In this document: piece after piece, positions 1-64,000 of the stretch
Layout of the letters: every line of letters starts with the position of its first letter
Numbering within the stretch: position 1 is the first letter of the stretch
Assembly: GCF_018413605.1 (NCBI RefSeq)
Contig: NZ_JAHCDN010000001.1
Coordinates: forward strand, 1,550,001 to 1,614,000
Source: Variovorax sp. PCZ-1
GTDB taxonomy: Bacteria; Pseudomonadota; Gammaproteobacteria; Burkholderiales; Burkholderiaceae_C
DNA length: 64,000 bases
Direction of reading: 5' to 3'
Notes under the pieces: model-generated
Seen by the model: only the letters and a program-made list of their open reading frames with translations
Databases searched by the model: none
What the model was told of the DNA's origin: nothing
Made by a program: the position numbers and the translations under genes

Positions 1-23
1 GGCTGTGCTCTGCCTCGCTTTGG

Positions 24-62
24 TGAGGTTGTTGTCCTGAATTGTGATCTGACCCCATTTTC
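24..62. repeat. Copy of the TCTGACCCCATTT repeat at the left edge
   Basis: This stretch matches, with about three differences over 38 bases, the reverse complement of the repeat at about 23957-23994. The shared cores are TTGTCCTGAATTG and TCTGACCCCATTTT. It abuts the proS stop codon. It is probably one arm of a palindromic pair whose other arm lies outside the window. Bases 1-23 hold nothing else I can identify. Confidence 0.7.
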
Positions 63-65
63 GCT

Positions 66-1808
66 TTAGGCCTTCAACTGACTCACGACATGGCTTACAG
101 CATCTGCCACCGCTACTCTGCTAGCTGCTGCATCTCTGCGATGCTGGTATTCGATTTGGCCGTCTTTGAGGCTCTTGTCGCCTACTGTGATGCGGTGGGG
201 CACGCCGATGAGCTCCCAGTCGGCGAACATCGCGCCGGGGCGCTCGCCTCGGTCGTCTAGGATCACGTCCACGCCTTTAGCAAGCAGCTCGGCGTAGATC
301 GCATCACTGGCTTCTTTCACGTTAGGGAAACGATCTGCGCCGACGGGGCAGATCACGACGGTGAAAGGCGCAAGTGCGTCTGGCCAGATGATGCCCTTGT
401 CATCGTGGTTTTGCTCGATGGCGGCGGCTGGCAGGCGTGTGATGCCGATGCCGTAGCAGCCCATTTCGAAAGGTTTGGGTTTGCCATCAGTATCGAGGAA
501 AGTGGCGTTCATGGCCTTGCTGTATTTCGTGCCGAGGTAGAAGACGTGGCCGATTTCGATGCCGCGCTCAATGGCGAGCGCGCCTTTGCCATCGGGCGAT
601 GGATCGCCCTCCACCACATTACGGATATCTGCAACAACATCAGGCTCGGGCAAATCTCTGCCCCAGTTCACGCCGGTGATGTGGAAATCGACTTCGTTCG
701 CGCCGCAAATCCAATCGGCCATCGCAGCCACTTCGCGGTCTGCGATCACCTTGACGGGCTTCTTCATGTTCAAAGGCCCGAGATAGCCGGGCTTGCAGCC
801 AAAGTGATCGACGATCTCAGCTTCTGTGGCGAAGCGGAAACCGTTTTTCAAGCCTTCGACTTTGTTGGCTTTGGTTTCGTTGAGCGAATGATCGCCGCGC
901 ACGAGCAAGAGCCAGACTTGCACTTTCACAACTTCGTTTTTGTCGTTTAGCTCTTCTGTAGCGAGCACCAAAGATTTGATCGTGGTGCGCAGGGGCACAT
1001 TAAGCAAATCTGCCACGGCTTGGCATGTGCTGGAGCCGGGTGTGGGCGTTTTCGTCATGGGCTTAGATGCGGCTGGGCGCGCACCTGGAGCCAAGCTTTC
1101 TGCTTTCTCAATGTTTGCTGCGTAATCCGAATTCGGACAATAAATGATCGCGTCTTCGCCTGTGGCAGCAATCACTTGGAATTCTTCCGAAAGATCGCCA
1201 CCAATCGCGCCGCTGTCTGCAGCCACAGCGCGATAACGCAAACCAAAGCGGTCAAAGATTTTGCGATACGCTGCTGCCATGATCTGGTAGCTGGCTTTCG
1301 CGCTCGCTTCATCGCGGTCAAACGAATACGCATCCTTCATGATGAACTCACGCCCGCGCATCAGGCCAAAGCGTGGGCGGCGCTCGTCGCGGAATTTGGT
1401 TTGGATTTGGTAAAGGTTTTTGGGCAACTGCTTGTAGCTCTTGAACTCTTGCCTCGCCACATCGGTGATGACTTCTTCTGACGTAGGCTGCACGATGAAA
1501 TCACGATCATGGCGATCTTTGATGCGCAAAAGTTCAGGCCCCATCTTCTCGAAGCGCCCCGTCTCTTGCCACAGCTCGGCAGGCTGGATCACAGGCATCG
1601 TGCACTCAATCGCACCGGCGCGATTCATCTCTTCGCGCACGATGGCTTCCACCTTGCGGATCACGCGCAAGCCCATGGGCATGTAGGTGTAAATGCCAGC
1701 GCCGAGTTTTTTGATCATGCCGGCGCGCGTCATGAGTTGGTGGCTGGCGATCTCGGCATCTGCAGGCGCTTCTTTGAGAGTGGAGATGAGGAACTGGCTG
1801 GCTTTCAT
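66..1808 (-). CDS. proS: Prolyl-tRNA synthetase
   Basis: Cytoplasmic class II aminoacyl-tRNA synthetase that charges tRNA-Pro with proline. At 580 residues it matches the long bacterial ProS type. It shows motif 2 around residues 138-163 ([10 protein letters not shown], then [15 protein letters not shown]) and motif 3 near 450 ([18 protein letters not shown]). The roughly 180-residue insert between motifs 2 and 3 is the editing domain that clears mischarged Ala-tRNA-Pro. The C-terminal 100 residues form the anticodon-binding domain. It starts at an ATG and is divergent from rppH, with 113 bases between the two starts. A dispersed repeat lies directly after the stop. Confidence 0.98.
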
Positions 1809-1864
1809 AGGTGTTGTAGATACTCAAAAGTTGGGGGAAATTGAAACAAGTGCAAGAGAGAGTC

Positions 1865-1892
1865 TTGCAAAGCGGCCTAGGCCGTGTATCAT
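1865..1892 (+). promoter_or_regulatory. Candidate sigma-70 promoter for rppH
   Basis: TTGCAA at 1865-1870 and TATCAT at 1887-1892 are 16 bases apart, with a TG just before the -10 box. The spacer holds the perfect 10-bp palindrome GGCCTAGGCC at 1873-1882, which could be a repressor site. It lies 30 bases upstream of the rppH ATG. The call rests on sequence match only. Confidence 0.45.
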
Positions 1893-1921
1893 GGTTTCAG
1901 TTTAAAAATTTGGAGTTGATT

Positions 1922-2713
1922 ATGCTTGACCGGGACGGCTTTCGCCCCAATGTCGGCATCATCTTGCTCAACCAGAAAAACCAGGTCTTTTGGGGCAAGC
2001 GGATACGCACCCATTCCTGGCAGTTTCCGCAAGGCGGCATCGACCGGGGGGAGAACCCGGAGCAAGCGATGTTTCGCGAGCTGCACGAAGAGGTAGGCCT
2101 CCAGCCCAACCACGTGCGGATTGTGGCGCGGACACGCGACTGGTTGCGCTATGAGGTGCCAGACCGCTTCATCAAGCGTGAAGCGCGTGGCCATTACCGT
2201 GGCCAAAAACAAATTTGGTTTTTGCTCCAGCTCGTAGGCCATGACTGGGATCTGAACCTGCGCGCCACGGACCATCCTGAGTTCGACGCTTGGCGTTGGA
2301 ACGATTACTGGGTGCCGCTTGATTTGGTGGTGGAGTTCAAACGCGGTGTTTACAAGATGGCTTTGAACGAGCTCTCTCGCTATCTTCCGGTGGGCGATCA
2401 TCGCTGGCATCGAGATGTCTCGCGCGACTTTGATCGAGAAGCACGAAACAGCCAACCAGCGGATTTGGTGTTTGAGCAGCCCAATCAGCGCCGTCGCCCC
2501 TATGGCAGTTACAGCCATTTCAATCACTCGCCCGCCAGCGGGCGTGAACGCGTTTCGCGTATCGCCGATTTAGAACTGCCCCCAGGCGCCAGTTTTGATC
2601 CGCATCCGGCGGAGCGTTACGACCAAGATCCAGCTCAAGCATTCGTTGCTCAGCATCCGCATGACGAGCATCACGATGCCCATGATGATTTGGGACAACA
2701 TCACCATGATTAA
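1922..2713 (+). CDS. rppH: RNA pyrophosphohydrolase (Nudix) with His-rich tail
   Basis: RppH removes pyrophosphate from the 5' triphosphate end of mRNAs and so starts RNase E-dependent decay. The Nudix box spans residues 38-60 and has the full G-x5-E-x7-RELHEEVGL pattern. The N-terminal [11 protein letters not shown] and WQFPQGGID are typical of RppH. I use the ATG at 1922, which has a GGAG ribosome-binding site, giving 263 residues. The catalytic part ends near residue 160. The rest is a variable tail finishing in a His/Asp-rich run ([12 protein letters not shown]). E. coli RppH is only 176 residues, so the tail is an extension of unknown role, possibly metal binding. The last 8 bases overlap the next gene. 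Confidence 0.93.
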
Positions 2714-3203
2714 GCGATTTTTAGCGATTGCTGCCCTCAGTCTAGCTTCGGGCATGGTCTGCGCTCAATTCATTGCGGATGATCCTGATTGGAAAGAAAG
2801 CGAAGTCCCACCGCCACCTGCTTTCGATCTCAAGCGCCTCGTGCGGGTGGAAATGCCGGTTCAATCGCTGCTCAAATGGGGTGTGGATCCAGACACCGTG
2901 AAGATCACCAAAGACGGCATCATTCGCTATGTGGTCGTGGCACAGTCAAGCAGTGGCACAGTGAATGCCATGTATGAAGGCATTCGCTGTAACAAAGCCG
3001 AGTTTCGCCGCTACGCCAGACACAACCCAGGCAGCGGCTGGGTGAAATCTACAGATCAGGATTGGACCTCTCTGCGCCAAACGGGGGCATCAAGGCATCC
3101 TGAGACTTTGGCTCGCAGTGGTTTGTGTGACGGTTCTGCTACGCCTACTTCGGTGGCTGAGGCGATGAAGCGTTTGAATTCTGGCGTGACTGCGCGCCAA
3201 TGA
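2706..3203 (+). CDS. CNP1-like family secreted protein
   Basis: A 165-residue protein with a clear Sec signal peptide ([21 protein letters not shown]) and a mature domain resembling the CNP1-like family, first noted in Neisseria. Function is unknown; it is presumably periplasmic. The domain carries a Trp/Asp-rich start (DDPDWKESE), a central VRYVVV-like strand with a conserved Cys ([12 protein letters not shown]) and a WVKSTDQDW segment. The ATG at 2706 overlaps the rppH stop by 8 bases, so translation is probably coupled. It ends 18 bases from the convergent proB stop. The family assignment is from remembered sequence pattern. Confidence 0.75.
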
Positions 3204-3221
3204 AGATGGCTCAGGCGCTCA

Positions 3222-4373
3222 TCAAGCGCTCTTGAGCACCAAATTATCTTTGTGCACCATCTCAGCTTCTGCTGTATAGCCCAGCAAGGCTTCAAACTCG
3301 CTAGATGCTTTGCGGCAGATCAGCCGCGCTTCTGCTGCAGCGTAATTCGCTAAGCCACGCGCGATTTCTTGGCCAGTCGTATCGACAATGGCAATCACAT
3401 CGCCGCGAGAAAACTCGCCCTGCACTGCTGTCATACCCACAGGCAGCAAGCTCACCTTGCCGCCTAGCAAACGCTGCGCTGCGCCTTCATCAACGGTCAC
3501 GCTGCCAGCCAATTGCAAATGATCCGCCATCCATTGCTTGCGCGCTTGCTGTTTGGCCGTATGCGCTACGAGCAGCGTACCAATCGGCTCGCCTTGAGAA
3601 AGGCGAATCAAAGCATTCGGCTCGCGCCCCCAAGCGATCACGGTGCTCGCGCCAGAGCCAGCAGCGCGCTTGGCTGCGAGAATTTTGGTGATCATGCCGC
3701 CTTTGCCAATGGAGCTTCCAGCGCCACCAGCCATTTTCTCGAGGCTTGAATCCCCAGCTTGCGCGGTATGCACAAACTCAGCGGCAGGATCTTTGCGTGG
3801 ATCAGCGGTGTAAAGGCCTGTTTGATCGGTGAGGATGACATACAAATCGGCATCAACGAGGTTTGCAACAAGCGCGCCCAAGGTATCGTTATCGCCAAAC
3901 TTGATTTCATCATTGACCACCGTATCGTTTTCGTTGATCACGGGAATCACTTTGTGCGAGAGCAAGGTCAAAAGCGTGGTGCGAGCGTTCAGATATCGCT
4001 CGCGGTGCGCTAAATCCTCGTGCGTGAGCAGCACTTGCGCGCTTGTCAGCCCCTGCTGGCGAAGCTTGGTCTCATACATCTGCACCAAGCCCATTTGGCC
4101 GACTGCAGCAGCAGCTTGGAGCTGGGAAACATCTTTAGGCCGCGTTGCCCAACCAAGCCGCTTCATGCCTTCAGCAATCGCACCACTGGAGACCATCACC
4201 ACTTCGCGGCCATCTTTGACCAAGGCAGCGAGTTGCTCACACCACTGCGCAATCGCTTCCTCATGCAAGCCACGGCCTTCGTTCGTCACCAAACTCGAGC
4301 CCACTTTTACGACAATACGTCGTGCTTTGCGGAGTGTTTGTTGGGCATCAAAAGAGGCGTTGATATCTAACAT
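3222..4373 (-). CDS. proB: Glutamate 5-kinase
   Basis: First enzyme of proline synthesis: it phosphorylates L-glutamate to gamma-glutamyl phosphate. At 383 residues it has the amino-acid kinase domain ([16 protein letters not shown] at residues 18-33, [12 protein letters not shown], then [17 protein letters not shown]) and a C-terminal PUA domain from about residue 290, the usual two-domain form. It lies downstream of obgE on the same strand with a 66-base gap occupied by a dispersed palindromic repeat, an order (rplU-rpmA-obgE-proB) that is common in beta-proteobacteria. Confidence 0.97.
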
Positions 4374-4382
4374 TTTTTAAGG

Positions 4383-4439
4383 CTTTTAAGCAGTTCGCCG
4401 GCTACGAACCTGCGCGGAGTGCTACTATTTTAATAGTAA

Positions 4440-4440
<1 letters not shown>
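4383..4440 (+). repeat. Dispersed palindromic repeat, copy 1 (forward)
   Basis: It contains GCCGGC, CTGCGCG and GTGCTACTATTTTAATAGT. It fills the gap between proB and obgE, and its last base overlaps the obgE stop codon. Confidence 0.85.
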
Positions 4441-5537
<1,097 letters not shown>

Positions 5538-5548
5538 CTATTCAAAAC

Positions 5549-5573
5549 AAAAGCCCCGACAAGCGGGGCTTTT
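5549..5573 (-). terminator. Rho-independent terminator after rpmA
   Basis: The stem AAAAGCCCCG with its complement CGGGGCTTTT closes on a short CTTG-type loop and is followed on the minus strand by a T-rich tract. It sits 16 bases after the rpmA stop, between rpmA and obgE, and could terminate or attenuate ribosomal-protein transcripts. Confidence 0.8.
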
Positions 5574-5588
5574 GGGGAGCAAGGAGCT

Positions 5589-5849
5589 TTAAGCAGCTGC
5601 CGTGATGTTCACGGTGTGCTTGTTCAAAGCGCCTTTTTGGCCGAAGCTCACGTGGCCGTCTGCCAAGGCAAACAGGCTGTGATCTTTGCCCATGCCCACG
5701 TTCACACCAGCGTGGAACTTGGTGCCGCGCTGGCGCACGATGATGGAGCCGGCCGAGACCAGTTCACCGCCGTAGGCTTTCACGCCGAGCATTTTTGGTT
5801 TGGAATCTCTTCCGTTTCGCGTCGAGCCGCCGCCTTTTTTCTGTGCCAT
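5589..5849 (-). CDS. rpmA: 50S ribosomal protein bL27
   Basis: An 86-residue protein with the classic L27 start [16 protein letters not shown] and the core [20 protein letters not shown]. It sits near the peptidyl-transferase centre, where its N-terminal tail contacts tRNA. It lies 12 bases downstream of rplU, as in nearly all bacteria. Confidence 0.98.
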
Positions 5850-5861
5850 TTCAACAGCTCC

Positions 5862-6488
5862 TTATTTCTTGACGCCGCCGACCAATTCGTCGCACAGCTT
5901 CTTGAATTCTTCCATCTTGCCATCACGCAGCAAAGCGGCTTGTTCAGCCCATGATGCTGGGTTAGCGAGGCTAAAGCGGCCGCCGGATGCTTTGAGCATC
6001 GCGGTCATGTCGTCAGCTTTGGTATCGGCAAGTTTAGCGAAAGTTGTGATACCGTTAGCGGCCAAGACAGCTGCGATCTTCGGGCCAATGCCTTCGATGA
6101 TCTCGATGTCGTCTTTGCCAGCTTTTTGTGCCAGAGCGATCACAGGAGCCGCAGCTGCCTTCATGATGCCACCTTTGCCGTCAGCGATTTCCGCGATGAA
6201 CAGCTCAGTGTAATTTTGGCGATGGCCTTGACGCTTTTGGTAGTGCTTACGACGACGCATCTTGAAGATGCGCACTTTATCGTGCCTGCCTTGTGCCACG
6301 ATGGTGGCTTTGATCACTGCGCCAGGTACCAAGGGTGCGCCAATCATCAAGTCGGTGCCATTGCTGACAGCCAAAATCTGATCAAGCACAATCTCAGAGC
6401 CTATGTTCGCAGCGATCTGTTCTACTTTAAATTTTTCGCCAGCAGCAACTTTATATTGTTTGCCACCGGTTTTTACGACCGCGTACAT
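5862..6488 (-). CDS. rplU: 50S ribosomal protein bL21 with C-terminal helix-hairpin-helix extension
   Basis: Residues 1-103 are a complete bL21 ([14 protein letters not shown], then [17 protein letters not shown]), which binds 23S rRNA. Bacterial bL21 normally ends there. This reading frame continues for 105 residues through an Ala-rich linker into a domain with [17 protein letters not shown] at about 126-142, a helix-hairpin-helix signature (GIGPKIA), then [10 protein letters not shown] and a Trp-containing helix. The frame is open and ends with a normal stop just before rpmA, so this is a real fusion, not readthrough. The tail is probably a nucleic-acid or protein-binding module; its role is unknown. 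A strong sigma-70 promoter lies upstream. Confidence 0.93.
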
Positions 6489-6568
6489 AAGAAACCTCTA
6501 AATTGAGTTGGCTCCTGGCTTGCGCCAGAAAGCTCGTTAACTCTACGGCGAATTCCGCAGAGCCCATG

Positions 6569-6597
6569 ATTATAGCATGGTTAGCTCACACTAACAA
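6569..6597 (-). promoter_or_regulatory. Strong sigma-70 promoter for rplU-rpmA
   Basis: On the minus strand TTGTTA (6597-6592) and a perfect TATAAT (6574-6569) are separated by 17 bases. The -10 box is 80 bases upstream of the rplU ATG, leaving a leader long enough for ribosomal-protein feedback control. Confidence 0.75.
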
Positions 6598-6604
6598 GCC
6601 AGCT

Positions 6605-7159
6605 CTAGGAAGCGATCCCTACTGTGATGCCCCTGTCTCTTGCATATGTTTCTGCCTGCTCGCTTAAAGCACCAAGGCACACATACATGGCCTTGTCTGC
6701 CCCCAGCGATTCTTGCTGAGCGACCAACGCCTGTAGCGCCTCAATCCCATGATTAGCAGCTTTGTAGCGCTTAGCTGCAACAAGCGTCCGTTGCCCGGCT
6801 TTACTGATCAAAAAATCAGCTGCGCCTTCAGCCTTCTTGCCGGCAAGCCGCTCCACCTCAAAGCCCTGCTTGATGAACTTCGCCTCCAGCTCTTTCGAGA
6901 AATCGCGCCACGACAGCCCTGCCATGCGCTCAACTTCAGCTTGCACGGCAGCAGCGCTTGGCTTGTTCCATTGCCTGCTGAGTGCGATGCAGCCAATCAC
7001 CAGAAACGGAAACGTGCCCAAAACGCCGTACACCACCAAGTCCTTCGGTAAAAGCGCCGCGCAAATCACGCTGATCACCGCTGCAAGCAAAAAACTCACC
7101 CACCAAGGATTGCGCAACAAAACTGCGAAGAGTGAATTGGGAGCCATTTTGAAATTCAT
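6605..7159 (-). CDS. Membrane-anchored Mrr-like (restriction-endonuclease-fold) protein
   Basis: A 184-residue protein with two predicted membrane helices (about residues 15-35 and 40-60) followed by a cytoplasmic domain like Mrr/restriction endonuclease type IV. The domain shows the start LSWRDFSKELEAKFIKQGFEV, then GAADFLI and LVAAKRYK. In active members the last motif is usually (E/Q)xK; here the position before the Lys pair is Ala, so catalysis is doubtful. I use the ATG at 7159; a TTG at 7168 would add three residues. It lies directly downstream of rsmD on the same strand. Confidence 0.7.
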   Translation of the reverse strand: MNFKMAPNSLFAVLLRNPWWVSFLLAAVISVICAALLPKDLVVYGVLGTFPFLVIGCIALSRQWNKPSAAAVQAEVERMAGLSWRDFSKELEAKFIKQGFEVERLAGKKAEGAADFLISKAGQRTLVAAKRYKAANHGIEALQALVAQQESLGADKAMYVCLGALSEQAETYARDRGITVGIAS

Positions 7160-7164
7160 AAAAA

Positions 7165-7755
7165 TCAATGTCTTGTGAGTAAGTGAAAATAAACAGCGCC
7201 TGCTTTGCCTTGCTTGATGATCTTGAGCCCAAATGCAATCAGTTTCTCATCATCCCAGGCCTCTGGCGCTTCTAAATAGATAGCACCTTGCGCAGATAAT
7301 ACGCCTGCTGCAGCTTGAATTGCCTCTAAAAATAGGCCTGAATCGAAAGGTGGATCGAGGAAGATCACATCTACAGTGGATTTGGGAAAACTGCGTAGAG
7401 CTGAGATGCCATCACCTCGTTGAATGCGGATATTGTCGGCCTTCAAGCGGGTTTTATGAGCTTGCAGATTGGTGACGAGTTGCGGGTCTTGCTCGATCAG
7501 GAGCACGTCTTGCGCGCCGCGCGAAGCAGCTTCAAAGCCTAAAGCGCCAGAGCCTGCAAACGCATCGACGCATTTGAGGCCTGTGAGGTCTTGGCCGAGC
7601 CAGTTGAAGAGGGTTTCGCGCACGCGGTCTGGCGTGGGGCGCAGGCCGGGTTTGGCGGGGACGCTAAGCTTACTGCGCTTCCAAAGTCCGCCAATGATGC
7701 GCACCTCGCCGGGGGTGGTTTTTGAGGGCTTTGGAGCGGGTGACTTTGATTTCAT
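7165..7755 (-). CDS. rsmD: 16S rRNA (guanine966-N2)-methyltransferase
   Basis: A SAM-dependent enzyme that methylates G966 of 16S rRNA. At 196 residues it has the RsmD start GEVRIIGGLWKRSKL, the RPTPDRVRETLFNWL block, the SAM-binding CVDAFAGSGALGFEA and the catalytic DPPF motif. The ATG at 7755 gives the usual length. It is divergent from ftsY with only 27 bases between starts, a common arrangement. Confidence 0.95.
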   Translation of the reverse strand: MKSKSPAPKPSKTTPGEVRIIGGLWKRSKLSVPAKPGLRPTPDRVRETLFNWLGQDLTGLKCVDAFAGSGALGFEAASRGAQDVLLIEQDPQLVTNLQAHKTRLKADNIRIQRGDGISALRSFPKSTVDVIFLDPPFDSGLFLEAIQAAAGVLSAQGAIYLEAPEAWDDEKLIAFGLKIIKQGKAGAVYFHLLTRH

Positions 7756-7782
7756 AGAATTGAGTGATTGTAGAAAGTCTCC

Positions 7783-8952
7783 ATGTTCTCGTTTTTCAAG
7801 AAAAAGCCTGTCGAACCCGCGCCTCAAGCTGTGCTCTCGCCTGCTCCAGTAGCCACACCTGTACCCACCCCGGCTCTTGCACCCGCCCCCGCGCAAGCAC
7901 CTACGCCAGAGACTGCCACGCCAGTCACTATCAATACGATAGCAACTCCCGCAGATCCTATGCCGGCGAATGAGCTAAAAGTCTCTGAAAACACAGAAAA
8001 AAATGAGATTTCAGATGCTCCCCGCAAGAGCTGGATGGATAAGCTTAAAAACGGGCTGCGCAAGACAGGCAGCTCGATTGCCACAGTGTTTACTGGTACG
8101 AAGATTGACGATGCGTTGTATGAAGAGCTGGAAGCGGCGCTGCTGATGAGCGATGCGGGCGTGGCGGCTACGGAGCATTTGCTGGCCGATTTGAAACGCC
8201 GCGTGAAAGAGGCCAAGGCCACCGAGCCCTCCGCGGTGAAAGCCCTGCTCGCGCAGGCGCTGGCAGACTTGCTTGCGCCCCTGCAAAAACCGCTCACGAT
8301 TGGTGAACATAAGCCCACCGTGATGATGATTGCTGGCGTGAACGGCGCGGGAAAGACGACCTCGATTGGCAAGCTCACTTGGCACTTAAGCGGCCAAGGC
8401 GCAAGCGTTCTCCTCGCAGCAGCAGATACCTTCCGCGCCGCTGCCAAAGAACAGCTCGCCGTATGGGCAACGCGAAACAACGTGGAAATCGTGAGCCAAG
8501 ACAATGCCGACCCTGCAGCCGTGGCCTTTGATTCTGTAACGGCTGGAAAGGCAAGGCAAAGAGATGTGGTGATGGTGGATACCGCAGGCCGCTTGCCCAC
8601 CCAGCTGCATTTGATGGAAGAAATCGCCAAGATCAAGCGCGTGATCACAAAGGCCGATGGCACCGCGCCGCATGAGACGCTGCTGGTGATTGACGGCAAC
8701 ACGGGGCAAAACGCCCTGGCCCAAGTCAAAGCTTTCGATCAAGCCTTGCAGCTCTCAGGCCTCATCATCACCAAGCTAGATGGCACAGCCAAAGGTGGTG
8801 TGCTCGCAGCAATTGCGCTCTGGGCACGCGAGCGCATAGCCAAGCAGCCCGAGCTCAAACCCATCGCGATTTATTTCATTGGTGTGGGCGAGAAACTAGA
8901 AGACCTGGAGACTTTTGACGCCACAGAGTTTTCCCAAGCTTTGATCGCTTGA
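7783..8952 (+). CDS. ftsY: Signal recognition particle receptor FtsY
   Basis: Membrane-associated GTPase that receives SRP-ribosome complexes for co-translational insertion. At 389 residues it starts with the FtsY-like MFSFFKKK, then has a Pro/Ala-rich linker, the NG domain from about residue 85, G1 GVNGAGKTTSIGK, DTAGRLP, TKLDGTAKGG and the closing GVGEKLEDLETFD. Residues about 48-64 (TINTIATPADPMPANE) are encoded by an in-frame copy of the dispersed palindromic repeat at 7927-7972, inserted in the tolerant linker. Confidence 0.97.
   Translation: MFSFFKKKPVEPAPQAVLSPAPVATPVPTPALAPAPAQAPTPETATPVTINTIATPADPMPANELKVSENTEKNEISDAPRKSWMDKLKNGLRKTGSSIATVFTGTKIDDALYEELEAALLMSDAGVAATEHLLADLKRRVKEAKATEPSAVKALLAQALADLLAPLQKPLTIGEHKPTVMMIAGVNGAGKTTSIGKLTWHLSGQGASVLLAAADTFRAAAKEQLAVWATRNNVEIVSQDNADPAAVAFDSVTAGKARQRDVVMVDTAGRLPTQLHLMEEIAKIKRVITKADGTAPHETLLVIDGNTGQNALAQVKAFDQALQLSGLIITKLDGTAKGGVLAAIALWARERIAKQPELKPIAIYFIGVGEKLEDLETFDATEFSQALIA
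7927..7972 (-). repeat. Dispersed palindromic repeat, copy 2 (reverse), inside ftsY
   Basis: The order CTATCAATACGATAGCA, CGCAGAT, TATGCCGGC is the reverse form of the repeat. It is read in frame as part of the FtsY linker. Confidence 0.8.
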
Positions 8953-9037
8953 ATCTTCGCTCGACTGTAAGAACGCCGTCGAATTCAGCGACAGCTTGCA
9001 TCTGAATCTATCTCTATTGCTATTGCGTACACATCAC

Positions 9038-10240
9038 ATGAACCTGCTCATCTCTCGCCGTCAAACACTTTTCTCCACCGCTGCCCTGCTAGCAAGCTCT
9101 CGCGCTTGGGCGCAAAGCCCGGCTTGGGCTGAGATTGAAAAGAAAGCACGCGGCCAAACCGTGGTCTTCAATGCCTGGGGTGGCAGCGAGCGTATCAATG
9201 CGTATCTGGCTTGGGCAGGGGATGAGCTGCAAAAGCAATTCGGCGTGAAGCTGGAGCATGTGAAGGTGACAGACACCTCGGATGTGGTCAAGCGCGTGCG
9301 CAACGAGAAGGCCGCCGGCCGCAACGTGGATGGCTCGGTTGATTTGATCTGGATCAATGGCGAAAACTTCCTCGCCATGAAGCGCGAGGCGATGCTCTTT
9401 GGCCCTTGGGCTGAGAGCTTGCCCAGCTTCCGCTTCGTGGATGTGGAAGGCAAACCCACCACGCGTATCGACTTCGCCGAGCCAGTGCAGGGCTTGGAAG
9501 CGCCTTGGGGCATGGCGCAGCTCACGTTTTACGCAGACCGCGCGAAAGTGCCGAATCCCCCGCGCTCAACGGCTGCCCTGCTTGCCTTTGCCAAGGCCAA
9601 TCCTGGCCGTGTGACTTATCCCAAGCCACCGCAGTTTCATGGCACCACTTTTCTCAAGCAAACCTTGATGGACTTGACGGCTGATCGCGCCCCTCTCTAC
9701 AAGCCTTTTGATGCGGCCGCGTTTGCCAAAATCACCGAGCCGCTGTGGAAGCATCTGGATGCCCTGCATCCGCATTTGTGGCGCGGTGGCAAGCAGTTTC
9801 CGGTCAGCCATGGCGCTTTGAATCAAATGCTGGCTGATGGCGAACTATCGCTCTCATTCACCTTCAACCCCAACGAACCCGCCAACGAAATCGCTGCTGG
9901 CAGACTCCCAAAAAGCGTGAGCAGCTATCAGTTTGATAGTGGCACAGTCGGCAACACGCATTTCTTGGCAATTCCGTTTAACAGCAAAGTGAAAGAAGGC
10001 TCGCAGGTGGTGGCAAACTTTTTACTCTCACCAGCAGCCCAAGCGCGCAAGGCCGATATCAAAGTGTGGGGTGATCCAACCGTGCTCTCGCCAGCCAAGA
10101 TGAGCGCCACCGATGCCGCGCTCTTCACCGCCAGCCGCGCACCTGGCCAAGTAGAAAAATTCTCACCCGTGATCCCCGAGCCGCATGGCAGCTGGGTGGA
10201 TCCGATGGAGAAAGAGTGGCTACGGCGTTACGGCGCTTGA
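9038..10240 (+). CDS. ynjB: YnjB-type ABC transporter substrate-binding protein
   Basis: A 400-residue periplasmic binding protein (E. coli YnjB is 388). The N-terminus NLLISRRQTLFSTAALLASSRAWAQ is an export signal with a twin-Arg resembling a TAT motif. The mature part opens with VVFNAWGGSERINAYLAW, typical of this branch of the thiamine/spermidine/iron-type binding proteins. I use the ATG at 9038 so the signal peptide has normal length. It heads an operon with ynjC-like and ynjD-like genes and a phosphatidyltransferase. The substrate is unknown. Confidence 0.85.
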   Translation: MNLLISRRQTLFSTAALLASSRAWAQSPAWAEIEKKARGQTVVFNAWGGSERINAYLAWAGDELQKQFGVKLEHVKVTDTSDVVKRVRNEKAAGRNVDGSVDLIWINGENFLAMKREAMLFGPWAESLPSFRFVDVEGKPTTRIDFAEPVQGLEAPWGMAQLTFYADRAKVPNPPRSTAALLAFAKANPGRVTYPKPPQFHGTTFLKQTLMDLTADRAPLYKPFDAAAFAKITEPLWKHLDALHPHLWRGGKQFPVSHGALNQMLADGELSLSFTFNPNEPANEIAAGRLPKSVSSYQFDSGTVGNTHFLAIPFNSKVKEGSQVVANFLLSPAAQARKADIKVWGDPTVLSPAKMSATDAALFTASRAPGQVEKFSPVIPEPHGSWVDPMEKEWLRRYGA

Positions 10241-10257
10241 TGCGTCATAACGTGCGA

Positions 10258-10330
10258 AGAATGGAACGCAGAAGACACATAAATTCCACAGAAGACGCAG
10301 AAAAATTCCGCGACTTCTGCGCTCTTCAAG
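10258..10330. repeat. GACGCAGAAGAC-type repeat
   Basis: Tandem short blocks AACGCAGAAGACAC and CCACAGAAGACGCAGAAAAA are followed by TTCTGCG. It is related in style to the CGCAAAAGACGC palindromes at 50809-50900 and 55326-55475. It fills the gap between the ynjB-like and ynjC-like genes. Confidence 0.6.
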
Positions 10331-10337
10331 GTTTGGC

Positions 10338-12080
10338 GTGAAATCACCTCACCTACAGCTGATCAGCAGTGCGCTATTAGCTGCGCCAATCGCTCTTCTT
10401 TTGATAGCTGCCTGCGCATATATCTTGCCGGCAATTGGCCGATTTGATGCATGGAATGGCCTTTGGGATGCGCCTAGCTTGCTGCAAGCTATCGGAATGA
10501 CTTTGTGGACGGGTTTGGCCTCAAGCTTGCTGGCTTGGTGGCTCACAGCGTGGCTGCTCTCTCAAGCATTTGGCAGGCCATGGTGGAACAAACTCGTGCG
10601 CAGCTTGCCGCCGCTGTTGGCCACGCCGCATGCGGCCTTCGCTGTGGGCTTGGTGTTTTTGATTGCGCCTAGCGGCTGGATTTTGCGGAGCATTTCACCT
10701 TGGCTCACAGGCTATTGGGCGCCGCCGCAGATCGCCACATCCCAAGATACGTATGGCCTCGGGCTCATCGCCATGCTCGTTTTGAAAGAAGTGCCATTTC
10801 TGCTCTGGGCAGCGGCCACGCAATTGCAGCGCGACGATACAGGTGCACGCTGGCAGCGCGAAGCCTTCGCCGCGCAAACTTTGGGTTACAGCCGCCAGCG
10901 CGCTTTCTGGCAAGTGCTCTGGCCGCAGCTTTCCAATCGCTTGTTTTGGCCACTGCTGGCTGTGCTGGCTTACGGGCTCACCGTGGTCGATGCTGCCTTG
11001 ATCGCTGGCCCCGGCAGCCCAGCCACGCTCTCTGTGCGCGCATGGCAATGGCTGCAAGACAGTGATGAAGAGGCGAATGCGATTGGAGCAGTGGCTGGCT
11101 GGCTGCTCACGGCTTTGGTGGCGGCAACGGCTGCGCTGATCGTGTTGCATGACAAACACTCTTCTCGACTTTGGCTTAGGTTCAATGGCCAGCGCAGTAA
11201 AGATGCTGCACAGAGCTCATGGCCTGCAGGCCGCGTTGCTTGGGGCGCAGTGCTGCTGCTTTATGGCGCTGTGCTTTTGGCTTTGGCCGTGGGCAGCGTG
11301 GCTGGCGTGTGGCCGTTTCCCGCCTTGCTGCCAAAAAGTTGGAGCTGGGAGGCTTGGGGCTCAGTGATGGCGAGTAGCCGCAGTGTCTGGATGACATTAG
11401 CGCTGGGTATCACTAGCTCAGCCATCGCACTCGCTTGGTCTATCGCTTGGCTGGAGATCAGCCCACCGAGCTGGGATCGAGCTTTGCGTAAACTGCTTTA
11501 TCTGCCATTGCTCTTACCCGGTGTGCTCTGGGTGGTGGGCATCCATCGCCTCGCTCTCGCGGGTGGGCTCACGGGCGCGTGGCTGGGGGTGCTGCTCGCG
11601 CATTTGCTGTCGGTCTTGCCTTACACGCTGATTGCGCTGTCTCCGGCATACCAAGCTTTCGATGCACGCTATGCACACATCAACGCCACTTTAGGCAAAA
11701 GCCGCTGGGTGTATCTGAGCCAAGTGAAATGGCCGCTGCTGCGCAGCAGCTTGTGGAGCACTGCAGCCGTCGGTTTTGCCGTCAGCGTAGCGCAGTTTCT
11801 ACCCACGCTTTATATCGGCGAAGGCCGAATCGTGACAGTGACCACTGAAGCTGTGACGCTCTCTTCCGGCGGCCAACGCTCGCTCGTGGCTGCCTTTGCT
11901 TGGCTGCAATGGCTACTGCCCGCTTTGGCTTTTGCGCTCGCTGCCTGGCTGGGCAAGCCACGACGCTGGGCAATCAAAGCGTCGATCCTTCTCAACAACG
12001 CTACTCCATCCGTTCGCCCCGAGCTTGTCGAAGGGATTTCCAAGGCTTCGACAAGCTCAGCCCGAACGGAACAGATCTGA
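10338..12080 (+). CDS. ynjC: YnjC-type double ABC permease
   Basis: An integral membrane protein of 580 residues with two fused permease halves (about residues 10-270 and 300-550), as in E. coli YnjC, so one polypeptide forms the whole channel. It starts with GTG at 10338 after AAGG. Two oddities come from repeats. The first membrane segment (LLLIAACAYILPAIG, residues 20-34) is encoded by a copy of the dispersed palindrome. The last 25 or so residues come from the CTTCGACAAGCTCAG hairpin at 12011-12069, an extension without family counterpart. Confidence 0.85.
   Translation: MKSPHLQLISSALLAAPIALLLIAACAYILPAIGRFDAWNGLWDAPSLLQAIGMTLWTGLASSLLAWWLTAWLLSQAFGRPWWNKLVRSLPPLLATPHAAFAVGLVFLIAPSGWILRSISPWLTGYWAPPQIATSQDTYGLGLIAMLVLKEVPFLLWAAATQLQRDDTGARWQREAFAAQTLGYSRQRAFWQVLWPQLSNRLFWPLLAVLAYGLTVVDAALIAGPGSPATLSVRAWQWLQDSDEEANAIGAVAGWLLTALVAATAALIVLHDKHSSRLWLRFNGQRSKDAAQSSWPAGRVAWGAVLLLYGAVLLALAVGSVAGVWPFPALLPKSWSWEAWGSVMASSRSVWMTLALGITSSAIALAWSIAWLEISPPSWDRALRKLLYLPLLLPGVLWVVGIHRLALAGGLTGAWLGVLLAHLLSVLPYTLIALSPAYQAFDARYAHINATLGKSRWVYLSQVKWPLLRSSLWSTAAVGFAVSVAQFLPTLYIGEGRIVTVTTEAVTLSSGGQRSLVAAFAWLQWLLPALAFALAAWLGKPRRWAIKASILLNNATPSVRPELVEGISKASTSSARTEQI
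10396..10435 (-). repeat. Dispersed palindromic repeat, copy 3 (reverse), inside ynjC
   Basis: TTTTGATAGC, CTGCGCATAT and CTTGCCGGCA match the reverse form. The copy is diverged but aligned across all three blocks and is read in frame as hydrophobic sequence. Confidence 0.6.
12011..12069. repeat. CTTCGACAAGCTCAG inverted repeat, copy 1
   Basis: The left arm CGTTCGCCCCGAGCTTGTCG pairs with the right arm CGACAAGCTCAGCCCGAACG around a short AT-rich loop. It is read through as the C-terminus of the YnjC-like permease and could also act as a transcript hairpin before ynjD. Confidence 0.9.
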
Positions 12081-12117
12081 AACGAAGGCACCGGGGCTTC
12101 CCACTAAACTCCAAACC

Positions 12118-12768
12118 ATGAAGATCGAAGTCAAGCAACTCAGTGTAGGCACAGGCGCAGCGCAGCGCACGCTCGTGCGAGGCTTGGCACTTGACTGCCC
12201 GCCAGGCAGCATCACCACACTGATGGGGCCCAGTGGTTGTGGCAAATCGAGCTTGCTCGCTGCCATTGCTGGGCTGGGCATCCCCGGCTTAGAGGCAGAC
12301 ATTCGCATCGAGTTAGCTGGCAATAGACTCGATCAACTGCCTACCAGCCAGCGCCGCATCGGCTTATTGTTTCAAGATGATTTGCTCTTCGCCCATATGA
12401 GCGTACGGGAAAATTTGCTCTTTGCTGTGCCACCCGGAACAAAGGCCGAGCGCGCACTTGCTGCCGATGCCGCGTTGCAAGAGCTGGGTTTTTCAGACAT
12501 GGCCGATCGCAACCCACTCACCCTCTCAGGCGGTCAGCGTGCCCGCGTTTCGCTCATGCGCACTTTGCTCAGCGAACCGCAAGCCTTGCTGCTAGATGAG
12601 CCCTTCTCCAAGCTTGATGTGGCGTTGCGCGAGCAATTCCGCCAATTCGTCTTCGCACATGTGCGCCGCCTGCAATTGCCTACGCTGCTTGTTACGCACG
12701 ATGCAGCAGATATTGCGGATGCATCAAGAGTGATTGATTTCCAAACCCTGATTCCCGCAAATGCTTGA
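12118..12768 (+). CDS. ynjD: YnjD-type ABC transporter ATP-binding protein
   Basis: A 216-residue ABC ATPase that would power the YnjB/YnjC-like importer. Walker A GPSGCGKSS (about residue 38), Q-loop LFQDDLLF, signature LSGGQRARVSL, Walker B LLLDEPF and the switch His in VTHDAAD are all intact. It starts at the ATG at 12118, 37 bases after the permease stop, and overlaps the next gene by 8 bases. Confidence 0.9.
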   Translation: MKIEVKQLSVGTGAAQRTLVRGLALDCPPGSITTLMGPSGCGKSSLLAAIAGLGIPGLEADIRIELAGNRLDQLPTSQRRIGLLFQDDLLFAHMSVRENLLFAVPPGTKAERALAADAALQELGFSDMADRNPLTLSGGQRARVSLMRTLLSEPQALLLDEPFSKLDVALREQFRQFVFAHVRRLQLPTLLVTHDAADIADASRVIDFQTLIPANA

Positions 12769-13396
12769 TCGCCACATCACCCCTTTGATTCGCCCCACTG
12801 TAGAAGCCATTGCGCGCGGCGCGCACCGCAGAGGCGTGAGTGCGGATCATGCAACGCTTTATGGCTTTGCGATTGGCGTGTGCGCCATGGTGGCTATCGC
12901 CAAACAGGATTTTGTCGTTGCCATTGGTTTCATTTTGATATCCCGTTTATGGGATGCACTCGACGGCGCGCTTGCGCGTCTGACCGCACCCACTGATGCT
13001 GGTGGTTTCTTAGACATCACGCTTGATTTCTTGTTCTACGCAGGCATCGTGCTGGCCTTTGCCTTCGCTGCCCCCAAAACCAACGCCCTACCAGCAGCCG
13101 TTTTGCTGATGAGCTTCGTAGGCACCACATCCAGCTTCCTCGCCTTCGCCGCGCTCGCCGCCAAGCGCGGTATCACCAGCATGGAATATCCCGATAAGTC
13201 TTTTTATTTCTTAGGCGGCTTGGCTGAAGCCACCGAGACCTTGATCATTTTTATCGCCATGTGCCTGTGGCCGCGCTGGTTTCCGCAGCTCGCCTATTTC
13301 TTCGCTTTTTTATGCGCCATCACAACCCTGACACGCATCGTGGGCGGCTACCAGACCCTGAAAAATGCATCTGACGTGAATAAATCACAAATGTGA
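12761..13396 (+). CDS. CDP-alcohol phosphatidyltransferase family protein
   Basis: A 211-residue membrane enzyme with several hydrophobic helices and the diagnostic motif D-x2-DG-x2-AR-x8-G-x3-D-x3-D, seen here from DALDGALARL to FLDITLD (residues about 65-90). Such enzymes transfer a phosphatidyl group from CDP-diacylglycerol to an alcohol. Its link with a ynjBCD-like transporter repeats the E. coli ynjBCD-ynjF neighbourhood, suggesting a joint, still unknown role. The start overlaps ynjD by 8 bases, implying coupling. Confidence 0.85.
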   Translation: MLDRHITPLIRPTVEAIARGAHRRGVSADHATLYGFAIGVCAMVAIAKQDFVVAIGFILISRLWDALDGALARLTAPTDAGGFLDITLDFLFYAGIVLAFAFAAPKTNALPAAVLLMSFVGTTSSFLAFAALAAKRGITSMEYPDKSFYFLGGLAEATETLIIFIAMCLWPRWFPQLAYFFAFLCAITTLTRIVGGYQTLKNASDVNKSQM

Positions 13397-13498
13397 ATTT
13401 TTAAACAGTAAGAATTTGCTCGCCCTAAAGACTGTACTTAAGACTGTATATTGCATCCAATAGGCGTTTCTCGTCGTAATACATCAATAAGAGGGCTT

Positions 13499-15661
13499 AT
13501 GAACAAAAGCAAAATCATCCTGATTCTGGCGCTGATCGCCGCCATCATCGCTTTCTTCGCGTTGGATTTAGGGCGCTTTTTTACGCTGGATTTCATCAAG
13601 CAAAGCCAAGCACGCTTTGGTGAGCTGTATGCCGCCAAGCCTGCGCTGGTGATCGGTAGCTTTTTCGCAATTTATGTGGCTGTGACGGCGCTTTCTCTGC
13701 CCGGCGCGGCGATCATGACTTTGGCTGGCGGCGCAATCTTCGGTTTGGTCGTTGGCTTGATTGTTGTTTCGTTTGCTTCGACGATTGGTGCGACTCTGGC
13801 CTTCCTAGCAGCTCGTTTCGCTTTGGGTGAGTCGGTGCAAAAGAAATTCGGCTCGCGCATGGCTGAGATCAACAAAGGCATTGAGAAAGAAGGTGCGTTC
13901 TATCTATTCACCCTGCGCCTCGTACCGCTCGTGCCTTTCTTTGTGATCAACCTGCTGATGGGTTTGACGAAGATGAAGACTTGGACGTTTTTCTGGGTCA
14001 GTCAAGTCGGTATGTTGCTCGGCACGGCAGTGTTTGTGAACGCGGGTACGCAGTTGGCCAAGATTGATTCGCTCAAAGGCATCCTCTCCCCCGGTTTGAT
14101 TGGTTCTTTTGTGCTCCTCGGCATCTTCCCGATCATTGCCAAGAAGATCATCGAAGCTCTCAAAAAGCGCAAGGTCTATGCAAAATGGAATCACGTGCGC
14201 CCTAAGAGCTTTGATCGCAATATGGTCGTGATTGGCGCGGGTGCGGGTGGCTTGGTGTCAGCCTACATTGCCGCTGCTGTGAAAGCCAAAGTCACGCTGG
14301 TTGAATCTCACAAAATGGGTGGCGATTGCCTGAACTATGGCTGCGTGCCCAGCAAAGCCATCATCAAGTCTGCCAAGCTGGCGCACCAAATGCGCCATGC
14401 GAGCAACTATGGCTTGAACAATGCGCAACCAGCTTTTAGCTTCAAAGCCGTGATGCAGCGAGTTCATGATGTGATTGCCGCGATTGAGCCGCATGATTCG
14501 ATTGAGCGCTACACCGGGCTGGGTGTGGAGTGTTTGCAAGGCTACGCAAAAATCGTGAATCCGTGGACGGTAGAGATTGCCATGAACGATGGCAGCAAAC
14601 AGGTGCTGACGACCCGCAGCATCGTGATCGCCACCGGCGCGCGCCCTGTCGTGCCGCCACTGCCGGGCATTGAAGATGTGGGCTATGTGACCAGCGATAC
14701 GCTTTGGGAAACATTTGCGCAGCTGGATACCGTACCACCACGCCTCGTGGTCCTCGGCGGTGGGCCGATTGGTTCTGAGCTGGCGCAATCGTTTGCTCGC
14801 TTGGGCTCAAACGTCACGCAGGTGGAAATGGCACCGCGCATCTTGATTCGTGAAGACGAAGAAGTGTCTGAGCATGCGCTTAAATCTCTGCAAAGCGATG
14901 GCGTGAATGTGCTGTGCAATCACAAAGCCTTGCGCTGCGAAGCAACAGGCAGCAGCAAGGTCTTGGTCGTCGAGCATGCTGGCGTTGAAAAGCGCATCGA
15001 GTTCGACCAAATGATCTGTGCTGTTGGACGTGTGGCTCGCTTGAAGGGCTTTGGCTTGGAAGACATTGGCGTGCCCACCAGCCGCACGGTGGATACCAAT
15101 GAATACCTCGAGACGATTTACCCCAACATCTTCGCCGCCGGCGATGTGGCCGGGCCTTATCAGTTCACCCATACCGCAGCCCACCAGGCTTGGTATGCGG
15201 CTGTGAACGCGCTCTTTGGTACGTTCAAAAAATTTAAAGTGGATTACAGCGTGATCCCTGCAGCCACGTTCATTGATCCTGAAGTTGCTCGCGTCGGCTT
15301 GAACGAAACTGAGGCCAAGGCGCAGGGCATTGCCTATGAAGTTACCAAGTATGGCATCGACGATCTGGATCGCGCGATTGCTGACAGCGAGGCGCATGGT
15401 TTTGTGAAAGTGCTCACTGTGCCCGGCAAAGACAAAATTCTCGGCGTGACTATCGTGGGCGTGCACGCAGGCGATTTGCTCGCCGAATACGTCCTCGCCA
15501 TGAAGCATGGCCTGGGCCTTAACAAAATCTTGGGAACGATTCACACCTATCCCACTCTAGCGGAGGCGAACAAATACGTCGCTGGCGAATGGAAGCGTGC
15601 GCACCAACCCCACAAGGTGCTCGCATGGCTCAAGAAATTTCACGATTGGAGAAGATCATGA
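13499..15661 (+). CDS. TVP38/TMEM64 (VTT) membrane domain fused to FAD-disulfide oxidoreductase
   Basis: A 720-residue fusion. Residues 1-230 are membrane-bound with the VTT/SNARE-associated pattern (LPGAAIMTLAGGAIFG, RLVPLVPFFVINLLMG). Residues about 238-715 are a mercuric-reductase/lipoamide-dehydrogenase-like flavoprotein with FAD motif VVIGAGAGGLVSAY, the redox pair C277 and C282 in GGDCLNYGCVPSK, NAD motif VVLGGGPIGSELA, FAAGDVAG and the dimer-interface HTYPTLAEA. The vicinal Cys pair of true MerA is absent, so mercury is not implied. The substrate is unknown, perhaps a membrane thiol or quinone. The ATG at 13499 follows AGAGGG. The stop overlaps the DUF547 start (ATGA). Confidence 0.9.
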   Translation: MNKSKIILILALIAAIIAFFALDLGRFFTLDFIKQSQARFGELYAAKPALVIGSFFAIYVAVTALSLPGAAIMTLAGGAIFGLVVGLIVVSFASTIGATLAFLAARFALGESVQKKFGSRMAEINKGIEKEGAFYLFTLRLVPLVPFFVINLLMGLTKMKTWTFFWVSQVGMLLGTAVFVNAGTQLAKIDSLKGILSPGLIGSFVLLGIFPIIAKKIIEALKKRKVYAKWNHVRPKSFDRNMVVIGAGAGGLVSAYIAAAVKAKVTLVESHKMGGDCLNYGCVPSKAIIKSAKLAHQMRHASNYGLNNAQPAFSFKAVMQRVHDVIAAIEPHDSIERYTGLGVECLQGYAKIVNPWTVEIAMNDGSKQVLTTRSIVIATGARPVVPPLPGIEDVGYVTSDTLWETFAQLDTVPPRLVVLGGGPIGSELAQSFARLGSNVTQVEMAPRILIREDEEVSEHALKSLQSDGVNVLCNHKALRCEATGSSKVLVVEHAGVEKRIEFDQMICAVGRVARLKGFGLEDIGVPTSRTVDTNEYLETIYPNIFAAGDVAGPYQFTHTAAHQAWYAAVNALFGTFKKFKVDYSVIPAATFIDPEVARVGLNETEAKAQGIAYEVTKYGIDDLDRAIADSEAHGFVKVLTVPGKDKILGVTIVGVHAGDLLAEYVLAMKHGLGLNKILGTIHTYPTLAEANKYVAGEWKRAHQPHKVLAWLKKFHDWRRS

Positions 15662-16482
15662 CAACTATTTCAGCGCAACGTCGCGCTATCATTTCAATAG
15701 CTGTTTGCGCAGTATTCTTGCCGGCGACCAGTGCTTTTTCTCAATCTTTTGACCACAACTACACCGCTTGGAATGCCCTACTCGCCAAGCATGTGAAGTG
15801 GCTACCCGATAACAAGCAAAGCCGCGCCAATTACAAAGGCTTTGCTGCAGATCGCGCCGAGCTCAAGCAAGTATTGGATGGCCTCTCTGCGGTCACCCAA
15901 GCGCAATTCAATGCTTGGAGCAAAGATCAGCAGATGGCCTTCCTCATCAATGCCTACAACGCTTTCACCATCGAGATCATCCTCACCAAATATCCTGATC
16001 TCAAATCCATCAAAGAGCTCGGATCATTCAACCGTGGCCCATGGAAAAACGAATTCTTCACGCTTCTGGGTGCAAAGCGCCATCTCGATTGGATCGAGCA
16101 TGAGCAGCTGCGCCCCAAATATGCCGAGCCGCGCGTGCATGTGGCGGTGAACTGCGCCAGCATCGGCTGCCCCGCCCTCTTCCCCGAAGCCTTCACCGCC
16201 ACCAAGATGGAAGCCATGCTAGAAGACGGCATGCGCCGCTTCCTAGGTGATCGCACGCGCAACAAATACGAAGGTGGCAAGCTCCAAGTGTCAAATATCT
16301 TCAAATGGTTCAAGGAAGATTTTGAAAAAGGCAACAAAGGTTTTGTAAAGTTAGAAGATGTTTTTGCAAAGTATGCAGATCTCCTCACAACTGATGAAAC
16401 AGCGCGTAACCAGATCAAAGCCAAGAGCGTTTCGATCTCTCATCTCGACTACGATTGGAGTTTGAACGACGCTGGCAAATGA
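15658..16482 (+). CDS. DUF547 exported protein
   Basis: A 274-residue exported protein with the DUF547 core: WNALLAKHVKW, the LINAYNAFTIEIIL block and the Cys-containing VAVNCASIGCPALFPEAF, a papain-like fold of unknown activity. The signal peptide (ISIAVCAVFLPATSAFSQ) is largely encoded by a dispersed palindrome at 15685-15727. The ATG at 15658 overlaps the upstream flavoprotein stop (ATGA) and its own stop overlaps the DUF3047 start, so the three are translated together. DUF547 genes next to redox proteins are common; the role is not established. Confidence 0.88.
   Translation: MTTISAQRRAIISIAVCAVFLPATSAFSQSFDHNYTAWNALLAKHVKWLPDNKQSRANYKGFAADRAELKQVLDGLSAVTQAQFNAWSKDQQMAFLINAYNAFTIEIILTKYPDLKSIKELGSFNRGPWKNEFFTLLGAKRHLDWIEHEQLRPKYAEPRVHVAVNCASIGCPALFPEAFTATKMEAMLEDGMRRFLGDRTRNKYEGGKLQVSNIFKWFKEDFEKGNKGFVKLEDVFAKYADLLTTDETARNQIKAKSVSISHLDYDWSLNDAGK
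15685..15727 (-). repeat. Dispersed palindromic repeat, copy 4 (reverse), inside a signal peptide
   Basis: GCTATCATTTCAATAGC, TTGCGCAGTA and CTTGCCGGCGA match the reverse form in order. It is read in frame as the hydrophobic core of the DUF547 signal peptide. Confidence 0.75.
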
Positions 16483-17210
16483 TCAAACTCCTCGCCCCAT
16501 TCACACTGCTGCTTGCCAGCGCGAGTGCATGGGCTGCAGGTTTGGCAGCTTTTTCTGGCACACCGGGCAGCCAGCCGCCCGCGCCTTGGCATACTGTGGG
16601 GCTGCCAGAGCGCTACAACAAGCCCGTCTCGCAATTTGATTTGACAGATCTTGATGGCACGCATGTGTTGCGCGTGAAGGCAGATAAATCTTGGGGCACT
16701 CTGGCACATCCAGTCAATGAAGTCGTCAAACCCGGCAGCTTGCTCAAATGGCGCTGGCGTTTGGAGCAACCACTGGCCAAAGCCGATATTCACGCCAAAG
16801 CCACGGAAGACAGCCCACTCAAGGTGTGCCTGAGCTTTGATATGCCTGCAGACAGCATCCCCAGCGGCGAACGTGCACTTTTCAAACTTGCTCAGCTCTT
16901 CTCCAAAGAAAAAATTCCTACTGCCACCTTATGCTACATCTGGGGTAGCAAGGAAACCATCGGCTACGAGCAAGCCAGCCTGTTCACAGCGCGCGTACGC
17001 TTTATTGTTGTGGCCAACGAGACTACGCCCTTGAAGGCCTGGCAAAACAAAGAGCGCAATATTCATGCCGATTTTCTGAAGGCTTTTGGGCATGAATCGG
17101 CCGCAGTACCTGCGCTGAGTGCTATTCTTATCGGAGCAGATGCGGATAACACGCTAGGCAGCAGCACTGGCTATGTCGGTGATGTGCAATTTATCAACCC
17201 GCCACAATAA
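16479..17210 (+). CDS. DUF3047 exported protein
   Basis: A 243-residue protein with a Sec signal peptide (LLAPFTLLLASASAWAAG) and the DUF3047 domain: HVLRVKADKSWGTLAHPV, LKWRWRLEQPL, SFDMPAD, LCYIWGSKE and the closing GADADNTLGSS plus GDVQF. Function is unknown; it is probably periplasmic and carbohydrate-binding-like. The ATG at 16479 overlaps the DUF547 stop (ATGA), making it the third gene of a coupled trio. Confidence 0.85.
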   Translation: MIKLLAPFTLLLASASAWAAGLAAFSGTPGSQPPAPWHTVGLPERYNKPVSQFDLTDLDGTHVLRVKADKSWGTLAHPVNEVVKPGSLLKWRWRLEQPLAKADIHAKATEDSPLKVCLSFDMPADSIPSGERALFKLAQLFSKEKIPTATLCYIWGSKETIGYEQASLFTARVRFIVVANETTPLKAWQNKERNIHADFLKAFGHESAAVPALSAILIGADADNTLGSSTGYVGDVQFINPPQ

Positions 17211-17322
17211 ACACCTTGTTGGCATCCAAGCCAAGATTTGCAGCGTAACTGGTATATCGCTCCAATTTTTGTAAGAATCTCTCTTCAGGTGCGACTATTC
17301 GCCACGAGTGAGACTTTCTGAG

Positions 17323-18675
17323 ATGCCCAAAACCCTGCTGCTGTTCAATTACGACTGGGATGCCACCGCCACACAAGCCCTAGCTGCCCAAGGGCATGCT
17401 TTTGATGTGCGTGGGTTTGATCTCTTCAGCTTCCCAAGCAATGCGAATCTGCCCTTCTTCAGGATGGAACGCTTTGTGAACAAGCTGGCAAGCCAAGCCA
17501 AACGCGAAGGCTGGCAGGCGGTGAGCTCCCAGCATGAGCAGTTTGGCGCACTTGCTGCCGCCTTGCTCGCCGAGAAAATGGGCTGGCCAGGCACAAGCTC
17601 AAAAGCTGTGGCTGCGTGTCAACACAAGCTTTATGCACGTCAAGTTTTAGAGCAGGTCGCCCCCGAAGCCAATGTGAAATTCACACGCCTGCCCTGCGCT
17701 TATGGCGAAGATGTGCCTGAAGGCTTGCATTTCCCCGCATTCGTCAAACCCGTGAAAGCCGCCTTCTCGGTGCTCGCGCAGGTCGTGCGCTCACGCGAGG
17801 AGCTGCAGGCCTTCACGCGCTTTGGCGCGTATGAGCTTTGGGTGATCAAGCATTTGGTGCGGCCGTTTGAAGAGGTCTGCGAAAAGCTCTTGCCTGAGGC
17901 AGGTACAGCGCACAGCATGCTCCTAGAAGAACCTGTGCGCGGCGCGCAATACAGCTTGGATGGCATCGCGTTTGGCGGCGAGATCAAGCCTCTCGGCGTG
18001 GTCGATAGCATCATGTATCCCGGAACGCAAGCCTTCATGCGTTTTGACTATCCTTCGCGTTTGCCACAAGCCGCACAAGATCAGGCGCTGGATGTGGCCA
18101 AGAAATTCCTCCATGCCGTGGGCTTCACCCATGGCATGTTCAATATGGAATTCTTCTACGATACGGCCACACAAACGCTCAAAGTGATTGAGTTCAACCC
18201 GCGCATGGCATCGCAGTTCTCTGATCTTTACCAAAGAGTGGATGGCATCAATCTGCATGCCATGGCGGTGGAATTAGCCTATGGTCGTGATCCATGGGCA
18301 TTGAAGCGCTTATCCAGCACTGCTGGCGTGGCTTCGAGCTTCGTCTATCGCGTCTTTGATGAGCGCGCTCGTCACTTGCCGCAGCGTATCCCCTCCATGC
18401 CCGAAGCTTGGCAAATTGCCCAACTTCAAGCACAGTTTCCCGATCATTTCTTGCTGCAATTCCCCAAAGCCGGCCATTCCCTCGCGCGAGATTTCAAATG
18501 GCTGGGCAGCTACCGCTATGGCATCTTGCACTTGAGTGGCCGCGATGCGCATGATCTGCAAGAGCGTTGTCAGCGCGCCAGCGGCATCTTGCATTGGCCG
18601 ATACCTTATGCTTCGGAGTTGAGCGAGGAACTATCTGCGCCCATGGTTCTTCCAAACACTCGCGCCATCTCCTGA
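17323..18675 (+). CDS. ATP-grasp domain protein
   Basis: A 450-residue protein with a biotin-carboxylase-like ATP-grasp core: SKAVAACQHKLYARQVL (about 88-104), FPAFVKPVKAAFSVLAQVV and the Mg-binding EFFYD, then VIEFNPRMASQFSDLYQ. Such enzymes join a carboxylate to a nucleophile through an acyl phosphate. No biotin or carboxyltransferase partner is present, so a peptide- or amino-acid-ligase role is more likely. I use the ATG at 17323; a GTG at 17308 is possible. It is separated from the upstream operon by 112 bases. Confidence 0.8.
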   Translation: MPKTLLLFNYDWDATATQALAAQGHAFDVRGFDLFSFPSNANLPFFRMERFVNKLASQAKREGWQAVSSQHEQFGALAAALLAEKMGWPGTSSKAVAACQHKLYARQVLEQVAPEANVKFTRLPCAYGEDVPEGLHFPAFVKPVKAAFSVLAQVVRSREELQAFTRFGAYELWVIKHLVRPFEEVCEKLLPEAGTAHSMLLEEPVRGAQYSLDGIAFGGEIKPLGVVDSIMYPGTQAFMRFDYPSRLPQAAQDQALDVAKKFLHAVGFTHGMFNMEFFYDTATQTLKVIEFNPRMASQFSDLYQRVDGINLHAMAVELAYGRDPWALKRLSSTAGVASSFVYRVFDERARHLPQRIPSMPEAWQIAQLQAQFPDHFLLQFPKAGHSLARDFKWLGSYRYGILHLSGRDAHDLQERCQRASGILHWPIPYASELSEELSAPMVLPNTRAIS

Positions 18676-18706
18676 TACCCTTCTTCACACTTAAGCATCA
18701 AACCTC

Positions 18707-19300
18707 ATGAACATCTATTCTCGCCGCATCCTTGCTTCAAGCGCCATTTCTCTCGCCCTCATCCTCGGCGGCTGCGCAGCCATCAATGCACAAAACCCCA
18801 GTGGCAATCTGCGCCCAGTGAATGCGCATGTGGTCGGCGAGCAAAGCTCCGTCATGCTCAAAGGTCATGATGTCGTTTCGTATTTCACGCAAGGCAAGCA
18901 TGCCCAAGGCGATGCCAAATTCGCCAGCACCTATGAAAACGTCACCTTCCATTTCGCCAGCGCCGAACACAAAGCCCTGTTTGACAAAGAGCCCACGAAA
19001 TACATCCCCCAATACGGCGGCTATTGCGCCAATGGCGTGGTCTATGGCATCCCCTGGGGTGGCGATGCAGACACATGGCGCATCGAAGGCGGCAAGCTCT
19101 ATATCTTCGGCGGCAAGGGCTCCAAAGATGCGTTTGAGCTCGATGTGCCTGGGAATATGAAGCTCGCCCAAAAATACTGGGATGAAGAAATCAAAGGCTC
19201 CAACAGTTTCTGGCAGCGCAGCAAGCGCATGGTCTTCAGAGTCCCTCATTACAAGAGTGGTGAAGAGCTCGCCAATATGGTCGCTGCAGCGAAGAAGTAA
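18707..19300 (+). CDS. YHS-domain lipoprotein, paralogue 1
   Basis: A 197-residue lipoprotein with lipobox LGGC (Cys23) and a YHS-type domain: LKGHDVVSYFTQGKH, FHFASAEHKALFDKEP and YIPQYGGYCANGV. YHS domains are short metal-linked modules found in copper and redox proteins; this lipoprotein family is uncharacterised. A conserved tail (SNSFWQRSKRMVFRVPHYK) follows. It is about 70 percent identical by eye to the next gene. Confidence 0.87.
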   Translation: MNIYSRRILASSAISLALILGGCAAINAQNPSGNLRPVNAHVVGEQSSVMLKGHDVVSYFTQGKHAQGDAKFASTYENVTFHFASAEHKALFDKEPTKYIPQYGGYCANGVVYGIPWGGDADTWRIEGGKLYIFGGKGSKDAFELDVPGNMKLAQKYWDEEIKGSNSFWQRSKRMVFRVPHYKSGEELANMVAAAKK

Positions 19301-19339
19301 ACTGCTTTTTTTATTTGATACACAGACGAGGATGCCATC

Positions 19340-19945
19340 ATGAATGCCAAGCTGCTTACCACGCTGAAAAGCTATGCTCTGCCCGCCTTGTTGGCATCCG
19401 CCATCCTCTTCAGCGGCTGCGCCGCCATCACCGCGCAAAACCCTGGCGGCAAGCTCACGCCTGTGAACGCGCATGCCGTGGAAGGCAACTCCCGTGTCAT
19501 GCTCAAAGGCCACGATGTCGTCGCTTATTTCACGCAAAACAAACATGCCATGGGCTCCCCACAATTCAGCTCGGTGTACGAAGGCATCACCTACCAATTC
19601 GCCAGCGCTGATCACAAAGCCTTGTTTGACAAAGAGCCCGCTAAATACCAGCCGCAATACGGCGGCTACTGCGCCAACGGCATCGTCTATGGCATCCCCT
19701 GGGGTGGCGATGCCGACAGCTGGCGCATGATTGATGGCAAGCTCTACATCTTCGGTGGCGCGGGCTCGCGCGAGGGCTTCTTCCTTGACGTGCCCGGCAA
19801 CATCAAGCTCGCCGATAAATACTGGGCAAAAGAAGTCAGCGGCTCCAACAGCTTCTGGCAACGCAGCAAACGCCTCACCTTCCGCGTGCCACACTACAAA
19901 TCTGGCTCCGAGCTGGCTGCGGCTGTGGCTGCTGCCAAGAAATAA
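19340..19945 (+). CDS. YHS-domain lipoprotein, paralogue 2
   Basis: A 201-residue lipoprotein with lipobox FSGC (Cys27). It is a tandem duplicate of the upstream gene: the same VMLKGHDVVAYFTQ, HKALFDKEPAKYQPQYGG, GIPWGGDAD and SNSFWQRSKR blocks. The 39-base gap and shared strand suggest co-expression. A more distant third copy lies at 46810-47481. Its function is unknown; outer-membrane or periplasmic location is expected. Confidence 0.87.
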   Translation: MNAKLLTTLKSYALPALLASAILFSGCAAITAQNPGGKLTPVNAHAVEGNSRVMLKGHDVVAYFTQNKHAMGSPQFSSVYEGITYQFASADHKALFDKEPAKYQPQYGGYCANGIVYGIPWGGDADSWRMIDGKLYIFGGAGSREGFFLDVPGNIKLADKYWAKEVSGSNSFWQRSKRLTFRVPHYKSGSELAAAVAAAKK

Positions 19946-19946
19946 A

Positions 19947-20000
19947 TGCTATTAATTTAGTAGCACGCCGCGCAGATTTTATGCCGGCGATGTGCTGTTT
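19947..20000 (-). repeat. Dispersed palindromic repeat, copy 5 (reverse)
   Basis: GCTATTAATTTAGTAGCAC, CGCGCAGATTTTATGCCGGC. It begins right after the stop of the second YHS gene. The following 20001-20160 holds no gene I can support. Confidence 0.85.
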
Positions 20001-20175
20001 TCGGCACTGAAACATATCCTGTAACACATCCAAACGCACACACGCTGCGTAGACCTGCATACGCACGTCATCAGTTCATCCCACGATGTCTTGGACAGCA
20101 AGCCATTGCATGTCTAAGAGTCTTTGTGATAACGTGATTCATGATGGTATGAGTTGGATTTAACAGGAGATCAAA

Positions 20176-20286
20176 ATGCAAATATTCTCAGCAAGCAGAT
20201 CGAGAAGCTCGATCTTAGGGCCGCTCACCAGCGGCGCAGGTGGCAGCCCAGCACCGATTTTGGGAGGCTGCAATGAGCTCTCCTAA
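20176..20286 (+). CDS. Possible 36-residue leader peptide upstream of the molybdoenzyme genes
   Basis: A short frame starting at ATG 20176 after a strong CAGGAGAT ribosome-binding site. It encodes 36 residues, Ser/Arg-rich at the start and Gly/Pro-rich later (ILGPLTSGAGGSPAPILGG), and stops at 20284-20286, 14 bases inside the next gene. The overlap suggests translational coupling with the Fe-S subunit. I do not recognise the peptide. It may be a leader, a small subunit or simply chance; the good ribosome-binding site is the main support. Confidence 0.45.
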   Translation: MQIFSASRSRSSILGPLTSGAGGSPAPILGGCNELS

Positions 20287-21064
20287 TTCGTCTTCTCCCT
20301 CATCTCCCTCCTCCCTCCCGCGCTCCGCCTCTCCCCGTTGGAAGATGGCTCTCAATGTAGAGCGCTGCATCGGCTGCCACGCTTGCTCGGTGGCCTGCAA
20401 AGTGGAAAACAATGTGCCGCTCGGCCGCTTCCGCACCAAGGTCTACTATCACGACAGCGGAAAATTCCCCAAAGTCAAACGCAATTTCCTGCCCACGCTG
20501 TGCATGCAATGCGAAGACACGCCGTGCCTGAAATCTTGCACCAATAACGCGATTGAAATGGGCAAAGATGGCATCGTGCGCGTGCTGGCAGACAAGTGCG
20601 AGCACCTGGGCTTTTGCGAAACCGCCTGCCCCTATGGCGCGATTGGTTGCGACGATAACGACATCGCCGACAAATGTGATTTCTGCTCGCATCGCTTAGA
20701 TGCAGGCATGGAGCCCGCTTGCGTGGAGACCTGCCCTGCAGAAGTCTTCCACTTCGGCGATGCCAACGAGCCGACTTCTGCTTATTCCAAATTCATGGCG
20801 CAGCATGGCAGCAAAACGGCTGTGCTCAAGCCTGAAGAAAAGACCAAGCCATCTGTGGCCTATCTTGGCCATGCCAAAGAAATGGAAAGCAAAATTCCCA
20901 AAGGCCGCGTACACGATCCGTATTCTTATGAAATCGAAACTTGGACGCAGCTTGAGCCCGTGTTTCCTAAAAACAAACGCGTGCAGTGGGCAAAAGTCGA
21001 GCAACCTTTGCAGGTGAACACCAGCAGCACGGCTAAAGATTTCGGCAAAGGAGGCAAAGCATGA
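20273..21064 (+). CDS. Fe-S electron-transfer subunit of a molybdopterin oxidoreductase (DmsB/PsrB type)
   Basis: A 263-residue ferredoxin-like subunit carrying Cys groups CIGCHACSVAC, CMQCEDTPCLKSC, CEHLGFCETAC and a final CDFC with ACVETC, the layout of four-cluster DmsB/PsrB/TtrB proteins. The third group lacks its second Cys (Leu instead), giving 15 rather than 16 ligands, so one cluster may be [3Fe-4S]. The ATG at 20273 has GGGAGG seven bases upstream; the Ser/Pro-rich N-terminus is unusual. It would pass electrons to or from the catalytic subunit encoded just downstream (ATGA overlap). Confidence 0.88.
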   Translation: MSSPNSSSPSSPSSLPRSASPRWKMALNVERCIGCHACSVACKVENNVPLGRFRTKVYYHDSGKFPKVKRNFLPTLCMQCEDTPCLKSCTNNAIEMGKDGIVRVLADKCEHLGFCETACPYGAIGCDDNDIADKCDFCSHRLDAGMEPACVETCPAEVFHFGDANEPTSAYSKFMAQHGSKTAVLKPEEKTKPSVAYLGHAKEMESKIPKGRVHDPYSYEIETWTQLEPVFPKNKRVQWAKVEQPLQVNTSSTAKDFGKGGKA

Positions 21065-23703
21065 AGCGCCGCGAATTCATCCAAAACCATGCCACTTCGC
21101 TAGCTACGATTGCACTCGGTCAAACCATCCTGCTCACGCCCGATACCGCCGAAGCAGGCATCCTCGATTTCCTTCGCGGCACACCCAAACTCTACGGCCA
21201 GCGCAAAGAGGTGCGCCGCGCCAATGGCAAAGGCCGCAAGAAAAACGATTACAGCAAAGCCACCATCACCAAAGGCGTATGCCTCAATTGCTCTACCGTT
21301 TGCGGCATTCAAGGCTATGTGATCGACGGCAAGCTCGTCAAAATCGGCGGCAATCCTGAAGATCCTAACAACGGCAAAAGCCTCTGCGCCAAAGGCCAAT
21401 CCGGCACCACGATCAACAATTACGCAGATCGCATCCTCTATCCCATGAAGCGCGTGGGCGCGCGCGGCGAAGGCAAATGGCAGCGCATCACTTGGGATGA
21501 AGCCTACGGCATGATCGCCCCGCGCATCAAAAAAGCCATGGATGAAGGCAAGCCCGAAGAAGTAGCCATTCAAATTGGCCGCTCCCGCATCGGCGAGGAA
21601 ATGACGCGCTTTTTAAACGCAATAGGCTCGCCTTCGCTGTTCAACCACCGCGCCCTCTGCTCCTCCAACAAACGCGCAGCCAACTACGTGAGCTTGGGCG
21701 AAACCGATTGGGAAAGCGGCGATTTCGAGCGCGCCAAATACATCCTCAATTTCGGCGCGAATTTTTACGAAGCCCACCAAGGCGCGATTCACGCCGCCAA
21801 GCGCATCATCCGTGGCCGCTACGACAATGGCGCCAAGCTCATCACGGTAGACGTGCGCATGAGCAACACCGCAGGCCGCTCGGATGAATGGCTCTGCCCC
21901 CGCCCCGGCACTGATGGCGCATTGGCGCTCGCCATGGGCAACACCATCATCACCGCCGGCAAGCATGATGCCAAATGGCTCAACACCTGGAGCAACATCA
22001 ACGCCGAAGAACTGGCCAAATGGATCGCGCCCTACACGCCTGAATGGGCAGCTGGGTTGAGTGGTATTGCTGCTGAAGACATCCGCCGTATCGCACTCGA
22101 ATTTGCCGCCGCTGCACCACGCGCCATCGCGTTCACAAACAGAGGCTCAGGCGCGCATTACAACGGCTTCAATGCAGATCGCGCCGTGATCTTGCTCAAC
22201 GCGATTGTGGGTAGCATCGGCAAAGAAGGCGGCTATTGCTATGGCGAAGAGCCCACCCGCGTGCCCCCGCGCGTGTTCCCGCAGCCGCAGCCCATCCCGC
22301 CTGCGCCTAAAGCCACCAGCTTGATTGAGAACCCGCCCGAATGGCCGCTGGCCAACAAGTGGCAGCGCATGAAAGTCGGCCAGATCGTCTATCAAGGCAT
22401 CAAAGAAGGCCGAGGCAAGATGCAGGTGTATTTCAGCTACTGCGTGGCCACACCGCAAACCTGGCCCGAGGGACGCAGCCTCACGGTGGAAGTGCTCTCC
22501 GATGAAAAGCTCATTCCCTTCCATGTCTGCTCCGATATCGTCTATTCCGAGCAAGCGCACTACGCCGATTTGATCTTGCCCGATGCGACCTACACCGAGC
22601 GCTGGGGCTTTGACACCCGCAACAACATGGAGCTGCGCGATTATGTCACCCTGCGCCAGCCCATTGTGCAGCCGCCCGCAGAATGCGTGAGCTTTGTGGA
22701 TTCGATGATTGAAATCGGCAAGCGCATCAGCCCCGAGACGGCCAAGTATTTCAACTTCAAAAACCACGAAGATTGGCTGCGCCAGCGCTGCGGCGCATTC
22801 GGCAAGCGCGCAGAAGTGAAAGGTCCAAGTGGCACAGCCGCCGATGGCTTTGCCTACATGCGCGAGCACGGCGTGTGGCAAGACATGAGCAAACCCAAAT
22901 ACTACGATCTGTACAACTGGGAACTCTCAGAGGCGCAGCTCGCGGGCACCCGCGTCGAAGGCAACAACATCCTGCGCAAAAACGCCGCAGGCAAAGAAGT
23001 CATCGTCGGCCTCATGGTCGATGGCAAGGCGCGACGCGGCTTTGCCACACCTTCACGCAAATTCTCCGTCTATCACGAAGACATCGAGCAAGCCGCCAAG
23101 GATCGCAAATTCACCGAAGACGGCGGCAAAGGCATGCCCACCTACTTCCCCATTCCCACGCACGAGAAGATGAGCGAGGAGATGCTGCACCTCATCACCT
23201 TCAAATGGAATGTACACACCCAAGGCCGCACGCAAAGCCAAAAATTCTTGACCGAGATCGTGCACCACAACCCCATGTGGATTCACACCGATCGCGCCAA
23301 CCAACTCGGCATCAAAACCGGCGATTTGGTAGAAATCACCACTTACCGCCCCCACGGCCACGCCATGAAAGAAGGCGCAGGCCAAGTGCTAGGCAAAGCG
23401 CAAATCACCGCGTATGTGACTGAAGGCATTCACCCGCGCACAGTCGCCGTATCCAACACCTTGGGCAACTTCTTCCACGGAAGAGCCGCCACTGCGCAGC
23501 GCGGCAGACGAGGAGCAAGCGCCGGCTGGGATAACACCATAGAAACCGAAGACCAAGATCTGGTCGACGATATCTGGTGGGACGCTAGAAAAGGCGGCAC
23601 AGGCTCAGGCTACAACATCAACGCCATCCTCCCCATCCAACCTGCGCCCCTCGTGGGCATGCAAGGCTGGTATGACACGGTGTGTACTTTACGGAAAGTT
23701 TGA
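21061..23703 (+). CDS. TAT-exported molybdopterin-dependent oxidoreductase, catalytic subunit
   Basis: An 880-residue Mo-bisMGD enzyme. The N-terminus KRREFIQNHATSLATIAL is a twin-arginine signal, so it is folded before export. The [4Fe-4S] motif is CLNCSTVCG with a later SLCAKGQSG. RALCSSNKRAANY offers a possible Cys ligand to Mo, as in the polysulfide/thiosulfate reductase branch. The C-terminal dinucleotide-binding part has HNPMWIHTDRANQLG and VSNTLGNFFHGR. Only the Fe-S partner is nearby; no NrfD-like membrane subunit or TorD-like chaperone is seen. The substrate cannot be told from sequence; a sulfur or arsenic oxyanion is possible. Confidence 0.88.
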   Translation: MKRREFIQNHATSLATIALGQTILLTPDTAEAGILDFLRGTPKLYGQRKEVRRANGKGRKKNDYSKATITKGVCLNCSTVCGIQGYVIDGKLVKIGGNPEDPNNGKSLCAKGQSGTTINNYADRILYPMKRVGARGEGKWQRITWDEAYGMIAPRIKKAMDEGKPEEVAIQIGRSRIGEEMTRFLNAIGSPSLFNHRALCSSNKRAANYVSLGETDWESGDFERAKYILNFGANFYEAHQGAIHAAKRIIRGRYDNGAKLITVDVRMSNTAGRSDEWLCPRPGTDGALALAMGNTIITAGKHDAKWLNTWSNINAEELAKWIAPYTPEWAAGLSGIAAEDIRRIALEFAAAAPRAIAFTNRGSGAHYNGFNADRAVILLNAIVGSIGKEGGYCYGEEPTRVPPRVFPQPQPIPPAPKATSLIENPPEWPLANKWQRMKVGQIVYQGIKEGRGKMQVYFSYCVATPQTWPEGRSLTVEVLSDEKLIPFHVCSDIVYSEQAHYADLILPDATYTERWGFDTRNNMELRDYVTLRQPIVQPPAECVSFVDSMIEIGKRISPETAKYFNFKNHEDWLRQRCGAFGKRAEVKGPSGTAADGFAYMREHGVWQDMSKPKYYDLYNWELSEAQLAGTRVEGNNILRKNAAGKEVIVGLMVDGKARRGFATPSRKFSVYHEDIEQAAKDRKFTEDGGKGMPTYFPIPTHEKMSEEMLHLITFKWNVHTQGRTQSQKFLTEIVHHNPMWIHTDRANQLGIKTGDLVEITTYRPHGHAMKEGAGQVLGKAQITAYVTEGIHPRTVAVSNTLGNFFHGRAATAQRGRRGASAGWDNTIETEDQDLVDDIWWDARKGGTGSGYNINAILPIQPAPLVGMQGWYDTVCTLRKV

Positions 23704-23712
23704 GGCAGTTTA

Positions 23713-23873
23713 GGGGGCTTCTGAATAAGTCATCGGGATGGAGCAGGCGCGGATTCGGGATGGGATGCTAGGCGAAAAACGTAGCTTTAGCGGTGCTAAA
23801 GCGAGGCTTTTCAACGACGCAGACCGCCCGAAGGCGGGCCTGATCCGCCCGAGTGACTTGTTCAGAAGCCCCC
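23713..23873. mobile_element. 161-bp terminal-inverted-repeat element (MITE-like)
   Basis: It is bounded by GGGGGCTTCTGAATAAGTCA (23713-23732) and the inverse of the same sequence with one mismatch (23854-23873). The interior has a second GC-rich hairpin (CCGCCCGAAGGCGGGCC). No coding capacity and no obvious target duplication are seen. It resembles a non-autonomous insertion-sequence derivative and may also terminate the molybdoenzyme transcript. Confidence 0.75.
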
Positions 23874-23880
23874 TGGCACT

Positions 23881-23930
23881 TTGCCGGCATAAATGCTGCG
23901 CGAAGTGCTATTGAATTGATAGTGATTAGC
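23881..23930 (+). repeat. Dispersed palindromic repeat, copy 6 (forward)
   Basis: TTGCCGGCATAAATGCTGCG then GTGCTATTGAATTGATAGT. It lies directly beside the 161-bp element. Confidence 0.9.
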
Positions 23931-23956
23931 AATAGAACGAAACTGGCATCGAGAGA

Positions 23957-24056
23957 AAAATGGGGTCAGATCCCAATTCAGGACAACGACCTACCCGGAG
24001 CGCAAAACCGCACATACGAAATTGGGCTCTGACCCCATTTTTCGCGGCGCATGCTG
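23957..24056. repeat. Left palindromic pair flanking the orphan gene (REPIN-like)
   Basis: AAAAATGGGGTCAGATCCCA at 23957 is answered by GAAATTGGGCTCTGACCCCA at 24018, forming a hairpin of about 90 bases. The inner arm (24015-24056) is an inverted copy of 24929-24969 on the far side of the orphan gene. Apart from this and the two neighbouring repeats, 23704-24077 contains nothing else. Confidence 0.85.
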
Positions 24057-24077
24057 AATTATTCATCCGAGCAACTA

Positions 24078-24791
24078 TTACACACTAGTGTTTGTATCGT
24101 TCTTATCGTGCCCAATTTGTGGTGGTTTAGCACCGCTAGGTAGCTCTTCCGCTCTTCCTTGGGTTTGCCAAACGATATCGGCGATTTCGCGAATTCGGTC
24201 AACAATAGGTTTGGCATCATTGCCGAGTTTTGCTAGTACAACGCCAGCGTCTCCAATCAATCCCCAGAATCGATCAAGATCAGAAACACGCTTATGCATC
24301 TCTGATTGCAAAGACTCAAGACGTTTCATAAGGCGCTGCCGATGATCAGGGTCTAGATTCTTAGCGTTACCTATTTGGTCGCGTAGCTCGTTAAGTAGTA
24401 CTTGAACTCTTCCAAGATCGCCTTGCGAGAATTCATAGGCGAATGCAACACCCAGCCCACTTTTAAATCTTGATCTGAGTTGTGAGATACGTGTCTTCTC
24501 GGTCATTTGATCGCATTGCGCAACGACTTTCCAAAGAGATTGGTGAATCGCACCACATTTTTCATTGATAGGCCCCAATGCTTCAATATCAACTTTAGTA
24601 AGAGTAACTGGCAGCAGCCCACTGTTAACTAATTCGACAATCAGCAAATATGCCTCAACGTACGCTTCGTAAACCTCTTTTGTCCAGCCTTCTGTAGCAT
24701 CAAACTGCTTGAATGCCATATCGCACACTTCTTTCGTACCAGCTATTGGATCATTGCGAAGCGAACTGATAAATTCGTCAGAGTAAAGCAT
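24078..24791 (-). CDS. Orphan hypothetical protein between inverted repeats
   Basis: A 237-residue protein I do not recognise. It starts at ATG 24791 after a strong AAGGAGCTCT site. There is no signal peptide or membrane segment. The composition is polar and alpha-helical, with a likely coiled coil around residues 135-190 (LNELRDQIGNAKN, MKRLESLQSEMHKRVSDL) and a polar tail. Codon use and base composition are more AT-rich than the neighbours, consistent with transfer. The gene is enclosed by two palindromic repeat pairs that mirror each other (23957-24056 and 24929-25036), so it looks like cargo of a mobilised cassette. Confidence 0.75.
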   Translation of the reverse strand: MLYSDEFISSLRNDPIAGTKEVCDMAFKQFDATEGWTKEVYEAYVEAYLLIVELVNSGLLPVTLTKVDIEALGPINEKCGAIHQSLWKVVAQCDQMTEKTRISQLRSRFKSGLGVAFAYEFSQGDLGRVQVLLNELRDQIGNAKNLDPDHRQRLMKRLESLQSEMHKRVSDLDRFWGLIGDAGVVLAKLGNDAKPIVDRIREIADIVWQTQGRAEELPSGAKPPQIGHDKNDTNTSV

Positions 24792-24928
24792 AGAGCTCCT
24801 TTTTGTTGCAATGAAAACTACTGTATCCGTAAAAAGTGTTGTGAAGTAAAGCTGATCTAATTTAAATCTGGAACATGAGTTGTTGCGCTGACATTTACAC
24901 GCCAAGATCGTTGCAGAAATATGCTCTT

Positions 24929-25036
24929 TAGCATGCGCCGCGAAAAGTGGGGTCAGAGCCCAATTTCGTCTGAGTTTGAATTCGCGCCGGAGAGTTGAAT
25001 GTCTTGAATTGGGATCCGACCCCAGTTTTCGCTCGG
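24929..25036. repeat. Right palindromic pair flanking the orphan gene (REPIN-like)
   Basis: AGCATGCGCCGCGAAAAGTG followed by GGGTCAGAGCCCAATTTCGT mirrors the left inner arm with about two differences over 40 bases. CTTGAATTGGGATCCGACCC (25003 onward) mirrors the left outer arm. Bases 24792-24928 carry the 5' region of the orphan gene and no other gene. Confidence 0.85.
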
Positions 25037-25045
25037 TCTTCGTCA

Positions 25046-25100
25046 CTACTAATTCAATAGCGCCTCGCGCAGTATTTATGCCGGCGAGTGAAGGTTTTTG
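25046..25100 (-). repeat. Dispersed palindromic repeat, copy 7 (reverse)
   Basis: ACTACTAATTCAATAGCG, CTCGCGCAGTATTTATGCCG. It lies just downstream of the last transporter gene of the selenium island. Confidence 0.88.
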
Positions 25101-25125
25101 CCTTTAAAATCAATAAAAAAATGAG

Positions 25126-25959
25126 CTATCGCTGCATCCAGCGCCTAGACAGATAACTCAGCGCATCGACCAAAGCCACCAGCGCGAGCATAGCCAGCAA
25201 GATCGTGGATGTCTTGCTCATTTGGAACAAGCCCATGTGGAAGGCGAGCATTTGGCCTAGGCCGCCACCGCCGACGACGCCTAGCACGGCGGCTGCGCGA
25301 ATGTTGTTTTCCCAGCGGTAGAGGGTGTAGCTCATGAGCTGGGGGATGATTTGGGGGAGCGTGGCATACCAGAAGATGCGGGCCTCAGACACGCCTCGGG
25401 TGCGCAGCGCGAAGGCTGCTCCGGGGGGCGCATTCTCTATGCTTTCGGCGAACAATCTACCGAGCACGCCTGCGGTGTGAAGGCCTAGAGCAAGCGTGCC
25501 TGCGAAGGGGCCAAGGCCAGCAGCAATCAGCAGGAGTGCTGCCCACACGAGCTCGGGGATGCTGCGCAGGGCGTTGAGCAGCAAGCGGGCTGGGCCTTTG
25601 AAATAGGCTTTGTCGGCTTCGTGCGTTTTGCTGGCTGGCAAGGCGAGTAGCAGGCCGAGGATGGCGGCGATGATGGTGCCGAGGAGTGACATGGCTAGCG
25701 TTTCTAGCGATGCCGTCCACAGCTTGTCGATGAAACGAGAAGAGAAATCTGGTGTGAGCAGCTCGCCGATGAATTTGGCCATGAGCTTGGCGGATTCGAG
25801 GCTGAAGAGCTGCGCCCATTGCAAGTTCAATGTCCAGAAGCTGGCTACGGTGAGCACGATGAGGCCGAAGACGAACCAGCAGGCTTTGCAGCGTGCATCA
25901 AAGAGCTTAGGCGGCAATTTGTACACCTCGTTCGCAGCCTCTTTAGGAAAGGAATTCAT
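25126..25959 (-). CDS. PhnE-family ABC permease 2 (putative selenate/phosphonate-type transporter)
   Basis: A 277-residue inner-membrane permease with about six helices and the binding-protein-dependent signature near 195-260 (RSIPELVWAALLLIAAGLGP, RWENNIRAAAVLGVVGGGGL). It is the second of two adjacent PhnE-like permeases, which presumably form a heterodimeric channel. The ATG at 25959 overlaps the upstream permease stop and has AAGGAATTGGG before it. It belongs to the operon with the PhnC-like ATPase and the selenate-type binding protein. Confidence 0.88.
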   Translation of the reverse strand: MNSFPKEAANEVYKLPPKLFDARCKACWFVFGLIVLTVASFWTLNLQWAQLFSLESAKLMAKFIGELLTPDFSSRFIDKLWTASLETLAMSLLGTIIAAILGLLLALPASKTHEADKAYFKGPARLLLNALRSIPELVWAALLLIAAGLGPFAGTLALGLHTAGVLGRLFAESIENAPPGAAFALRTRGVSEARIFWYATLPQIIPQLMSYTLYRWENNIRAAAVLGVVGGGGLGQMLAFHMGLFQMSKTSTILLAMLALVALVDALSYLSRRWMQR

Positions 25960-26792
25960 CCCAATTCCTTTCGCAGCCAAGAACTCGCGCGATCAGCGAG
26001 CCAAACGAGCAGCATGAAAACGAGCAGCAGCGTAGCAACTTCGCCTCCTTTGAACATTTTCATCGAGGTATCAAGCTGCTGCCCTAAGCCGCCCGCGCCC
26101 ACGAAGCCGAGCACGGCGCTGGAGCGGATGGCGCATTCCCAGCGATAGACCGTGTAGCTCGTGAGCTCGGCGGCGTTTTGCGGGAGCAGGCCATAGAAGA
26201 AGGATTGCAAGCGCCCTCCTCCATTGCGCATGAGCGATTGCGTGGCATGCGCTTCGCCGCTTTCTAAAATTTCGGTGTAGACCTTGCCGAGCATGCCCGC
26301 ATACGTGAGCGCGATGGCGAGCACACCCGCAGTCGGCCCTAAGCCAACGACGCGCACGAACACGAGCGCCCACACGAGCTCGGGCACGCTGCGCATAACG
26401 ATAAGCAACCAGCGGATGGCTTGGCGAAAGATGCTGGGCAGGAAGGCCATCTTGCCTGAGAGGGCTGAGACGGATAAAGCCGATGTGCCGAGCAAGGTGA
26501 GCGGGATGGCGAGAAGCAATGCCAGCGCGATACCAGCGGTGGCCACAGCGACTGTGCGCCAGGTTTCTTTGGCGACGAGGGTTAAAAATTCTTTGTCGTG
26601 TGCTGGTGGGAAAAAATCGCCGAGGAAATTGCCCATCACCTTGCGGCTCTCGGGATGCCAGAGCAGCCAAGGCTTGAATTCGGTGGTAACGAGCAGCGGC
26701 CAGAGCAGCAACAAAGCGGCAATGCTCCAGAAGACGCGGCTTTGCCAAGCTGGGTCTCTTTGCGCTGGAGCGGTTAATACAACACTCATCAT
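25956..26792 (-). CDS. PhnE-family ABC permease 1 (putative selenate/phosphonate-type transporter)
   Basis: A 278-residue permease, paralogous to its neighbour: MRSVPELVWALVFVRVVGLG and RWECAIRSSAVLGFVGAGGL align with the same blocks there. About six membrane helices. The start codon at 26792 overlaps the ATPase stop (TGATG), so synthesis is coupled. Two permease genes for one ATPase is a frequent variant of PhnE-type systems. Substrate is inferred from the binding protein and the selenium context. Confidence 0.88.
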   Translation of the reverse strand: MMSVVLTAPAQRDPAWQSRVFWSIAALLLLWPLLVTTEFKPWLLWHPESRKVMGNFLGDFFPPAHDKEFLTLVAKETWRTVAVATAGIALALLLAIPLTLLGTSALSVSALSGKMAFLPSIFRQAIRWLLIVMRSVPELVWALVFVRVVGLGPTAGVLAIALTYAGMLGKVYTEILESGEAHATQSLMRNGGGRLQSFFYGLLPQNAAELTSYTVYRWECAIRSSAVLGFVGAGGLGQQLDTSMKMFKGGEVATLLLVFMLLVWLADRASSWLRKELG

Positions 26793-27631
26793 CAGCGGCA
26801 ATGCATCACAGCAGGTTGGCCGGGCTGCGCGTTTTGCTCAGGGAATTCGTTCACTGGCGCTGCGCCGAAAAGCTCGTCTTCATGTTGGGCGTAGAGTGCT
26901 CTGAGTTTGTCTTGAGTCACTTGGGCTGCAGGCAGATCAAACGCCACTTCGCCATCTCGCAAACCGAGAATGCGGGGAAACGCTTCTAAAGCGCGCTCGA
27001 CTTGGTGCAGCGTGCAAACAAGAGTAGCACCGCGAGCTTTGGCCTCGCGCGTGAGCACTTGCAGTGCTTGCGTGGCGCGCGTAGGGTCAAGCGCGGACAA
27101 AGGCTCATCAACCAGCCACAGTTTGGCATTTGATGCGAGCAGCCGCGCTAAGCCTACGCGCTGGCGCTCGCCGCCAGAGAGGCGATCTACGCGCTCAAAA
27201 ATCTTCTCATCCAAATCAAAGGCTTTCAAAGCCTGATGTGCGGCGGGAATATCGCTCGGATAAAACAAAGAGCGCAAGCTAGAAGCTAGGCTCATCTGAG
27301 GTAAGCGGCCAGCGAGCACAGCAGTGACGACTCTTTGACGAGGCGGCAGCGGAGGAACTTGCGGCGCGAGAAACAGCTCACCGCGCAGCTCTTGCAAAGC
27401 TGAGCGGGGCAAGCTCCAAGGGTTTTGAGCACCAATTAGCAATTCACCACTGGCAGGCTGCAAAGCGCAGGCCACGGCATGCAAAAGCGTCGTCTTGCCC
27501 GCGCCAGAAGGCCCGATCACGGCGATTTGCTCACCCGCTTGAAGCTGCACATTCGCACCACGCAGAGCTGGCACGGAATTGCCCTTGGCTGCCGGGTGGC
27601 GGGCGCTTAACTGTTGGAGTTGTAATTGCAA
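26792..27631 (-). CDS. PhnC-family ABC transporter ATP-binding protein
   Basis: An ABC ATPase with Walker A IGPSGAGKTTLL, signature LSGGERQRVGLARLL, Walker B LWLVDEPLSALDP and switch LHQ. It energises the two PhnE-like permeases. The start is uncertain. There is no in-frame ATG near the front; a TTG at 27631 places the start where the family alignment begins (LQLQLQQLSA). The frame is open to a TTG at 27691, but that would put a terminator-like hairpin inside the coding region. Length from 27631 is 279 residues. Confidence 0.85.
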   Translation of the reverse strand: MQLQLQQLSARHPAAKGNSVPALRGANVQLQAGEQIAVIGPSGAGKTTLLHAVACALQPASGELLIGAQNPWSLPRSALQELRGELFLAPQVPPLPPRQRVVTAVLAGRLPQMSLASSLRSLFYPSDIPAAHQALKAFDLDEKIFERVDRLSGGERQRVGLARLLASNAKLWLVDEPLSALDPTRATQALQVLTREAKARGATLVCTLHQVERALEAFPRILGLRDGEVAFDLPAAQVTQDKLRALYAQHEDELFGAAPVNEFPEQNAQPGQPAVMHCR

Positions 27632-27650
27632 AGCTGAACCTAGAGTAGAA

Positions 27651-27682
27651 AGAGAAAAGCGCGGCAAGCATGTGCCGCGCTT
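27651..27682 (-). terminator. Hairpin terminator/attenuator between binding-protein gene and ATPase gene
   Basis: On the minus strand AAGCGCGGCA and TGCCGCGCTT form a 10-bp GC-rich stem around CATGCT, followed by TTCTCTTTCT. It lies 16 bases past the binding-protein stop. Such placement usually lets a binding protein be made in excess over its ATPase and permeases. Confidence 0.75.
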
Positions 27683-27697
27683 GTACTTCAAACGATA

Positions 27698-28564
27698 TTA
27701 AAGCAGACCAGCGCTCTTGGCAGCAGTTTCCAGACCTTTGTAATTCTCAGGCTTGGTGGGCACATAGCGAGTTGCGCGGTTCAGCGTGAGGATTTCTTTG
27801 CCTTCTGCGGTGTTTGGATCGAGATCCAGCAAAGCCTTCATTACACGCTCGCGCATGGCGGCGGGCATATCAGCATGCACGCTCCAGTTGTAATTGAAAT
27901 ATGGTGGTGTGGTGTAGAACACATCAACGGCCTTGGTATCGACCTTGTTTTCGCTCACGAATTTTTTCCAGACTGTGATATCGAGTGCAGCTGCAGCCAC
28001 ACGGCCGCTCACCACGGAGGCAATCGTGGCATCATGCGCGCCAGAGAAGGCGACGCGCTTGAAATCTTTTTCTGGATCAATCTTCGCTTCGAGCAAGAAA
28101 TTGCGTGGCATCAAATGGCCAGAAGTAGAGCTTTGTGAGCCGAAGGAGATTTCTTTGCCCTTCATATCAGCCAAAGTCTTGATGCCGGAATCCGTCTTGG
28201 CGATGAAAACGGATTGAAAGCGCGTATCTTCTTCGCGCTGCGCAATCGGGATGATCTTGCCGCCCGAGCGCAGATTGGCTTGCACATGCGTGAAGCCGCC
28301 AAACCACACCAAATCCACCCGCTTATTCACCAGCGCTTCCACTGCGGCTGGGTAGTCGGTCACGGGGGTGAACTCGACCTTCATTCCTAGTTTCTTTTCC
28401 AAATACGTTGCAATCGGCGTGAACTTGCGTACCTGCTCAGTGGCAGCTTCTTCAGGAATGGTGGTGACGCGGAAAACTTGCTGCGCATGACTTATGGCGC
28501 CGAAAGTGAGGATGGCGCAGGTCATTAGGCATTTGAAGGTGCGAGAAGGTGAAAAGTCAATCAT
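27698..28564 (-). CDS. PhnD-family periplasmic binding protein, putative selenate-type
   Basis: A 288-residue exported binding protein (signal peptide TFKCLMTCAILTFGAISHAQ). The mature start FRVTTIPEEAATEQVRKFTP, then VDLVWFGGFTHVQA, SFGSQSSTSGHLMPRNFLL and VFYTTPPYFNYNW, follow the PhnD fold. From memory they match the branch labelled putative selenate ABC transporter substrate-binding protein better than true phosphonate binders. Gene context supports this: the divergent neighbour begins a selenoneine gene set. The ATG at 28564 gives a normal signal peptide. Phosphonate or phosphite uptake remains an alternative. Confidence 0.8.
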   Translation of the reverse strand: MIDFSPSRTFKCLMTCAILTFGAISHAQQVFRVTTIPEEAATEQVRKFTPIATYLEKKLGMKVEFTPVTDYPAAVEALVNKRVDLVWFGGFTHVQANLRSGGKIIPIAQREEDTRFQSVFIAKTDSGIKTLADMKGKEISFGSQSSTSGHLMPRNFLLEAKIDPEKDFKRVAFSGAHDATIASVVSGRVAAAALDITVWKKFVSENKVDTKAVDVFYTTPPYFNYNWSVHADMPAAMRERVMKALLDLDPNTAEGKEILTLNRATRYVPTKPENYKGLETAAKSAGLL

Positions 28565-28597
28565 GGAAAAATCCCTAGGAATAAAGGTTAGACAAGT

Positions 28598-28616
28598 CCT
28601 GTCGAATAAGGACAGG
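28598..28616. promoter_or_regulatory. Inverted repeat in the binding-protein/egtD intergenic region
   Basis: CCTGTC-GAATAAG-GACAGG is a 6-bp inverted repeat with a 7-base spacer, 34 bases upstream of the binding-protein ATG and within the 158-base region shared with the divergent egtD. It could be an operator or a 5' leader hairpin. No known selenium-responsive motif is recognised. Confidence 0.4.
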
Positions 28617-28722
28617 CCGTTATTACACCGCGAAACAGCGTTTTTTGCAGGCGGGGGAAGCGATGGCATCCAAACTACACTGTCTTGCGTAAGATACGTT
28701 AACTTTAAAACGACTCCAACAG

Positions 28723-29709
28723 ATGACAACGCCTCAGTTTTATCAGCTTCATGATTCCAACAGCACCGCCGTGAAAGCAGCCATTCGCGCCGAGCTCACG
28801 GAAGGTTTGCTCAAACCCCAAGCCGCTGTCTCCCCCAAATACCTGTATGACGCTTTAGGCTCACGCCTGTTTGATGCGATTACTGAGCTGCCCGAGTATT
28901 ACCCCACGCGCACTGAAGGCACGATTATTGCGCAGCATTTGACGGCGATTGCGCAGCAGACTCCCAAAGGCGCGGCCTTGATCGATCTGGGCGCGGGGAG
29001 CTGCGAAAAAGCGGCGAGGCTTTTTGAAGCACTCAAGCCCGCGCACTACATCCCGATTGATATTTCTGTGGAATACCTGCGCCAAACGGTGCATTGCCTG
29101 CAGCGCGAATACCCGCAAATGCGCATGAGCGGCGTGGGCATGGATTTTTCTTCGGAGATGCTGCTGCCGGCTGAGCTGATGGCGCAAATTAAAGGTTTAC
29201 CAATTGTGGTGTTCTACCCCGGCTCCAGCATTGGCAATTTCGCGCCCGAGGACGCGCGCGCCCTGCTCTCGCGTGCGCATGCGCTGTGCAAGCTCGGAGG
29301 CGCAGGCAGCGGGCTCTTGATTGGCGTGGATTTAGTCAAGCCCTCTGAGATTTTGGAGCCGGCTTACGACGATGCGCTGGGCGTGACGGCTTCTTTCAAC
29401 CTCAACATGCTGCTCAACATCAATAACCTCTTGGGCAGCAACTTTGCGCCGCAAGATTGGCAGCATGTGGCCTTCTTTGACAAGCAGCTCTCGCGCATCG
29501 AAATGCATCTACAAGCCAAACATGATGTGACAGTGACTTGGCCAGGTCATACCCGTGAATTCAAGCGCGGCGGAGATATTCACACCGAAAACTCCTACAA
29601 ATGGACGATTTCTGGCTTTGCTGATTTGCTGCAATCCGCCGGCTTTTCCAAGCCCACGAGCTGGACAGATGCGAAAGATTGGTTTTCCGTGCACTGGGCA
29701 TCCACTTGA
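28723..29709 (+). CDS. egtD: L-histidine N-alpha-methyltransferase (hercynine synthase)
   Basis: EgtD trimethylates histidine with three SAM to give hercynine, the betaine precursor of both ergothioneine and selenoneine. At 328 residues it has the family start KYLYDALGSRLFDAITELPE followed by YYPTRTE, the SAM site IDLGAGSCEKA, PIDIS, YPGSSIGNF and the closing HTENSYKW, whose Glu and Ser correspond to histidine-binding residues in mycobacterial EgtD. It starts at ATG 28723, divergent from the transporter operon, and leads toward the SenA/SenB/SelD genes. Confidence 0.93.
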   Translation: MTTPQFYQLHDSNSTAVKAAIRAELTEGLLKPQAAVSPKYLYDALGSRLFDAITELPEYYPTRTEGTIIAQHLTAIAQQTPKGAALIDLGAGSCEKAARLFEALKPAHYIPIDISVEYLRQTVHCLQREYPQMRMSGVGMDFSSEMLLPAELMAQIKGLPIVVFYPGSSIGNFAPEDARALLSRAHALCKLGGAGSGLLIGVDLVKPSEILEPAYDDALGVTASFNLNMLLNINNLLGSNFAPQDWQHVAFFDKQLSRIEMHLQAKHDVTVTWPGHTREFKRGGDIHTENSYKWTISGFADLLQSAGFSKPTSWTDAKDWFSVHWAST

Positions 29710-29721
29710 TACGATAGAGGG

Positions 29722-30660
29722 ATGCAACGCTTGGCATCCACACCACTGATCACTCGCCGCACAGCCGTTCTTAGCGCGGGCTTTGCGCTCGCTGGCTGCT
29801 CGGTGAATCCAGACTACAACCACACGGCGGAAGACTCCCCCAGGCAGTTGATCACAGCAAGAGGCAAAGCGCTGCGAAATATTTGGGTGCTCTCATCTGG
29901 CGGGCCACGTGGCTTTGTACATGTGGGCGTGCTCAAGGCGCTGGAAGAGCTGGGGCATCAGCCCGACATGATTGTGGGCGGCTCAGTGGGCTCGCTGGTG
30001 GGTGCGCTCTATGCGGGCGGCGTACGCGCTAAGGAGCTGGAGCAAATGTCCCTTGATTTGGGTGTGATGGATATGGGGCGACTCGCACTCACGGGCGATG
30101 GCAAATTCACTGGCTCGCCGCTGGCGGCTGTTGTGAACCGTGAACTCCTGCAGCGCTGCGGTACTTGCGAGATGCAAAAACTTCCCATTGCATTTGCTGC
30201 TGCGGTGGTGGAACGGGAATCGCGCAAAGCGATGTTGCTCAATCATGGCGATGCAGGCGTGGCGGTACAGGCCAGTTGCGCGATTGAGGGCACGTTCACG
30301 CCCGTGCGCATTCGTGGAATGCAATACGTGGATTCGGATTTGGTGGCGCCCATGCCGGTGCGGCTCTCGCGGGAATTGGCTGTGGCCACGAATGGCGCGG
30401 CAAGCTCGGCGCTGAAGCTGCTCGCGATGGATGCCTCCGCTCGCCCAGAAACTGCGCCACAAGGCGTGGAGCGATGGCGCGATGGCGATTTGCGCAAGCG
30501 CGCTTTGATTGCGCCTGATGCAGCTGTTGCCAGCCTTGTGTTGCACCCTGAAATGAGCTATTTTGTGAATGTGAGCAAAGAATTTCGTTTGCGCACCATT
30601 GAAGACGGCTACCGGGGCACGATGGCACAGGCGGAGAAAATCAAGGCGGTGCTGAGTTAG
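29722..30660 (+). CDS. Patatin-like phospholipase lipoprotein
   Basis: A 312-residue lipoprotein (lipobox LAGC, Cys26) with the patatin hydrolase core: oxyanion hole SSGGPRGFVHVGVLKAL (58-74), nucleophile Ser88 in GGSVGS and a catalytic-Asp region YVDSDLVAP. The dyad looks intact, so lipid acyl hydrolase activity is plausible. It follows egtD by 12 bases and is probably co-transcribed with it. No link between patatins and selenium or ergothioneine is known to me. Its 3' end overlaps the convergent SMR gene by 20 bases. Confidence 0.88.
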   Translation: MQRLASTPLITRRTAVLSAGFALAGCSVNPDYNHTAEDSPRQLITARGKALRNIWVLSSGGPRGFVHVGVLKALEELGHQPDMIVGGSVGSLVGALYAGGVRAKELEQMSLDLGVMDMGRLALTGDGKFTGSPLAAVVNRELLQRCGTCEMQKLPIAFAAAVVERESRKAMLLNHGDAGVAVQASCAIEGTFTPVRIRGMQYVDSDLVAPMPVRLSRELAVATNGAASSALKLLAMDASARPETAPQGVERWRDGDLRKRALIAPDAAVASLVLHPEMSYFVNVSKEFRLRTIEDGYRGTMAQAEKIKAVLS

Positions 30661-31042
30661 CGGTCACGGGCTTTTCGCTCACCTGCATGCGCGAAGCCGC
30701 ATGCAAACCAAATACACCAATCACGATCAGCGAAATACTCGCGAGCTTGATGGCGGTGGCCGCTTCTTTGAAATAGTAAATGCCAATCAAGGCAGTGGCA
30801 ATCGTGCCCACGCCGCTCCACACGGCATAAGTCACGCTCAGATCAATGGTTTTGATGGCCATGGTGTTGCAGGTGAAGGCCAAGGCGTAGAAGGCAAACA
30901 TCGCCACTGAAGGCACGGGCCTCGTGAAGCCTTGCGAGAGTTTCATACAAGTGGTGCCCATCACTTCAAAGGTGATGGCGATGGCTAGCAGCGTCCAGGC
31001 TTGCGAGAGGGTGGGCGTGAAGGCTTGGATGGCTTTGAGCAT
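30641..31042 (-). CDS. Small multidrug resistance (SMR/EmrE-type) transporter
   Basis: A 133-residue membrane protein with four helices and the SMR hallmark Glu (E26 in AITFEVMGTTCMKLSQGF), followed by LAFTCNTMAIKTIDLSVTYA VWSG and GIYYFKE blocks. SMR proteins exchange protons for cationic or zwitterionic compounds. The polar C-terminal tail is longer than in EmrE. It lies 17 bases downstream of senA on the same strand, so it could be co-expressed with it and might export a betaine such as selenoneine; that last point is only inference. Confidence 0.88.
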   Translation of the reverse strand: MLKAIQAFTPTLSQAWTLLAIAITFEVMGTTCMKLSQGFTRPVPSVAMFAFYALAFTCNTMAIKTIDLSVTYAVWSGVGTIATALIGIYYFKEAATAIKLASISLIVIGVFGLHAASRMQVSEKPVTANSAPP

Positions 31043-31059
31043 GAAAAATCTTATCGTTG

Positions 31060-32265
31060 TCAGAGAGCGCAGGTTCGGAAACCAGCATAAATATCAGTAC
31101 GCTCCGGAGTGAAATAGTTCCGATAGCGCGGGTTTCTCATGATGGGCAGCGTGGCCGCGCATGCACCGCGCAACACTTTTCGGCTGCCAAACCAAGGCTC
31201 TGAGTAATCTCGGTAAGGATGCGCTTGGAAGCCATCGTAGGGCTGGAAATCGCTTGAAGTCCATTCCCAGACATCTCCCCAAGCAAAGCTGGACTCAGAT
31301 ATCGCTGCATATTCCCACTCAGCCTCAGAAGGCAGCCTGCGCCCAGCCCAGAGGCAATAGGCCTGCGCATCGTGCCAGCTCAAATGCACGGCACTGGTTT
31401 GTAAATCCAGAGCAAGCCATTGGCCAAATTGTAGGTTTTCGTAGCCAGCGGATGCCTTGCGGAGATAGCGCGGCAGCGCATGCTGCGTGGCTTGTACGAA
31501 CTCAAGATACTGCTCCCATCGCACGGGCTTGGCGTCGATCTCAAAGGCCGCAAGCTTGGCGGTTTGCCCCGAAAGCTCATTGTCAAAAGAAAAACCTACT
31601 TCAGGGGATCCCAGCTTCCACGAGGTATTTTTTATGGAAAAACGACTGATAGCCGGCATGGAATCTGCGCGAAATGCTATTGAATTGATAGTATCTATGC
31701 TACCAGCAGGTAACTCTATGCGCTGCTGCAGAGCCTGCGCCATGTACACCGCCGCTTCAATATGCATGGCTTCATGCAGTAAAACGAGGCGGTAAAAATA
31801 CAAATCGTCATCGCTTTTGCCCGCTTGGTTCAAGCATTGCAGAGTTTGCGCTAGCGTGGCTTGCAAATAAGCCTTGGCCGCTTGCGAGTCAAGCAAAGGC
31901 AGCTCCCAACGCCTGGCGTGATGCACAGTGGAGCTGTTGTACCAATCATCGCCATGGTGGGCGGCCTGCAGGTGCGGGCAAGGCAGGCGGGCATGCTCAG
32001 GATCACAAGCTGTGCCCATATGCCTTTGCTGATTGCGCCCGATCCACCATTGCTGAAACCAGCCAATATGCCCCAGCTCCCACAGCGGCGGGTTGAATTC
32101 ATCGCCCTGCGGCACATCCAAAGCCTTGGCGGCTTCGTATGCTTCAAACAGCGCCAGCGTGATGCCGCGCACGCGCACCAGCTCTTTGCTAAGAGTGGCA
32201 GCGTCCGATGTGCGTATCATCTGGCCTGGAGTTTGCTGAAGCGTTATGCCGATGCGCGCATTCAT
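31060..32265 (-). CDS. senA: Selenoneine synthase SenA (EgtB-like)
   Basis: A non-haem iron enzyme related to EgtB: an N-terminal DinB-like four-helix domain joined to a C-terminal FGE-sulfatase domain. The likely iron ligands are H66 (ELGHIGW) and the H164-x3-H168 pair (LLHEAMHIEA). The C-terminal domain has RRLPSEAEWEYAA, DVWEWTSSDFQPY and MRNPRYRNYF. SenA oxidatively joins a selenosugar to hercynine. Adjacency to SenB and SelD favours SenA over EgtB. Residues 190-208 come from an in-frame palindromic repeat. I use the ATG at 32265 (401 residues); an ATG at 32220 is equally plausible and would leave 68 rather than 23 bases to senB. Confidence 0.85.
   Translation of the reverse strand: MNARIGITLQQTPGQMIRTSDAATLSKELVRVRGITLALFEAYEAAKALDVPQGDEFNPPLWELGHIGWFQQWWIGRNQQRHMGTACDPEHARLPCPHLQAAHHGDDWYNSSTVHHARRWELPLLDSQAAKAYLQATLAQTLQCLNQAGKSDDDLYFYRLVLLHEAMHIEAAVYMAQALQQRIELPAGSIDTINSIAFRADSMPAISRFSIKNTSWKLGSPEVGFSFDNELSGQTAKLAAFEIDAKPVRWEQYLEFVQATQHALPRYLRKASAGYENLQFGQWLALDLQTSAVHLSWHDAQAYCLWAGRRLPSEAEWEYAAISESSFAWGDVWEWTSSDFQPYDGFQAHPYRDYSEPWFGSRKVLRGACAATLPIMRNPRYRNYFTPERTDIYAGFRTCAL
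31650..31693 (+). repeat. Dispersed palindromic repeat, copy 8 (forward), inside senA
   Basis: AGCCGGCATGGAATCTGCGC then ATGCTATTGAATTGATAGT. It is read on the opposite strand as DTINSIAFRADSMPA between the two SenA domains. Confidence 0.9.
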
Positions 32266-32288
32266 TGATTTAAAAATTCTTCCCAAAA

Positions 32289-33242
32289 ATGTCTTCTGTC
32301 GTGATCATCAGCCCTGCTTTGTCAGATGCCAACAATGGCAACTGGCAAACCGCCAAGCGTTGGGCGCAGATGCTTAGCAAACAGCATCGTACTCGCATCA
32401 CAAAGCATTGGCAGGCTTCAGATGTGTCGGATGAGATCATGATTGCCTTACATGCTCGCCGAAGCGCTGACTCGATTGCCGCTTGGCATGCCCTTCGTGG
32501 CTCTCGCGGCTTGATTGTGGCACTGACTGGCACCGATCTCTACCGCGATATACAGATGGATACGCAAGCACAGGCCTCTTTGGATGCAGCGGGGCAGCTG
32601 ATTGTGTTGCAAGAGCTGGGAATCAACAGCTTGCCCAAGCAGCATCGCGGTAAAACCAGCGTGGTGTTTCAGTCCACCACCTCCCGTAAAACCTTGGCCA
32701 AGACAGATAAGCATCTCAACGCAGTGATGGTCGGCCACCTGCGCGACGAAAAAATGCCGCAGACTTTGTTTGAAGCGGCTCGTTTACTCAAGCATGAGAA
32801 AGATATCCGCATCACCCACATTGGCGCAGGCTTGGATGAAAAGCTCGCGCAAGATGCTATCAATACAGAAGCGCTTTGCGCAGGATACATATGGGCTAGA
32901 GGCCTAAAACATGCTCAAACCCGGCAACGCATCCAGCGCGCCCATGTGCTCGTCCATACCAGCAAGATGGAAGGCGGCGCGCATGTGATCATGGAGGCCG
33001 TGTGCAGCGGCACGCCGGTGCTTGCTTCGCGCATGGATGGCAATGTGGGCATGCTGGGCGGTGGCTATGACGGTTATTTCCCTGTGGGTGATGCCTCAGC
33101 ATTGGCTGCTTTGCTGCGCCGTTGTAAGAACGAACCTACTTTCCTAGACCATCTATCATCCCAATGTGCGCTGCGCGCCCCACTCTTTTCTCCGCTTTCC
33201 GAACAAACGGCTTTGCTGCAACTCGTGGCAAAAGCCCAATAA
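32289..33242 (+). CDS. senB: Selenosugar synthase SenB (glycosyltransferase)
   Basis: A 317-residue GT-B-type glycosyltransferase matching the SenB family: start VVIISPALSDANNGNWQTAK, LHARRSADSIAAWH, VALTGTDLY, and the C-terminal HTSKMEGGAHVIMEAVCSGT with DGNVGMLGGGYDGYFPVG. SenB couples selenophosphate with a UDP-sugar to make a selenosugar, the Se donor for SenA. It starts at ATG 32289, divergent from senA, and stops eight bases before the SelD fusion, so these two are probably one transcript. A weak repeat-like stretch lies near 32855. Confidence 0.9.
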   Translation: MSSVVIISPALSDANNGNWQTAKRWAQMLSKQHRTRITKHWQASDVSDEIMIALHARRSADSIAAWHALRGSRGLIVALTGTDLYRDIQMDTQAQASLDAAGQLIVLQELGINSLPKQHRGKTSVVFQSTTSRKTLAKTDKHLNAVMVGHLRDEKMPQTLFEAARLLKHEKDIRITHIGAGLDEKLAQDAINTEALCAGYIWARGLKHAQTRQRIQRAHVLVHTSKMEGGAHVIMEAVCSGTPVLASRMDGNVGMLGGGYDGYFPVGDASALAALLRRCKNEPTFLDHLSSQCALRAPLFSPLSEQTALLQLVAKAQ

Positions 33243-33249
33243 ACAACAC

Positions 33250-35538
33250 ATGCAAACTTCAGATCAGCCCATCCTGCGCGACATCGTTTTAATTGGCGGA
33301 GGCCACAGCCATGTGGGTGTGCTCAAAAGCTTTGGCATGAATCCGATCCCCGGTGTGCGGCTCACCTTGATCTGCACCGATCTCCACACGCCCTACTCCG
33401 GCATGCTGCCCGGCTATGTGGCGGGGCATTATGAGTTTGACGAAGTGCATATTGATCTGCTGCGCTTGGCGCAGTTTGCAGGCGCGCGGGTGTATCGCGA
33501 TGAAGTAATTGGCATTGATCGCGGCCAGCAAAAGGTGCTGTGCAAAAGCCGCCCTGCTGTGCCTTACGACCAACTCTCGATCAATATTGGCTCTACGCCG
33601 CAGTTGCAAGGTGTGCCGGGAGCCACTGAGCATGCAGTCGCCGTCAAACCGATTCGTAATTTCAATGACCGTTGGCTTCAGCTTTTAGAGCGCGTGAAGA
33701 ATCACGCAGGTAAGACGACGATTGCCGTGGTGGGTGCTGGCGCAGGCGGCGTGGAGCTGTTGCTTGCTATGCAATTCCGTTTGCGCAACGAATTGACCAA
33801 GCTCTATCGCAATCCAGACGAACTCACATTTCATCTGCTCTCTGCGAACGAAACAATCTTGCCCACACACAACGCTCGCGTGCGCGAGACCTTCTCAAAA
33901 GCCCTGCGTGAGCGTGGCGTGCAAGTACATCTGAGCAGCGAAGTCACGCAAGTGCAAGCGGGCAAGCTCATCACCTCCAGCGGCAAAACGCTAGATGCCG
34001 ATGAAATCATCTGGGTCACACGCGCAGGCGGCGCGGCATGGCTCAAGCAAACCGGCTTGCAGCTCGACAAGGAAGGCTTCATCGAAGTCAAAGACACGCT
34101 GCAAACGGTGACCGATCCGCTGATTTATGCAGCGGGCGATATTGCGAGCATGGTGAATTACAAGCTGGAAAAAGCAGGCGTATTCGCCGTGCGCATGGGC
34201 AAGCCGCTCACCGAGAATTTGCGCCGCGCAGTAGGCGGTACAGACTTGCAAGCCTATTCGCCACAAACCAGTTGGCTCGCGCTCATCAGCACGGGCGACA
34301 AATACGCCGTCGCCTCACGCGGTTGGCTTGGCTTTGCTGGCGCGTGGGTTTGGCAGTGGAAAGACTGGATCGATCAGCGCTTCATGCGCAAGTTCAGCGA
34401 GTTTCCTGATATGAGCCAATCTGCACCTGCGCCAGCAAGCAATGCCCTTGCTAACGTCAAACTCAGCTCGGAAGAATCCCTGCAAGCCATCTCCGCCATT
34501 GCCATGCGCTGCGGTGGCTGCGGCGCGAAAGTGGGTGCAACGATTTTGCAGCGCGCTTTGGGTAATCTGCACCCCGTACAAAGAGACGATGTGCTCATCG
34601 GCCTCAAAGACCCAGATGATGCCGCCGTCGTGCGCGTGCCGCCCGGCATGGCCGTGGTGCATTCAGTAGATTTCTTCCGCGCGTTTGTCGATGATCCCTA
34701 TATCTTCGGTAAAGTCGCCGCCAATCATTCGCTGGGCGACATTTGGGCCATGGGCGGCATCGCGCAATCCGCCACCGCTGTTTGCACCGTGCCACCGGGC
34801 ATGGATGCAAAGGTCGAAGACGTGCTCTTCCAGATGATGACAGGCGCGCTTGAAGTGCTCAATGAAGCCGATTGCTCCCTCGTGGGCGGGCACACGGGCG
34901 AAGGCAAAGAGCTGGCGCTTGGCTTTGCGGTGAATGGCTTGATTGAAGACAAGCCCGAAGCAGTCTTACGCAAAGGCGGCATGAAGCCGGGCGATGTACT
35001 CATCCTCACCAAGCCGATTGGCACAGGCACTTTGTTTGCGGCCAAAGATCGCTTGTTTGCCAAAGGCCGCTGGATTGATGCAGCTCTCACCAGCATGGTG
35101 ATCAGCAACCGCACGGGTGCAAAAATCCTGCGCGAGCACGGCGCAACAGCCTGCACAGATTTAACGGGCTTTGGCTTGCTCGGCCATTTGGTCGAGATGA
35201 CGCGCCCTTCTGAGGTGGATGCAGAAATCCACATGGGCGCCCTGCCCTTGCTCGATGGCGCGCAAGAATGCGTGCAAGCGGGTATCACGAGTTCTTTGCA
35301 AAGCGCCAATGTACGCCTGCGCAGAGCGCTACGAAATCAAGAGCAATTTGTGAACCATCCGCGTTACCCGCTCATATTTGATCCGCAAACTGCTGGTGGC
35401 CTGCTGGCGAGCGTGCCCGCAGAACAAGTAGATGCCTGCATTGAGCAACTCAAAGCACAAGGCTATCCCCACACCACAAAAATCGGAAGAATATTACCGC
35501 AAGGCGATGCGTTGGAGCCGATCGTTCTTGTTGATTAA
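33250..35538 (+). CDS. selD: Selenide, water dikinase fused to NADH-dehydrogenase-like flavoprotein (SenC role)
   Basis: A 762-residue fusion. Residues 1-375 form an NDH-2-like FAD protein (DIVLIGGGHSHVGVLKSF, VVGAGAGGVELLLA, IYAAGDIASM). Residues about 418-762 are selenophosphate synthetase with catalytic C424 and K427 in RCGGCGAKVG, then LVGGHTGEGKELALGF, CTDLTGFGLLGHLVEM and DPQTAGGLLAS. The Cys form is used, not selenocysteine. SelD makes selenophosphate from selenide and ATP; the flavoprotein half may supply reduced selenium. In the selenoneine pathway this is SenC. I use ATG 33250, eight bases after senB. Confidence 0.93.
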   Translation: MQTSDQPILRDIVLIGGGHSHVGVLKSFGMNPIPGVRLTLICTDLHTPYSGMLPGYVAGHYEFDEVHIDLLRLAQFAGARVYRDEVIGIDRGQQKVLCKSRPAVPYDQLSINIGSTPQLQGVPGATEHAVAVKPIRNFNDRWLQLLERVKNHAGKTTIAVVGAGAGGVELLLAMQFRLRNELTKLYRNPDELTFHLLSANETILPTHNARVRETFSKALRERGVQVHLSSEVTQVQAGKLITSSGKTLDADEIIWVTRAGGAAWLKQTGLQLDKEGFIEVKDTLQTVTDPLIYAAGDIASMVNYKLEKAGVFAVRMGKPLTENLRRAVGGTDLQAYSPQTSWLALISTGDKYAVASRGWLGFAGAWVWQWKDWIDQRFMRKFSEFPDMSQSAPAPASNALANVKLSSEESLQAISAIAMRCGGCGAKVGATILQRALGNLHPVQRDDVLIGLKDPDDAAVVRVPPGMAVVHSVDFFRAFVDDPYIFGKVAANHSLGDIWAMGGIAQSATAVCTVPPGMDAKVEDVLFQMMTGALEVLNEADCSLVGGHTGEGKELALGFAVNGLIEDKPEAVLRKGGMKPGDVLILTKPIGTGTLFAAKDRLFAKGRWIDAALTSMVISNRTGAKILREHGATACTDLTGFGLLGHLVEMTRPSEVDAEIHMGALPLLDGAQECVQAGITSSLQSANVRLRRALRNQEQFVNHPRYPLIFDPQTAGGLLASVPAEQVDACIEQLKAQGYPHTTKIGRILPQGDALEPIVLVD

Positions 35539-35559
35539 CCAACACTCTTTCTTCAAGCT

Positions 35560-35617
35560 GTTCGCCCTGAGCTTGTCGAAGGGCTCTTTGGGGCTTCGAC
35601 AAGCTCAGCCCGAACGG
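35560..35617. repeat. CTTCGACAAGCTCAG inverted repeat, copy 2
   Basis: GTTCGCCCTGAGCTTGTCGA pairs with TCGACAAGCTCAGCCCGAAC across a short loop. It lies 21 bases after the SelD fusion stop and may end that transcript. Confidence 0.9.
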
Positions 35618-35640
35618 CTGGCTTGCGCTACGATGGTGGG

Positions 35641-36543
35641 ATGAACACACAAGTTGCATCTCAAGTTGGTTTGATCGGCCTCGGTGCCATGGGCAGCGGT
35701 ATGGCGGGCTCGCTATGTCGTAAAGGTCATGCGCCCTATGTTTTTGATGTGCGCAGTGAAGTAGCGCAAGCCTTTGCCACGCAAGGCGGCACAGCATGCT
35801 CATCTCCTGCAGAGCTCGCTAAGAACTGCCAAGTCATCATCTCAGTCGTGGTGAATGCAGCGCAGACAGAAAGCGTGCTCTTTGGTGAGAATGGCTGCGC
35901 CAGCGCCATGAAACCCGGCAACGTCTTCGTGATGTGCTCCACCGTCGATCCCAATTGGTCGATTGCCCTCGAAGCTCGCCTAGAAAAGCTCGGCATTCTC
36001 TACATCGATGCACCCATCTCCGGCGGCGCAGCGCGCGCAGCCAGCGGCGAGATGACGATGATGAGCGCTGGCAAGCCTGAGGCCTACGCGATTGCTGAGC
36101 CATTCCTAAGTGCGATGGCCGGCACGCTCTACAAGCTGGGTGACAAAGCTGGCGCAGGCAGCAAAGTCAAGGTGATCAATCAACTGCTCGCAGGCGTACA
36201 CATCGCAGCAGCCGCAGAAGCCATGGCGCTCGGCTTGCGCGAAGGTGTCGATCCCGCAGCGCTGTACGAGGTGATCACGCACAGCGCGGGCAACAGCTGG
36301 ATGTTTGAAAACCGCATGGCCCATGTGCTCGCGGCGGATTACACGCCGCTCTCCGCCGTAGATATCTTCGTGAAAGACTTAGGTCTCGTGCTCGATATGG
36401 CCAGAGCCAGCAAATTCCCTTTGCCACTCTCCTCCACAGCGCACCAAATGTTCATGCAAGCCTCCACCGCCGGCTTTGCCAAAGAAGACGACAGCGCCGT
36501 GATCAAAATCTTCCCCGGTATCGATTTGCCTAAAAAGGTATGA
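35641..36543 (+). CDS. ltnD: L-threonate dehydrogenase-like 3-hydroxyacid dehydrogenase
   Basis: A 300-residue NAD(P)-dependent enzyme of the 3-hydroxyisobutyrate dehydrogenase family: Rossmann motif GLIGLGAMGSGMAGSL, substrate loop DAPISGGAARAASGEMT and the catalytic Lys region KVKVINQLLAGVH. LtnD oxidises L-threonate at C2 to give the 2-oxo acid that OtnI and OtnK process; those genes lie 8-10 kb downstream in the same orientation, which supports this assignment. The ATG at 35641 follows GGTGGG. Another member of the family is possible on sequence alone. Confidence 0.82.
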   Translation: MNTQVASQVGLIGLGAMGSGMAGSLCRKGHAPYVFDVRSEVAQAFATQGGTACSSPAELAKNCQVIISVVVNAAQTESVLFGENGCASAMKPGNVFVMCSTVDPNWSIALEARLEKLGILYIDAPISGGAARAASGEMTMMSAGKPEAYAIAEPFLSAMAGTLYKLGDKAGAGSKVKVINQLLAGVHIAAAAEAMALGLREGVDPAALYEVITHSAGNSWMFENRMAHVLAADYTPLSAVDIFVKDLGLVLDMARASKFPLPLSSTAHQMFMQASTAGFAKEDDSAVIKIFPGIDLPKKV

Positions 36544-36555
36544 TCAGAGTTTTGC

Positions 36556-36605
36556 TCTCAATTTCGTAGCACTCCGCGCAGATTCTCTGCCGGTGATTGA
36601 CTGTT
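36556..36605 (-). repeat. Dispersed palindromic repeat, copy 9 (reverse)
   Basis: CTCAATTTCGTAGCAC, CCGCGCAGATTCTCTGCCGG. It lies in the gap between ltnD and the operator of the next operon. Confidence 0.85.
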
Positions 36606-36696
36606 TTCGTCCAATTTCCGACCCTCTTTTGTACGATTTTCCGTATTTCCTAGGGTAAATACCTGCATCAATGTATTCTTCATTAGCAATTTAACG

Positions 36697-36726
36697 TATA
36701 CATTATCATTAATGCATACATTAATG
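36697..36726. promoter_or_regulatory. Candidate GntR operator upstream of the acid-sugar operon
   Basis: A near-perfect palindrome ATTAATG-CATA-CATTAAT (36708-36725) is preceded by TATACATTA (36697-36705), a direct repeat of CATACATTA. It sits 23 bases before the SMP-30 start and upstream of the gene for a GntR/FCD regulator, so autoregulated control is likely. Confidence 0.6.
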
Positions 36727-36748
36727 AACGCTTGACGAATACAGAGCC

Positions 36749-37753
36749 ATGAGTGCCAGCAACAACGCCGTACAAGAACAGAGTCTATCGCTGAGTTTGA
36801 AAGCTTGGACAGGGCTTGGCTTGGTTAGGCCAGAATGTGTGCTCGCAAACTCGCGGGGGGATCTGTTTACCGCCGATTGGCGCGGTGGAGTGGCGCATAT
36901 GCATTCGGATGGCAGCCAGACCTTCTACGCTGCACAACCTATAGATGGCGAAGTTCTCAAGCCTAATGGCATCGCGTTGCGCAAAGATGGTTCGTTTTTG
37001 CTAGCGCATTTGGGCGCTGAGCTGGGCGGCGTGTTCAGCTTGCAGCGTGACGGGAGCACACGGCCAGTGCTCAGGGAAGTCGACGGTATCGCCCTGCCCC
37101 CGACCAACTATCCGCTTGAAGATGCGCAAGGTCGACTGTGGATCACCATCAGCACCCGCCTCAAGCCCCGCGCTCTAGGCTACCGTAACACCTGCAGCGA
37201 TGGCTTCATCGTTTGTATGGATGATCCTAACGATCCGAAAAGCGCCCGCATCGCCGCTGATGGCCTAGGCTACACCAATGAAATCGCCTTCGATCCCACT
37301 GGCCAATGGCTGTATGTGAACGAAACCTTCACGCGCCGTCTATCGCGCTTCCCCGTACGCCCAGATGGCAGCTTGGGCAGCAAAGAAGTTGTCACCGAGT
37401 TTGGCGCGGGCACCTATCCTGATGGCATGGCTTTTGATGTGGAAGGCCATGTGTGGATCGTGAGCATTGTGAGCAACCGCCTGATTCGCGTATCGCCATC
37501 GGGTGAGCAGACGATTTATCTAGAAGATGTCGATGCCAATCATCTCGCTTGGGTGGAAGAGGCCTATCAAAGCCACAGCATGGGTCGCCCGCATTTGGAT
37601 GGTGTGAAATCCAAGCAGCTTAGCAATATCTCCAGTCTGGCTTTTGGCGGGAAAGATTTGCGCACAGGCTATCTGGGCTGCTTGCTGGGCGAGAGCTTGG
37701 CAACCCTGCACATGCCCGTAGCTGGCCATCCACCGATTCATTGGAATTATTGA
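36749..37753 (+). CDS. SMP-30/gluconolactonase-like protein
   Basis: A 334-residue beta-propeller protein. It opens with LVRPECVLANSRGDLFTADW (18-37) and shows repeated strand-turn units, including YTNEIAFDPTGQWLYVNETF and YPDGMAFDVEGHVWIVSIV, where the conserved Glu, Asn and Asp bind a divalent metal. SMP-30 proteins hydrolyse aldonolactones. As first gene after the operator it would open a lactone form of the sugar acid before oxidation. It overlaps the frame of the regulator gene by a few bases only if the latter starts early. Confidence 0.85.
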   Translation: MSASNNAVQEQSLSLSLKAWTGLGLVRPECVLANSRGDLFTADWRGGVAHMHSDGSQTFYAAQPIDGEVLKPNGIALRKDGSFLLAHLGAELGGVFSLQRDGSTRPVLREVDGIALPPTNYPLEDAQGRLWITISTRLKPRALGYRNTCSDGFIVCMDDPNDPKSARIAADGLGYTNEIAFDPTGQWLYVNETFTRRLSRFPVRPDGSLGSKEVVTEFGAGTYPDGMAFDVEGHVWIVSIVSNRLIRVSPSGEQTIYLEDVDANHLAWVEEAYQSHSMGRPHLDGVKSKQLSNISSLAFGGKDLRTGYLGCLLGESLATLHMPVAGHPPIHWNY

Positions 37754-37764
37754 GGACCTTCAGC

Positions 37765-38457
37765 ATGACCGCACTGCGCCACAGTAACAAAGACATGGAA
37801 AGCCTGCCACTTGCAGAGCAGGCTTATCAAGAGATTCGTTCCCGTATTCTGGACAACCTTTGGACGCCCGGCTATCAAGCTTTGGAGCAAGAGGTGGCTC
37901 TCGCCTTGGGCATGAGCCGCACGCCAGTGCGTGAAGCCCTGATGCGTTTGCAGCAAGAGGGTTTGGTCGAGGTCGCTCCACGGCGCGGAATGCGCGTCTT
38001 GCCCGTCTCGCCCACAGATATGCGTGAGATTTATGAAATTCTCACTGCGCTGGAATGCATGGCTGCCGAAATCTTGGGCAAGAGAAAGCCTTCTCAACAA
38101 GAGCTTAAGCCTCTGGTGGAAGCCACTCAATTGATGGAAGCTGCTCTCGTGCGCGAAGATTTGGATGCTTGGGCGAAAGCAGATGAAACCTTTCACCTCG
38201 CTTTGGTGAAACTCGCTGGCAACCGCATGCTGCTGGAAACTGTGATGGGCTACTGGGATCGCGCGCACCGCGCCCGGATGTTCACGCTACGCCTGCGCCC
38301 CAAGCCAGTTAACTCGACCAAAGAACATATGCAGCTCGTGGACATGCTCGCCGCTGGCGATGGCGCAGGTGCTGCGCAGGTCAACCGCAGCCACCGCGAA
38401 CGTGCCAGCCGCGAGCTGCTAGCGATTTTTGAGCGCTACCAGCTCCAGCAACTTTGA
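37765..38457 (+). CDS. GntR family transcriptional regulator (FCD subfamily)
   Basis: A 230-residue repressor-type protein: winged helix-turn-helix at 15-80 (QAYQEIRSRILDNLW, GMSRTPVREALMRLQQEGLV) and an FCD ligand domain with Asp/His metal-site residues (DETFHLALVKLAGN). It probably senses a sugar acid or its breakdown product and controls this operon through the palindrome at 36708-36725. The ATG at 37765 follows GAGGA and lies 11 bases after the lactonase stop. Confidence 0.93.
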   Translation: MTALRHSNKDMESLPLAEQAYQEIRSRILDNLWTPGYQALEQEVALALGMSRTPVREALMRLQQEGLVEVAPRRGMRVLPVSPTDMREIYEILTALECMAAEILGKRKPSQQELKPLVEATQLMEAALVREDLDAWAKADETFHLALVKLAGNRMLLETVMGYWDRAHRARMFTLRLRPKPVNSTKEHMQLVDMLAAGDGAGAAQVNRSHRERASRELLAIFERYQLQQL

Positions 38458-38482
38458 AATCTCACTTCTTTCGGATTCTTGA

Positions 38483-39595
38483 ATGACAACTTCTTTTCAC
38501 ATCAGCGTGCTTCCCGGCGATGGCATTGGCAATGAGGTGATGCCCAGTGCACTGGCCGTCTTGGAAAAAATCGGTCAAAGTATTAACCGCCGCTTTCATT
38601 TCGAGCAACACGTCGCTGGCGCGCAGCATTACGCTGACCACGGCGTAGCTTTGACGGATAAAGTGCTGACTGATTGCGAAAAAGCCGATGCGATTTTGTT
38701 TGGCGCGATGGGCTTGCCCCATGTGCGAGGCGCTGACGGCACGGAGATCATTCCGCAGCTCGATCTGCGTTTCCGTTTCGACCTGTATGCGGGCGTCCGC
38801 CCGATCCGCACCTTCAAAGGCCTGCCCACTCCTCTGGCCCATCCCCGTGCGTCGGAGATTGATTTCGTGCTCGTGCGCGAATCCACCGAGGGTCTCTTTT
38901 ATGCACGAGGCCGTGGCGAGGCGCATGGTGATGAAGCCGTGATTGACCCCATGAAAATCACACGCGCAGGCACCGAGCGCGTCTGCGAATTCGCCTTTCA
39001 ACTAGCCCAGCAACGCGAAGCGACCAAAGGCCGCCCAGGCCGCGTCACCAATGTGGACAAAGCCAATGTGTTTGCTTCCATGGCGTTTTGGCGCAAGATT
39101 TTTGAAGAAACTGCGGCCAAGCATCCAAGCATGGCAGTTGATAGCGCCTATGTCGATGCGATGGCACTCAACCTTGTGATGAAGCCTTGGGCGTATGACG
39201 TGCTCGTCACGGAAAACATGTTTGGCGACATCTTGTCAGACCTGATCGCAGCGCTCGTGGGCGGCATGGGCATGGCACCTTCGGGCGATATTGGCGACAA
39301 GCACGCCCTCTTTCAGCCCGCCCACGGCACAGCGCCCGATATCGTGGGCCAAGGCAAGGCCAATCCCACAGCGATGATTTTGTCTGCGGCCATGATGCTC
39401 GATTGGCTGGGCGCAAAGCACGGTGACAGCGCTTTGATGGATGGTGCTCGCGCGATTGAAGCTGCGGTAGAACATGCTTTTGCACAAGGTCAGGTGCGGC
39501 CCTTTGAATTTGGCGGTACGAGCGGCACAGCACAAGTCACGCAAGCGGTGCTCAGCCACCTGAAAACCCATAAAAATCAAGGAGCGCCTGCGTGA
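38483..39595 (+). CDS. Isocitrate/isopropylmalate/tartrate dehydrogenase family protein
   Basis: A 370-residue decarboxylating beta-hydroxyacid dehydrogenase: start ISVLPGDGIGNEVM, RPIRTFKGL, the FVLVRESTEGLFY loop, catalytic Lys/Asp region RVTNVDKANVF and DILSDLIAALVGGMGMAPSG. In this operon a tartrate-, malate- or threonate-type substrate is more likely than isopropylmalate, since leu genes are absent. It is coupled to the next gene by a GTGA overlap. Confidence 0.85.
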   Translation: MTTSFHISVLPGDGIGNEVMPSALAVLEKIGQSINRRFHFEQHVAGAQHYADHGVALTDKVLTDCEKADAILFGAMGLPHVRGADGTEIIPQLDLRFRFDLYAGVRPIRTFKGLPTPLAHPRASEIDFVLVRESTEGLFYARGRGEAHGDEAVIDPMKITRAGTERVCEFAFQLAQQREATKGRPGRVTNVDKANVFASMAFWRKIFEETAAKHPSMAVDSAYVDAMALNLVMKPWAYDVLVTENMFGDILSDLIAALVGGMGMAPSGDIGDKHALFQPAHGTAPDIVGQGKANPTAMILSAAMMLDWLGAKHGDSALMDGARAIEAAVEHAFAQGQVRPFEFGGTSGTAQVTQAVLSHLKTHKNQGAPA

Positions 39596-40686
39596 CTCAG
39601 GCCGCGCGCCCTGTCCAGCGCGTCGCCGTGATTGGCGCGGGCTACTTCAGCCAGTTTCATTTGCATGGCTGGCAAAACCTGCCTGGCATCGAGATCGTGG
39701 CTGTGTGTGATGCGGACGAACAGAAAGCAGCACAGAGTGCGCTACAGTTTGGTGCCGCTCGTTCCATGAGCAGTCCAGAGAAAATGTTCGCGTCAGTGGA
39801 TATTGATTTACTCGATATCGTGACGCCACCGGGCAGTCACGAGAGCCTGATCCGCCAAGCAGTGACACGAGGCATCCCCACCATTTGCCAAAAACCTTTT
39901 GCTACCTGCTTTGCGCAAGCACTCGCCATGACCGAGCTTGCCGAACAAGCCAAGATACCGCTGATCGTGCACGAGAATTTCCGTTTCATGCCCTGGTATC
40001 GCGAAATGCGCAGGCTGATTGATATGGGCATGTTGGGCAAACTGCATGGCATCTCATTCCGCTTGCGCCCCGGCGACGGCCAAGGCGTAGATGCCTACCT
40101 CGGTCGTCAGCCTTATTTTCAAAAACTGCCTCGCTTTTTAGTGGCTGAAACAGTGGTTCATTTCATTGATACCTTCCGCTACCTGTGCGGCGAGGTGAAA
40201 TCAGTCTATGCGCATTTACGCCGTATCAATCCAGTGATTGCTGGAGAAGATGCAGGATTTATCCACTTCGAGTTTGCTACTGGCGCCACAGGCAGCTTGG
40301 ATGGCAATCGTCTCAACGATCATGTGGCCGACAACCCACGTCGCACCATGGGCGAGATGTGGCTCGAAGGCGAACATGGCATCTTGCGCTTGGATGGCAA
40401 TGCGAAGTTGTACTTCAAACCTCACCTAGGCACCGAGAAAGCGCTGGATTATGACAGCGGCTGCGAGACGCAATTTGGTGGCAGTGCTTGCCAACGCCTG
40501 CAACAGCATGTCGTGAATTCCTTGAGCAGTGGTTTTCCAGCCGAGAACACAGCACGCGATTACCTGCGTAATCTGCGTATTCAAGAAGCCGTGTATGCCT
40601 CGCATGCACAAGGCTGTCGCATCGAGATCGATCGTTTCACCCCGCCTGAGATTCCTACGAATCCCGTTTTAGCCACCGTTTCTTAA
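39592..40686 (+). CDS. Gfo/Idh/MocA family oxidoreductase
   Basis: A 364-residue NAD(P)-dependent sugar dehydrogenase-like protein: Rossmann start VAVIGAGYFSQFHLHGW, CQKPFATCFAQAL with the EKP-like motif changed to QKP, ENFRFMPWYREMRRL and the C-terminal beta-sheet domain. It starts with GTG at 39592 after AGGAG, overlapping the upstream stop. Its likely role is oxidation or epimerisation of the imported sugar acid; the exact substrate is unknown. Confidence 0.85.
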   Translation: MTQAARPVQRVAVIGAGYFSQFHLHGWQNLPGIEIVAVCDADEQKAAQSALQFGAARSMSSPEKMFASVDIDLLDIVTPPGSHESLIRQAVTRGIPTICQKPFATCFAQALAMTELAEQAKIPLIVHENFRFMPWYREMRRLIDMGMLGKLHGISFRLRPGDGQGVDAYLGRQPYFQKLPRFLVAETVVHFIDTFRYLCGEVKSVYAHLRRINPVIAGEDAGFIHFEFATGATGSLDGNRLNDHVADNPRRTMGEMWLEGEHGILRLDGNAKLYFKPHLGTEKALDYDSGCETQFGGSACQRLQQHVVNSLSSGFPAENTARDYLRNLRIQEAVYASHAQGCRIEIDRFTPPEIPTNPVLATVS

Positions 40687-40730
40687 GCCCCAATTCTTTG
40701 CCCGTTTGATTTTTACAGAAGGAGACTCTC

Positions 40731-41744
40731 ATGAAAACACGTCGTATCACGCTCAAATCCATTGCGCTTGCTGCTGCAGCCTGCGCCGCATTAGCGACAG
40801 GTATGCAAACTCAGGCTCAAACGATCCTGAAATTCAGCCACACCGATCAAGCCCAAGGCGCGCGCCAAGCAGGCGCACAAATTTTCGCCAAAAAGGTGGA
40901 GGAATACACCCAAGGCCGCTACAAGGTGCAGGTATTTTGCTGCAGCCAGTTGGGCAATGACCCGAAGAACATTGAGCAGCTTGTTTTGGGTGGCATTGAT
41001 TTCACGGTGTCTGCTACCGGCTCTTACGCCGGCCAGCTCCCCACACTGAATCTCACCATGATGCCCTTCATCATCGACTCCTACACCCAAGGCTGGAAGT
41101 TTTACGACGAATCCAAATGGCTCAAAGAGCAATTTGACAAAGCGCCCGCCAAAGGCTTCCGCTTTTTGGCCACTTGGGAGGCTGGTTTTCGCAACATGAC
41201 CACCCGCGAGAAATTGAGCAGCCCCGAGGATGCCAAAGGCAAGAAGCTGCGCACCTTCCCGAATGAAATGATGCGCTGGCAGCTCGAGGCCATGGGCTTT
41301 GGTATTCAAATCATGCCTTTGCCCGAGGTGTATCTCGCGATTCAACAAGGCGCAGTTTTTGGGCAAGAAAATCCGATTGACACTATTGCCTCCAACAAGT
41401 TTTATGAAGTCGCCCCGCATGTGACGTTGACCAATCACGTCTATAGCCCGATTCCGATGGCTATTTCTGAAAAGACGTGGCAGCGCCTCTCGCCAGCTGA
41501 TCAACAAGCTGTCACACGCGCAGCTCGTGAAGTAGCACCCTTCCAGCGTAACTTCATCCGCGATAACGATGAAAAGCTGCTGTTTGACATGGAGCAAAAA
41601 GGTGCCAAGGTCAATCGCAAACCCAACACCGAGGCTTTCCGTAAATCTGTTGAGCCGGTTTATGCCAAGGCTCGTGAAAAATACGGCGCGGATGTGGATC
41701 GCGTTTTGGCTGAAACTGCAGCGATCCGCAAGGCCGTGAAGTAA
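40731..41744 (+). CDS. TRAP transporter substrate-binding protein (DctP)
   Basis: A 337-residue periplasmic protein with signal peptide KTRRITLKSIALAAAACAAL and the DctP domain: FSHTDQAQGARQAGAQIFA, CCSQLGNDPKNIEQLVLGGI, RKLRTFPNE-like KKLRTFPNEMMRWQLEAMG and EVYLAIQQGAVFGQENPI. The conserved Arg in the ligand pocket binds a carboxylate. The ATG follows AGGAGA. With the next two genes it forms a complete Na+-driven uptake system, here probably for a four-carbon sugar acid. Confidence 0.93.
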   Translation: MKTRRITLKSIALAAAACAALATGMQTQAQTILKFSHTDQAQGARQAGAQIFAKKVEEYTQGRYKVQVFCCSQLGNDPKNIEQLVLGGIDFTVSATGSYAGQLPTLNLTMMPFIIDSYTQGWKFYDESKWLKEQFDKAPAKGFRFLATWEAGFRNMTTREKLSSPEDAKGKKLRTFPNEMMRWQLEAMGFGIQIMPLPEVYLAIQQGAVFGQENPIDTIASNKFYEVAPHVTLTNHVYSPIPMAISEKTWQRLSPADQQAVTRAAREVAPFQRNFIRDNDEKLLFDMEQKGAKVNRKPNTEAFRKSVEPVYAKAREKYGADVDRVLAETAAIRKAVK

Positions 41745-41769
41745 GCAAGCAGACAAGGAAATCACCCAA

Positions 41770-42327
41770 ATGCAAGCAGCCCCCGCCTCCATGGACAGCG
41801 CTCAAAGCGAAAAGCCAAGCTCAGTTCCTTTGCCTCAGCCTACCTGGCTCAAGAGCATCGGTAAGCTCGTGGATTATTCCGTGATTCTCATCGGCGGAGC
41901 GCTGGCTGCTTTGATCTTCATCAACGTTGTCTTGCGCGTCGTTGGCATCGATTTCGCTTGGCTACTGGAGTTGGGAGAAATGATGATGGTCTGGGTGACT
42001 TTCCTCGGTGGTGCAGCTGCAGCTCAGCGCGGCGCGCACATGACGATCAATGAGTTCCTTGACAAACTTACTCCAGCCAAACGGCGCTGGGCTGATGCTG
42101 CCGTGCAGGTCTTCACCCTCATCGTTTTGGGGGTGGTTTTTGTCTTCGGCATCAAGATCGTCCAGCAAAGTTGGGGCAATGTGCTCACCACGCTGGAATG
42201 GCCTATGGCTTGGCAATACATGCCTTTGCCATTGGGCTCTGGGTTGATGCTCTTGTTTGTTGCGTATGACCTGTGGCTGATTTTGCGAGGTATCCCGCGT
42301 GAGCAACGATACCCCGAAGACCACTAA
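41770..42327 (+). CDS. TRAP transporter small membrane subunit (DctQ)
   Basis: A 185-residue four-helix membrane protein with the DctQ block WLLELGEMMMVWVTFLGGAA AAQRGAHM. A soluble 25-residue N-terminus precedes the first helix. It partners DctM in the inner membrane and lies between the dctP-like and dctM-like genes. Confidence 0.92.
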   Translation: MQAAPASMDSAQSEKPSSVPLPQPTWLKSIGKLVDYSVILIGGALAALIFINVVLRVVGIDFAWLLELGEMMMVWVTFLGGAAAAQRGAHMTINEFLDKLTPAKRRWADAAVQVFTLIVLGVVFVFGIKIVQQSWGNVLTTLEWPMAWQYMPLPLGSGLMLLFVAYDLWLILRGIPREQRYPEDH

Positions 42328-42351
42328 AAAAGACTATTAACGAGAGTCGTC

Positions 42352-43644
42352 ATGTTAGCTTTGATCATTTTTGGTTTGTTTTTTGCGCTGGCGCTGGCTG
42401 GCATTCCACTCATGGTGTCGCTGCTGGCCACCACGGTGGGCATCGTCACCTTCATGGGCATGCAATACCCTCTAGACAGCGTGTTCCTCGCTTTCATTGG
42501 CGGTGTCGAGCCTTTCATTTTGATTGCCGTGCCATTGTTTGTCTTCACGGGCGAGTTGCTTGCGCAAGGCGGTGTGGGCAAGCGCATCGTGAATTTCGCG
42601 AATGTACTGTTTGGCTGGTTGCCGGGTGGCTTGGGCATCGTCACTGTGGTGTCCTGCTTGCTGTTTGGCGGTGTGTCCGGCTCAGCGATTGCGGATACTG
42701 CAGCGATTGGCGCCTTGGTGATTCCTGCGATGCTCGCAAAAGGCTATACCCGCGGCTTTGCAGCAGCTTTGGTGGCTGTGGCGGGCACACTCGCTTTGTT
42801 GATGCCGCTGTCGATTCCCTTCTTGGTCTACGCCTTCATCTCTGGCGTATCGATGCGCACCTTGTCAATGGCCGGTTTGATCCCAGCCATCATCTCCGCA
42901 CTGGCTTTGATCGCGATTTGCATGTGGCACGGTAAGAAAACCGGAGTGGATAAAGGCGGCAAACCCGCACGCTTAAGCGAGATTTATCGCGCTGCTGTGA
43001 GTGCTGGCCCGGCTCTCTTGATGCCCGTCTTCATCATCGGCGGCATTTGGTCGGGCTACTTCACGCCCACTGAAGCCGCAGCTGTAGCCGTGGTCTATGG
43101 CCTCTTCGTCTCGATGGTGGTCTATCGCGATCTATCTATCAAAGATATTCCCAACCTGCTGCTCAGAGCTTTCATGACCAGCGCCACGGTGATGCTGGTG
43201 ATTGGCGCGACAGGTGCTCTAGCCTGGCTCATCACGGCTGAAGGCGTGGCGCAGCAGTTGGCCGATTGGGTGGGCTCAGTGGCGCATGTGAAGTGGGTGT
43301 TCCTCATCATGCTCAACGTCGCCTTGGTTTTGCTCGGTATCTTCATCGAACCCCTGCCCGCTCTGCTGATGGCCGCCCCGCTCTTCTTGCCTTTGGCCAT
43401 GGCCTTCAAAATGGATTTGGTTCATATGGGCGTGATCATGACAGCGAACTTGGCGATTGCGCTTTACACGCCGCCTGTGGGGGGCACATTATTCGTCGCT
43501 GCAAAGCTAGCGCGAGCGTCGATCAGCGAGATCACCAGCAACCTCTGGATCATGATGGCCGCGACCTTCAGCGTGGTCTTGCTGATCACCTATGTGCCTG
43601 AACTGACTGCATGGCTGCCTAGGCTTATTGCGTCCTTAGGCTGA
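42352..43644 (+). CDS. TRAP transporter large membrane subunit (DctM)
   Basis: A 430-residue, roughly 12-helix permease with DctM hallmarks: PLFVFTGELLAQGGVGKRIV, LLFGGVSGSAIADTAAIGAL, SGYFTPTEAAAVAVVYGL and IAL YTPPVGGTLFVAAKLA. It carries out Na+-coupled uptake of the ligand delivered by DctP. The stop overlaps the next ATG (TGATG). Confidence 0.94.
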   Translation: MLALIIFGLFFALALAGIPLMVSLLATTVGIVTFMGMQYPLDSVFLAFIGGVEPFILIAVPLFVFTGELLAQGGVGKRIVNFANVLFGWLPGGLGIVTVVSCLLFGGVSGSAIADTAAIGALVIPAMLAKGYTRGFAAALVAVAGTLALLMPLSIPFLVYAFISGVSMRTLSMAGLIPAIISALALIAICMWHGKKTGVDKGGKPARLSEIYRAAVSAGPALLMPVFIIGGIWSGYFTPTEAAAVAVVYGLFVSMVVYRDLSIKDIPNLLLRAFMTSATVMLVIGATGALAWLITAEGVAQQLADWVGSVAHVKWVFLIMLNVALVLLGIFIEPLPALLMAAPLFLPLAMAFKMDLVHMGVIMTANLAIALYTPPVGGTLFVAAKLARASISEITSNLWIMMAATFSVVLLITYVPELTAWLPRLIASLG

Positions 43645-43958
43645 TGAGTTCAAAACGAGCTAGCACCATGTTTGTCGTCACCGTAGATTTTCACATCCAC
43701 CCCGGCCAGATGGAGAGCTTCATGCCAAGCATGTTGGCCAATGCCCAAGCCTCGCTCGATCTGGAGGAGAACTGTTTGCAATTTGATGTGTGCATTGCCG
43801 CAAATGATGCAAATCATGTTTTTTTGTACGAGATTTATCGCACCAAAGAAGACTTTGATGCACATTTGAAGATGCCTCATTTTCTGGATTTCAATACACG
43901 CACTGCCCCTCAAATCATCAGCAAAATGGTGCACACTTTCAACCGGATAGACTCTTGA
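43644..43958 (+). CDS. Antibiotic biosynthesis monooxygenase (ABM)-fold protein
   Basis: A 104-residue ferredoxin-like fold protein: FVVTVDFHIHPGQMESFMPS, LEENCLQFDVC and FLYEIYRTKEDFDAHLKMPH. Many such small proteins are quinol monooxygenases or aldolase-like helpers in catabolic operons; the function here is unknown. The ATG at 43644 overlaps the dctM stop, but an ATG at 43668 fits the family start better. Confidence 0.82.
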   Translation: MSSKRASTMFVVTVDFHIHPGQMESFMPSMLANAQASLDLEENCLQFDVCIAANDANHVFLYEIYRTKEDFDAHLKMPHFLDFNTRTAPQIISKMVHTFNRIDS

Positions 43959-43976
43959 GTGCAAAAGGAGCTTTGA

Positions 43977-45242
43977 ATGCCTCAAACTTTAAGCTTGGGC
44001 TGTATCGCCGACGATTTCACAGGTGCGACGGATCTAGCTAATAACCTCGTGCGCGCGGGCATGCGCGTGGTGCAAACGATTGGTGTGCCCGCCACACCGC
44101 TTGATTCAGAAATTGATGCCGTGGTTGTCGCACTCAAGTCTCGTACGATTGCACCTCAAGAAGCTGTCCAACAATCCTTGGCAGCACTATCATGGCTCAA
44201 AAGCCAGGGCAGCAGGCAAATTTACTTCAAGTATTGCTCTACATTTGATAGCACGCCGCAAGGCAACATCGGTCCTGTGACCGAGGCCTTGATGGACGCA
44301 ATGGGCACGGATTACACAATTGCCACGCCAGCCTTTCCGGACAACAAGCGCACTGTGTTCAAAGGCTACCTCTTTGCAGGCGATGGCTTGCTCAATGAAA
44401 GCGGTATGCAAAACCACCCGCTCACGCCCATGCACGACTCGAATCTCGTGCGCGTGATGCAAGCACAGACGAAACGCAAGGTGGGCTTGATTGATTACAG
44501 CGTTGTTGCACGTGGCGCAGAAGCTGTCTCTGAGCGTATCGCGCAACTCAAGTCAGAGGGCGTGGGTGTTGCGATTGTGGATGCGATCAGCAATGAAGAT
44601 TTGATGCGCTTAGGCGAAGCGCTTAAAGACATGCCCTTGGTCACCGCAGGCTCGGGCGTGGCGATTGGTTTACCGCAAAATTTCGGCATCACGCCTTCTG
44701 AAAAATCGAGCGCTCTGCCTCCGGCAGCTGGCTTGCAGGCGGTGGTGTCGGGCAGTTGCTCGGTGGCGACCAATGCGCAGGTGCAAGCCTTTATCGCAGC
44801 TGGCCTGCCTGCTTTGGCGATTGACCCGCTGAGTATTTCTTCTGGCAAAGATGTCGTTTCCGAAGCCTTGGCTTGGGCAAAACCTTTACTGCCAAGCAAG
44901 CCTGTGCTGATTTACTCAACAGCAGAGCCAGCGGCGATCAAAGCTGTTCAAAACCAGCTTGGCGTGGAAGCCGCAGGTGCTCTTGTTGAGCGCACACTGG
45001 CCGCGATTGCCAAAGGCTTGGTCGCCGCAGGTGTGCGGCAATTGGTGGTCGCAGGTGGTGAAACATCGGGCGCATGCGTGCAAGCGCTGGGTATCACGCA
45101 AATGCAAATCGGCCCGCAGATCGCGCCGGGTGTGCCTTGGTGTTTTGCCAAGCCTGGCGACACGCCCCTGCACATCACGCTCAAATCCGGCAATTTCGGT
45201 GCTGAAGATTTCTTCACCAAAGCTTTTACACTTCTCGCATGA
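43977..45242 (+). CDS. otnK: 3-oxo-tetronate 4-kinase (DUF1537 family)
   Basis: A 421-residue four-carbon acid sugar kinase. The N-terminal substrate domain has GCIADDFTGATDLANNLVRA (residues 7-26) and the C-terminal nucleotide domain has VVSGSCSVATNAQVQ and VVAGGETSGACVQAL. OtnK phosphorylates 3-oxo-tetronate to the 4-phosphate for OtnC. It starts 18 bases after the ABM gene with AAAGGAGC upstream and overlaps otnC by four bases (ATGA). Confidence 0.92.
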   Translation: MPQTLSLGCIADDFTGATDLANNLVRAGMRVVQTIGVPATPLDSEIDAVVVALKSRTIAPQEAVQQSLAALSWLKSQGSRQIYFKYCSTFDSTPQGNIGPVTEALMDAMGTDYTIATPAFPDNKRTVFKGYLFAGDGLLNESGMQNHPLTPMHDSNLVRVMQAQTKRKVGLIDYSVVARGAEAVSERIAQLKSEGVGVAIVDAISNEDLMRLGEALKDMPLVTAGSGVAIGLPQNFGITPSEKSSALPPAAGLQAVVSGSCSVATNAQVQAFIAAGLPALAIDPLSISSGKDVVSEALAWAKPLLPSKPVLIYSTAEPAAIKAVQNQLGVEAAGALVERTLAAIAKGLVAAGVRQLVVAGGETSGACVQALGITQMQIGPQIAPGVPWCFAKPGDTPLHITLKSGNFGAEDFFTKAFTLLA

Positions 45243-45898
45243 ACGAATCACAAGCCCGAGAAGAAATCTGTCGCGTCGGTAAGAGCCTGTTTGATCGTGG
45301 CTATGTGCATGCCACTGCGGGCAATATCAGCGTGCGGCTGGATGATGGCTTCTTGATTACGCCAACGGATGCTTGCCTGGGTTTTTTAGACCCCGCAAAG
45401 CTCGCCAAACTCGATGGAAATTTGCAGCAAGTCAGCGGCGACCGCGCTAGCAAAACAATAGCACTTCACGCAAGTATTTACAAGGCCAGCGCCCCATTTA
45501 CCACACAAGCTTCTTGCGTCATTCACACGCACAGCACGCATTGTGTGGCGCTGAGCTTGCAGTCTCCCAGCGCTGAGTTGTTGCCAGCCATCACGCCTTA
45601 TTTCGTGATGAAGGTCGGCCATGTGCCTGTGATTAACTATCAGCGCCCTGGCTCTGCTGCTGCCGCGCAGGAAGTGGCGCAGCGCATCGCCGAGTATGGC
45701 CAACGCGGCACGCCAATTCGCGCCGTGATGCTGCCGCGCCTAGGCCCCAATGTCTGGTCAAGCAGCCCAGCTTCCGCCATGGCCGTGCTGGAGGAGCTGG
45801 AGGAAACCGCCAAGCTCGCTCTGCTTCAACCGGGCACTACGCCTTTGACTGATTCGCAGATCGAAGAGCTGCGCCTAGCTTTTAACGCCATTTGGTAA
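45239..45898 (+). CDS. otnC: 3-oxo-tetronate 4-phosphate decarboxylase (class II aldolase family)
   Basis: A 219-residue zinc enzyme of the class II aldolase/adducin family: [20 protein letters not shown], then [17 protein letters not shown] and the metal-binding [15 protein letters not shown]. OtnC decarboxylates 3-oxo-tetronate 4-phosphate to dihydroxyacetone phosphate. Position after otnK and before otnI is the canonical order. Confidence 0.92.
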
Positions 45899-45917
45899 TT
45901 CACTTTCAAAGAAGAAC

Positions 45918-46766
45918 ATGCCTCAATTCGCCGCCAACCTCTCGATGATGTATCCCGATCTGCCGTTTCTTGATCGTTTTGAAGCAGCTGCGAAAGATGG
46001 TTTTAAAGCTGTGGAGTATCTGTTTCCCTATGCTTTTGATGCAGCTGAGCTTGCTGCTCGCCTATCAAGCAATGGCCTGCAGCAGGTGCTCTTCAATGCG
46101 CCCCCCGGCGGAACAGACCGTGCCAGCATCGCCAGGGCTTGGGATGTAGAAGGCAGCAAAGGCACAGCTTGCGTGCCCGGGCGCGCAGCAGAATTCAAAA
46201 CAGGCATTGCCCTAGCGATCACCTACGCCAAAGTCTTGAAATGCCCGCGCATTCATGTGATGGCTGGCCTCATCCCCGAGGGCCTCGGCCGCGAAGACGT
46301 GCAAGCCACCTACGTGAGCAATCTGCACTGGGCAGCAGATCAGGCCGCTGAAGCTGGCCTCGATGTACTGATCGAGCCTATCAACACCCGCGATATCCCG
46401 CGCTTTTTCTTGAACCGTCAAGATCATGCACACGAGATCATCGGAATGATTGGCGCACCCAATCTCAAAGTACAGATGGATCTCTATCACTGCCAAATTG
46501 TTGAAGGCGATGTGGCGATGAAGCTGCGCAAATATCTGCCCACAAGCCAAGTCAGCCATCTGCAAATCGCCGGTGTGCCCGAGCGACATGAGCCTAGTAT
46601 TGGCGAGTTGAACTACGACTATCTTTTCAAACTCATCGATGAATTGAGCCAGCAATCGGGTTGGAACGGCTGGATAGGCTGCGAATACCGCCCGAAGAAC
46701 GGTGCGCAAGCGGGAGGCACATCCAGCGGCCTCGGTTGGCTCAAGCCTTACCTTGCTAAGAACTAA
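45918..46766 (+). CDS. otnI: 2-oxo-tetronate isomerase (hydroxypyruvate isomerase-like)
   Basis: A 282-residue TIM-barrel sugar isomerase: start [20 protein letters not shown], the VEYLFPYAF loop, [25 protein letters not shown] with the catalytic Glu and [14 protein letters not shown]. OtnI converts 2-oxo- to 3-oxo-tetronate, linking LtnD to OtnK. It is 19 bases after otnC and is the last enzyme gene of the operon. Confidence 0.91.
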
Positions 46767-46809
46767 TTCAAGCTTGCTGGCTCGAATCAGAAACACAGGA
46801 GACTCAAGC

Positions 46810-47481
46810 ATGAGCACTTTGTACAAACGCCTCGCCACCATCGGCTTGCTGCTCATGGCCAGCTTGCTCGCTGCCTGCGGCACGCCCTACGCCACGGTAA
46901 AAAACAGTTCAGGTGATCCCGTGATGCTCTTGGGCTACGACCCGGTGGCCTATTTCACCGAAGGCAAGCCCGTCAAAGGCAGCGCGCAGCATCAAGTCAA
47001 GCTTCCCGAGCGCAGCTACTACTTTGCTTCAGCACAAAACAAAGCCTTGTTTGAAGCCAACGCCGCCAAATACGAGCCGCAATATGGCGGCTTCTGCTCC
47101 AGTGGCGCGGCCTACGCCATCAAGCTCGGCTCAGACCCCACAGCCTGGCACATTCAAGATGGCCGCCTCTTCATCTTTGGCGATGTGCTCGGCTTTGAGG
47201 CCTGGAAGCTTGATCCCGCATGGAACATCGGTCACGCAGATCGCCTCTGGCCAGACATCAAAGACAAAGGCTGGCGCAGCGCATCCCTCTCAGCTTATGC
47301 CAGTAAAGTGCCCCATTACAAAACCGGTCTGCAAATCAAACAAGAATGGGAACAAAAAAATCCCGGCAAAACTTGGCCCAGCTACAACCCCGGCGGCATG
47401 GTGCAAAACCTCTTCACCAAACAACCTGGTTGGCGCGCCGCAGAAGGATTTGGGCAACCTGCGCTTGGGTATCCTCAGTAA
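46810..47481 (+). CDS. YHS-domain lipoprotein, distant paralogue 3
   Basis: A 223-residue lipoprotein (lipobox LAAC, Cys23) sharing with the tandem pair at 18.7-19.9 kb the pattern LLGYDPVAYFTEGK, YYFASAQNKALFEANAAKYE and PQYGGFCSSGAAY. It has a longer Trp-rich C-terminus. The ATG follows AGGAGACTC. It lies 43 bases after otnI; a role in acid-sugar use is not obvious. Confidence 0.85.
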   Translation: MSTLYKRLATIGLLLMASLLAACGTPYATVKNSSGDPVMLLGYDPVAYFTEGKPVKGSAQHQVKLPERSYYFASAQNKALFEANAAKYEPQYGGFCSSGAAYAIKLGSDPTAWHIQDGRLFIFGDVLGFEAWKLDPAWNIGHADRLWPDIKDKGWRSASLSAYASKVPHYKTGLQIKQEWEQKNPGKTWPSYNPGGMVQNLFTKQPGWRAAEGFGQPALGYPQ

Positions 47482-47487
47482 AGAGAA

Positions 47488-47550
47488 TTTTAAGCGTTTT
47501 GAGCAGTTTGCCGGCATAGAATCTGCGCGAAGTGCTATCAAATTCATATC
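47488..47550 (+). repeat. Dispersed palindromic repeat, copy 10 (forward)
   Basis: TTTTAAGCGTTTTGAGCAG, then TTGCCGGCATAGAATCTGCG and AGTGCTATCAAATTCATA. One of the best-preserved copies. Confidence 0.92.
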
Positions 47551-47565
47551 ATCTGGCTTGCTTAG

Positions 47566-47913
47566 CTAGCTGTAATACTTGGGCAAAAACGGCATCACCT
47601 TACGGTCAAGCAGTTTGACCAACTCGGGATCCATGAATTTGTAGTTGTCTGGAATGTTTAGGCAGATGACTTTCTTGCCTGCGAGATGCGGCTTGAATTG
47701 CGCTGCAAGCTTCGATTTATGCTGTTTTTCCATGACGAAAATCATGTCTGCCCACTCAATCAACTCAATCGATAGCGGCACTTCAGCATCATTGCTTAAG
47801 CCCGCAGAGTCACATTGCAGATCATCGCGCTCTGAGAAAATTTGCTCGGCTGTTGGGCTGCGCCATTTATTTTTACTGCAAACAAACAAGCAATTAAGCA
47901 CTGGCTTCGTCAC
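47566..47913 (-). CDS. Low-molecular-weight protein-tyrosine-phosphatase-like protein
   Basis: A 115-residue protein with the phosphatase P-loop C12-x5-R18-S (CSKNKWRS) near the N-terminus and a late IPDNYKFMDPELV segment, as in the short predicted phosphatase family COG4551. Catalytic Cys and Arg are present. It starts with GTG at 47911-47913. It lies on the ihfA strand, 13 bases downstream of it, and may be co-transcribed. Confidence 0.8.
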   Translation of the reverse strand: MTKPVLNCLFVCSKNKWRSPTAEQIFSERDDLQCDSAGLSNDAEVPLSIELIEWADMIFVMEKQHKSKLAAQFKPHLAGKKVICLNIPDNYKFMDPELVKLLDRKVMPFLPKYYS

Positions 47914-47926
47914 CTGAGATTTCGGC

Positions 47927-48238
47927 TCATCCCTGAATCTGATCTTTGAGCTTATGGCTCGCGTGGAAAGTCACGACTCGGCGGGAATCGATGGGGATGG
48001 GTTCGCCTGTGCGGGGGTTGCGGCCTGGGCGCGGAGCCTTGGTGCGGATTTGAAAATTGCCAAAGCCGGAGATTTTCACGTCTTGACCATCGACGACGCT
48101 CTTGGAAATCAGATCGAAGAAGGCATCGATCATGTCTTTGGATTCGCGTTTGTTCAGGCCAATCTGATCAAACAGCATATCGGCCAATTGCGCTTTGGTG
48201 AGCGCGGGCGTTTCCAAACTTTCGACCATGAAATCCAT
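47927..48238 (-). CDS. ihfA: Integration host factor subunit alpha
   Basis: A 103-residue DNA-bending protein: TKAQLADMLFDQIGLNKRES, SGFGNFQIRTKAPRPGRNPR with the intercalating Pro, and RRVVTFHASHKLK. It pairs with IhfB to bend DNA by about 160 degrees. Its place after pheT repeats the enterobacterial pheST-ihfA order; a palindromic repeat sits in the 114-base gap. Confidence 0.96.
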   Translation of the reverse strand: MDFMVESLETPALTKAQLADMLFDQIGLNKRESKDMIDAFFDLISKSVVDGQDVKISGFGNFQIRTKAPRPGRNPRTGEPIPIDSRRVVTFHASHKLKDQIQG

Positions 48239-48270
48239 ACAGTTCTCCGTATTCCTAAAGCTATTCTAAT

Positions 48271-48332
48271 ACTACTAATTTGATAGCAATTCGCGCAGTA
48301 TCCATGCGGGCGAAGTGCTCAAAAGGCTTTAA
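48271..48332 (-). repeat. Dispersed palindromic repeat, copy 11 (reverse)
   Basis: ACTACTAATTTGATAGCAAT, TCGCGCAGTATCCATGCGGG and then GTGCTCAAAAGGCTTTAAA. It lies between pheT and ihfA. Confidence 0.88.
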
Positions 48333-48352
48333 ATATCCATTAATACTTAAGC

Positions 48353-50785
48353 TTAGGCACGCAAACGCGCACCCATGCCACTTTGCAGCGATGCAAGCAC
48401 AGCTGCAACCGCTGCTTCAATCTGCTCATCGGTCAGCGTCGCTTCCTCGCCTTGCAGCGTGAGGCGAATCGCCAAGCTCTTCTCATCCAAGCCAAGCGCG
48501 GCACTGGCTTCTTTGGCGCGGAACACATCAAACAGCATTGCGTCGTGCAACAGTCCATTCGTCTTCGCGGCATGAATAGCTTGCATCAACTCGTTATGGC
48601 TCACGGTTTCTTTCACCACCACGGCCAGATCGCGCTCAACAGCGGGGAATTTAGAAATCGCCGTGCTCGAAGGCAGCTCACGCGCCATCACAGCATTCAC
48701 ATCCAGCTCAAACATCACAGGTGCAGCGCCGGTGATTTCATAAGCCTGCTTCCAGCGCGGATGCAGCTCGCCCACCACGCCAATCGCTTGACCATTGAGC
48801 AGCACTTGCGCGCAGCGACCAGGGTGCATCGCAGGATGCTCGAAGGCTTTGAACTCTGGCTTGGCAGGTGCTAGAAACGCTTCCACATCGCCCTTGGCAT
48901 CGTAAAAATCAGCGGCCGTGTCTTTGCTACTCCACTGGCGCTGCACGGCGCCGCCCCAAGCCAGCGCGGCGATGCGCAGCGGCTGAGCGATGCCTTGCAC
49001 TTGCTGGCTACCCTCTTCAATCGCGGTCTTCACACTCGTATCACGAGCAAACACGCGCCCGAGCTCGAACACGCGCACTCGTGAAGCCTTGCGGTCTTGG
49101 TTGTGTTTGAGCACCGCGAGCAAGCTACCCAAAATGGTCGAGCGCATCACGCTCAACTGGCTAGCAATCGGATTGAGCAGCTTGATCGGATCGGCATTAC
49201 CTGCCAGATCACGCTCCCAGCGCTCTTCAACGAAGCTGAAATTGATCGTCTCCAAATAGCCTTGAGCAGCTAAAGAGCGGCGCAATGCAAACCGGCCTTT
49301 GCTGCGCTCAGAGCGCGCTTTCGGCTCTACTGGAGCAAGCGGTGCGGTTTCTGGCAGGCTGTTGAAGCCCACAATACGCACGACTTCTTCGATCAAATCT
49401 TCTTCGAGCGTGATGTCAAAGCGATAGACGGGCGGCTTGACGGTGATCACGTCACCTTGCAAAGTAGCAGACAGGCCGAGCTTGGTGAACACATCCAAGC
49501 ACTGCTGCGCCGTCACAGGCATACCAATCACCTTGCAAGCCCTCGCCACGCGCAGCTTCACCTCACGCGGCACTGGCATATTCGGCTGCTGATCATCCAT
49601 CACTGCCGCTTGGCCCCCGCAAATCTCTTGCACGAGCTTCGTGATGTGCTCGATGTGTGCCACGGTCAGCATCGGATCAACGCCGCGTTCAAAGCGGTGG
49701 CCGGCATCGGTGGAGAAATTGAAACGGCGCGAGCGGCCTGCCACAGCTTCGGGCCACCAGAAGGCGGCTTCGATGTAGATATTCTGCGTGTCGTCACTCA
49801 CTGCAGTGGAATCACCACCCATGATGCCGGCCAGCGATTCGACAGCTTGATCATCAGCAATGATGCCAACTTTCTCGTCGAGCGTGACGGTATTGCCATT
49901 GAGTAGCTTGAGCGTCTCGCCGGGCTTCGCCCAGCGCACATCGAGGCCGCCATGAATCTTGTCGAGATCAAAAATATGGCTGGGGCGGCCATACTCAAAC
50001 ATCACATAATTGGAAATATCCACCAGCGCCGTCACGCTGCGCTGCCCGCAGGCGGCGAGGCGATCAACCATCCACTGCGGCGTTTTCGCCTTCGTGTTCA
50101 CGCCGCGCACAATGCGGCCAGAGAAGCGGCCACACAGATCGGGGGCGGAGATTTTCACGGCCAGCTTGTCTTGTAGCGTGGCAGCAATCGGCTTGATCTC
50201 AGGCGTGAGCAAAGTCGTGCCCGTGATGGCCGAGACTTCGCGAGCGATGCCATACACACTCAAGTTGTGACCCAGATTCGGCGTGAGCTTGAGCGTGAAC
50301 AGCGTGTCATCCAGCTTCAAGTAATCACGAATGCTCGTGCCAATCGGCGCATCTGCAGCTAACTCGTACAAGCCTTCCGCCGCTTCGCTGATCTTCAACT
50401 CTTTGGCAGAACACAGCATGCCCTGGCTTTCCACGCCGCGCAGCTTGCCCAGCTTGATCTGGAAGGCTTTGCCATCTTCACCGGGCGGCAATTCCGCGCC
50501 CACGAGCGCGACGGGAATGCGAATGCCCACACGAGCGTTGGGCGCGCCGCAGACGATATTCAAAAGCGAACCTTGCCCAGCTTCCACTTGGCAAACGCGC
50601 AAACGATCCGCATTCGGATGCTGCTCGCAGGCTTTGATCTCACCGATCACGACTTTGCTAAACGGTGGCGCAGCAGTCTTCGTTTCTTCCACCTCCAACC
50701 CAGCCATCGTGAGCGCGTCAGCGAGCTGCTGCGTAGACAGCGGAGGATTACAAAATTCGCGGAGCCAACTTTCGGGGAATTGCAT
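48353..50785 (-). CDS. pheT: Phenylalanyl-tRNA synthetase beta subunit
   Basis: An 810-residue subunit of the alpha2-beta2 enzyme that charges tRNA-Phe. It shows the EMAP-like tRNA-binding domain (VVIGEIKACEQHPNADRLRV at about 46-65), B3/B4 editing domain, B5 domain and the C-terminal FDX-ACB anticodon-binding domain (FPAVERDLAVVV). The ATG at 50785 gives the normal start MQFPESWLREF. It is separated from pheS by 137 bases that hold a long palindrome. Confidence 0.97.
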   Translation of the reverse strand: MQFPESWLREFCNPPLSTQQLADALTMAGLEVEETKTAAPPFSKVVIGEIKACEQHPNADRLRVCQVEAGQGSLLNIVCGAPNARVGIRIPVALVGAELPPGEDGKAFQIKLGKLRGVESQGMLCSAKELKISEAAEGLYELAADAPIGTSIRDYLKLDDTLFTLKLTPNLGHNLSVYGIAREVSAITGTTLLTPEIKPIAATLQDKLAVKISAPDLCGRFSGRIVRGVNTKAKTPQWMVDRLAACGQRSVTALVDISNYVMFEYGRPSHIFDLDKIHGGLDVRWAKPGETLKLLNGNTVTLDEKVGIIADDQAVESLAGIMGGDSTAVSDDTQNIYIEAAFWWPEAVAGRSRRFNFSTDAGHRFERGVDPMLTVAHIEHITKLVQEICGGQAAVMDDQQPNMPVPREVKLRVARACKVIGMPVTAQQCLDVFTKLGLSATLQGDVITVKPPVYRFDITLEEDLIEEVVRIVGFNSLPETAPLAPVEPKARSERSKGRFALRRSLAAQGYLETINFSFVEERWERDLAGNADPIKLLNPIASQLSVMRSTILGSLLAVLKHNQDRKASRVRVFELGRVFARDTSVKTAIEEGSQQVQGIAQPLRIAALAWGGAVQRQWSSKDTAADFYDAKGDVEAFLAPAKPEFKAFEHPAMHPGRCAQVLLNGQAIGVVGELHPRWKQAYEITGAAPVMFELDVNAVMARELPSSTAISKFPAVERDLAVVVKETVSHNELMQAIHAAKTNGLLHDAMLFDVFRAKEASAALGLDEKSLAIRLTLQGEEATLTDEQIEAAVAAVLASLQSGMGARLRA

Positions 50786-50808
50786 AGATTCTTTCTTGCA
50801 TCTCAATA

Positions 50809-50900
50809 GAACGCAAAATTCACAGAAGCCCGCAAAAGACGCAAAAAGAATTCAATCGAATTTCTGCGTCTTTTGCGTTTGTTTTGCGCTTTTTGCGTTC
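50809..50900. repeat. CGCAAAAGACGC palindrome, copy A
   Basis: GAACGCAAAATTCACAGAAG at the left is answered by CGCTTTTTGCGTTC at the right, with internal CGCAAAAGACGCAAAAAG and CTGCGTCTTTTGCG. It forms a hairpin of about 90 bases in the pheS-pheT gap. Confidence 0.88.
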
Positions 50901-50922
50901 TCTTCTTAAATTAACCAATTAC

Positions 50923-51966
50923 TCAACGAAACTGCGACAAAAACCGCACATCGCCTTCAAAGAACAACCTCAAATCGTTCACGCCATATCTCAGCATCGC
51001 AAGCCGATCAATGCCTGAGCCGAACGCGAAGCCGATGATCTTCTCGGGATCGAGGCCCATGTTGCGCACCACGGTCGGATGCACTTGGCCAGAGCCGGCC
51101 ACCTCTAACCAGCGACCAGCGAGTGGGCCTTTGGAGAATTGAATGTCAATCTCGGCGCTGGGCTCTGTGAAGGGGAAATAGCTTGGGCGGAAACGCATGA
51201 CCAAGCCATCGTCTTCAAAGAAGGTTTTGCAGAAATTGAGGAAGGTGATTTTCAAATCCTTGAAGCTCACGTTTTCGCCGAGCCACAAGCCTTCGACTTG
51301 GTGAAACATGGGCGAATGCGTCGCGTCAGAATCCACGCGATAGGTGCGGCCAGGCGCGATCACGCGAATCTCTGGAAATACAGCATCGTTAGCATGCTTC
51401 TTCGCATGCGCAGTCGCGTAGCGAATCTGCATGGGCGAGGTATGCGTGCGCAAGCAATACGGCTGCGCCTCTTCGTCGTTCATATCGACGTAAAACGTAT
51501 CTTGCATCGAGCGCGCAGGATGGTTGGGCGGATTGTTGAGCGCGGTGAAGTTGAACCAATCGTTTTCGATCTCGGGGCCATCGGCCACGTCAAAGCCCAT
51601 GGAGCCGAAGATTTGCTCGATGCGATCCCAAGCCAGAGCAATCGGATGCAAACCGCCCTGCCCGCGTTGGCGGCCTGGCAGGCTCACGTCCAGTGCTTCG
51701 GCTTTGAGCTGTTTATCCAGCTCGGCATCGGCCAAGGCTTGGCGGCGTGCGGTCAAAGCGCCTTCTACGGCTTGCTTGGCCACATTGATCGCCGCGCCGC
51801 GTGTCTTCTTTTCTTCGACCGACAAAGCAGCCATGCCCTTCATCAGCTCGGTGAGCTGGCCTTGCTTGCCTAGAAATACGGCTTTGGCGTTTTCTAGATC
51901 AGCAGGCGTGGCAGCAGCGGCGAAGGCGGCTTGTGCGTTGGCGATGATGGTATCGAGATCGCTCAT
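50923..51966 (-). CDS. pheS: Phenylalanyl-tRNA synthetase alpha subunit
   Basis: A 347-residue catalytic subunit. It has the N-terminal coiled coil, [14 protein letters not shown] (about 98-111), motif 2 with [20 protein letters not shown] and motif 3 [17 protein letters not shown]. The ATG at 51966 after GGAGAG gives the normal MSDLDTII start. Upstream in-frame codons to 52029 merely translate a neighbouring hairpin repeat. Confidence 0.97.
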
Positions 51967-51985
51967 GAATAAGATACTCTCCAAT

Positions 51986-52044
51986 CCGTTCACCCTGAGC
52001 TTAGTCGAAGGGTTTTTGGGCTTCGACAAGCTCAGCCTGAACGG
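51986..52044. repeat. CTTCGACAAGCTCAG inverted repeat, copy 3
   Basis: CCGTTCACCCTGAGCTTAGT pairs with CTTCGACAAGCTCAGCCTGA. It lies between the rplT terminator and the pheS start. Confidence 0.88.
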
Positions 52045-52064
52045 TCATAGTGGGAACTTTAAAC

Positions 52065-52102
52065 AAAAAAGGGCTAGTGCCGAAATGCGGCTCTAGCCCT
52101 TT
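52065..52102 (-). terminator. Rho-independent terminator after rpmI-rplT
   Basis: The minus strand gives GGGCTAGAGCCGCATTTCGG then CACTAGCCC, a strong stem, followed by six T. It separates the ribosomal-protein genes from pheS. Confidence 0.88.
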
Positions 52103-52108
52103 ATTTAG

Positions 52109-52140
52109 TTGCGCGAGCAGCTATCAAAAAGATAGCTACC
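52109..52140 (+). repeat. Half copy of the dispersed palindromic repeat
   Basis: TGCGCGAGCAGCTATCAAAA then AGATAGCTA corresponds to the right half of the repeat (TGCGCG plus a GCTAT/ATAGC hairpin). The GCCGGC half is missing. It lies just after the rplT stop. Confidence 0.6.
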
Positions 52141-52150
52141 GCACCGTGAT

Positions 52151-52510
52151 TTAAGCAGCCAGTTTCGCTTTAACTTGATTCACGATGCTTGCAAAACCTG
52201 CTGCGTCATTCACAGCCAAGTCAGCGAGGACTTTGCGGTCAATGGCGATACCGGCTTTGCGGATGCCGTTGGCAAATTGGCTGTAGGTCAGACCCAAACC
52301 ACGCACTGCTGCGTTGATACGGGCGATCCACAACTGACGGAACACACGCTTTTTGGTACGGCGATCGCGGTAGGCGTATTGGCCTGCCTTCATCACCGCT
52401 TCTTTAGCGATGCGGAATACATTACCGCGGCGACCGCGGAAGCCCTTGGCGAGCTTTAGAACTTTTTTGTGACGGGCACGTGCCGTTACACCACGTTTAA
52501 CGCGAGGCAT
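52151..52510 (-). CDS. rplT: 50S ribosomal protein bL20
   Basis: A 119-residue protein with the L20 hallmark [20 protein letters not shown] and [13 protein letters not shown]. It is essential for early 50S assembly and in many bacteria represses its own operon. It lies 18 bases after rpmI. Confidence 0.98.
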
Positions 52511-52528
52511 GTTTTTTCTCCTTTAACG

Positions 52529-52735
52529 TTAAGCGACGCCCATGCCGGGCAACATTTGCGCCATGTGACCCATATTGGTCTCATGAACACCTGTTGGGCC
52601 GCGCAGATGGCGTTTGTTCTTGGTGGTTTTCTTGGTCAGGATGTGGCGTTTGAACGCCTGGCCGCGCTTAACGCTGCCACCTGGGCGAACGCGAAAACGT
52701 TTCTTCGCGCTGCTCTTGGTCTTCATTTTGGGCAT
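52529..52735 (-). CDS. rpmI: 50S ribosomal protein bL35
   Basis: A 68-residue basic protein: [20 protein letters not shown] and [16 protein letters not shown]. In most proteobacteria infC and thrS precede it; here the 200 bases upstream carry no infC and the next gene is an alkB-like hydroxylase on the same strand. Confidence 0.97.
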
Positions 52736-52935
52736 GATTGCTCCGAGATTTCAGTTTTAACAAGCTTCGAGGCGTGCTTCTCATTTGCTTTGCGGCGAAT
52801 GTGAAACCCTTGTATGGCCTACGTCACTCTTGGGTCTTGCTGCAAGAATATTGTGGCAAGCCCATGATTTTACACGATTTTTGGGCTTTTTGTCTAGCGC
52901 CAGAATCCCGGCAGCGAATAGGCCGAGCGATGCGA

Positions 52936-54003
52936 TCAACTCGGCTTGAGGTTTAAGGCCTCCAGCCTTGGATGCATGAGCGCAAACCACAGCGGTGGAA
53001 TCGCGGCCAAAACGATGCTGCCAGCATAGCCTGTAGGAAGACGCGGGCCCTCAGGAGTGTCTTGCAGCGTGGGATAGGGTTTCCAAGCATGCATGTGGTG
53101 ATCCGAGTGGCGCTGCAAGTTGGCCAAGAGGCTGTTGGTGATCAGCGTATCGGAATTCCAAGCGTGCATCTTGCCAAAAGCCTCGCGCTTGCCGCCCTCC
53201 GTATGACGCTGCAAACCATAGTGCTCAATGTAGTTCACCAGCTCCAGCAGTGTGAATGCGACGATGGATTGAAAGACAAAGAACACTACCAATTTCATAG
53301 CAGTCTGCGCAGATTCTACGCCGGCGAACTGGCCAAAAAGCATCAAAAATGGCAACACAATCAAACTGAAAGACGCCACCGCGCTCCAAAGCAAAGGGCT
53401 CTTGCGCCAAGCGCTTTTCATCTGCACCAAACGCTGCGCCTCCAAGCGCCAGCCGCTGGCCAAGCTTCCCCAGAGCGTGCGCGGCAGAAAGCGATAAAAA
53501 CTCTCGCCAAATCGTGCAGACGCTGGATCGTCAAAAGTAGCCGCCCGAGGATGGTGGCCGCGATAGTGCTCAACCATGAAGTGGCCGTAGCACACGCTCG
53601 TCATGAGCAGCCAGCCGCAAAAGCGGTCTATTTTGGATTTGCTGTGGCCCAGCTCATGGGCAAAGGTGATGCCTTGCGAGCCTGTGATGTAGCCCACAGA
53701 AAAGGCGATGCCGAGCACGATGAGCCACTCTGCATGCATAGCAAAGTATGCGCCCAGCGCGATCAAAGCCATTTGCAACACGACATACAGCCGCAAGACC
53801 CATTGGAAATAACCCACCGCCTGCTCATCTGCCAAGGGGAAAGGTGAGTTTTTAGGCAAAAGTAACTCAAGCAAAACGACGCTGAACCAAACAACGAGAG
53901 TAGAGACGAAGGCATTTTGCGGCGCCATCACCAAACCAAACATACCAAGCATCGGCAAGATGAGGGCAAGGAGAAAACGGAGGTCAGAAAATCTCATAGC
54001 CAT
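52936..54003 (-). CDS. Alkane 1-monooxygenase (AlkB)-family membrane hydroxylase
   Basis: A 355-residue integral membrane di-iron protein with all the AlkB His boxes: HELGHSKSK, EHYRGHHPRA, NYIEHYGL and LQRHSDHHMHAW. Such enzymes hydroxylate the terminal carbon of alkanes or related chains using rubredoxin electrons. No rubredoxin gene is nearby, so the substrate is open (fatty chain, alkane or xylene-like). Residues about 224-240 (FGQFAGVESAQTAMKL) are encoded by a palindromic repeat copy within the C-terminal membrane region. ATG at 54003; a second ATG lies two codons in. Confidence 0.88.
   Translation of the reverse strand: MAMRFSDLRFLLALILPMLGMFGLVMAPQNAFVSTLVVWFSVVLLELLLPKNSPFPLADEQAVGYFQWVLRLYVVLQMALIALGAYFAMHAEWLIVLGIAFSVGYITGSQGITFAHELGHSKSKIDRFCGWLLMTSVCYGHFMVEHYRGHHPRAATFDDPASARFGESFYRFLPRTLWGSLASGWRLEAQRLVQMKSAWRKSPLLWSAVASFSLIVLPFLMLFGQFAGVESAQTAMKLVVFFVFQSIVAFTLLELVNYIEHYGLQRHTEGGKREAFGKMHAWNSDTLITNSLLANLQRHSDHHMHAWKPYPTLQDTPEGPRLPTGYAGSIVLAAIPPLWFALMHPRLEALNLKPS
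53289..53340 (-). repeat. Dispersed palindromic repeat, copy 12 (reverse), inside the alkB-like gene
   Basis: CCAATTTCATAGCA, TCTGCGCAGATTCTACGCCG and GCGAACTGGCCAAAAAG. It is read on the minus strand in frame as FGQFAGVESAQTAMKL. Confidence 0.85.
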
Positions 54004-54102
54004 CTACTCTGCCACAAGAAGAAGCAGGTCGCTAGCGTACTTTTCCTAGGTTGAGCAGTCGTCGCCATGCACTGCATACACGCAAGTCGCGATAATCAGT
54101 GC

Positions 54103-55305
54103 ATGAATCCTTTGCTCCAGAAACTGCAGCCCTACCCGTTTGAGCGGCTGCGCCAATTGTTTGCCACCGTTACACCCTGCCCCGCGCATCGCGCGATCAG
54201 CCTTGGTATTGGCGAGCCCAAGCATGCCACGCCACTGTTCATCAAAGAAGCTTTGAATGACAACTTCAAAGGTTTGGCGGCTTATCCTGCGACGGGTGGT
54301 GAGCCCGTTTTGAAAGAAGCTTGCGCGGCTTGGCTCAAGCGGCGCTATGGCTTGGAAGTTGACCCGAAAACCCAAATCCTGCCTGTGAACGGTTCGCGTG
54401 AGGCGCTGTTTTCGCTGACGCAGACGGTGATTGATCCGACGAGGGATGCAGTGGTCGTCAGCCCGAATCCTTTTTATCAAATCTACGAAGGCTCGGCTTT
54501 GCTCGCAGGGGCGCGGCTGCATTTCGCGCCGAGTGATGCGAAACGTAACTTTGCGGTGGATTGGGCGAGCGTGCCAGATGATGTGTGGGCAAAAACGCAG
54601 CTGGTTTTCGTTTGCTCACCAGGCAACCCCACGGGTGCGGTGATGCCCTTGGATGAATGGAAGCGCTTGTTTGCTTTGCAAGATCGTTTCGGCTTTGTGA
54701 TTGCATCCGACGAGTGCTACAGCGAGATCTATTTTCAGGGCGGCCCTCCGTTGGGTGGACTTGAAGCTGCTACGAAGCTTGGGCGAGACTTCAAAAACCT
54801 CGTGATGATGACTTCACTCTCCAAGCGTAGCAACGCGCCCGGCATGCGCAGCGGCTTTGTGGCGGGCGATGCGGCGCTCATGAAGCAATTCCTTCTTTAC
54901 CGTACCTACCACGGCAGCGCCATGAGCCACACGATTCAAGCGGCCAGCGCAGCAGCTTGGAACGATGAAGCGCACGTGATCGCCAACCGCGAGCAATACC
55001 GCACGAAATTTGCTCAAGTCACACCCGTTCTCAGCAGCGTGCTCGATGTGAAACTGCCTGATGCGGCCTTCTACCTCTGGGCAAAAATTCCGCCGAACGT
55101 GTGCGGCGGCTCGGATACAGCCTTCGCTACCGACCTCCTCGCCCAATACAATGTCACGGTGCTGCCTGGCAGCTATCTAGCGCGTGAGCAAGACGGCCAC
55201 AACCCCGGCACAGGCTACATCCGCATGGCACTCGTGGCTGAAACGGCAGAGTGCTTGGAAGCGGCGCAGCGGATTGCTGAATTTGTACGTAGTAACAAGT
55301 CATAG
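54103..55305 (+). CDS. dapC: Succinyldiaminopimelate aminotransferase
   Basis: A 400-residue fold-type I PLP enzyme: SLGIGEPKHATPLFI, AYPATGGEPVLKEA, CSPGNPTGAVM and the PLP Lys241 in SLSKRSNAPGMRSGF. DapC converts N-succinyl-2-amino-6-oxopimelate to N-succinyl-diaminopimelate in lysine and peptidoglycan synthesis. The setting with dapD and dapE supports this over a generic aminotransferase. The ATG at 54103 (MNPLLQKLQPYPFERL) is the family start. Confidence 0.93.
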   Translation: MNPLLQKLQPYPFERLRQLFATVTPCPAHRAISLGIGEPKHATPLFIKEALNDNFKGLAAYPATGGEPVLKEACAAWLKRRYGLEVDPKTQILPVNGSREALFSLTQTVIDPTRDAVVVSPNPFYQIYEGSALLAGARLHFAPSDAKRNFAVDWASVPDDVWAKTQLVFVCSPGNPTGAVMPLDEWKRLFALQDRFGFVIASDECYSEIYFQGGPPLGGLEAATKLGRDFKNLVMMTSLSKRSNAPGMRSGFVAGDAALMKQFLLYRTYHGSAMSHTIQAASAAAWNDEAHVIANREQYRTKFAQVTPVLSSVLDVKLPDAAFYLWAKIPPNVCGGSDTAFATDLLAQYNVTVLPGSYLAREQDGHNPGTGYIRMALVAETAECLEAAQRIAEFVRSNKS

Positions 55306-55325
55306 CGTGCACAGCAAAAAATACC

Positions 55326-55475
55326 AATACCGGACGCAAAAGCCGCAAAAGTTGCGCAAAAGTCGCAGAAAATACCGAATACCATTTGAGGTTTCAAGAA
55401 AGCCATTTCTTCCCTTCTTTCGAATGTCTTTTTTGCGTCTTTTGCGCAACTTTTGCGCCCTTTGCGTCCGGTATT
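55326..55475. repeat. CGCAAAAGTTGCGC palindrome, copy B
   Basis: The arm 55326-55372 (AATACCGGACGCAAAAGCCG at its start) is the inverse of 55429-55475 (ending TTTGCGTCCGGTATT) with about five mismatches over 47 bases. A 56-base loop separates the arms. It fills the dapC-dapD gap, 28 bases before the dapD start. Confidence 0.92.
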
Positions 55476-55503
55476 TCCTCTTTCCAATCCAACTAATTCA
55501 ATC

Positions 55504-56328
55504 ATGACCCAACAACTCCAAACCATCATCGATACCGCCTGGGACAACCGCGCCAATATCTCTCCCACATCTGCCCCCGCAGAAGTGCGCGAAGCTGTGG
55601 AGCATGTGATCAGCCAGCTCAACAAAGGCCAGCTGCGCGTTGCCACCCGCGAATCTGTGGGCAAGTGGACGGTGCATCAGTGGGTGAAGAAAGCCGTGTT
55701 GCTGTCTTTCCGCTTGAATGACAACGAGATCGTCAAAGCCGGTGACTTGGGCTTCTACGACAAGGTGAAAACCAAATTCGCACACCTCACTCCTGAAGAG
55801 ATGAAAGCCACCGGCGTTCGCGTCGTGCCGCCAGCTGTGGCGCGTCGTGGCAGTTACATCGCCAAGGGCGCGATTCTGATGCCGTCATATGTGAATATCG
55901 GCGCATATGTCGATGAAAACACCATGGTGGACACCTGGGCCACGGTGGGCTCCTGCGCCCAGATCGGTAAAAACGTGCACCTCTCAGGCGGCGTGGGCAT
56001 CGGCGGCGTGCTGGAGCCGCTGCAAGCTGGCCCCACCATCATTGAAGACAACTGCTTTATCGGCGCGCGCTCGGAAGTCGTTGAAGGTGTGGTGATCGAA
56101 GAGAACTCTGTGATCTCAATGGGCGTGTATATCGGTCAAAGCACCAAGATTTATGACCGCGCTACTGGCGAAGTGCACTATGGCCGCGTGCCAGCAGGCT
56201 CAGTGGTGGTGAGCGGCAATTTGCCTTCTGCAGACGGCAAGTATTCGCTGTATTGCGCTGTGATCGTGAAGAAGGTGGATGCGCAAACCCGCGCCAAGAC
56301 TTCTCTGAACGATTTGCTGCGCGATTAA
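55504..56328 (+). CDS. dapD: Tetrahydrodipicolinate N-succinyltransferase
   Basis: A 274-residue trimeric left-handed beta-helix enzyme that succinylates tetrahydrodipicolinate. Hexapeptide repeats run from about 105 to 240 ([40 protein letters not shown]). [20 protein letters not shown] and the C-terminal [10 protein letters not shown] are typical. The ATG at 55504 gives the standard start. Confidence 0.97.
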
Positions 56329-56377
56329 CGACTTGCTGGGCAAGGGATTTGCAGGCAGAATACTGTAACTCCTTGTT

Positions 56378-56450
56378 TTTAAGGCATTTTAGGCAGTTTG
56401 CCGGCACGGAATCTGCGCAGAGTGCTATGATTTATGTAGCATTTCGCGCA
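56378..56450 (+). repeat. Dispersed palindromic repeat, copy 13 (forward)
   Basis: TTTTTAAGGCATTTTAGGCA, TTGCCGGCACGGAATCTGCG, GAGTGCTATGATTTATGTAG. It lies between dapD and pilU. Confidence 0.9.
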
Positions 56451-56478
56451 ACATACTGAATGATGTGAGGAGCACAGC

Positions 56479-57633
56479 ATGGGCATGATGGAGCGAATTT
56501 TGAAGCTGATGGCCGAGAAAAAGGCATCGGATGTGTACCTGTCTGCCTTTGCGCCTGCCACCATCAAGATCAATGGCCAAAGCGTGCCGATCAACAGCCA
56601 GCATTTGCCTGCCGATGCAGTCAAAAATTTGCTCGCTGAAGTGCTTCCGCCTACAAGAATCGAAGAGCTGGAAGAAACCAACGAACTCAACATGGCGCAC
56701 GCGATTGATGGCGTTGGCAATTTCCGTATCTCCGCCATGAAGCAGCGCGGGACGTACGCCTGCGTGATCCGCTATATCGCTACCGATATTCCTTTGCTGG
56801 AAAGCCTGCATGTGCCGGCCAGCTTGGCAGACATGATCATGGAAAAGCGTGGCCTGATCTTGATGGTCGGCGCGACGGGTGCTGGCAAATCCACCACGCT
56901 GGCCGCCATGATGGATTACCGCAATCAGCGCATGCCTGGCCACATCCTGACTGTGGAAGATCCGGTGGAATTCATCTTCACCAACAAGAAATCCATCGTG
57001 AATCAGCGCGAGGTGGGCTCAGATACGCATGCCATGCAAACCGCCCTGAAAAACGCCCTGCGCCAAGCGCCCGATGTGATTTTGATTGGCGAGATTCGAG
57101 ACCGCGAAACCATGAGCGCGGCCATTGCCTATGCGCAATCCGGCCACCTCTGCTTGGCTACCATGCACGCCAACAACAGCTATCAAGCGCTCAACCGTAT
57201 CTTGAGCTTCTACCCCGTGGAAGTGCGCCCGACCATGCTGGGCGATTTGGCCTCTGCTCTGAAAGCCATCGTTTCCCAGCGCCTCTTGCGCACGGTGCAA
57301 GGCACGCGCACGCCCGCCGTGGAGATCATGTACAACACGAAGTTGGTGCAAGATTTGATCGAAAAAGGCGATTTTTCTGGCGTGAAAGAAGCCATGGAAA
57401 AATCCATGACCGATGGCTCACAAACTTTCGAGCAAGACATCGCTCGCCTCATCGTGGAAGGCACCGTGGAGCGCAAAGAGGGTATCAACCACTCAGACAG
57501 CCCAACCAACTTGATGTGGCGCTTGGCCAATGACTTTGAAGCCGCCAAGAAAGCCGCTGAAGAGCCTGAGGAAGAAGAAGATCATGGCCCTTCGTTCACA
57601 GAAATTACGCTGGATGTGAAGACCACTGTGTAG
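56479..57633 (+). CDS. pilU: Type IV pilus retraction ATPase PilU
   Basis: A 384-residue hexameric secretion-type ATPase: N-terminal [20 protein letters not shown], Walker [11 protein letters not shown] (about 131-140), Asp box VEDPVEF, Walker [15 protein letters not shown] and the His box [11 protein letters not shown]. The acidic C-terminus ([13 protein letters not shown]) distinguishes PilU from PilT. It assists PilT in pilus retraction. It sits within the dap cluster, as in related Burkholderiales. GGAG precedes the ATG. Confidence 0.93.
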
Positions 57634-57667
57634 CAGCGATGATTGCCCAAGCGTTAAACTTAGGGCA

Positions 57668-58900
57668 ATGCAAGATACCCTCGCCACCCTGCGCCTCGCA
57701 GAGCAACTGATCGCCCAAGACAGCACCACGCCGCACGATGCTGGCTGCATGGACATCATCACCGCGCGCCTCAAGCCTTTGGGCTTTGAATGCACCATCA
57801 TCGACAGCGGCCCCGAGACTTTCCGTGTGCGCAACCTTTGGGCAAAACGGACTGCATTTTTAAAGCCAAAAGCATCGATTCCCGGCATAGAATCTGCGCA
57901 AGATGCTACTGATTTAATAGCAATTAAAACGCTGGTGTTTGCTGGCCATACCGATGTGGTGCCCACCGGCCCGCTCGATCAATGGAGCAGCCCGCCCTTC
58001 GTGCCCACCCACAAAGACGGCAAGCTTTATGGCCGTGGCGCAAGCGATATGAAAACATCTCTGGCTGCGATGGTCGTGGCTTGTGAAGAATTTGTCGCCA
58101 AGCATTCCGATGCGCCATTGAATATCGCCTTCCTCCTCACCAGCGATGAAGAAGGCCCAGCACTCGATGGCACGGTGAAAGTTTGCGAATGGCTCACAGC
58201 GCGTGGCGAGAAGATTGATATGTGCATCGTCGGCGAGCCCACCAGCGTGGAGCGCACCGGCGACATGATCAAGAATGGGCGCAGAGGCACGATGAGTGGC
58301 AAGCTCACCGTCAAAGGCATCCAAGGCCATATCGCCTACCCGCACCTCGCGCGCAACCCCATCCACATGGCTGCGCCCGCACTCGCTGCACTCACAGCCG
58401 TTGAATGGGACAAAGGCAATGCCTACTTCCCGCCCACCACATGGCAGATCAGCAATATCCATGGCGGTACGGGTGCGAGCAACGTGATCCCTGGAAACGT
58501 GATCATTGATTTCAACTTCCGCTTCTGCACGGAATCCACGCCTGAAGCTTTGCAAAAGCGTTTGACCGATGTGTTGCACACCAACGGCCTCTCAGCAGCA
58601 GACTACGACCTCGCTTGGACCATCGGTGGCCTGCCCTTCCTCACTCCCGTGGTTGAAGGCAAAGGCAGCTTGATCGGCGCCGTCCGCGAAGCGATCCAAG
58701 CCGAAACTGGCATCAAAACCGAGCTCTCCACCACCGGCGGCACGAGCGATGGCCGCTTCATCGCTCAGATCTGCAAACAAGTCATTGAGCTCGGCCCACC
58801 GAACGCCACCATTCACAAAATCAATGAGCATGTTGCGGTGGCAGACATCGAGCCACTCAAGAATATTTACCGCAAAGTATTAGAGAATCTGTCGGCATGA
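57668..58900 (+). CDS. dapE: Succinyl-diaminopimelate desuccinylase with repeat-encoded insert
   Basis: A zinc peptidase-family enzyme that hydrolyses N-succinyl-LL-diaminopimelate. Metal ligands are in [39 protein letters not shown] and the late [18 protein letters not shown]. At 410 residues it is about 26 longer than usual: residues 62-87 ([20 protein letters not shown] and on) come from a palindromic repeat inserted in frame between NLWAKR and TLVFAGHTD, just before the first metal ligand. The rest is intact, so the enzyme is probably functional. Confidence 0.95.
57855..57926 (+). repeat. Dispersed palindromic repeat, copy 14 (forward), inside dapE
   Basis: TTTTTAAAGCCAAAAGCATC, CCCGGCATAGAATCTGCGCA, GATGCTACTGATTTAATAGC. 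It is read in the forward frame without stops and accounts for the dapE insert. Confidence 0.92.
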
Positions 58901-59364
58901 ACACTTTAAAAATTTTCGTCGCCACGATGACGGGTACGGCCGAATATGTGGCGCAAGCCATTCAAATGGATTGCACGGATCTGGTGAGCAATATCGAAGT
59001 CACCATGATGGATGGCTTGAAGAGCGATGCGTTCGAAGACCGTGATTGTTTGTATTTGATCTGCTCTAGCACCTATGGCGCGGGCGACGTGCCAGATAAC
59101 GGCGCAGCTTTGTATGCCTCGCTGGATGATGAGCCACGCGATCTCTCGCATGTGCGCTACGGCGTGATCGCGCTGGGAGATTTCGGCAGCTATCCAAATA
59201 CTTTTGCTGGCGGCGGCAAACGCTTTGATGAGCGCTTAGAAGGCTTGGGCGCCAAGCGTATCGGCGAGATCTTCACGCATGATGCCTCCGGCGGCACGAT
59301 GCCTGAGACGGATGGCGCGGCTTGGGCCCGGGAATGGCTCTCTACTGCCATGTCTACTGCTTGA
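58897..59364 (+). CDS. Flavodoxin-like protein (MioC type)
   Basis: A 155-residue FMN-binding electron carrier: [19 protein letters not shown] phosphate loop, [18 protein letters not shown] and [20 protein letters not shown]. It overlaps the dapE stop by four bases (ATGA). The partner is unknown; MioC-like flavodoxins serve biotin synthase and other radical enzymes in other bacteria. Confidence 0.88.
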
Positions 59365-59390
59365 TTGCTTGACTCTTGCTCGTTCTGGGG

Positions 59391-59708
59391 GATCGCTCTA
59401 CCTGTGCGTTTTGCTCCGTGTCCCCCGGCGGCGTGAATCTTTATTTTTTGCCGACAAGCTTGTTTCGCCGCCTCCTCCTTTACCTACGCAAAACGCACAG
59501 GTAGCGCGATCTTGCGAGCGTAGTGGTATGCGACGAAAGAATTGCCCTTCGCATCAAAGGCTTGCGCAAAAACTCTGCTCGTCGCAGCCACCGACATGGC
59601 GCATGCATCGCAGCAAAATAAAGGAGGAGGCGGGGCAAGTATTTCAGCGAATTGATGTAGCGCTAAACCCCGCCGGGGGACATTTGCGGAGGTGCGTGCG
59701 CCATGTCG
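59391..59708. repeat. Complex interleaved inverted-repeat element (about 320 bp)
   Basis: Several long inverted pairs overlap: 59391-59414 with 59488-59511 (24 bp, one mismatch), 59419-59431 with 59670-59682 (13 bp), 59468-59482 with 59619-59633 (15 bp, perfect), 59528-59535 with 59578-59585, and 59591-59603 with 59696-59708 (12-13 bp). Some pairs cross rather than nest. The region 59365-59745 contains no supportable gene. Confidence 0.8.
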
Positions 59709-59745
59709 GTGGAGGGTTCAGCAGAAACAACTCCGCAAAAATAAC

Positions 59746-60702
59746 TCACCGAGCAAAGAATTCCACAATCAAAGCCCGCAGCCATTGATTGGCTGGATCG
59801 GTATGTACGCGTCGATGCCAGAACATTTTCAGCTCGAAGGCGGGCATGTTCACGGGATGCGGAAGCACTTGAAGTTTGAAGGCCTCTGCACATTGCTGCG
59901 CCAGCTTCTCAGGCACGGTAGCGATCAAATCCGTCTGACTGACGATCTGAGGCACGCTTAAGAAATTAGGCACGCGCAGGCGCACCTTGCGTGATTCGCT
60001 GCCTTGAGAAATGCTTTGCAAAGTCTCATCGGCTTTGGTGTGCCCCGTGCCTTCCGCACGAATCGCGATGTGCTCGGCTTGCAAAAACTTCTCTAGCGTG
60101 AGCTTCGGCTTCTTCGCGGAGAGCATGGGATGCCCTTGCCGCGCGATGCAGACATAGCGCTGCGTGAAGAGTTTGCGCTGATAAAGGCCTTCCGTCACAT
60201 CAGGCAGCCAGCCCACCGCCAAATCCACCTTACCCTCGGCCATCGCCGTGGTGATGCTACCCACGGGTGCATTCGGTTTGGCTTGGTCATCGCGCAAAGT
60301 TTCTAGGGTGAGACCGGGTGCGGCTTGGGCGATATGGGAAAGCAATGGAGGCAGGAAGACGATTTCGCCAATATCCGTCATGGCGATACTGGCTTGCCAA
60401 ACGCTCAGGGCGGGGTCAAAGCTGGCCTTTGCCTGTAAAGACTGGCCAATCGAAGCAAGCGCAGGTTGCAAGGTGGCATGCAAACTCTTGGCGAATTCCG
60501 TGGGCTCCATGCCATTGGGCGCGCGAGTGAGCAGCTCATCACCCAGCGCTTTGCGCAGTCGCCCGAGCGCATTGCTCACTGCAGGCTGCGAGAGCTGCAA
60601 GCGCTGCGCCGCGGTGGCCACGCGCCGCTCTTGCATGAGCACGTCCAGCACGCGCAGCAGGTTCAGATCAAGGCCATCAAGGTTCACAGACTGGGATTTC
60701 AT
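59746..60702 (-). CDS. NahR/NagR-like LysR family regulator
   Basis: A 318-residue LysR activator. The N-terminal helix-turn-helix (LNLLRVLDVLMQERRVATAA, LSQPAVSNALGRLRKALGD) is followed by a ligand domain with AMTDIGEIVFLPPLLSHIA and DLAVGWLP, closely resembling salicylate-responsive NahR. It is divergent from the oxygenase genes with 107 bases between starts, the classical LysR arrangement, so it probably activates them in response to an aromatic acid. Confidence 0.9.
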   Translation of the reverse strand: MKSQSVNLDGLDLNLLRVLDVLMQERRVATAAQRLQLSQPAVSNALGRLRKALGDELLTRAPNGMEPTEFAKSLHATLQPALASIGQSLQAKASFDPALSVWQASIAMTDIGEIVFLPPLLSHIAQAAPGLTLETLRDDQAKPNAPVGSITTAMAEGKVDLAVGWLPDVTEGLYQRKLFTQRYVCIARQGHPMLSAKKPKLTLEKFLQAEHIAIRAEGTGHTKADETLQSISQGSESRKVRLRVPNFLSVPQIVSQTDLIATVPEKLAQQCAEAFKLQVLPHPVNMPAFELKMFWHRRVHTDPANQWLRALIVEFFAR

Positions 60703-60809
60703 GCTGTGAATGATGCCTAAGGGCTTGAGTTTTGTCCATTCATGTGGTGAATGTTGCTTCTTGTTTATTCAATCTTGGCAAATATGCTGCCTTACGCGAC
60801 ACTCTGCTC

Positions 60810-62141
60810 ATGAACGCTCCAATTGCCAACGACATCTTGTCTTCCCCGCAAGCGCAACCCATGTTTTGGGGGAATGCACCCACCAGCCGCGCACCTGGCC
60901 GCATCTACACCGATCAAGAGCTTTATCAACGCGAGCTAGACACTCTCTTCTACAAAGGCCATTGGTGCTACGTCGGCCTCGAATGCGAGATTCCAAAAGC
61001 CGGTGATTTCAAGCGCACAAAGATTGGCGAGCGCAGCGTGGTGATGGTGCGCGAGCGTGGCCGCCCTGGCCAGCCTGATCAAATTCATGTGCTGGAAAAT
61101 CGCTGCGCGCATCGCGGCGTTGCTTTCGTGCGCGAGCGCTCGGGCAATGCGCGAAGCTTTGTCTGCCCTTATCACCAGTGGACTTACAAGCTCAATGGCG
61201 ATTTGGTCGGCCTCACCTTTCGCCAAGGTGTAGATGCTGTGGATGCATGCGGCGAGAAGATCAAACAAGGCGGCATGCCGGAAGATTTTCAGCTTTGCGA
61301 TCACGGTTTAACGAAGCTCAAAGTTGCGCGGCGCGGCGGCGTGGTGTTTGCTTCGTTTGATCATGAAGTCGAGCCGTTTGAAGAGTATCTAGGAGCTGAT
61401 GTGCTCGCGTATTTCGACCGCATCTTTCACAAGCCTTTGAAGCTGCTCGGCATCAACCGCCAGCGCATTCCGGCCAATTGGAAGCTGATGCAAGAAAACA
61501 TCAAAGATCCGTATCACCCTGGCTTGCTGCACACCTGGTTTGTCACCTTCGGCCTCTGGCGTGCGGATCAAAATAGCCAAATGATCATGGATACGCATCA
61601 TCGGCATGCGGTGATGGTGAGTCGTCGCAACGAAGTGAGCAGCAATATCGCAGCGAACGTGACGAGCTTTCGGGAGAACATGAAGCTGCACGATGATCGC
61701 GTGCTCGATGTGGTGCCTGAAGCCTGGTGGAAGCTCAATTGCCCGGTGCAGAAAGCCGAAATCACGCCGACTGTGACGATGATGACACTCTTTCCCTCCC
61801 TCATCATTCAACAGCAGGTCAACAGCTTATCGACGCGGCATATCCAACCCGTGAGCGAAGGCGTGTTTGATTTTGTGTGGACGCATTTTGGCTTTGAAGA
61901 CGACGCCGAGGAGATGACGCGCCGCCGTCTGCGCCAATCCAATCTCTTCGGGCCTGCGGGCTTTGTGAGCGCGGATGATGGCGAAGTGATTGAGTTTGTG
62001 CAGCAGGCTTATCGCGCGAATGAAGAGGCTCGCACGGTGAGCGAGATGGATGGCCAAGAGGTGAAGAATACCGATCACAACGTGACCGAGACGCTCATAC
62101 GCGGCATGTATGCGTATTGGCGCAAGACGCTTTCTATTTAA
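60810..62141 (+). CDS. nagG: Aromatic-ring hydroxylase large subunit, salicylate 5-hydroxylase-like
   Basis: A 443-residue Rieske non-haem iron oxygenase. Rieske ligands are C99, H101, C119 and H122 (NRCAHRGV, CPYHQWTYKL). The mononuclear iron site is in QENIKDPYHPGLLHTWF with H236 and H241. The pattern FGLWRADQNSQM and IIQQQVNSLSTRHIQP follows NagG, the salicylate 5-hydroxylase that makes gentisate. No ferredoxin (NagAb) or reductase (NagAa) gene is in the window. The ATG at 60810 gives the family length. Related substrates such as anthranilate cannot be excluded. Confidence 0.85.
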   Translation: MNAPIANDILSSPQAQPMFWGNAPTSRAPGRIYTDQELYQRELDTLFYKGHWCYVGLECEIPKAGDFKRTKIGERSVVMVRERGRPGQPDQIHVLENRCAHRGVAFVRERSGNARSFVCPYHQWTYKLNGDLVGLTFRQGVDAVDACGEKIKQGGMPEDFQLCDHGLTKLKVARRGGVVFASFDHEVEPFEEYLGADVLAYFDRIFHKPLKLLGINRQRIPANWKLMQENIKDPYHPGLLHTWFVTFGLWRADQNSQMIMDTHHRHAVMVSRRNEVSSNIAANVTSFRENMKLHDDRVLDVVPEAWWKLNCPVQKAEITPTVTMMTLFPSLIIQQQVNSLSTRHIQPVSEGVFDFVWTHFGFEDDAEEMTRRRLRQSNLFGPAGFVSADDGEVIEFVQQAYRANEEARTVSEMDGQEVKNTDHNVTETLIRGMYAYWRKTLSI

Positions 62142-62210
62142 GTTTTATAAGCATTTTTGGCATATCGCCGTCATAGAACCTGCGCAGAGTGCTATTGAAT
62201 TAATAGTAAT
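62142..62210 (+). repeat. Dispersed palindromic repeat, copy 15 (forward)
   Basis: AGTTTTATAAGCATTTTTGG, ATCGCCGTCATAGAACCTGC, GAGTGCTATTGAATTAATAG. It fills the gap between the two oxygenase subunits and ends immediately at the small-subunit ATG, leaving no Shine-Dalgarno sequence there. Confidence 0.9.
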
Positions 62211-62681
62211 ATGAATTTCAACGATTACCTGAATTTAAGCGTCCTGCTCCAGCAAAGCGCACATTTGCTTGATAGCAATGATCTCTCCACCTGGCCAGAT
62301 TTGTTTGTGGCCGATGGCCGATACAAACTGCAATCGCGTGAAAACTTCGATGCCGGCTTGCCGCTTTGCATCATGGATTACGAAAGCCAAGGCATGCTGC
62401 GTGATCGTATCTATGGCGTGCAAAACACGATCTATCACGATCCATATTCGCAGAGGCATGTGTGTGGCGCGCCTTTGATTTCTTCGTTCAACGATTCAGA
62501 GATTCAGTGCGAAAGCAGCTACATCGTCACACGCACGCAGCGCGATGGCATGCCGCAGATCATCAGCACGGGGCGCTATATCGACGTGATCGTTCGTGAT
62601 GGCGAGGCCTTGAAGTTCAAGGCGCGGACTGCGGTTTATGACAATGATCTTTTGCCTAATTCGGTGATTAAGCCGATTTGA
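62211..62681 (+). CDS. nagH: Aromatic-ring hydroxylase small subunit (NagH-like)
   Basis: A 156-residue NTF2-like beta subunit of a Rieske oxygenase: LLDSNDLSTWPDLFVADGRY, CIMDYESQGMLRDRI and SSYIVTRTQRDGMPQIISTG. It gives structure to the alpha3-beta3 oxygenase. The start codon directly follows a palindromic repeat and lacks a ribosome-binding site, so translation may depend on coupling or be weak. Confidence 0.85.
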   Translation: MNFNDYLNLSVLLQQSAHLLDSNDLSTWPDLFVADGRYKLQSRENFDAGLPLCIMDYESQGMLRDRIYGVQNTIYHDPYSQRHVCGAPLISSFNDSEIQCESSYIVTRTQRDGMPQIISTGRYIDVIVRDGEALKFKARTAVYDNDLLPNSVIKPI

Positions 62682-62723
62682 GGTTTTCGCGGTCTTCTTG
62701 TTTCGCTCGTAGGTTTGTACCTG

Positions 62724-62918
62724 CGCCAGATCATGCTGCGTATCCATGCGTCCCCGAACTGCGGCCCGCTTCGCGGTGAGCATCTGCAGTACTCGACATT
62801 GAGGCACGTCACCCAAACTCGCTTCGCTCAAACTAGGGTGACTCTGCGGCCTCAATGTCTCCGTGCTTCGAGCCCGCAGTCCTGATTGGGGCGCACGGAC
62901 ACGCAGCATGCTCTGGCG
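62724..62918. repeat. Long hairpin element (about 195 bp)
   Basis: The outer arms 62724-62755 and 62888-62918 are inverted copies with about four mismatches over 31 bases (CGCCAGATCATGCTGCGT against its inverse). A second inner stem pairs GACATTGAGGC (62795) with GCCTCAATGTC (62849), with CACCC/GGGTG inside it. The region 62682-63026 holds this and the half repeat below but no gene. Confidence 0.85.
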
Positions 62919-62967
62919 CGAGAGATACATTCCAGCGCTCTTATTTTGACCTCACTCGACCTTTCCC

Positions 62968-62993
62968 CCGTTCGGGCTGAGCCTGTCGAAGCC
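62968..62993. repeat. CTTCGACAAGCTCAG repeat, single arm
   Basis: CCGTTCGGGCTGAGCCTGTC is one arm of the family seen at 12011, 35560 and 51986. No partner arm is present. Confidence 0.8.
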
Positions 62994-63026
62994 CTCGCCG
63001 CTCATCTTCCTCGCTATCATTGGTTA

Positions 63027-63893
63027 ATGGCAACCACTAAACCCCTCCGAGGCACCCGCATCCTCAGCCTCGCCCTCAATCTCCCAGGCCCAGCCGCTTT
63101 GATGCGCCTCAAAGCGTTCGGTGCAAGCTGCACAAAACTGGAGTCTCCAGCTGGCGACCCGATGAACGCCTACTCCAAGCCAGCCTACAAGCAAATGCAC
63201 GAAGGCGTGAAAATCGTCACCGCTGATCTCAAAACCGAGAAAGGCATGGTCAAGCTACACAAGCTCTTGGAGAAAACAGACATCCTCCTCACCTCCTTCC
63301 GCCCCAGCGCCCTAGCCCGCCTCGGCCTCTCATGGAAGCAATTGCACAAAGCCCATCCCCACTTAAGCCAGGTCAGCATCGTCGGCGACACCGCAGCCCC
63401 CGAAATCCCCGGCCATGACCTCACATACATGGCCGAACACGATCTCATCCAAGGCCTCCATCTCCCACCCACCCTCTTCGCAGACATGGGCGGCAGCCTC
63501 CTCGCCGTAGAAGCCGTGCTCGCCGCCGTCATCCAACAACGCACCACAGGCCGCAGCAGCCATCAATCAGTAGGCCTCAGCCAAGCCGCCCAATACCTCG
63601 CCCTCCCCAGACATTGGAAGCTCACCACACCTGACGGCTTAATTGGCGGCGCACATGCCTTCTACCAAGTCATGCCTTGCAAAGATGGGAGAGTGGTAAT
63701 TGCAGCACTAGAGTCACACTTCGCGGAGCGGCTGGCCAAATTAGTAGGAGCCCCGCTCTCTCGTTCGCCAGACGTGTTGGAAGTAAAGCAGACGAAACAT
63801 ACAGCCGCATTTATGTTTCAACATACATGCAAGGAGCTTGCCGTGTTATCTGAAAAAAATGACCTGCCTCTTTATGTAATTCCAAATAAATGA
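63027..63893 (+). CDS. Family III CoA-transferase (CaiB/BaiF type)
   Basis: A 288-residue protein with the CaiB/BaiF start RGTRILSLALNLPGPAALMR, CTKLESPAGDPMNAYS, LLTSFRPSALARLGLSWKQL and GGSLLAVEAVLAAVIQQRTT. These enzymes move CoA between carboxylic acids. At 288 residues it is on the short side of the family, which usually runs 350-400, and the last 60 codons are more AT-rich than the rest. The catalytic Asp normally near residue 165 could be that in GHDLTYMAEHDL. The ATG at 63027 follows the hairpin elements. Possibly linked to aromatic acid degradation. Confidence 0.82.
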   Translation: MATTKPLRGTRILSLALNLPGPAALMRLKAFGASCTKLESPAGDPMNAYSKPAYKQMHEGVKIVTADLKTEKGMVKLHKLLEKTDILLTSFRPSALARLGLSWKQLHKAHPHLSQVSIVGDTAAPEIPGHDLTYMAEHDLIQGLHLPPTLFADMGGSLLAVEAVLAAVIQQRTTGRSSHQSVGLSQAAQYLALPRHWKLTTPDGLIGGAHAFYQVMPCKDGRVVIAALESHFAERLAKLVGAPLSRSPDVLEVKQTKHTAAFMFQHTCKELAVLSEKNDLPLYVIPNK

Positions 63894-63904
63894 AGGAATG
63901 CTCT

Positions 63905-64000
63905 GTGACTACTAGCGATTCCAAATTAATTGCTGTCGACGCATACTGCGATTCGTTCAGAGAATTAGTAAATGACAGGACTGGCTGGAAAGAGAATCCG
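63905..64000 (+). CDS. Start of a gene cut by the window edge
   Basis: A frame opening with GTG at 63905, seven bases after AGGAA, runs open to the end for 32 codons (TTSDSKLIAVDAYCDSFREL and on). It is 12 bases downstream of the CoA-transferase stop. The product is not recognisable from this fragment. Base composition is AT-rich compared with most of the window. Confidence 0.5.
   Translation, partial: MTTSDSKLIAVDAYCDSFRELVNDRTGWKENP

Follow-up and report, generated by a model that had tools for sequence, protein, structure and literature searches.

The reactions of SenA, SenB and SenC, by which selenoneine is formed, are known for the family. The sen system is described as a set of three genes (PMC10891094, PMC10702425, PMC9814287); the terms 'EgtD' and 'transporter' have no occurrence in PMC10891094 and PMC10702425, and neither is found in PMC9814287, the first description of sen, from 2022, lying outside the papers covered. 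The stretch of DNA analysed here as a whole (the window, 64 kb) contains, between positions 25126 and 35538, an island in which every gene named in an earlier note is found as an open reading frame at or near its proposed position; SenA, SenB, EgtD, the SelD fusion and the TIGR04553 binding protein exceed their curated cut-offs. The gene content suggests a predicted pathway to selenoneine, a selenium-containing antioxidant, encoded beside an uptake system, and the island is probably a selenoneine (sen) locus that has been extended to provide its own selenium. As judged from comparative gene order, the grouping is beyond chance, because the identical order recurs in many other genera. The same gene set is found across Comamonadaceae and relatives, so that the layout is not unusual; the joining of egtD and an importer to sen, singled out earlier, is real as a combination, but also common, SenB, TIGR04553 and EgtD lying within 15 kb in 23 of the 71 SenB genomes in the sample of the window's family (in this comparison the SenA list includes about ten rows below cut-off). 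In such counts a gene is scored absent where BLAST with the window's protein (or that of E. coli or G113) gave no match, such that divergent copies may be overlooked, and L061 and G113 apparently are one genome, likewise L103 and G131.

The core of the island is formed by divergent senA and senB. SenA, the selenoneine synthase (31060..32265, minus strand), scores 436.6 bits against NF041186 (cut-off 420); its longest reading frame extends to 32286, and its start is probably the ATG at 32265, with which the senA and senB starts are some 23 bases apart. SenB, the selenosugar synthase (32289..33242, plus strand; TIGR04348, 440.6 bits, cut-off 300), retains, in alignment to 8k5u, the K158 and EGGAHV named as residues of Variovorax SenB (PMC10891094), and each of the two proteins matches its solved counterpart. 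EgtD, the histidine trimethyltransferase or hercynine synthase (28723..29709, plus strand; TIGR03438, 365.3 bits, cut-off 290.9), is the single match in the window's genome; a predicted pathway with its own hercynine synthase is supported. Following SenB on the plus strand is an NADH-oxidoreductase-like domain fused to SelD, the selenophosphate synthetase (33250..35538; TIGR03169 and TIGR00476), which probably begins at the ATG at 33250, 7 bases past the SenB stop, and not at the upstream GTG at 33166. Its N-terminal half reaches 521.8 bits on TIGR03169 (cut-off 310), while the SelD half, of the Cys form with GGCGAK, passes TIGR00476 with 290.5 bits (cut-off 125); TIGR04369, the model for 'not SelD' fusions, fails at 440.1 bits against 700. 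A pathway-specific SelD is not supported, and its role as a dedicated SenC is rejected, since it is the sole SelD over cut-off in a genome that also encodes MnmH, the marker of the 2-selenouridine trait (337.9 bits, cut-off 219.75); SelA, the marker of the selenocysteine trait, gave no match in this genome.

In the scheme proposed here, the PhnCDE-type TIGR04553 importer would take up a selenium oxyanion; we infer both that its cargo is selenium and which oxyanion is carried. The oxyanion would be reduced to selenide by cell thiols, perhaps aided by the NADH-oxidoreductase-like domain, and the fused SelD would provide selenophosphate, probably also supplying the 2-selenouridine enzyme MnmH encoded elsewhere in the genome. 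SenB would then use selenophosphate and a UDP-sugar to make a selenosugar, EgtD would convert histidine to hercynine, and SenA would combine selenosugar and hercynine to selenoneine. The sulfur branch (EgtB and a methyltransferase) is missing here, with SMR and patatin, its companions elsewhere, remaining. The earlier statement that all steps are present in the island was too strong, as no island gene is known for the reduction of oxyanion to selenide. The molybdopterin enzyme at 21061-23703 was considered as the island's selenate reductase and set aside, no model scoring above cut-off; an open reading frame of that size is absent from the 8 kb of flank in the sister genome.

The importer genes occupy the minus strand and comprise PhnE-type permease 2 (25126..25980; TIGR01097, 262.5 bits, cut-off 216.7), PhnE-type permease 1 (25956..26801; 208.3 bits, slightly below the same cut-off of 216.7), a PhnC-like ATPase (26792..27691; TIGR02315, 180.7 bits, below the cut-off of 266.1; ABC_tran, 90.4), whose true start is probably further in, the sister-genome protein beginning MQLQLQ, and, adjoining these PhnC/PhnE-like partners, the TIGR04553 substrate-binding protein with an 'EDN' pocket (27698..28564; 362.3 bits, cut-off 250). 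In the profile comparison of 27698-28564 the 'putative selenate' model TIGR04553 passes and the PhnD model TIGR03431 fails (169.6 bits, cut-off 261.1). The designation as a selenate importer stands in so far as the family assignment holds and the genes track selenium genes, but 'selenate' itself is only a label. The TIGR04553 name could itself derive from selenium-gene neighbourhoods, so that the linkage is perhaps no independent support for the label. The nearest solved relatives are picocyanobacterial PhnD1 proteins (7S6G and 5LQ5; E 1.3e-55 and 6e-44), whose aligned stretches exceed the TIGR04553 cut-off with 337.1 and 298.6 bits. Grouping with phosphonate binders, taken beforehand as a sign against the proposal, is therefore half true, as these two members bind phosphite, phosphate and methylphosphonate; PhnD1 proteins in general bind phosphite, phosphate and mostly also methylphosphonate, and the solved members prefer phosphite (0.05-4.3 uM) to phosphate.

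A divergent intergenic region of 158 bases (28565..28722, no strand assigned, delimited from the sequence) separates the binding-protein gene from egtD; a palindrome in this spacer was discarded, being present in the window and sister genome and absent from 13 other loci compared. A hairpin 3' of the binding-protein gene (27657..27682, minus strand; 10 pairs, T-rich tail), found by consensus scan only, is possibly a partial terminator. The scan of 24900-36800 returned 17 terminator-like sites against 15.0 in shuffles and 5 promoter-like sites against 5.6 expected, from which neither an excess of the former nor anything on the latter is claimed; searches of the whole window for Rfam families (at the gathering threshold) and for tRNAs gave no match.

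To our knowledge, no dedicated importer has been proven for bacterial selenium uptake; in the searchable literature we found no selenium transport or binding measurement for a TIGR04553 protein and, at the level of titles, no paper on TIGR04553 or on an importer linked to selenoneine. One bioremediation paper uses the words 'putative selenate ABC transporter'. Among the 88 sampled genomes of the window's family with TIGR04553 over cut-off, a selenium gene (SenB, SelD, MnmH, SelA or SelB) lies within 10 kb of TIGR04553 in 65 (SelD in 58, SenB in 43, MnmH in 17, SelA in 6 and SelB in 4); EgtD alone is near in 8 further genomes, and 15 loci, 4 of which end at contig ends, contain none of these genes. 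By comparison, sub-cut-off Phn-type clusters taken as controls show any of these genes in 0 of 6. The control comprises six of seven such places; the seventh, in G058, adjoins a cluster that is over cut-off (locus L168, at which no selenium gene was found either). Similarly, in a phylum sample of 388 genomes SelD occurs in 32 of 34 with TIGR04553 versus 90 of the 354 that lack it (p 1e-15, Fisher test), and, outside the window's family, in 25/27 versus 87/350, where p-values take genomes as independent, uncorrected for kinship. Outside the family, SelD is within 10 kb of TIGR04553 in only 9 of 27 and SenB in 5 of 27, and 18 of the 28 phylum-sample TIGR04553 loci (27 outside the family and one inside, the remaining six of the 34 being already among the 88) have no selenium query above 80 bits. 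Other arrangements include a Sphaerotilus operon, mnmH-ATPase-permease-TIGR04553-selD, and Paracoccus, where TIGR04553 adjoins selA, selB and formate dehydrogenase genes. The importer genes thus track selenium genes.

Alignment to 7S6G sets the pocket residues E38, D195 and N224 of the window's protein against D11, N174 and D203 of PhnD1, the pocket residues of which are named in PMC10284923, while the contacts Y71, S146, T147, S148, H177 and Y225 are retained; by this three-residue swap the window's pocket type has asparagine for a ligand-contacting aspartate. The E/D/N triple marks one clade (SH-aLRT 100 in a tree with the three trait columns masked). SenB is present anywhere in the genome in 21/22 with E/D/N versus 34/65 with D/N/D, a tie that partly reflects shared ancestry, as E/D/N arose once in the family. 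Within 10 kb, SenB is found in 15/22 E/D/N and 28/65 D/N/D loci, sen-linked PhnD1-type pockets thus being common, and 2/22 E/D/N loci adjoin selA/selB; an E/D/N pocket exclusive to sen loci by position is refuted by the 15/22. Since D/N/D sen loci are common and some picocyanobacterial PhnD1 also have Asn at 203 (PMC10284923), sen does not depend on the pocket change, nor is the change confined to sen. Two further associations were rejected: pocket type shows no clear link to separate or fused SelD (E/D/N 9 alone, 5 fused; D/N/D 20 and 6), and EgtB in the island is not reserved to E/D/N (4/22 versus 0/65 among the 88 loci), as three D/N/D loci of the named set, L067, L106 and L127, also hold EgtB.

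Two genes between egtD and senA had been singled out as not known to belong to the pathway: a patatin-like lipoprotein (29722..30660, plus strand; lipobox LAGC, GGSVG; PF01734, 77.2 bits) and an SMR-family transporter (30641..31042, minus strand; PF00893, 91.8 bits), 17 bases past the senA stop on the same strand and Qac/Ebr-like rather than SugE-like (EbrB 88.9 versus SugE 69.8 bits; no NCBIfam SMR model over cut-off, best 88.9 against 160). Most sen loci lack both, but the two recur with EgtB and a methyltransferase in other genera. All four genes form one set in G113, G063, G011 and G199, each from a different genus (the sister genome's included); SMR, methyltransferase and EgtB are co-directional in three of these, and in G199 the set lies apart from SenB and TIGR04553. 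No EgtB over cut-off is found in the window's genome, from which the EgtB/methyltransferase module is missing, whereas in the sister genome the island still contains a true EgtB (553.6 bits). Where EgtB and SenA adjoin and share one EgtD, a fork between sulfur and selenium is suggested, which lineages can gain or lose.

How far other explanations could account for these observations differs from gene to gene. That SMR and patatin are unrelated passengers is nearly as plausible as that they belong, given their presence in 0/50 well-flanked named sen loci (identical sequences, removed before tree building, being retained in these counts) and just 1/20 EgtB-EgtD loci; their company with methyltransferase and EgtB in four genera argues otherwise, as would the quaternary-ammonium type of the SMR, hercynine, ergothioneine and selenoneine being trimethylammonium betaines. 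For the EgtB-like protein, formation of ergothioneine or another sulfur product instead of selenoneine is most improbable. SenA is homologous to EgtB and exceeds its own cut-off by just 16.6 bits, but it fails the EgtB model TIGR03440 (182 bits, cut-off 360) and aligns with 355 bits to solved SenA (8k5i/8ryz), 125 to OvsA and 80 to EgtB. The phylogeny asked for earlier separates 29 EgtB rows from 105 SenA-type rows (SH-aLRT 100) and puts the window's protein beside solved SenA, in a group of 61 rows that includes SenA of Variovorax (SH-aLRT 96). Moreover, its divergent neighbour is senB, and SenB, according to an excerpt of PMC10702425, discriminates 10-20-fold against thiophosphate.

The importer could, in principle, carry phosphite, phosphate or a small phosphonate, with selenium neighbours through shared regulation or chance. 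Two solved relatives with such ligands pass the TIGR04553 cut-off, and all ligand contacts but D203 are kept. A precedent for caution on the importer's selenium role comes from Methanococcus maripaludis (PMC11097638), which could use the tested selenium sources without any of five putative transporter loci that are regulated by selenium, one of them with a permease annotated for phosphonate. We nevertheless consider phosphorus cargo unlikely, in view of the 65/88 linked family loci, the tie to SelD across the phylum and the six unlinked controls. Furthermore, the PhnD1 authors report that two strains failed to grow on phosphite or methylphosphonate, and they termed these affinities fortuitous, and the letters 'selen' are absent from the PhnD1 paper (PMC10284923) and from the PtxB/HtxB paper. 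With selenium as the preferred cargo, the favoured reading of the pocket is that the Asn203 type prefers a fully deprotonated dianion (selenate) and the Asp type a monoanion that is still protonated, for instance hydrogen selenite. Evenly balanced with this is neutral drift, both types carrying one selenium oxyanion: both are found at the same position of sen loci, accompanied by similar permeases, the triple has a single origin within the family, and Asn203 occurs in some picocyanobacteria. Drift is harder to reconcile with a triple identical in 48/48 unique sequences of the clade, with the occurrence, in one distant genus, of Asn at 203 alone at three loci linked to sen, and with Prochlorococcus PhnD, where an excerpt of PMC5700983 reads the matching Asp as a sign of monoanion binding. 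A wider proposal, which we offer as a doubtful one, is that TIGR04553 PhnCDE-type systems, the picocyanobacterial 'phosphite' PhnDCE among them, are the missing dedicated selenium importers of Proteobacteria (for selenocysteine, selenouridine and selenoneine), with the protonation of the ligand sensed by one pocket residue, Asp203 serving hydrogen selenite and Asn203 selenate.

With a selenium-linked binding protein, two pocket types and solved relatives at hand, the importer gap is reducible to a simple binding assay, and the E/D/N swap in one clade makes selenite versus selenate directly testable. If confirmed, the importer would be a genomic marker for organisms actively gathering selenium, and it would be doubtful whether abundant marine transporters have the phosphorus role ascribed to them.

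Compared with the ergothioneine pathway of EgtB and EgtD, the window shares EgtD and the SenA fold, but its genome is without an EgtB over cut-off. The fusion consists of the same two parts as the NADH oxidoreductase-SelD proteins (COG1252-SelD) in the excerpted PMC2432076, both halves over cut-off, and here sits directly after senB. The importer, like the 'putative selenate' systems of TIGR04553 (NCBIfam), is over cut-off and has PhnC/PhnE partners, but carries an E/D/N pocket variant absent from the three solved proteins aligned. With picocyanobacterial PhnDCE (PhnD1; 7S6G, 5LQ5) it has the same pocket contacts but one, both solved PhnD1 having Asp at 203 and binding phosphite best, whereas the window has Asn beside sen genes. 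Finally, the senABC cluster of Variovorax paradoxus DSM 30034 likewise unites SenA, SenB and selenophosphate synthetase in one locus, to which the window adds egtD and the TIGR04553 importer; unlike in that cluster, SelD here is a fusion and the only one of its genome.

Open reading frames and profile searches bear out the gene list of an earlier note, in which 25126-35538 was read as a compact selenium island. Within this interval two PhnE permeases, a PhnC-like ATPase and the TIGR04553 binding protein (27698-28564) occupy the minus strand, followed by EgtD and a patatin lipoprotein on the plus strand, SMR and SenA on the minus strand, and finally SenB and an NADH-oxidoreductase-SelD fusion on the plus strand. 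In the profile search the curated cut-offs are exceeded by the binding protein, EgtD, SenA, SenB, SelD, the N-terminal model of the fusion and one of the permeases; the other permease, like the ATPase, scores below its own cut-off. In the profile check proposed in that note, the binding protein passes the TIGR04553 ('putative selenate') cut-off and fails that of PhnD. Likewise, the window's EgtB-like protein fails the EgtB cut-off and, among solved chains, matches SenA 8ryz and 8k5i best (355 bits, as against 125 for OvsA and 80 for EgtB); in a tree of 134 rows, which separates 29 EgtB from 105 SenA-type rows with SH-aLRT 100, it shares a 61-row set with Variovorax SenA (SH-aLRT 96), on the side that the note had expected. 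The window's SenB, aligned to Variovorax SenB, retains K158 and EGGAHV, the residues singled out for that enzyme in the sections consulted of PMC10891094. The island is a genuine selenoneine locus in extended form, a type with many other members, and is best explained as uniting importer and biosynthesis.

On one side the island adjoins an iron-sulfur and molybdopterin oxidoreductase pair (20240-23703) matching no curated family over cut-off; an open reading frame of molybdopterin-enzyme size is absent from the 8 kb flank examined in the sister genome. Downstream, genes for sugar-acid use (35623-45242), including L-threonate dehydrogenase, 3-oxo-tetronate kinase and a TRAP permease over cut-off, have no evident tie to the island. 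In the spacer upstream of the binding-protein gene (28565-28722) a short ATTA(C/A)A(C)C-like stretch, seen by eye in many of 15 loci, might act as an operator or as part of a promoter.

Of the 200 genomes in a sample of the window's family, 71 have SenB, and matches over cut-off occur in 88 for TIGR04553, 131 for EgtD and 70 for SenA. SenB co-occurs with TIGR04553 in 55 genomes, the two lying at most 15 kb apart in 43 of these, and with EgtD in 62, close by in 31, while all three fall within 15 kb in 23 of the 71 SenB genomes. The named loci comprise the best 80 of 272 found by SenB, of which 50 have at least 9 kb on the left and at least 2.4 kb on the right; among these 50, SelD lies within 9.5 kb in 47, EgtD in 39, SenA in 37 and the binding protein in 27, and all four are together in 18, the window's strand pattern recurring in 16 of the 18 and the permease being out of view in 2. 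The fused form of SelD is present in 34 of the 45 loci, among the same best 80, in which SelD is directly beside SenB. Because of these counts in both family genomes and named loci, this arrangement represents an established type of locus, of which the window is one member. Published accounts describe sen as a three-gene cluster (PMC9814287, and likewise the portions consulted of PMC10891094 and PMC10702425). EgtD, SenB and SelD stand in a row, with SenA not found in view, in six loci (L068, L070, L083, L093, L121 and L126) from Curvibacter, Hylemonella and a Burkholderiales genome. Two record titles may be wrong: L123, titled Akkermansia muciniphila, has a binding protein that groups among Limnohabitans-type ones, and L094, titled Bordetella parapertussis, is a similar sen contig.

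The fusion is the sole SelD over cut-off in the window's genome, where MnmH (2-selenouridine synthase) is also present and SelA was not found. We therefore rejected the reading of this SelD as a dedicated SenC; it is probably common to two uses. SelD genes with one in-frame TGA, in three sampled genomes (G210, G307 and G550), are probably selenoprotein forms. EgtD is likewise present in a single copy, and no EgtB over cut-off was found in the window's genome. A second SenA-like gene on the same contig, at about 1.371 Mb (L142, 9771-11108) and far from SenB, scores 397.2 bits, below the SenA cut-off of 420, and far below the EgtB cut-off; in the tree its product groups with the SenA-type rows, but not within the 61-row set that holds the window's SenA.

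The island of the sister genome (G113) repeats the window's gene order with two further genes between SMR and SenA (L141, 14027-15967), a methyltransferase and a true EgtB (553.6 bits), both of which are missing in the window. Since both genes are retained inside that island, one EgtD in G113 could feed a sulfur branch as well as a selenium branch. EgtB also adjoins SenA on a Brachymonas contig; in two genomes (G063 and G011) SMR, methyltransferase and EgtB are co-directional beside the importer with patatin nearby; in G199 the SMR, methyltransferase, EgtB and patatin set accompanies EgtD, away from SenB and TIGR04553; and the G009 locus has a patatin relative alongside, without SMR. The set occurs in one of 20 EgtB-EgtD loci fetched, and neither SMR nor patatin was found in any of the 50 well-flanked loci among the best 80 of 272. 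The most economical interpretation is a loss of methyltransferase and EgtB in the window's lineage, with SMR and patatin retained. In the window SMR begins 17 bases after SenA on the same strand, and from chemistry and neighbourhood our guess is that it might move trimethylammonium betaines. Two further EgtB-EgtD loci (L258 and L259, from G118 and G017) have a SelD-like match of 145-160 bits a few kb away, with no SenB or TIGR04553 match at either.

What, then, does the importer carry? Neighbourhoods were examined in each of the 88 family genomes whose TIGR04553 match exceeds the cut-off, and in 65 of them SenB, SelD, MnmH, SelA or SelB lies within 10 kb (SelD 58, SenB 43, MnmH 17, SelA 6, SelB 4); EgtD alone is near in 8 more, giving 73 in all, and of the 15 loci lacking all these genes 4 are truncated by contig ends. 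Six Phn-type clusters served as control: their binding proteins stay under the TIGR04553 cut-off, and all six lack these genes across about 20 kb. Across 388 genomes of the phylum SelD is present in 32 of 34 with TIGR04553 versus 90 of 354 without, and, with the window's family removed, in 25 of 27 versus 87 of 350. Linkage is weaker outside the family, TIGR04553 lying within 10 kb of SelD in 9 of 27 and of SenB in 5 of 27, and no selenium query exceeds 80 bits in 18 of the 28 phylum-sample loci (27 outside the family, 1 inside). The two annotations examined among 82 plasmid records with a match are telling: a Sphaerotilus plasmid has mnmH, ATPase, permease, TIGR04553 and selD in one direction, and on a Paracoccus plasmid TIGR04553 lies divergently beside formate dehydrogenase, selA and selB genes.

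The alternative, a phosphorus oxyanion, is brought in by the nearest solved relatives of the binding protein, the picocyanobacterial PhnD1 proteins 7s6g (E 1.3e-55) and 5lq5 (6e-44). According to the consulted sections of PMC10284923, PhnD1 binds phosphite at 0.05-4.3 µM and phosphate at 7.4-182 µM, and all but one also bind methylphosphonate; the authors of that paper regard the affinity for phosphite as fortuitous and find it paradoxical that the transporter is present. The aligned stretches of 7s6g and 5lq5 exceed the TIGR04553 cut-off (337.1 and 298.6 bits), and because these relatives pass it yet bind phosphorus oxyanions, 'selenate' is a putative label for a family that, judged by this cut-off, includes proven binders of such ligands. 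The string 'selen' is absent from PMC10284923 and from the PtxB/HtxB paper, so that neither main text takes up selenium as a ligand.

The pocket may help to distinguish these ligands. In 7S6G numbering, phosphate is contacted by Y44, S124, T125, S126, H156, D203 and Y204; the last of these, the cap, is braced by D11 and N174, and a water is bound by T65 and S123 (PMC10284923, in part). The 88 family genomes divide into D11-N174-D203 (65) and E11-D174-N203 (22), with one partly unreadable, and the remaining mapped positions are kept, barring one S123A and one cut sequence. The window is of the second type (E38, D195, N224), whose 48 unique sequences form one clade (SH-aLRT 100) with one change in a tree from which the pocket columns were removed. 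SenB accompanies 21 of 22 genomes of this type versus 34 of 65 of the Asp type (Fisher p 2e-4, which, as our significance values do generally, ignores kinship), the sole exception being an incomplete genome. Some picocyanobacteria also have Asn at 203, as noted in the part of PMC10284923 consulted. Beyond the family, Asn203 occurs together with D11 and N174 in three sen-linked loci of a single genus; two other sen-linked loci retain Asp, and one Asn203 locus belongs to a genome lacking SelD at the cut applied.

Together, linkage and pocket yield one bacterial selenium-importer candidate open to direct test. Phosphate-binding proteins use an acid group for a protonated ligand, whereas sulfate-binding proteins use donors only, for an ionised one. 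Because of this contrast, and because the equivalent Asp205 of Prochlorococcus PhnD is read as a sign of monoanion binding (PMC5700983, in part), we would predict that a fully ionised dianion, selenate in the case of selenium at neutral pH, is the preferred ligand of the window's type, and that the Asp type would suit hydrogen selenite or phosphite.
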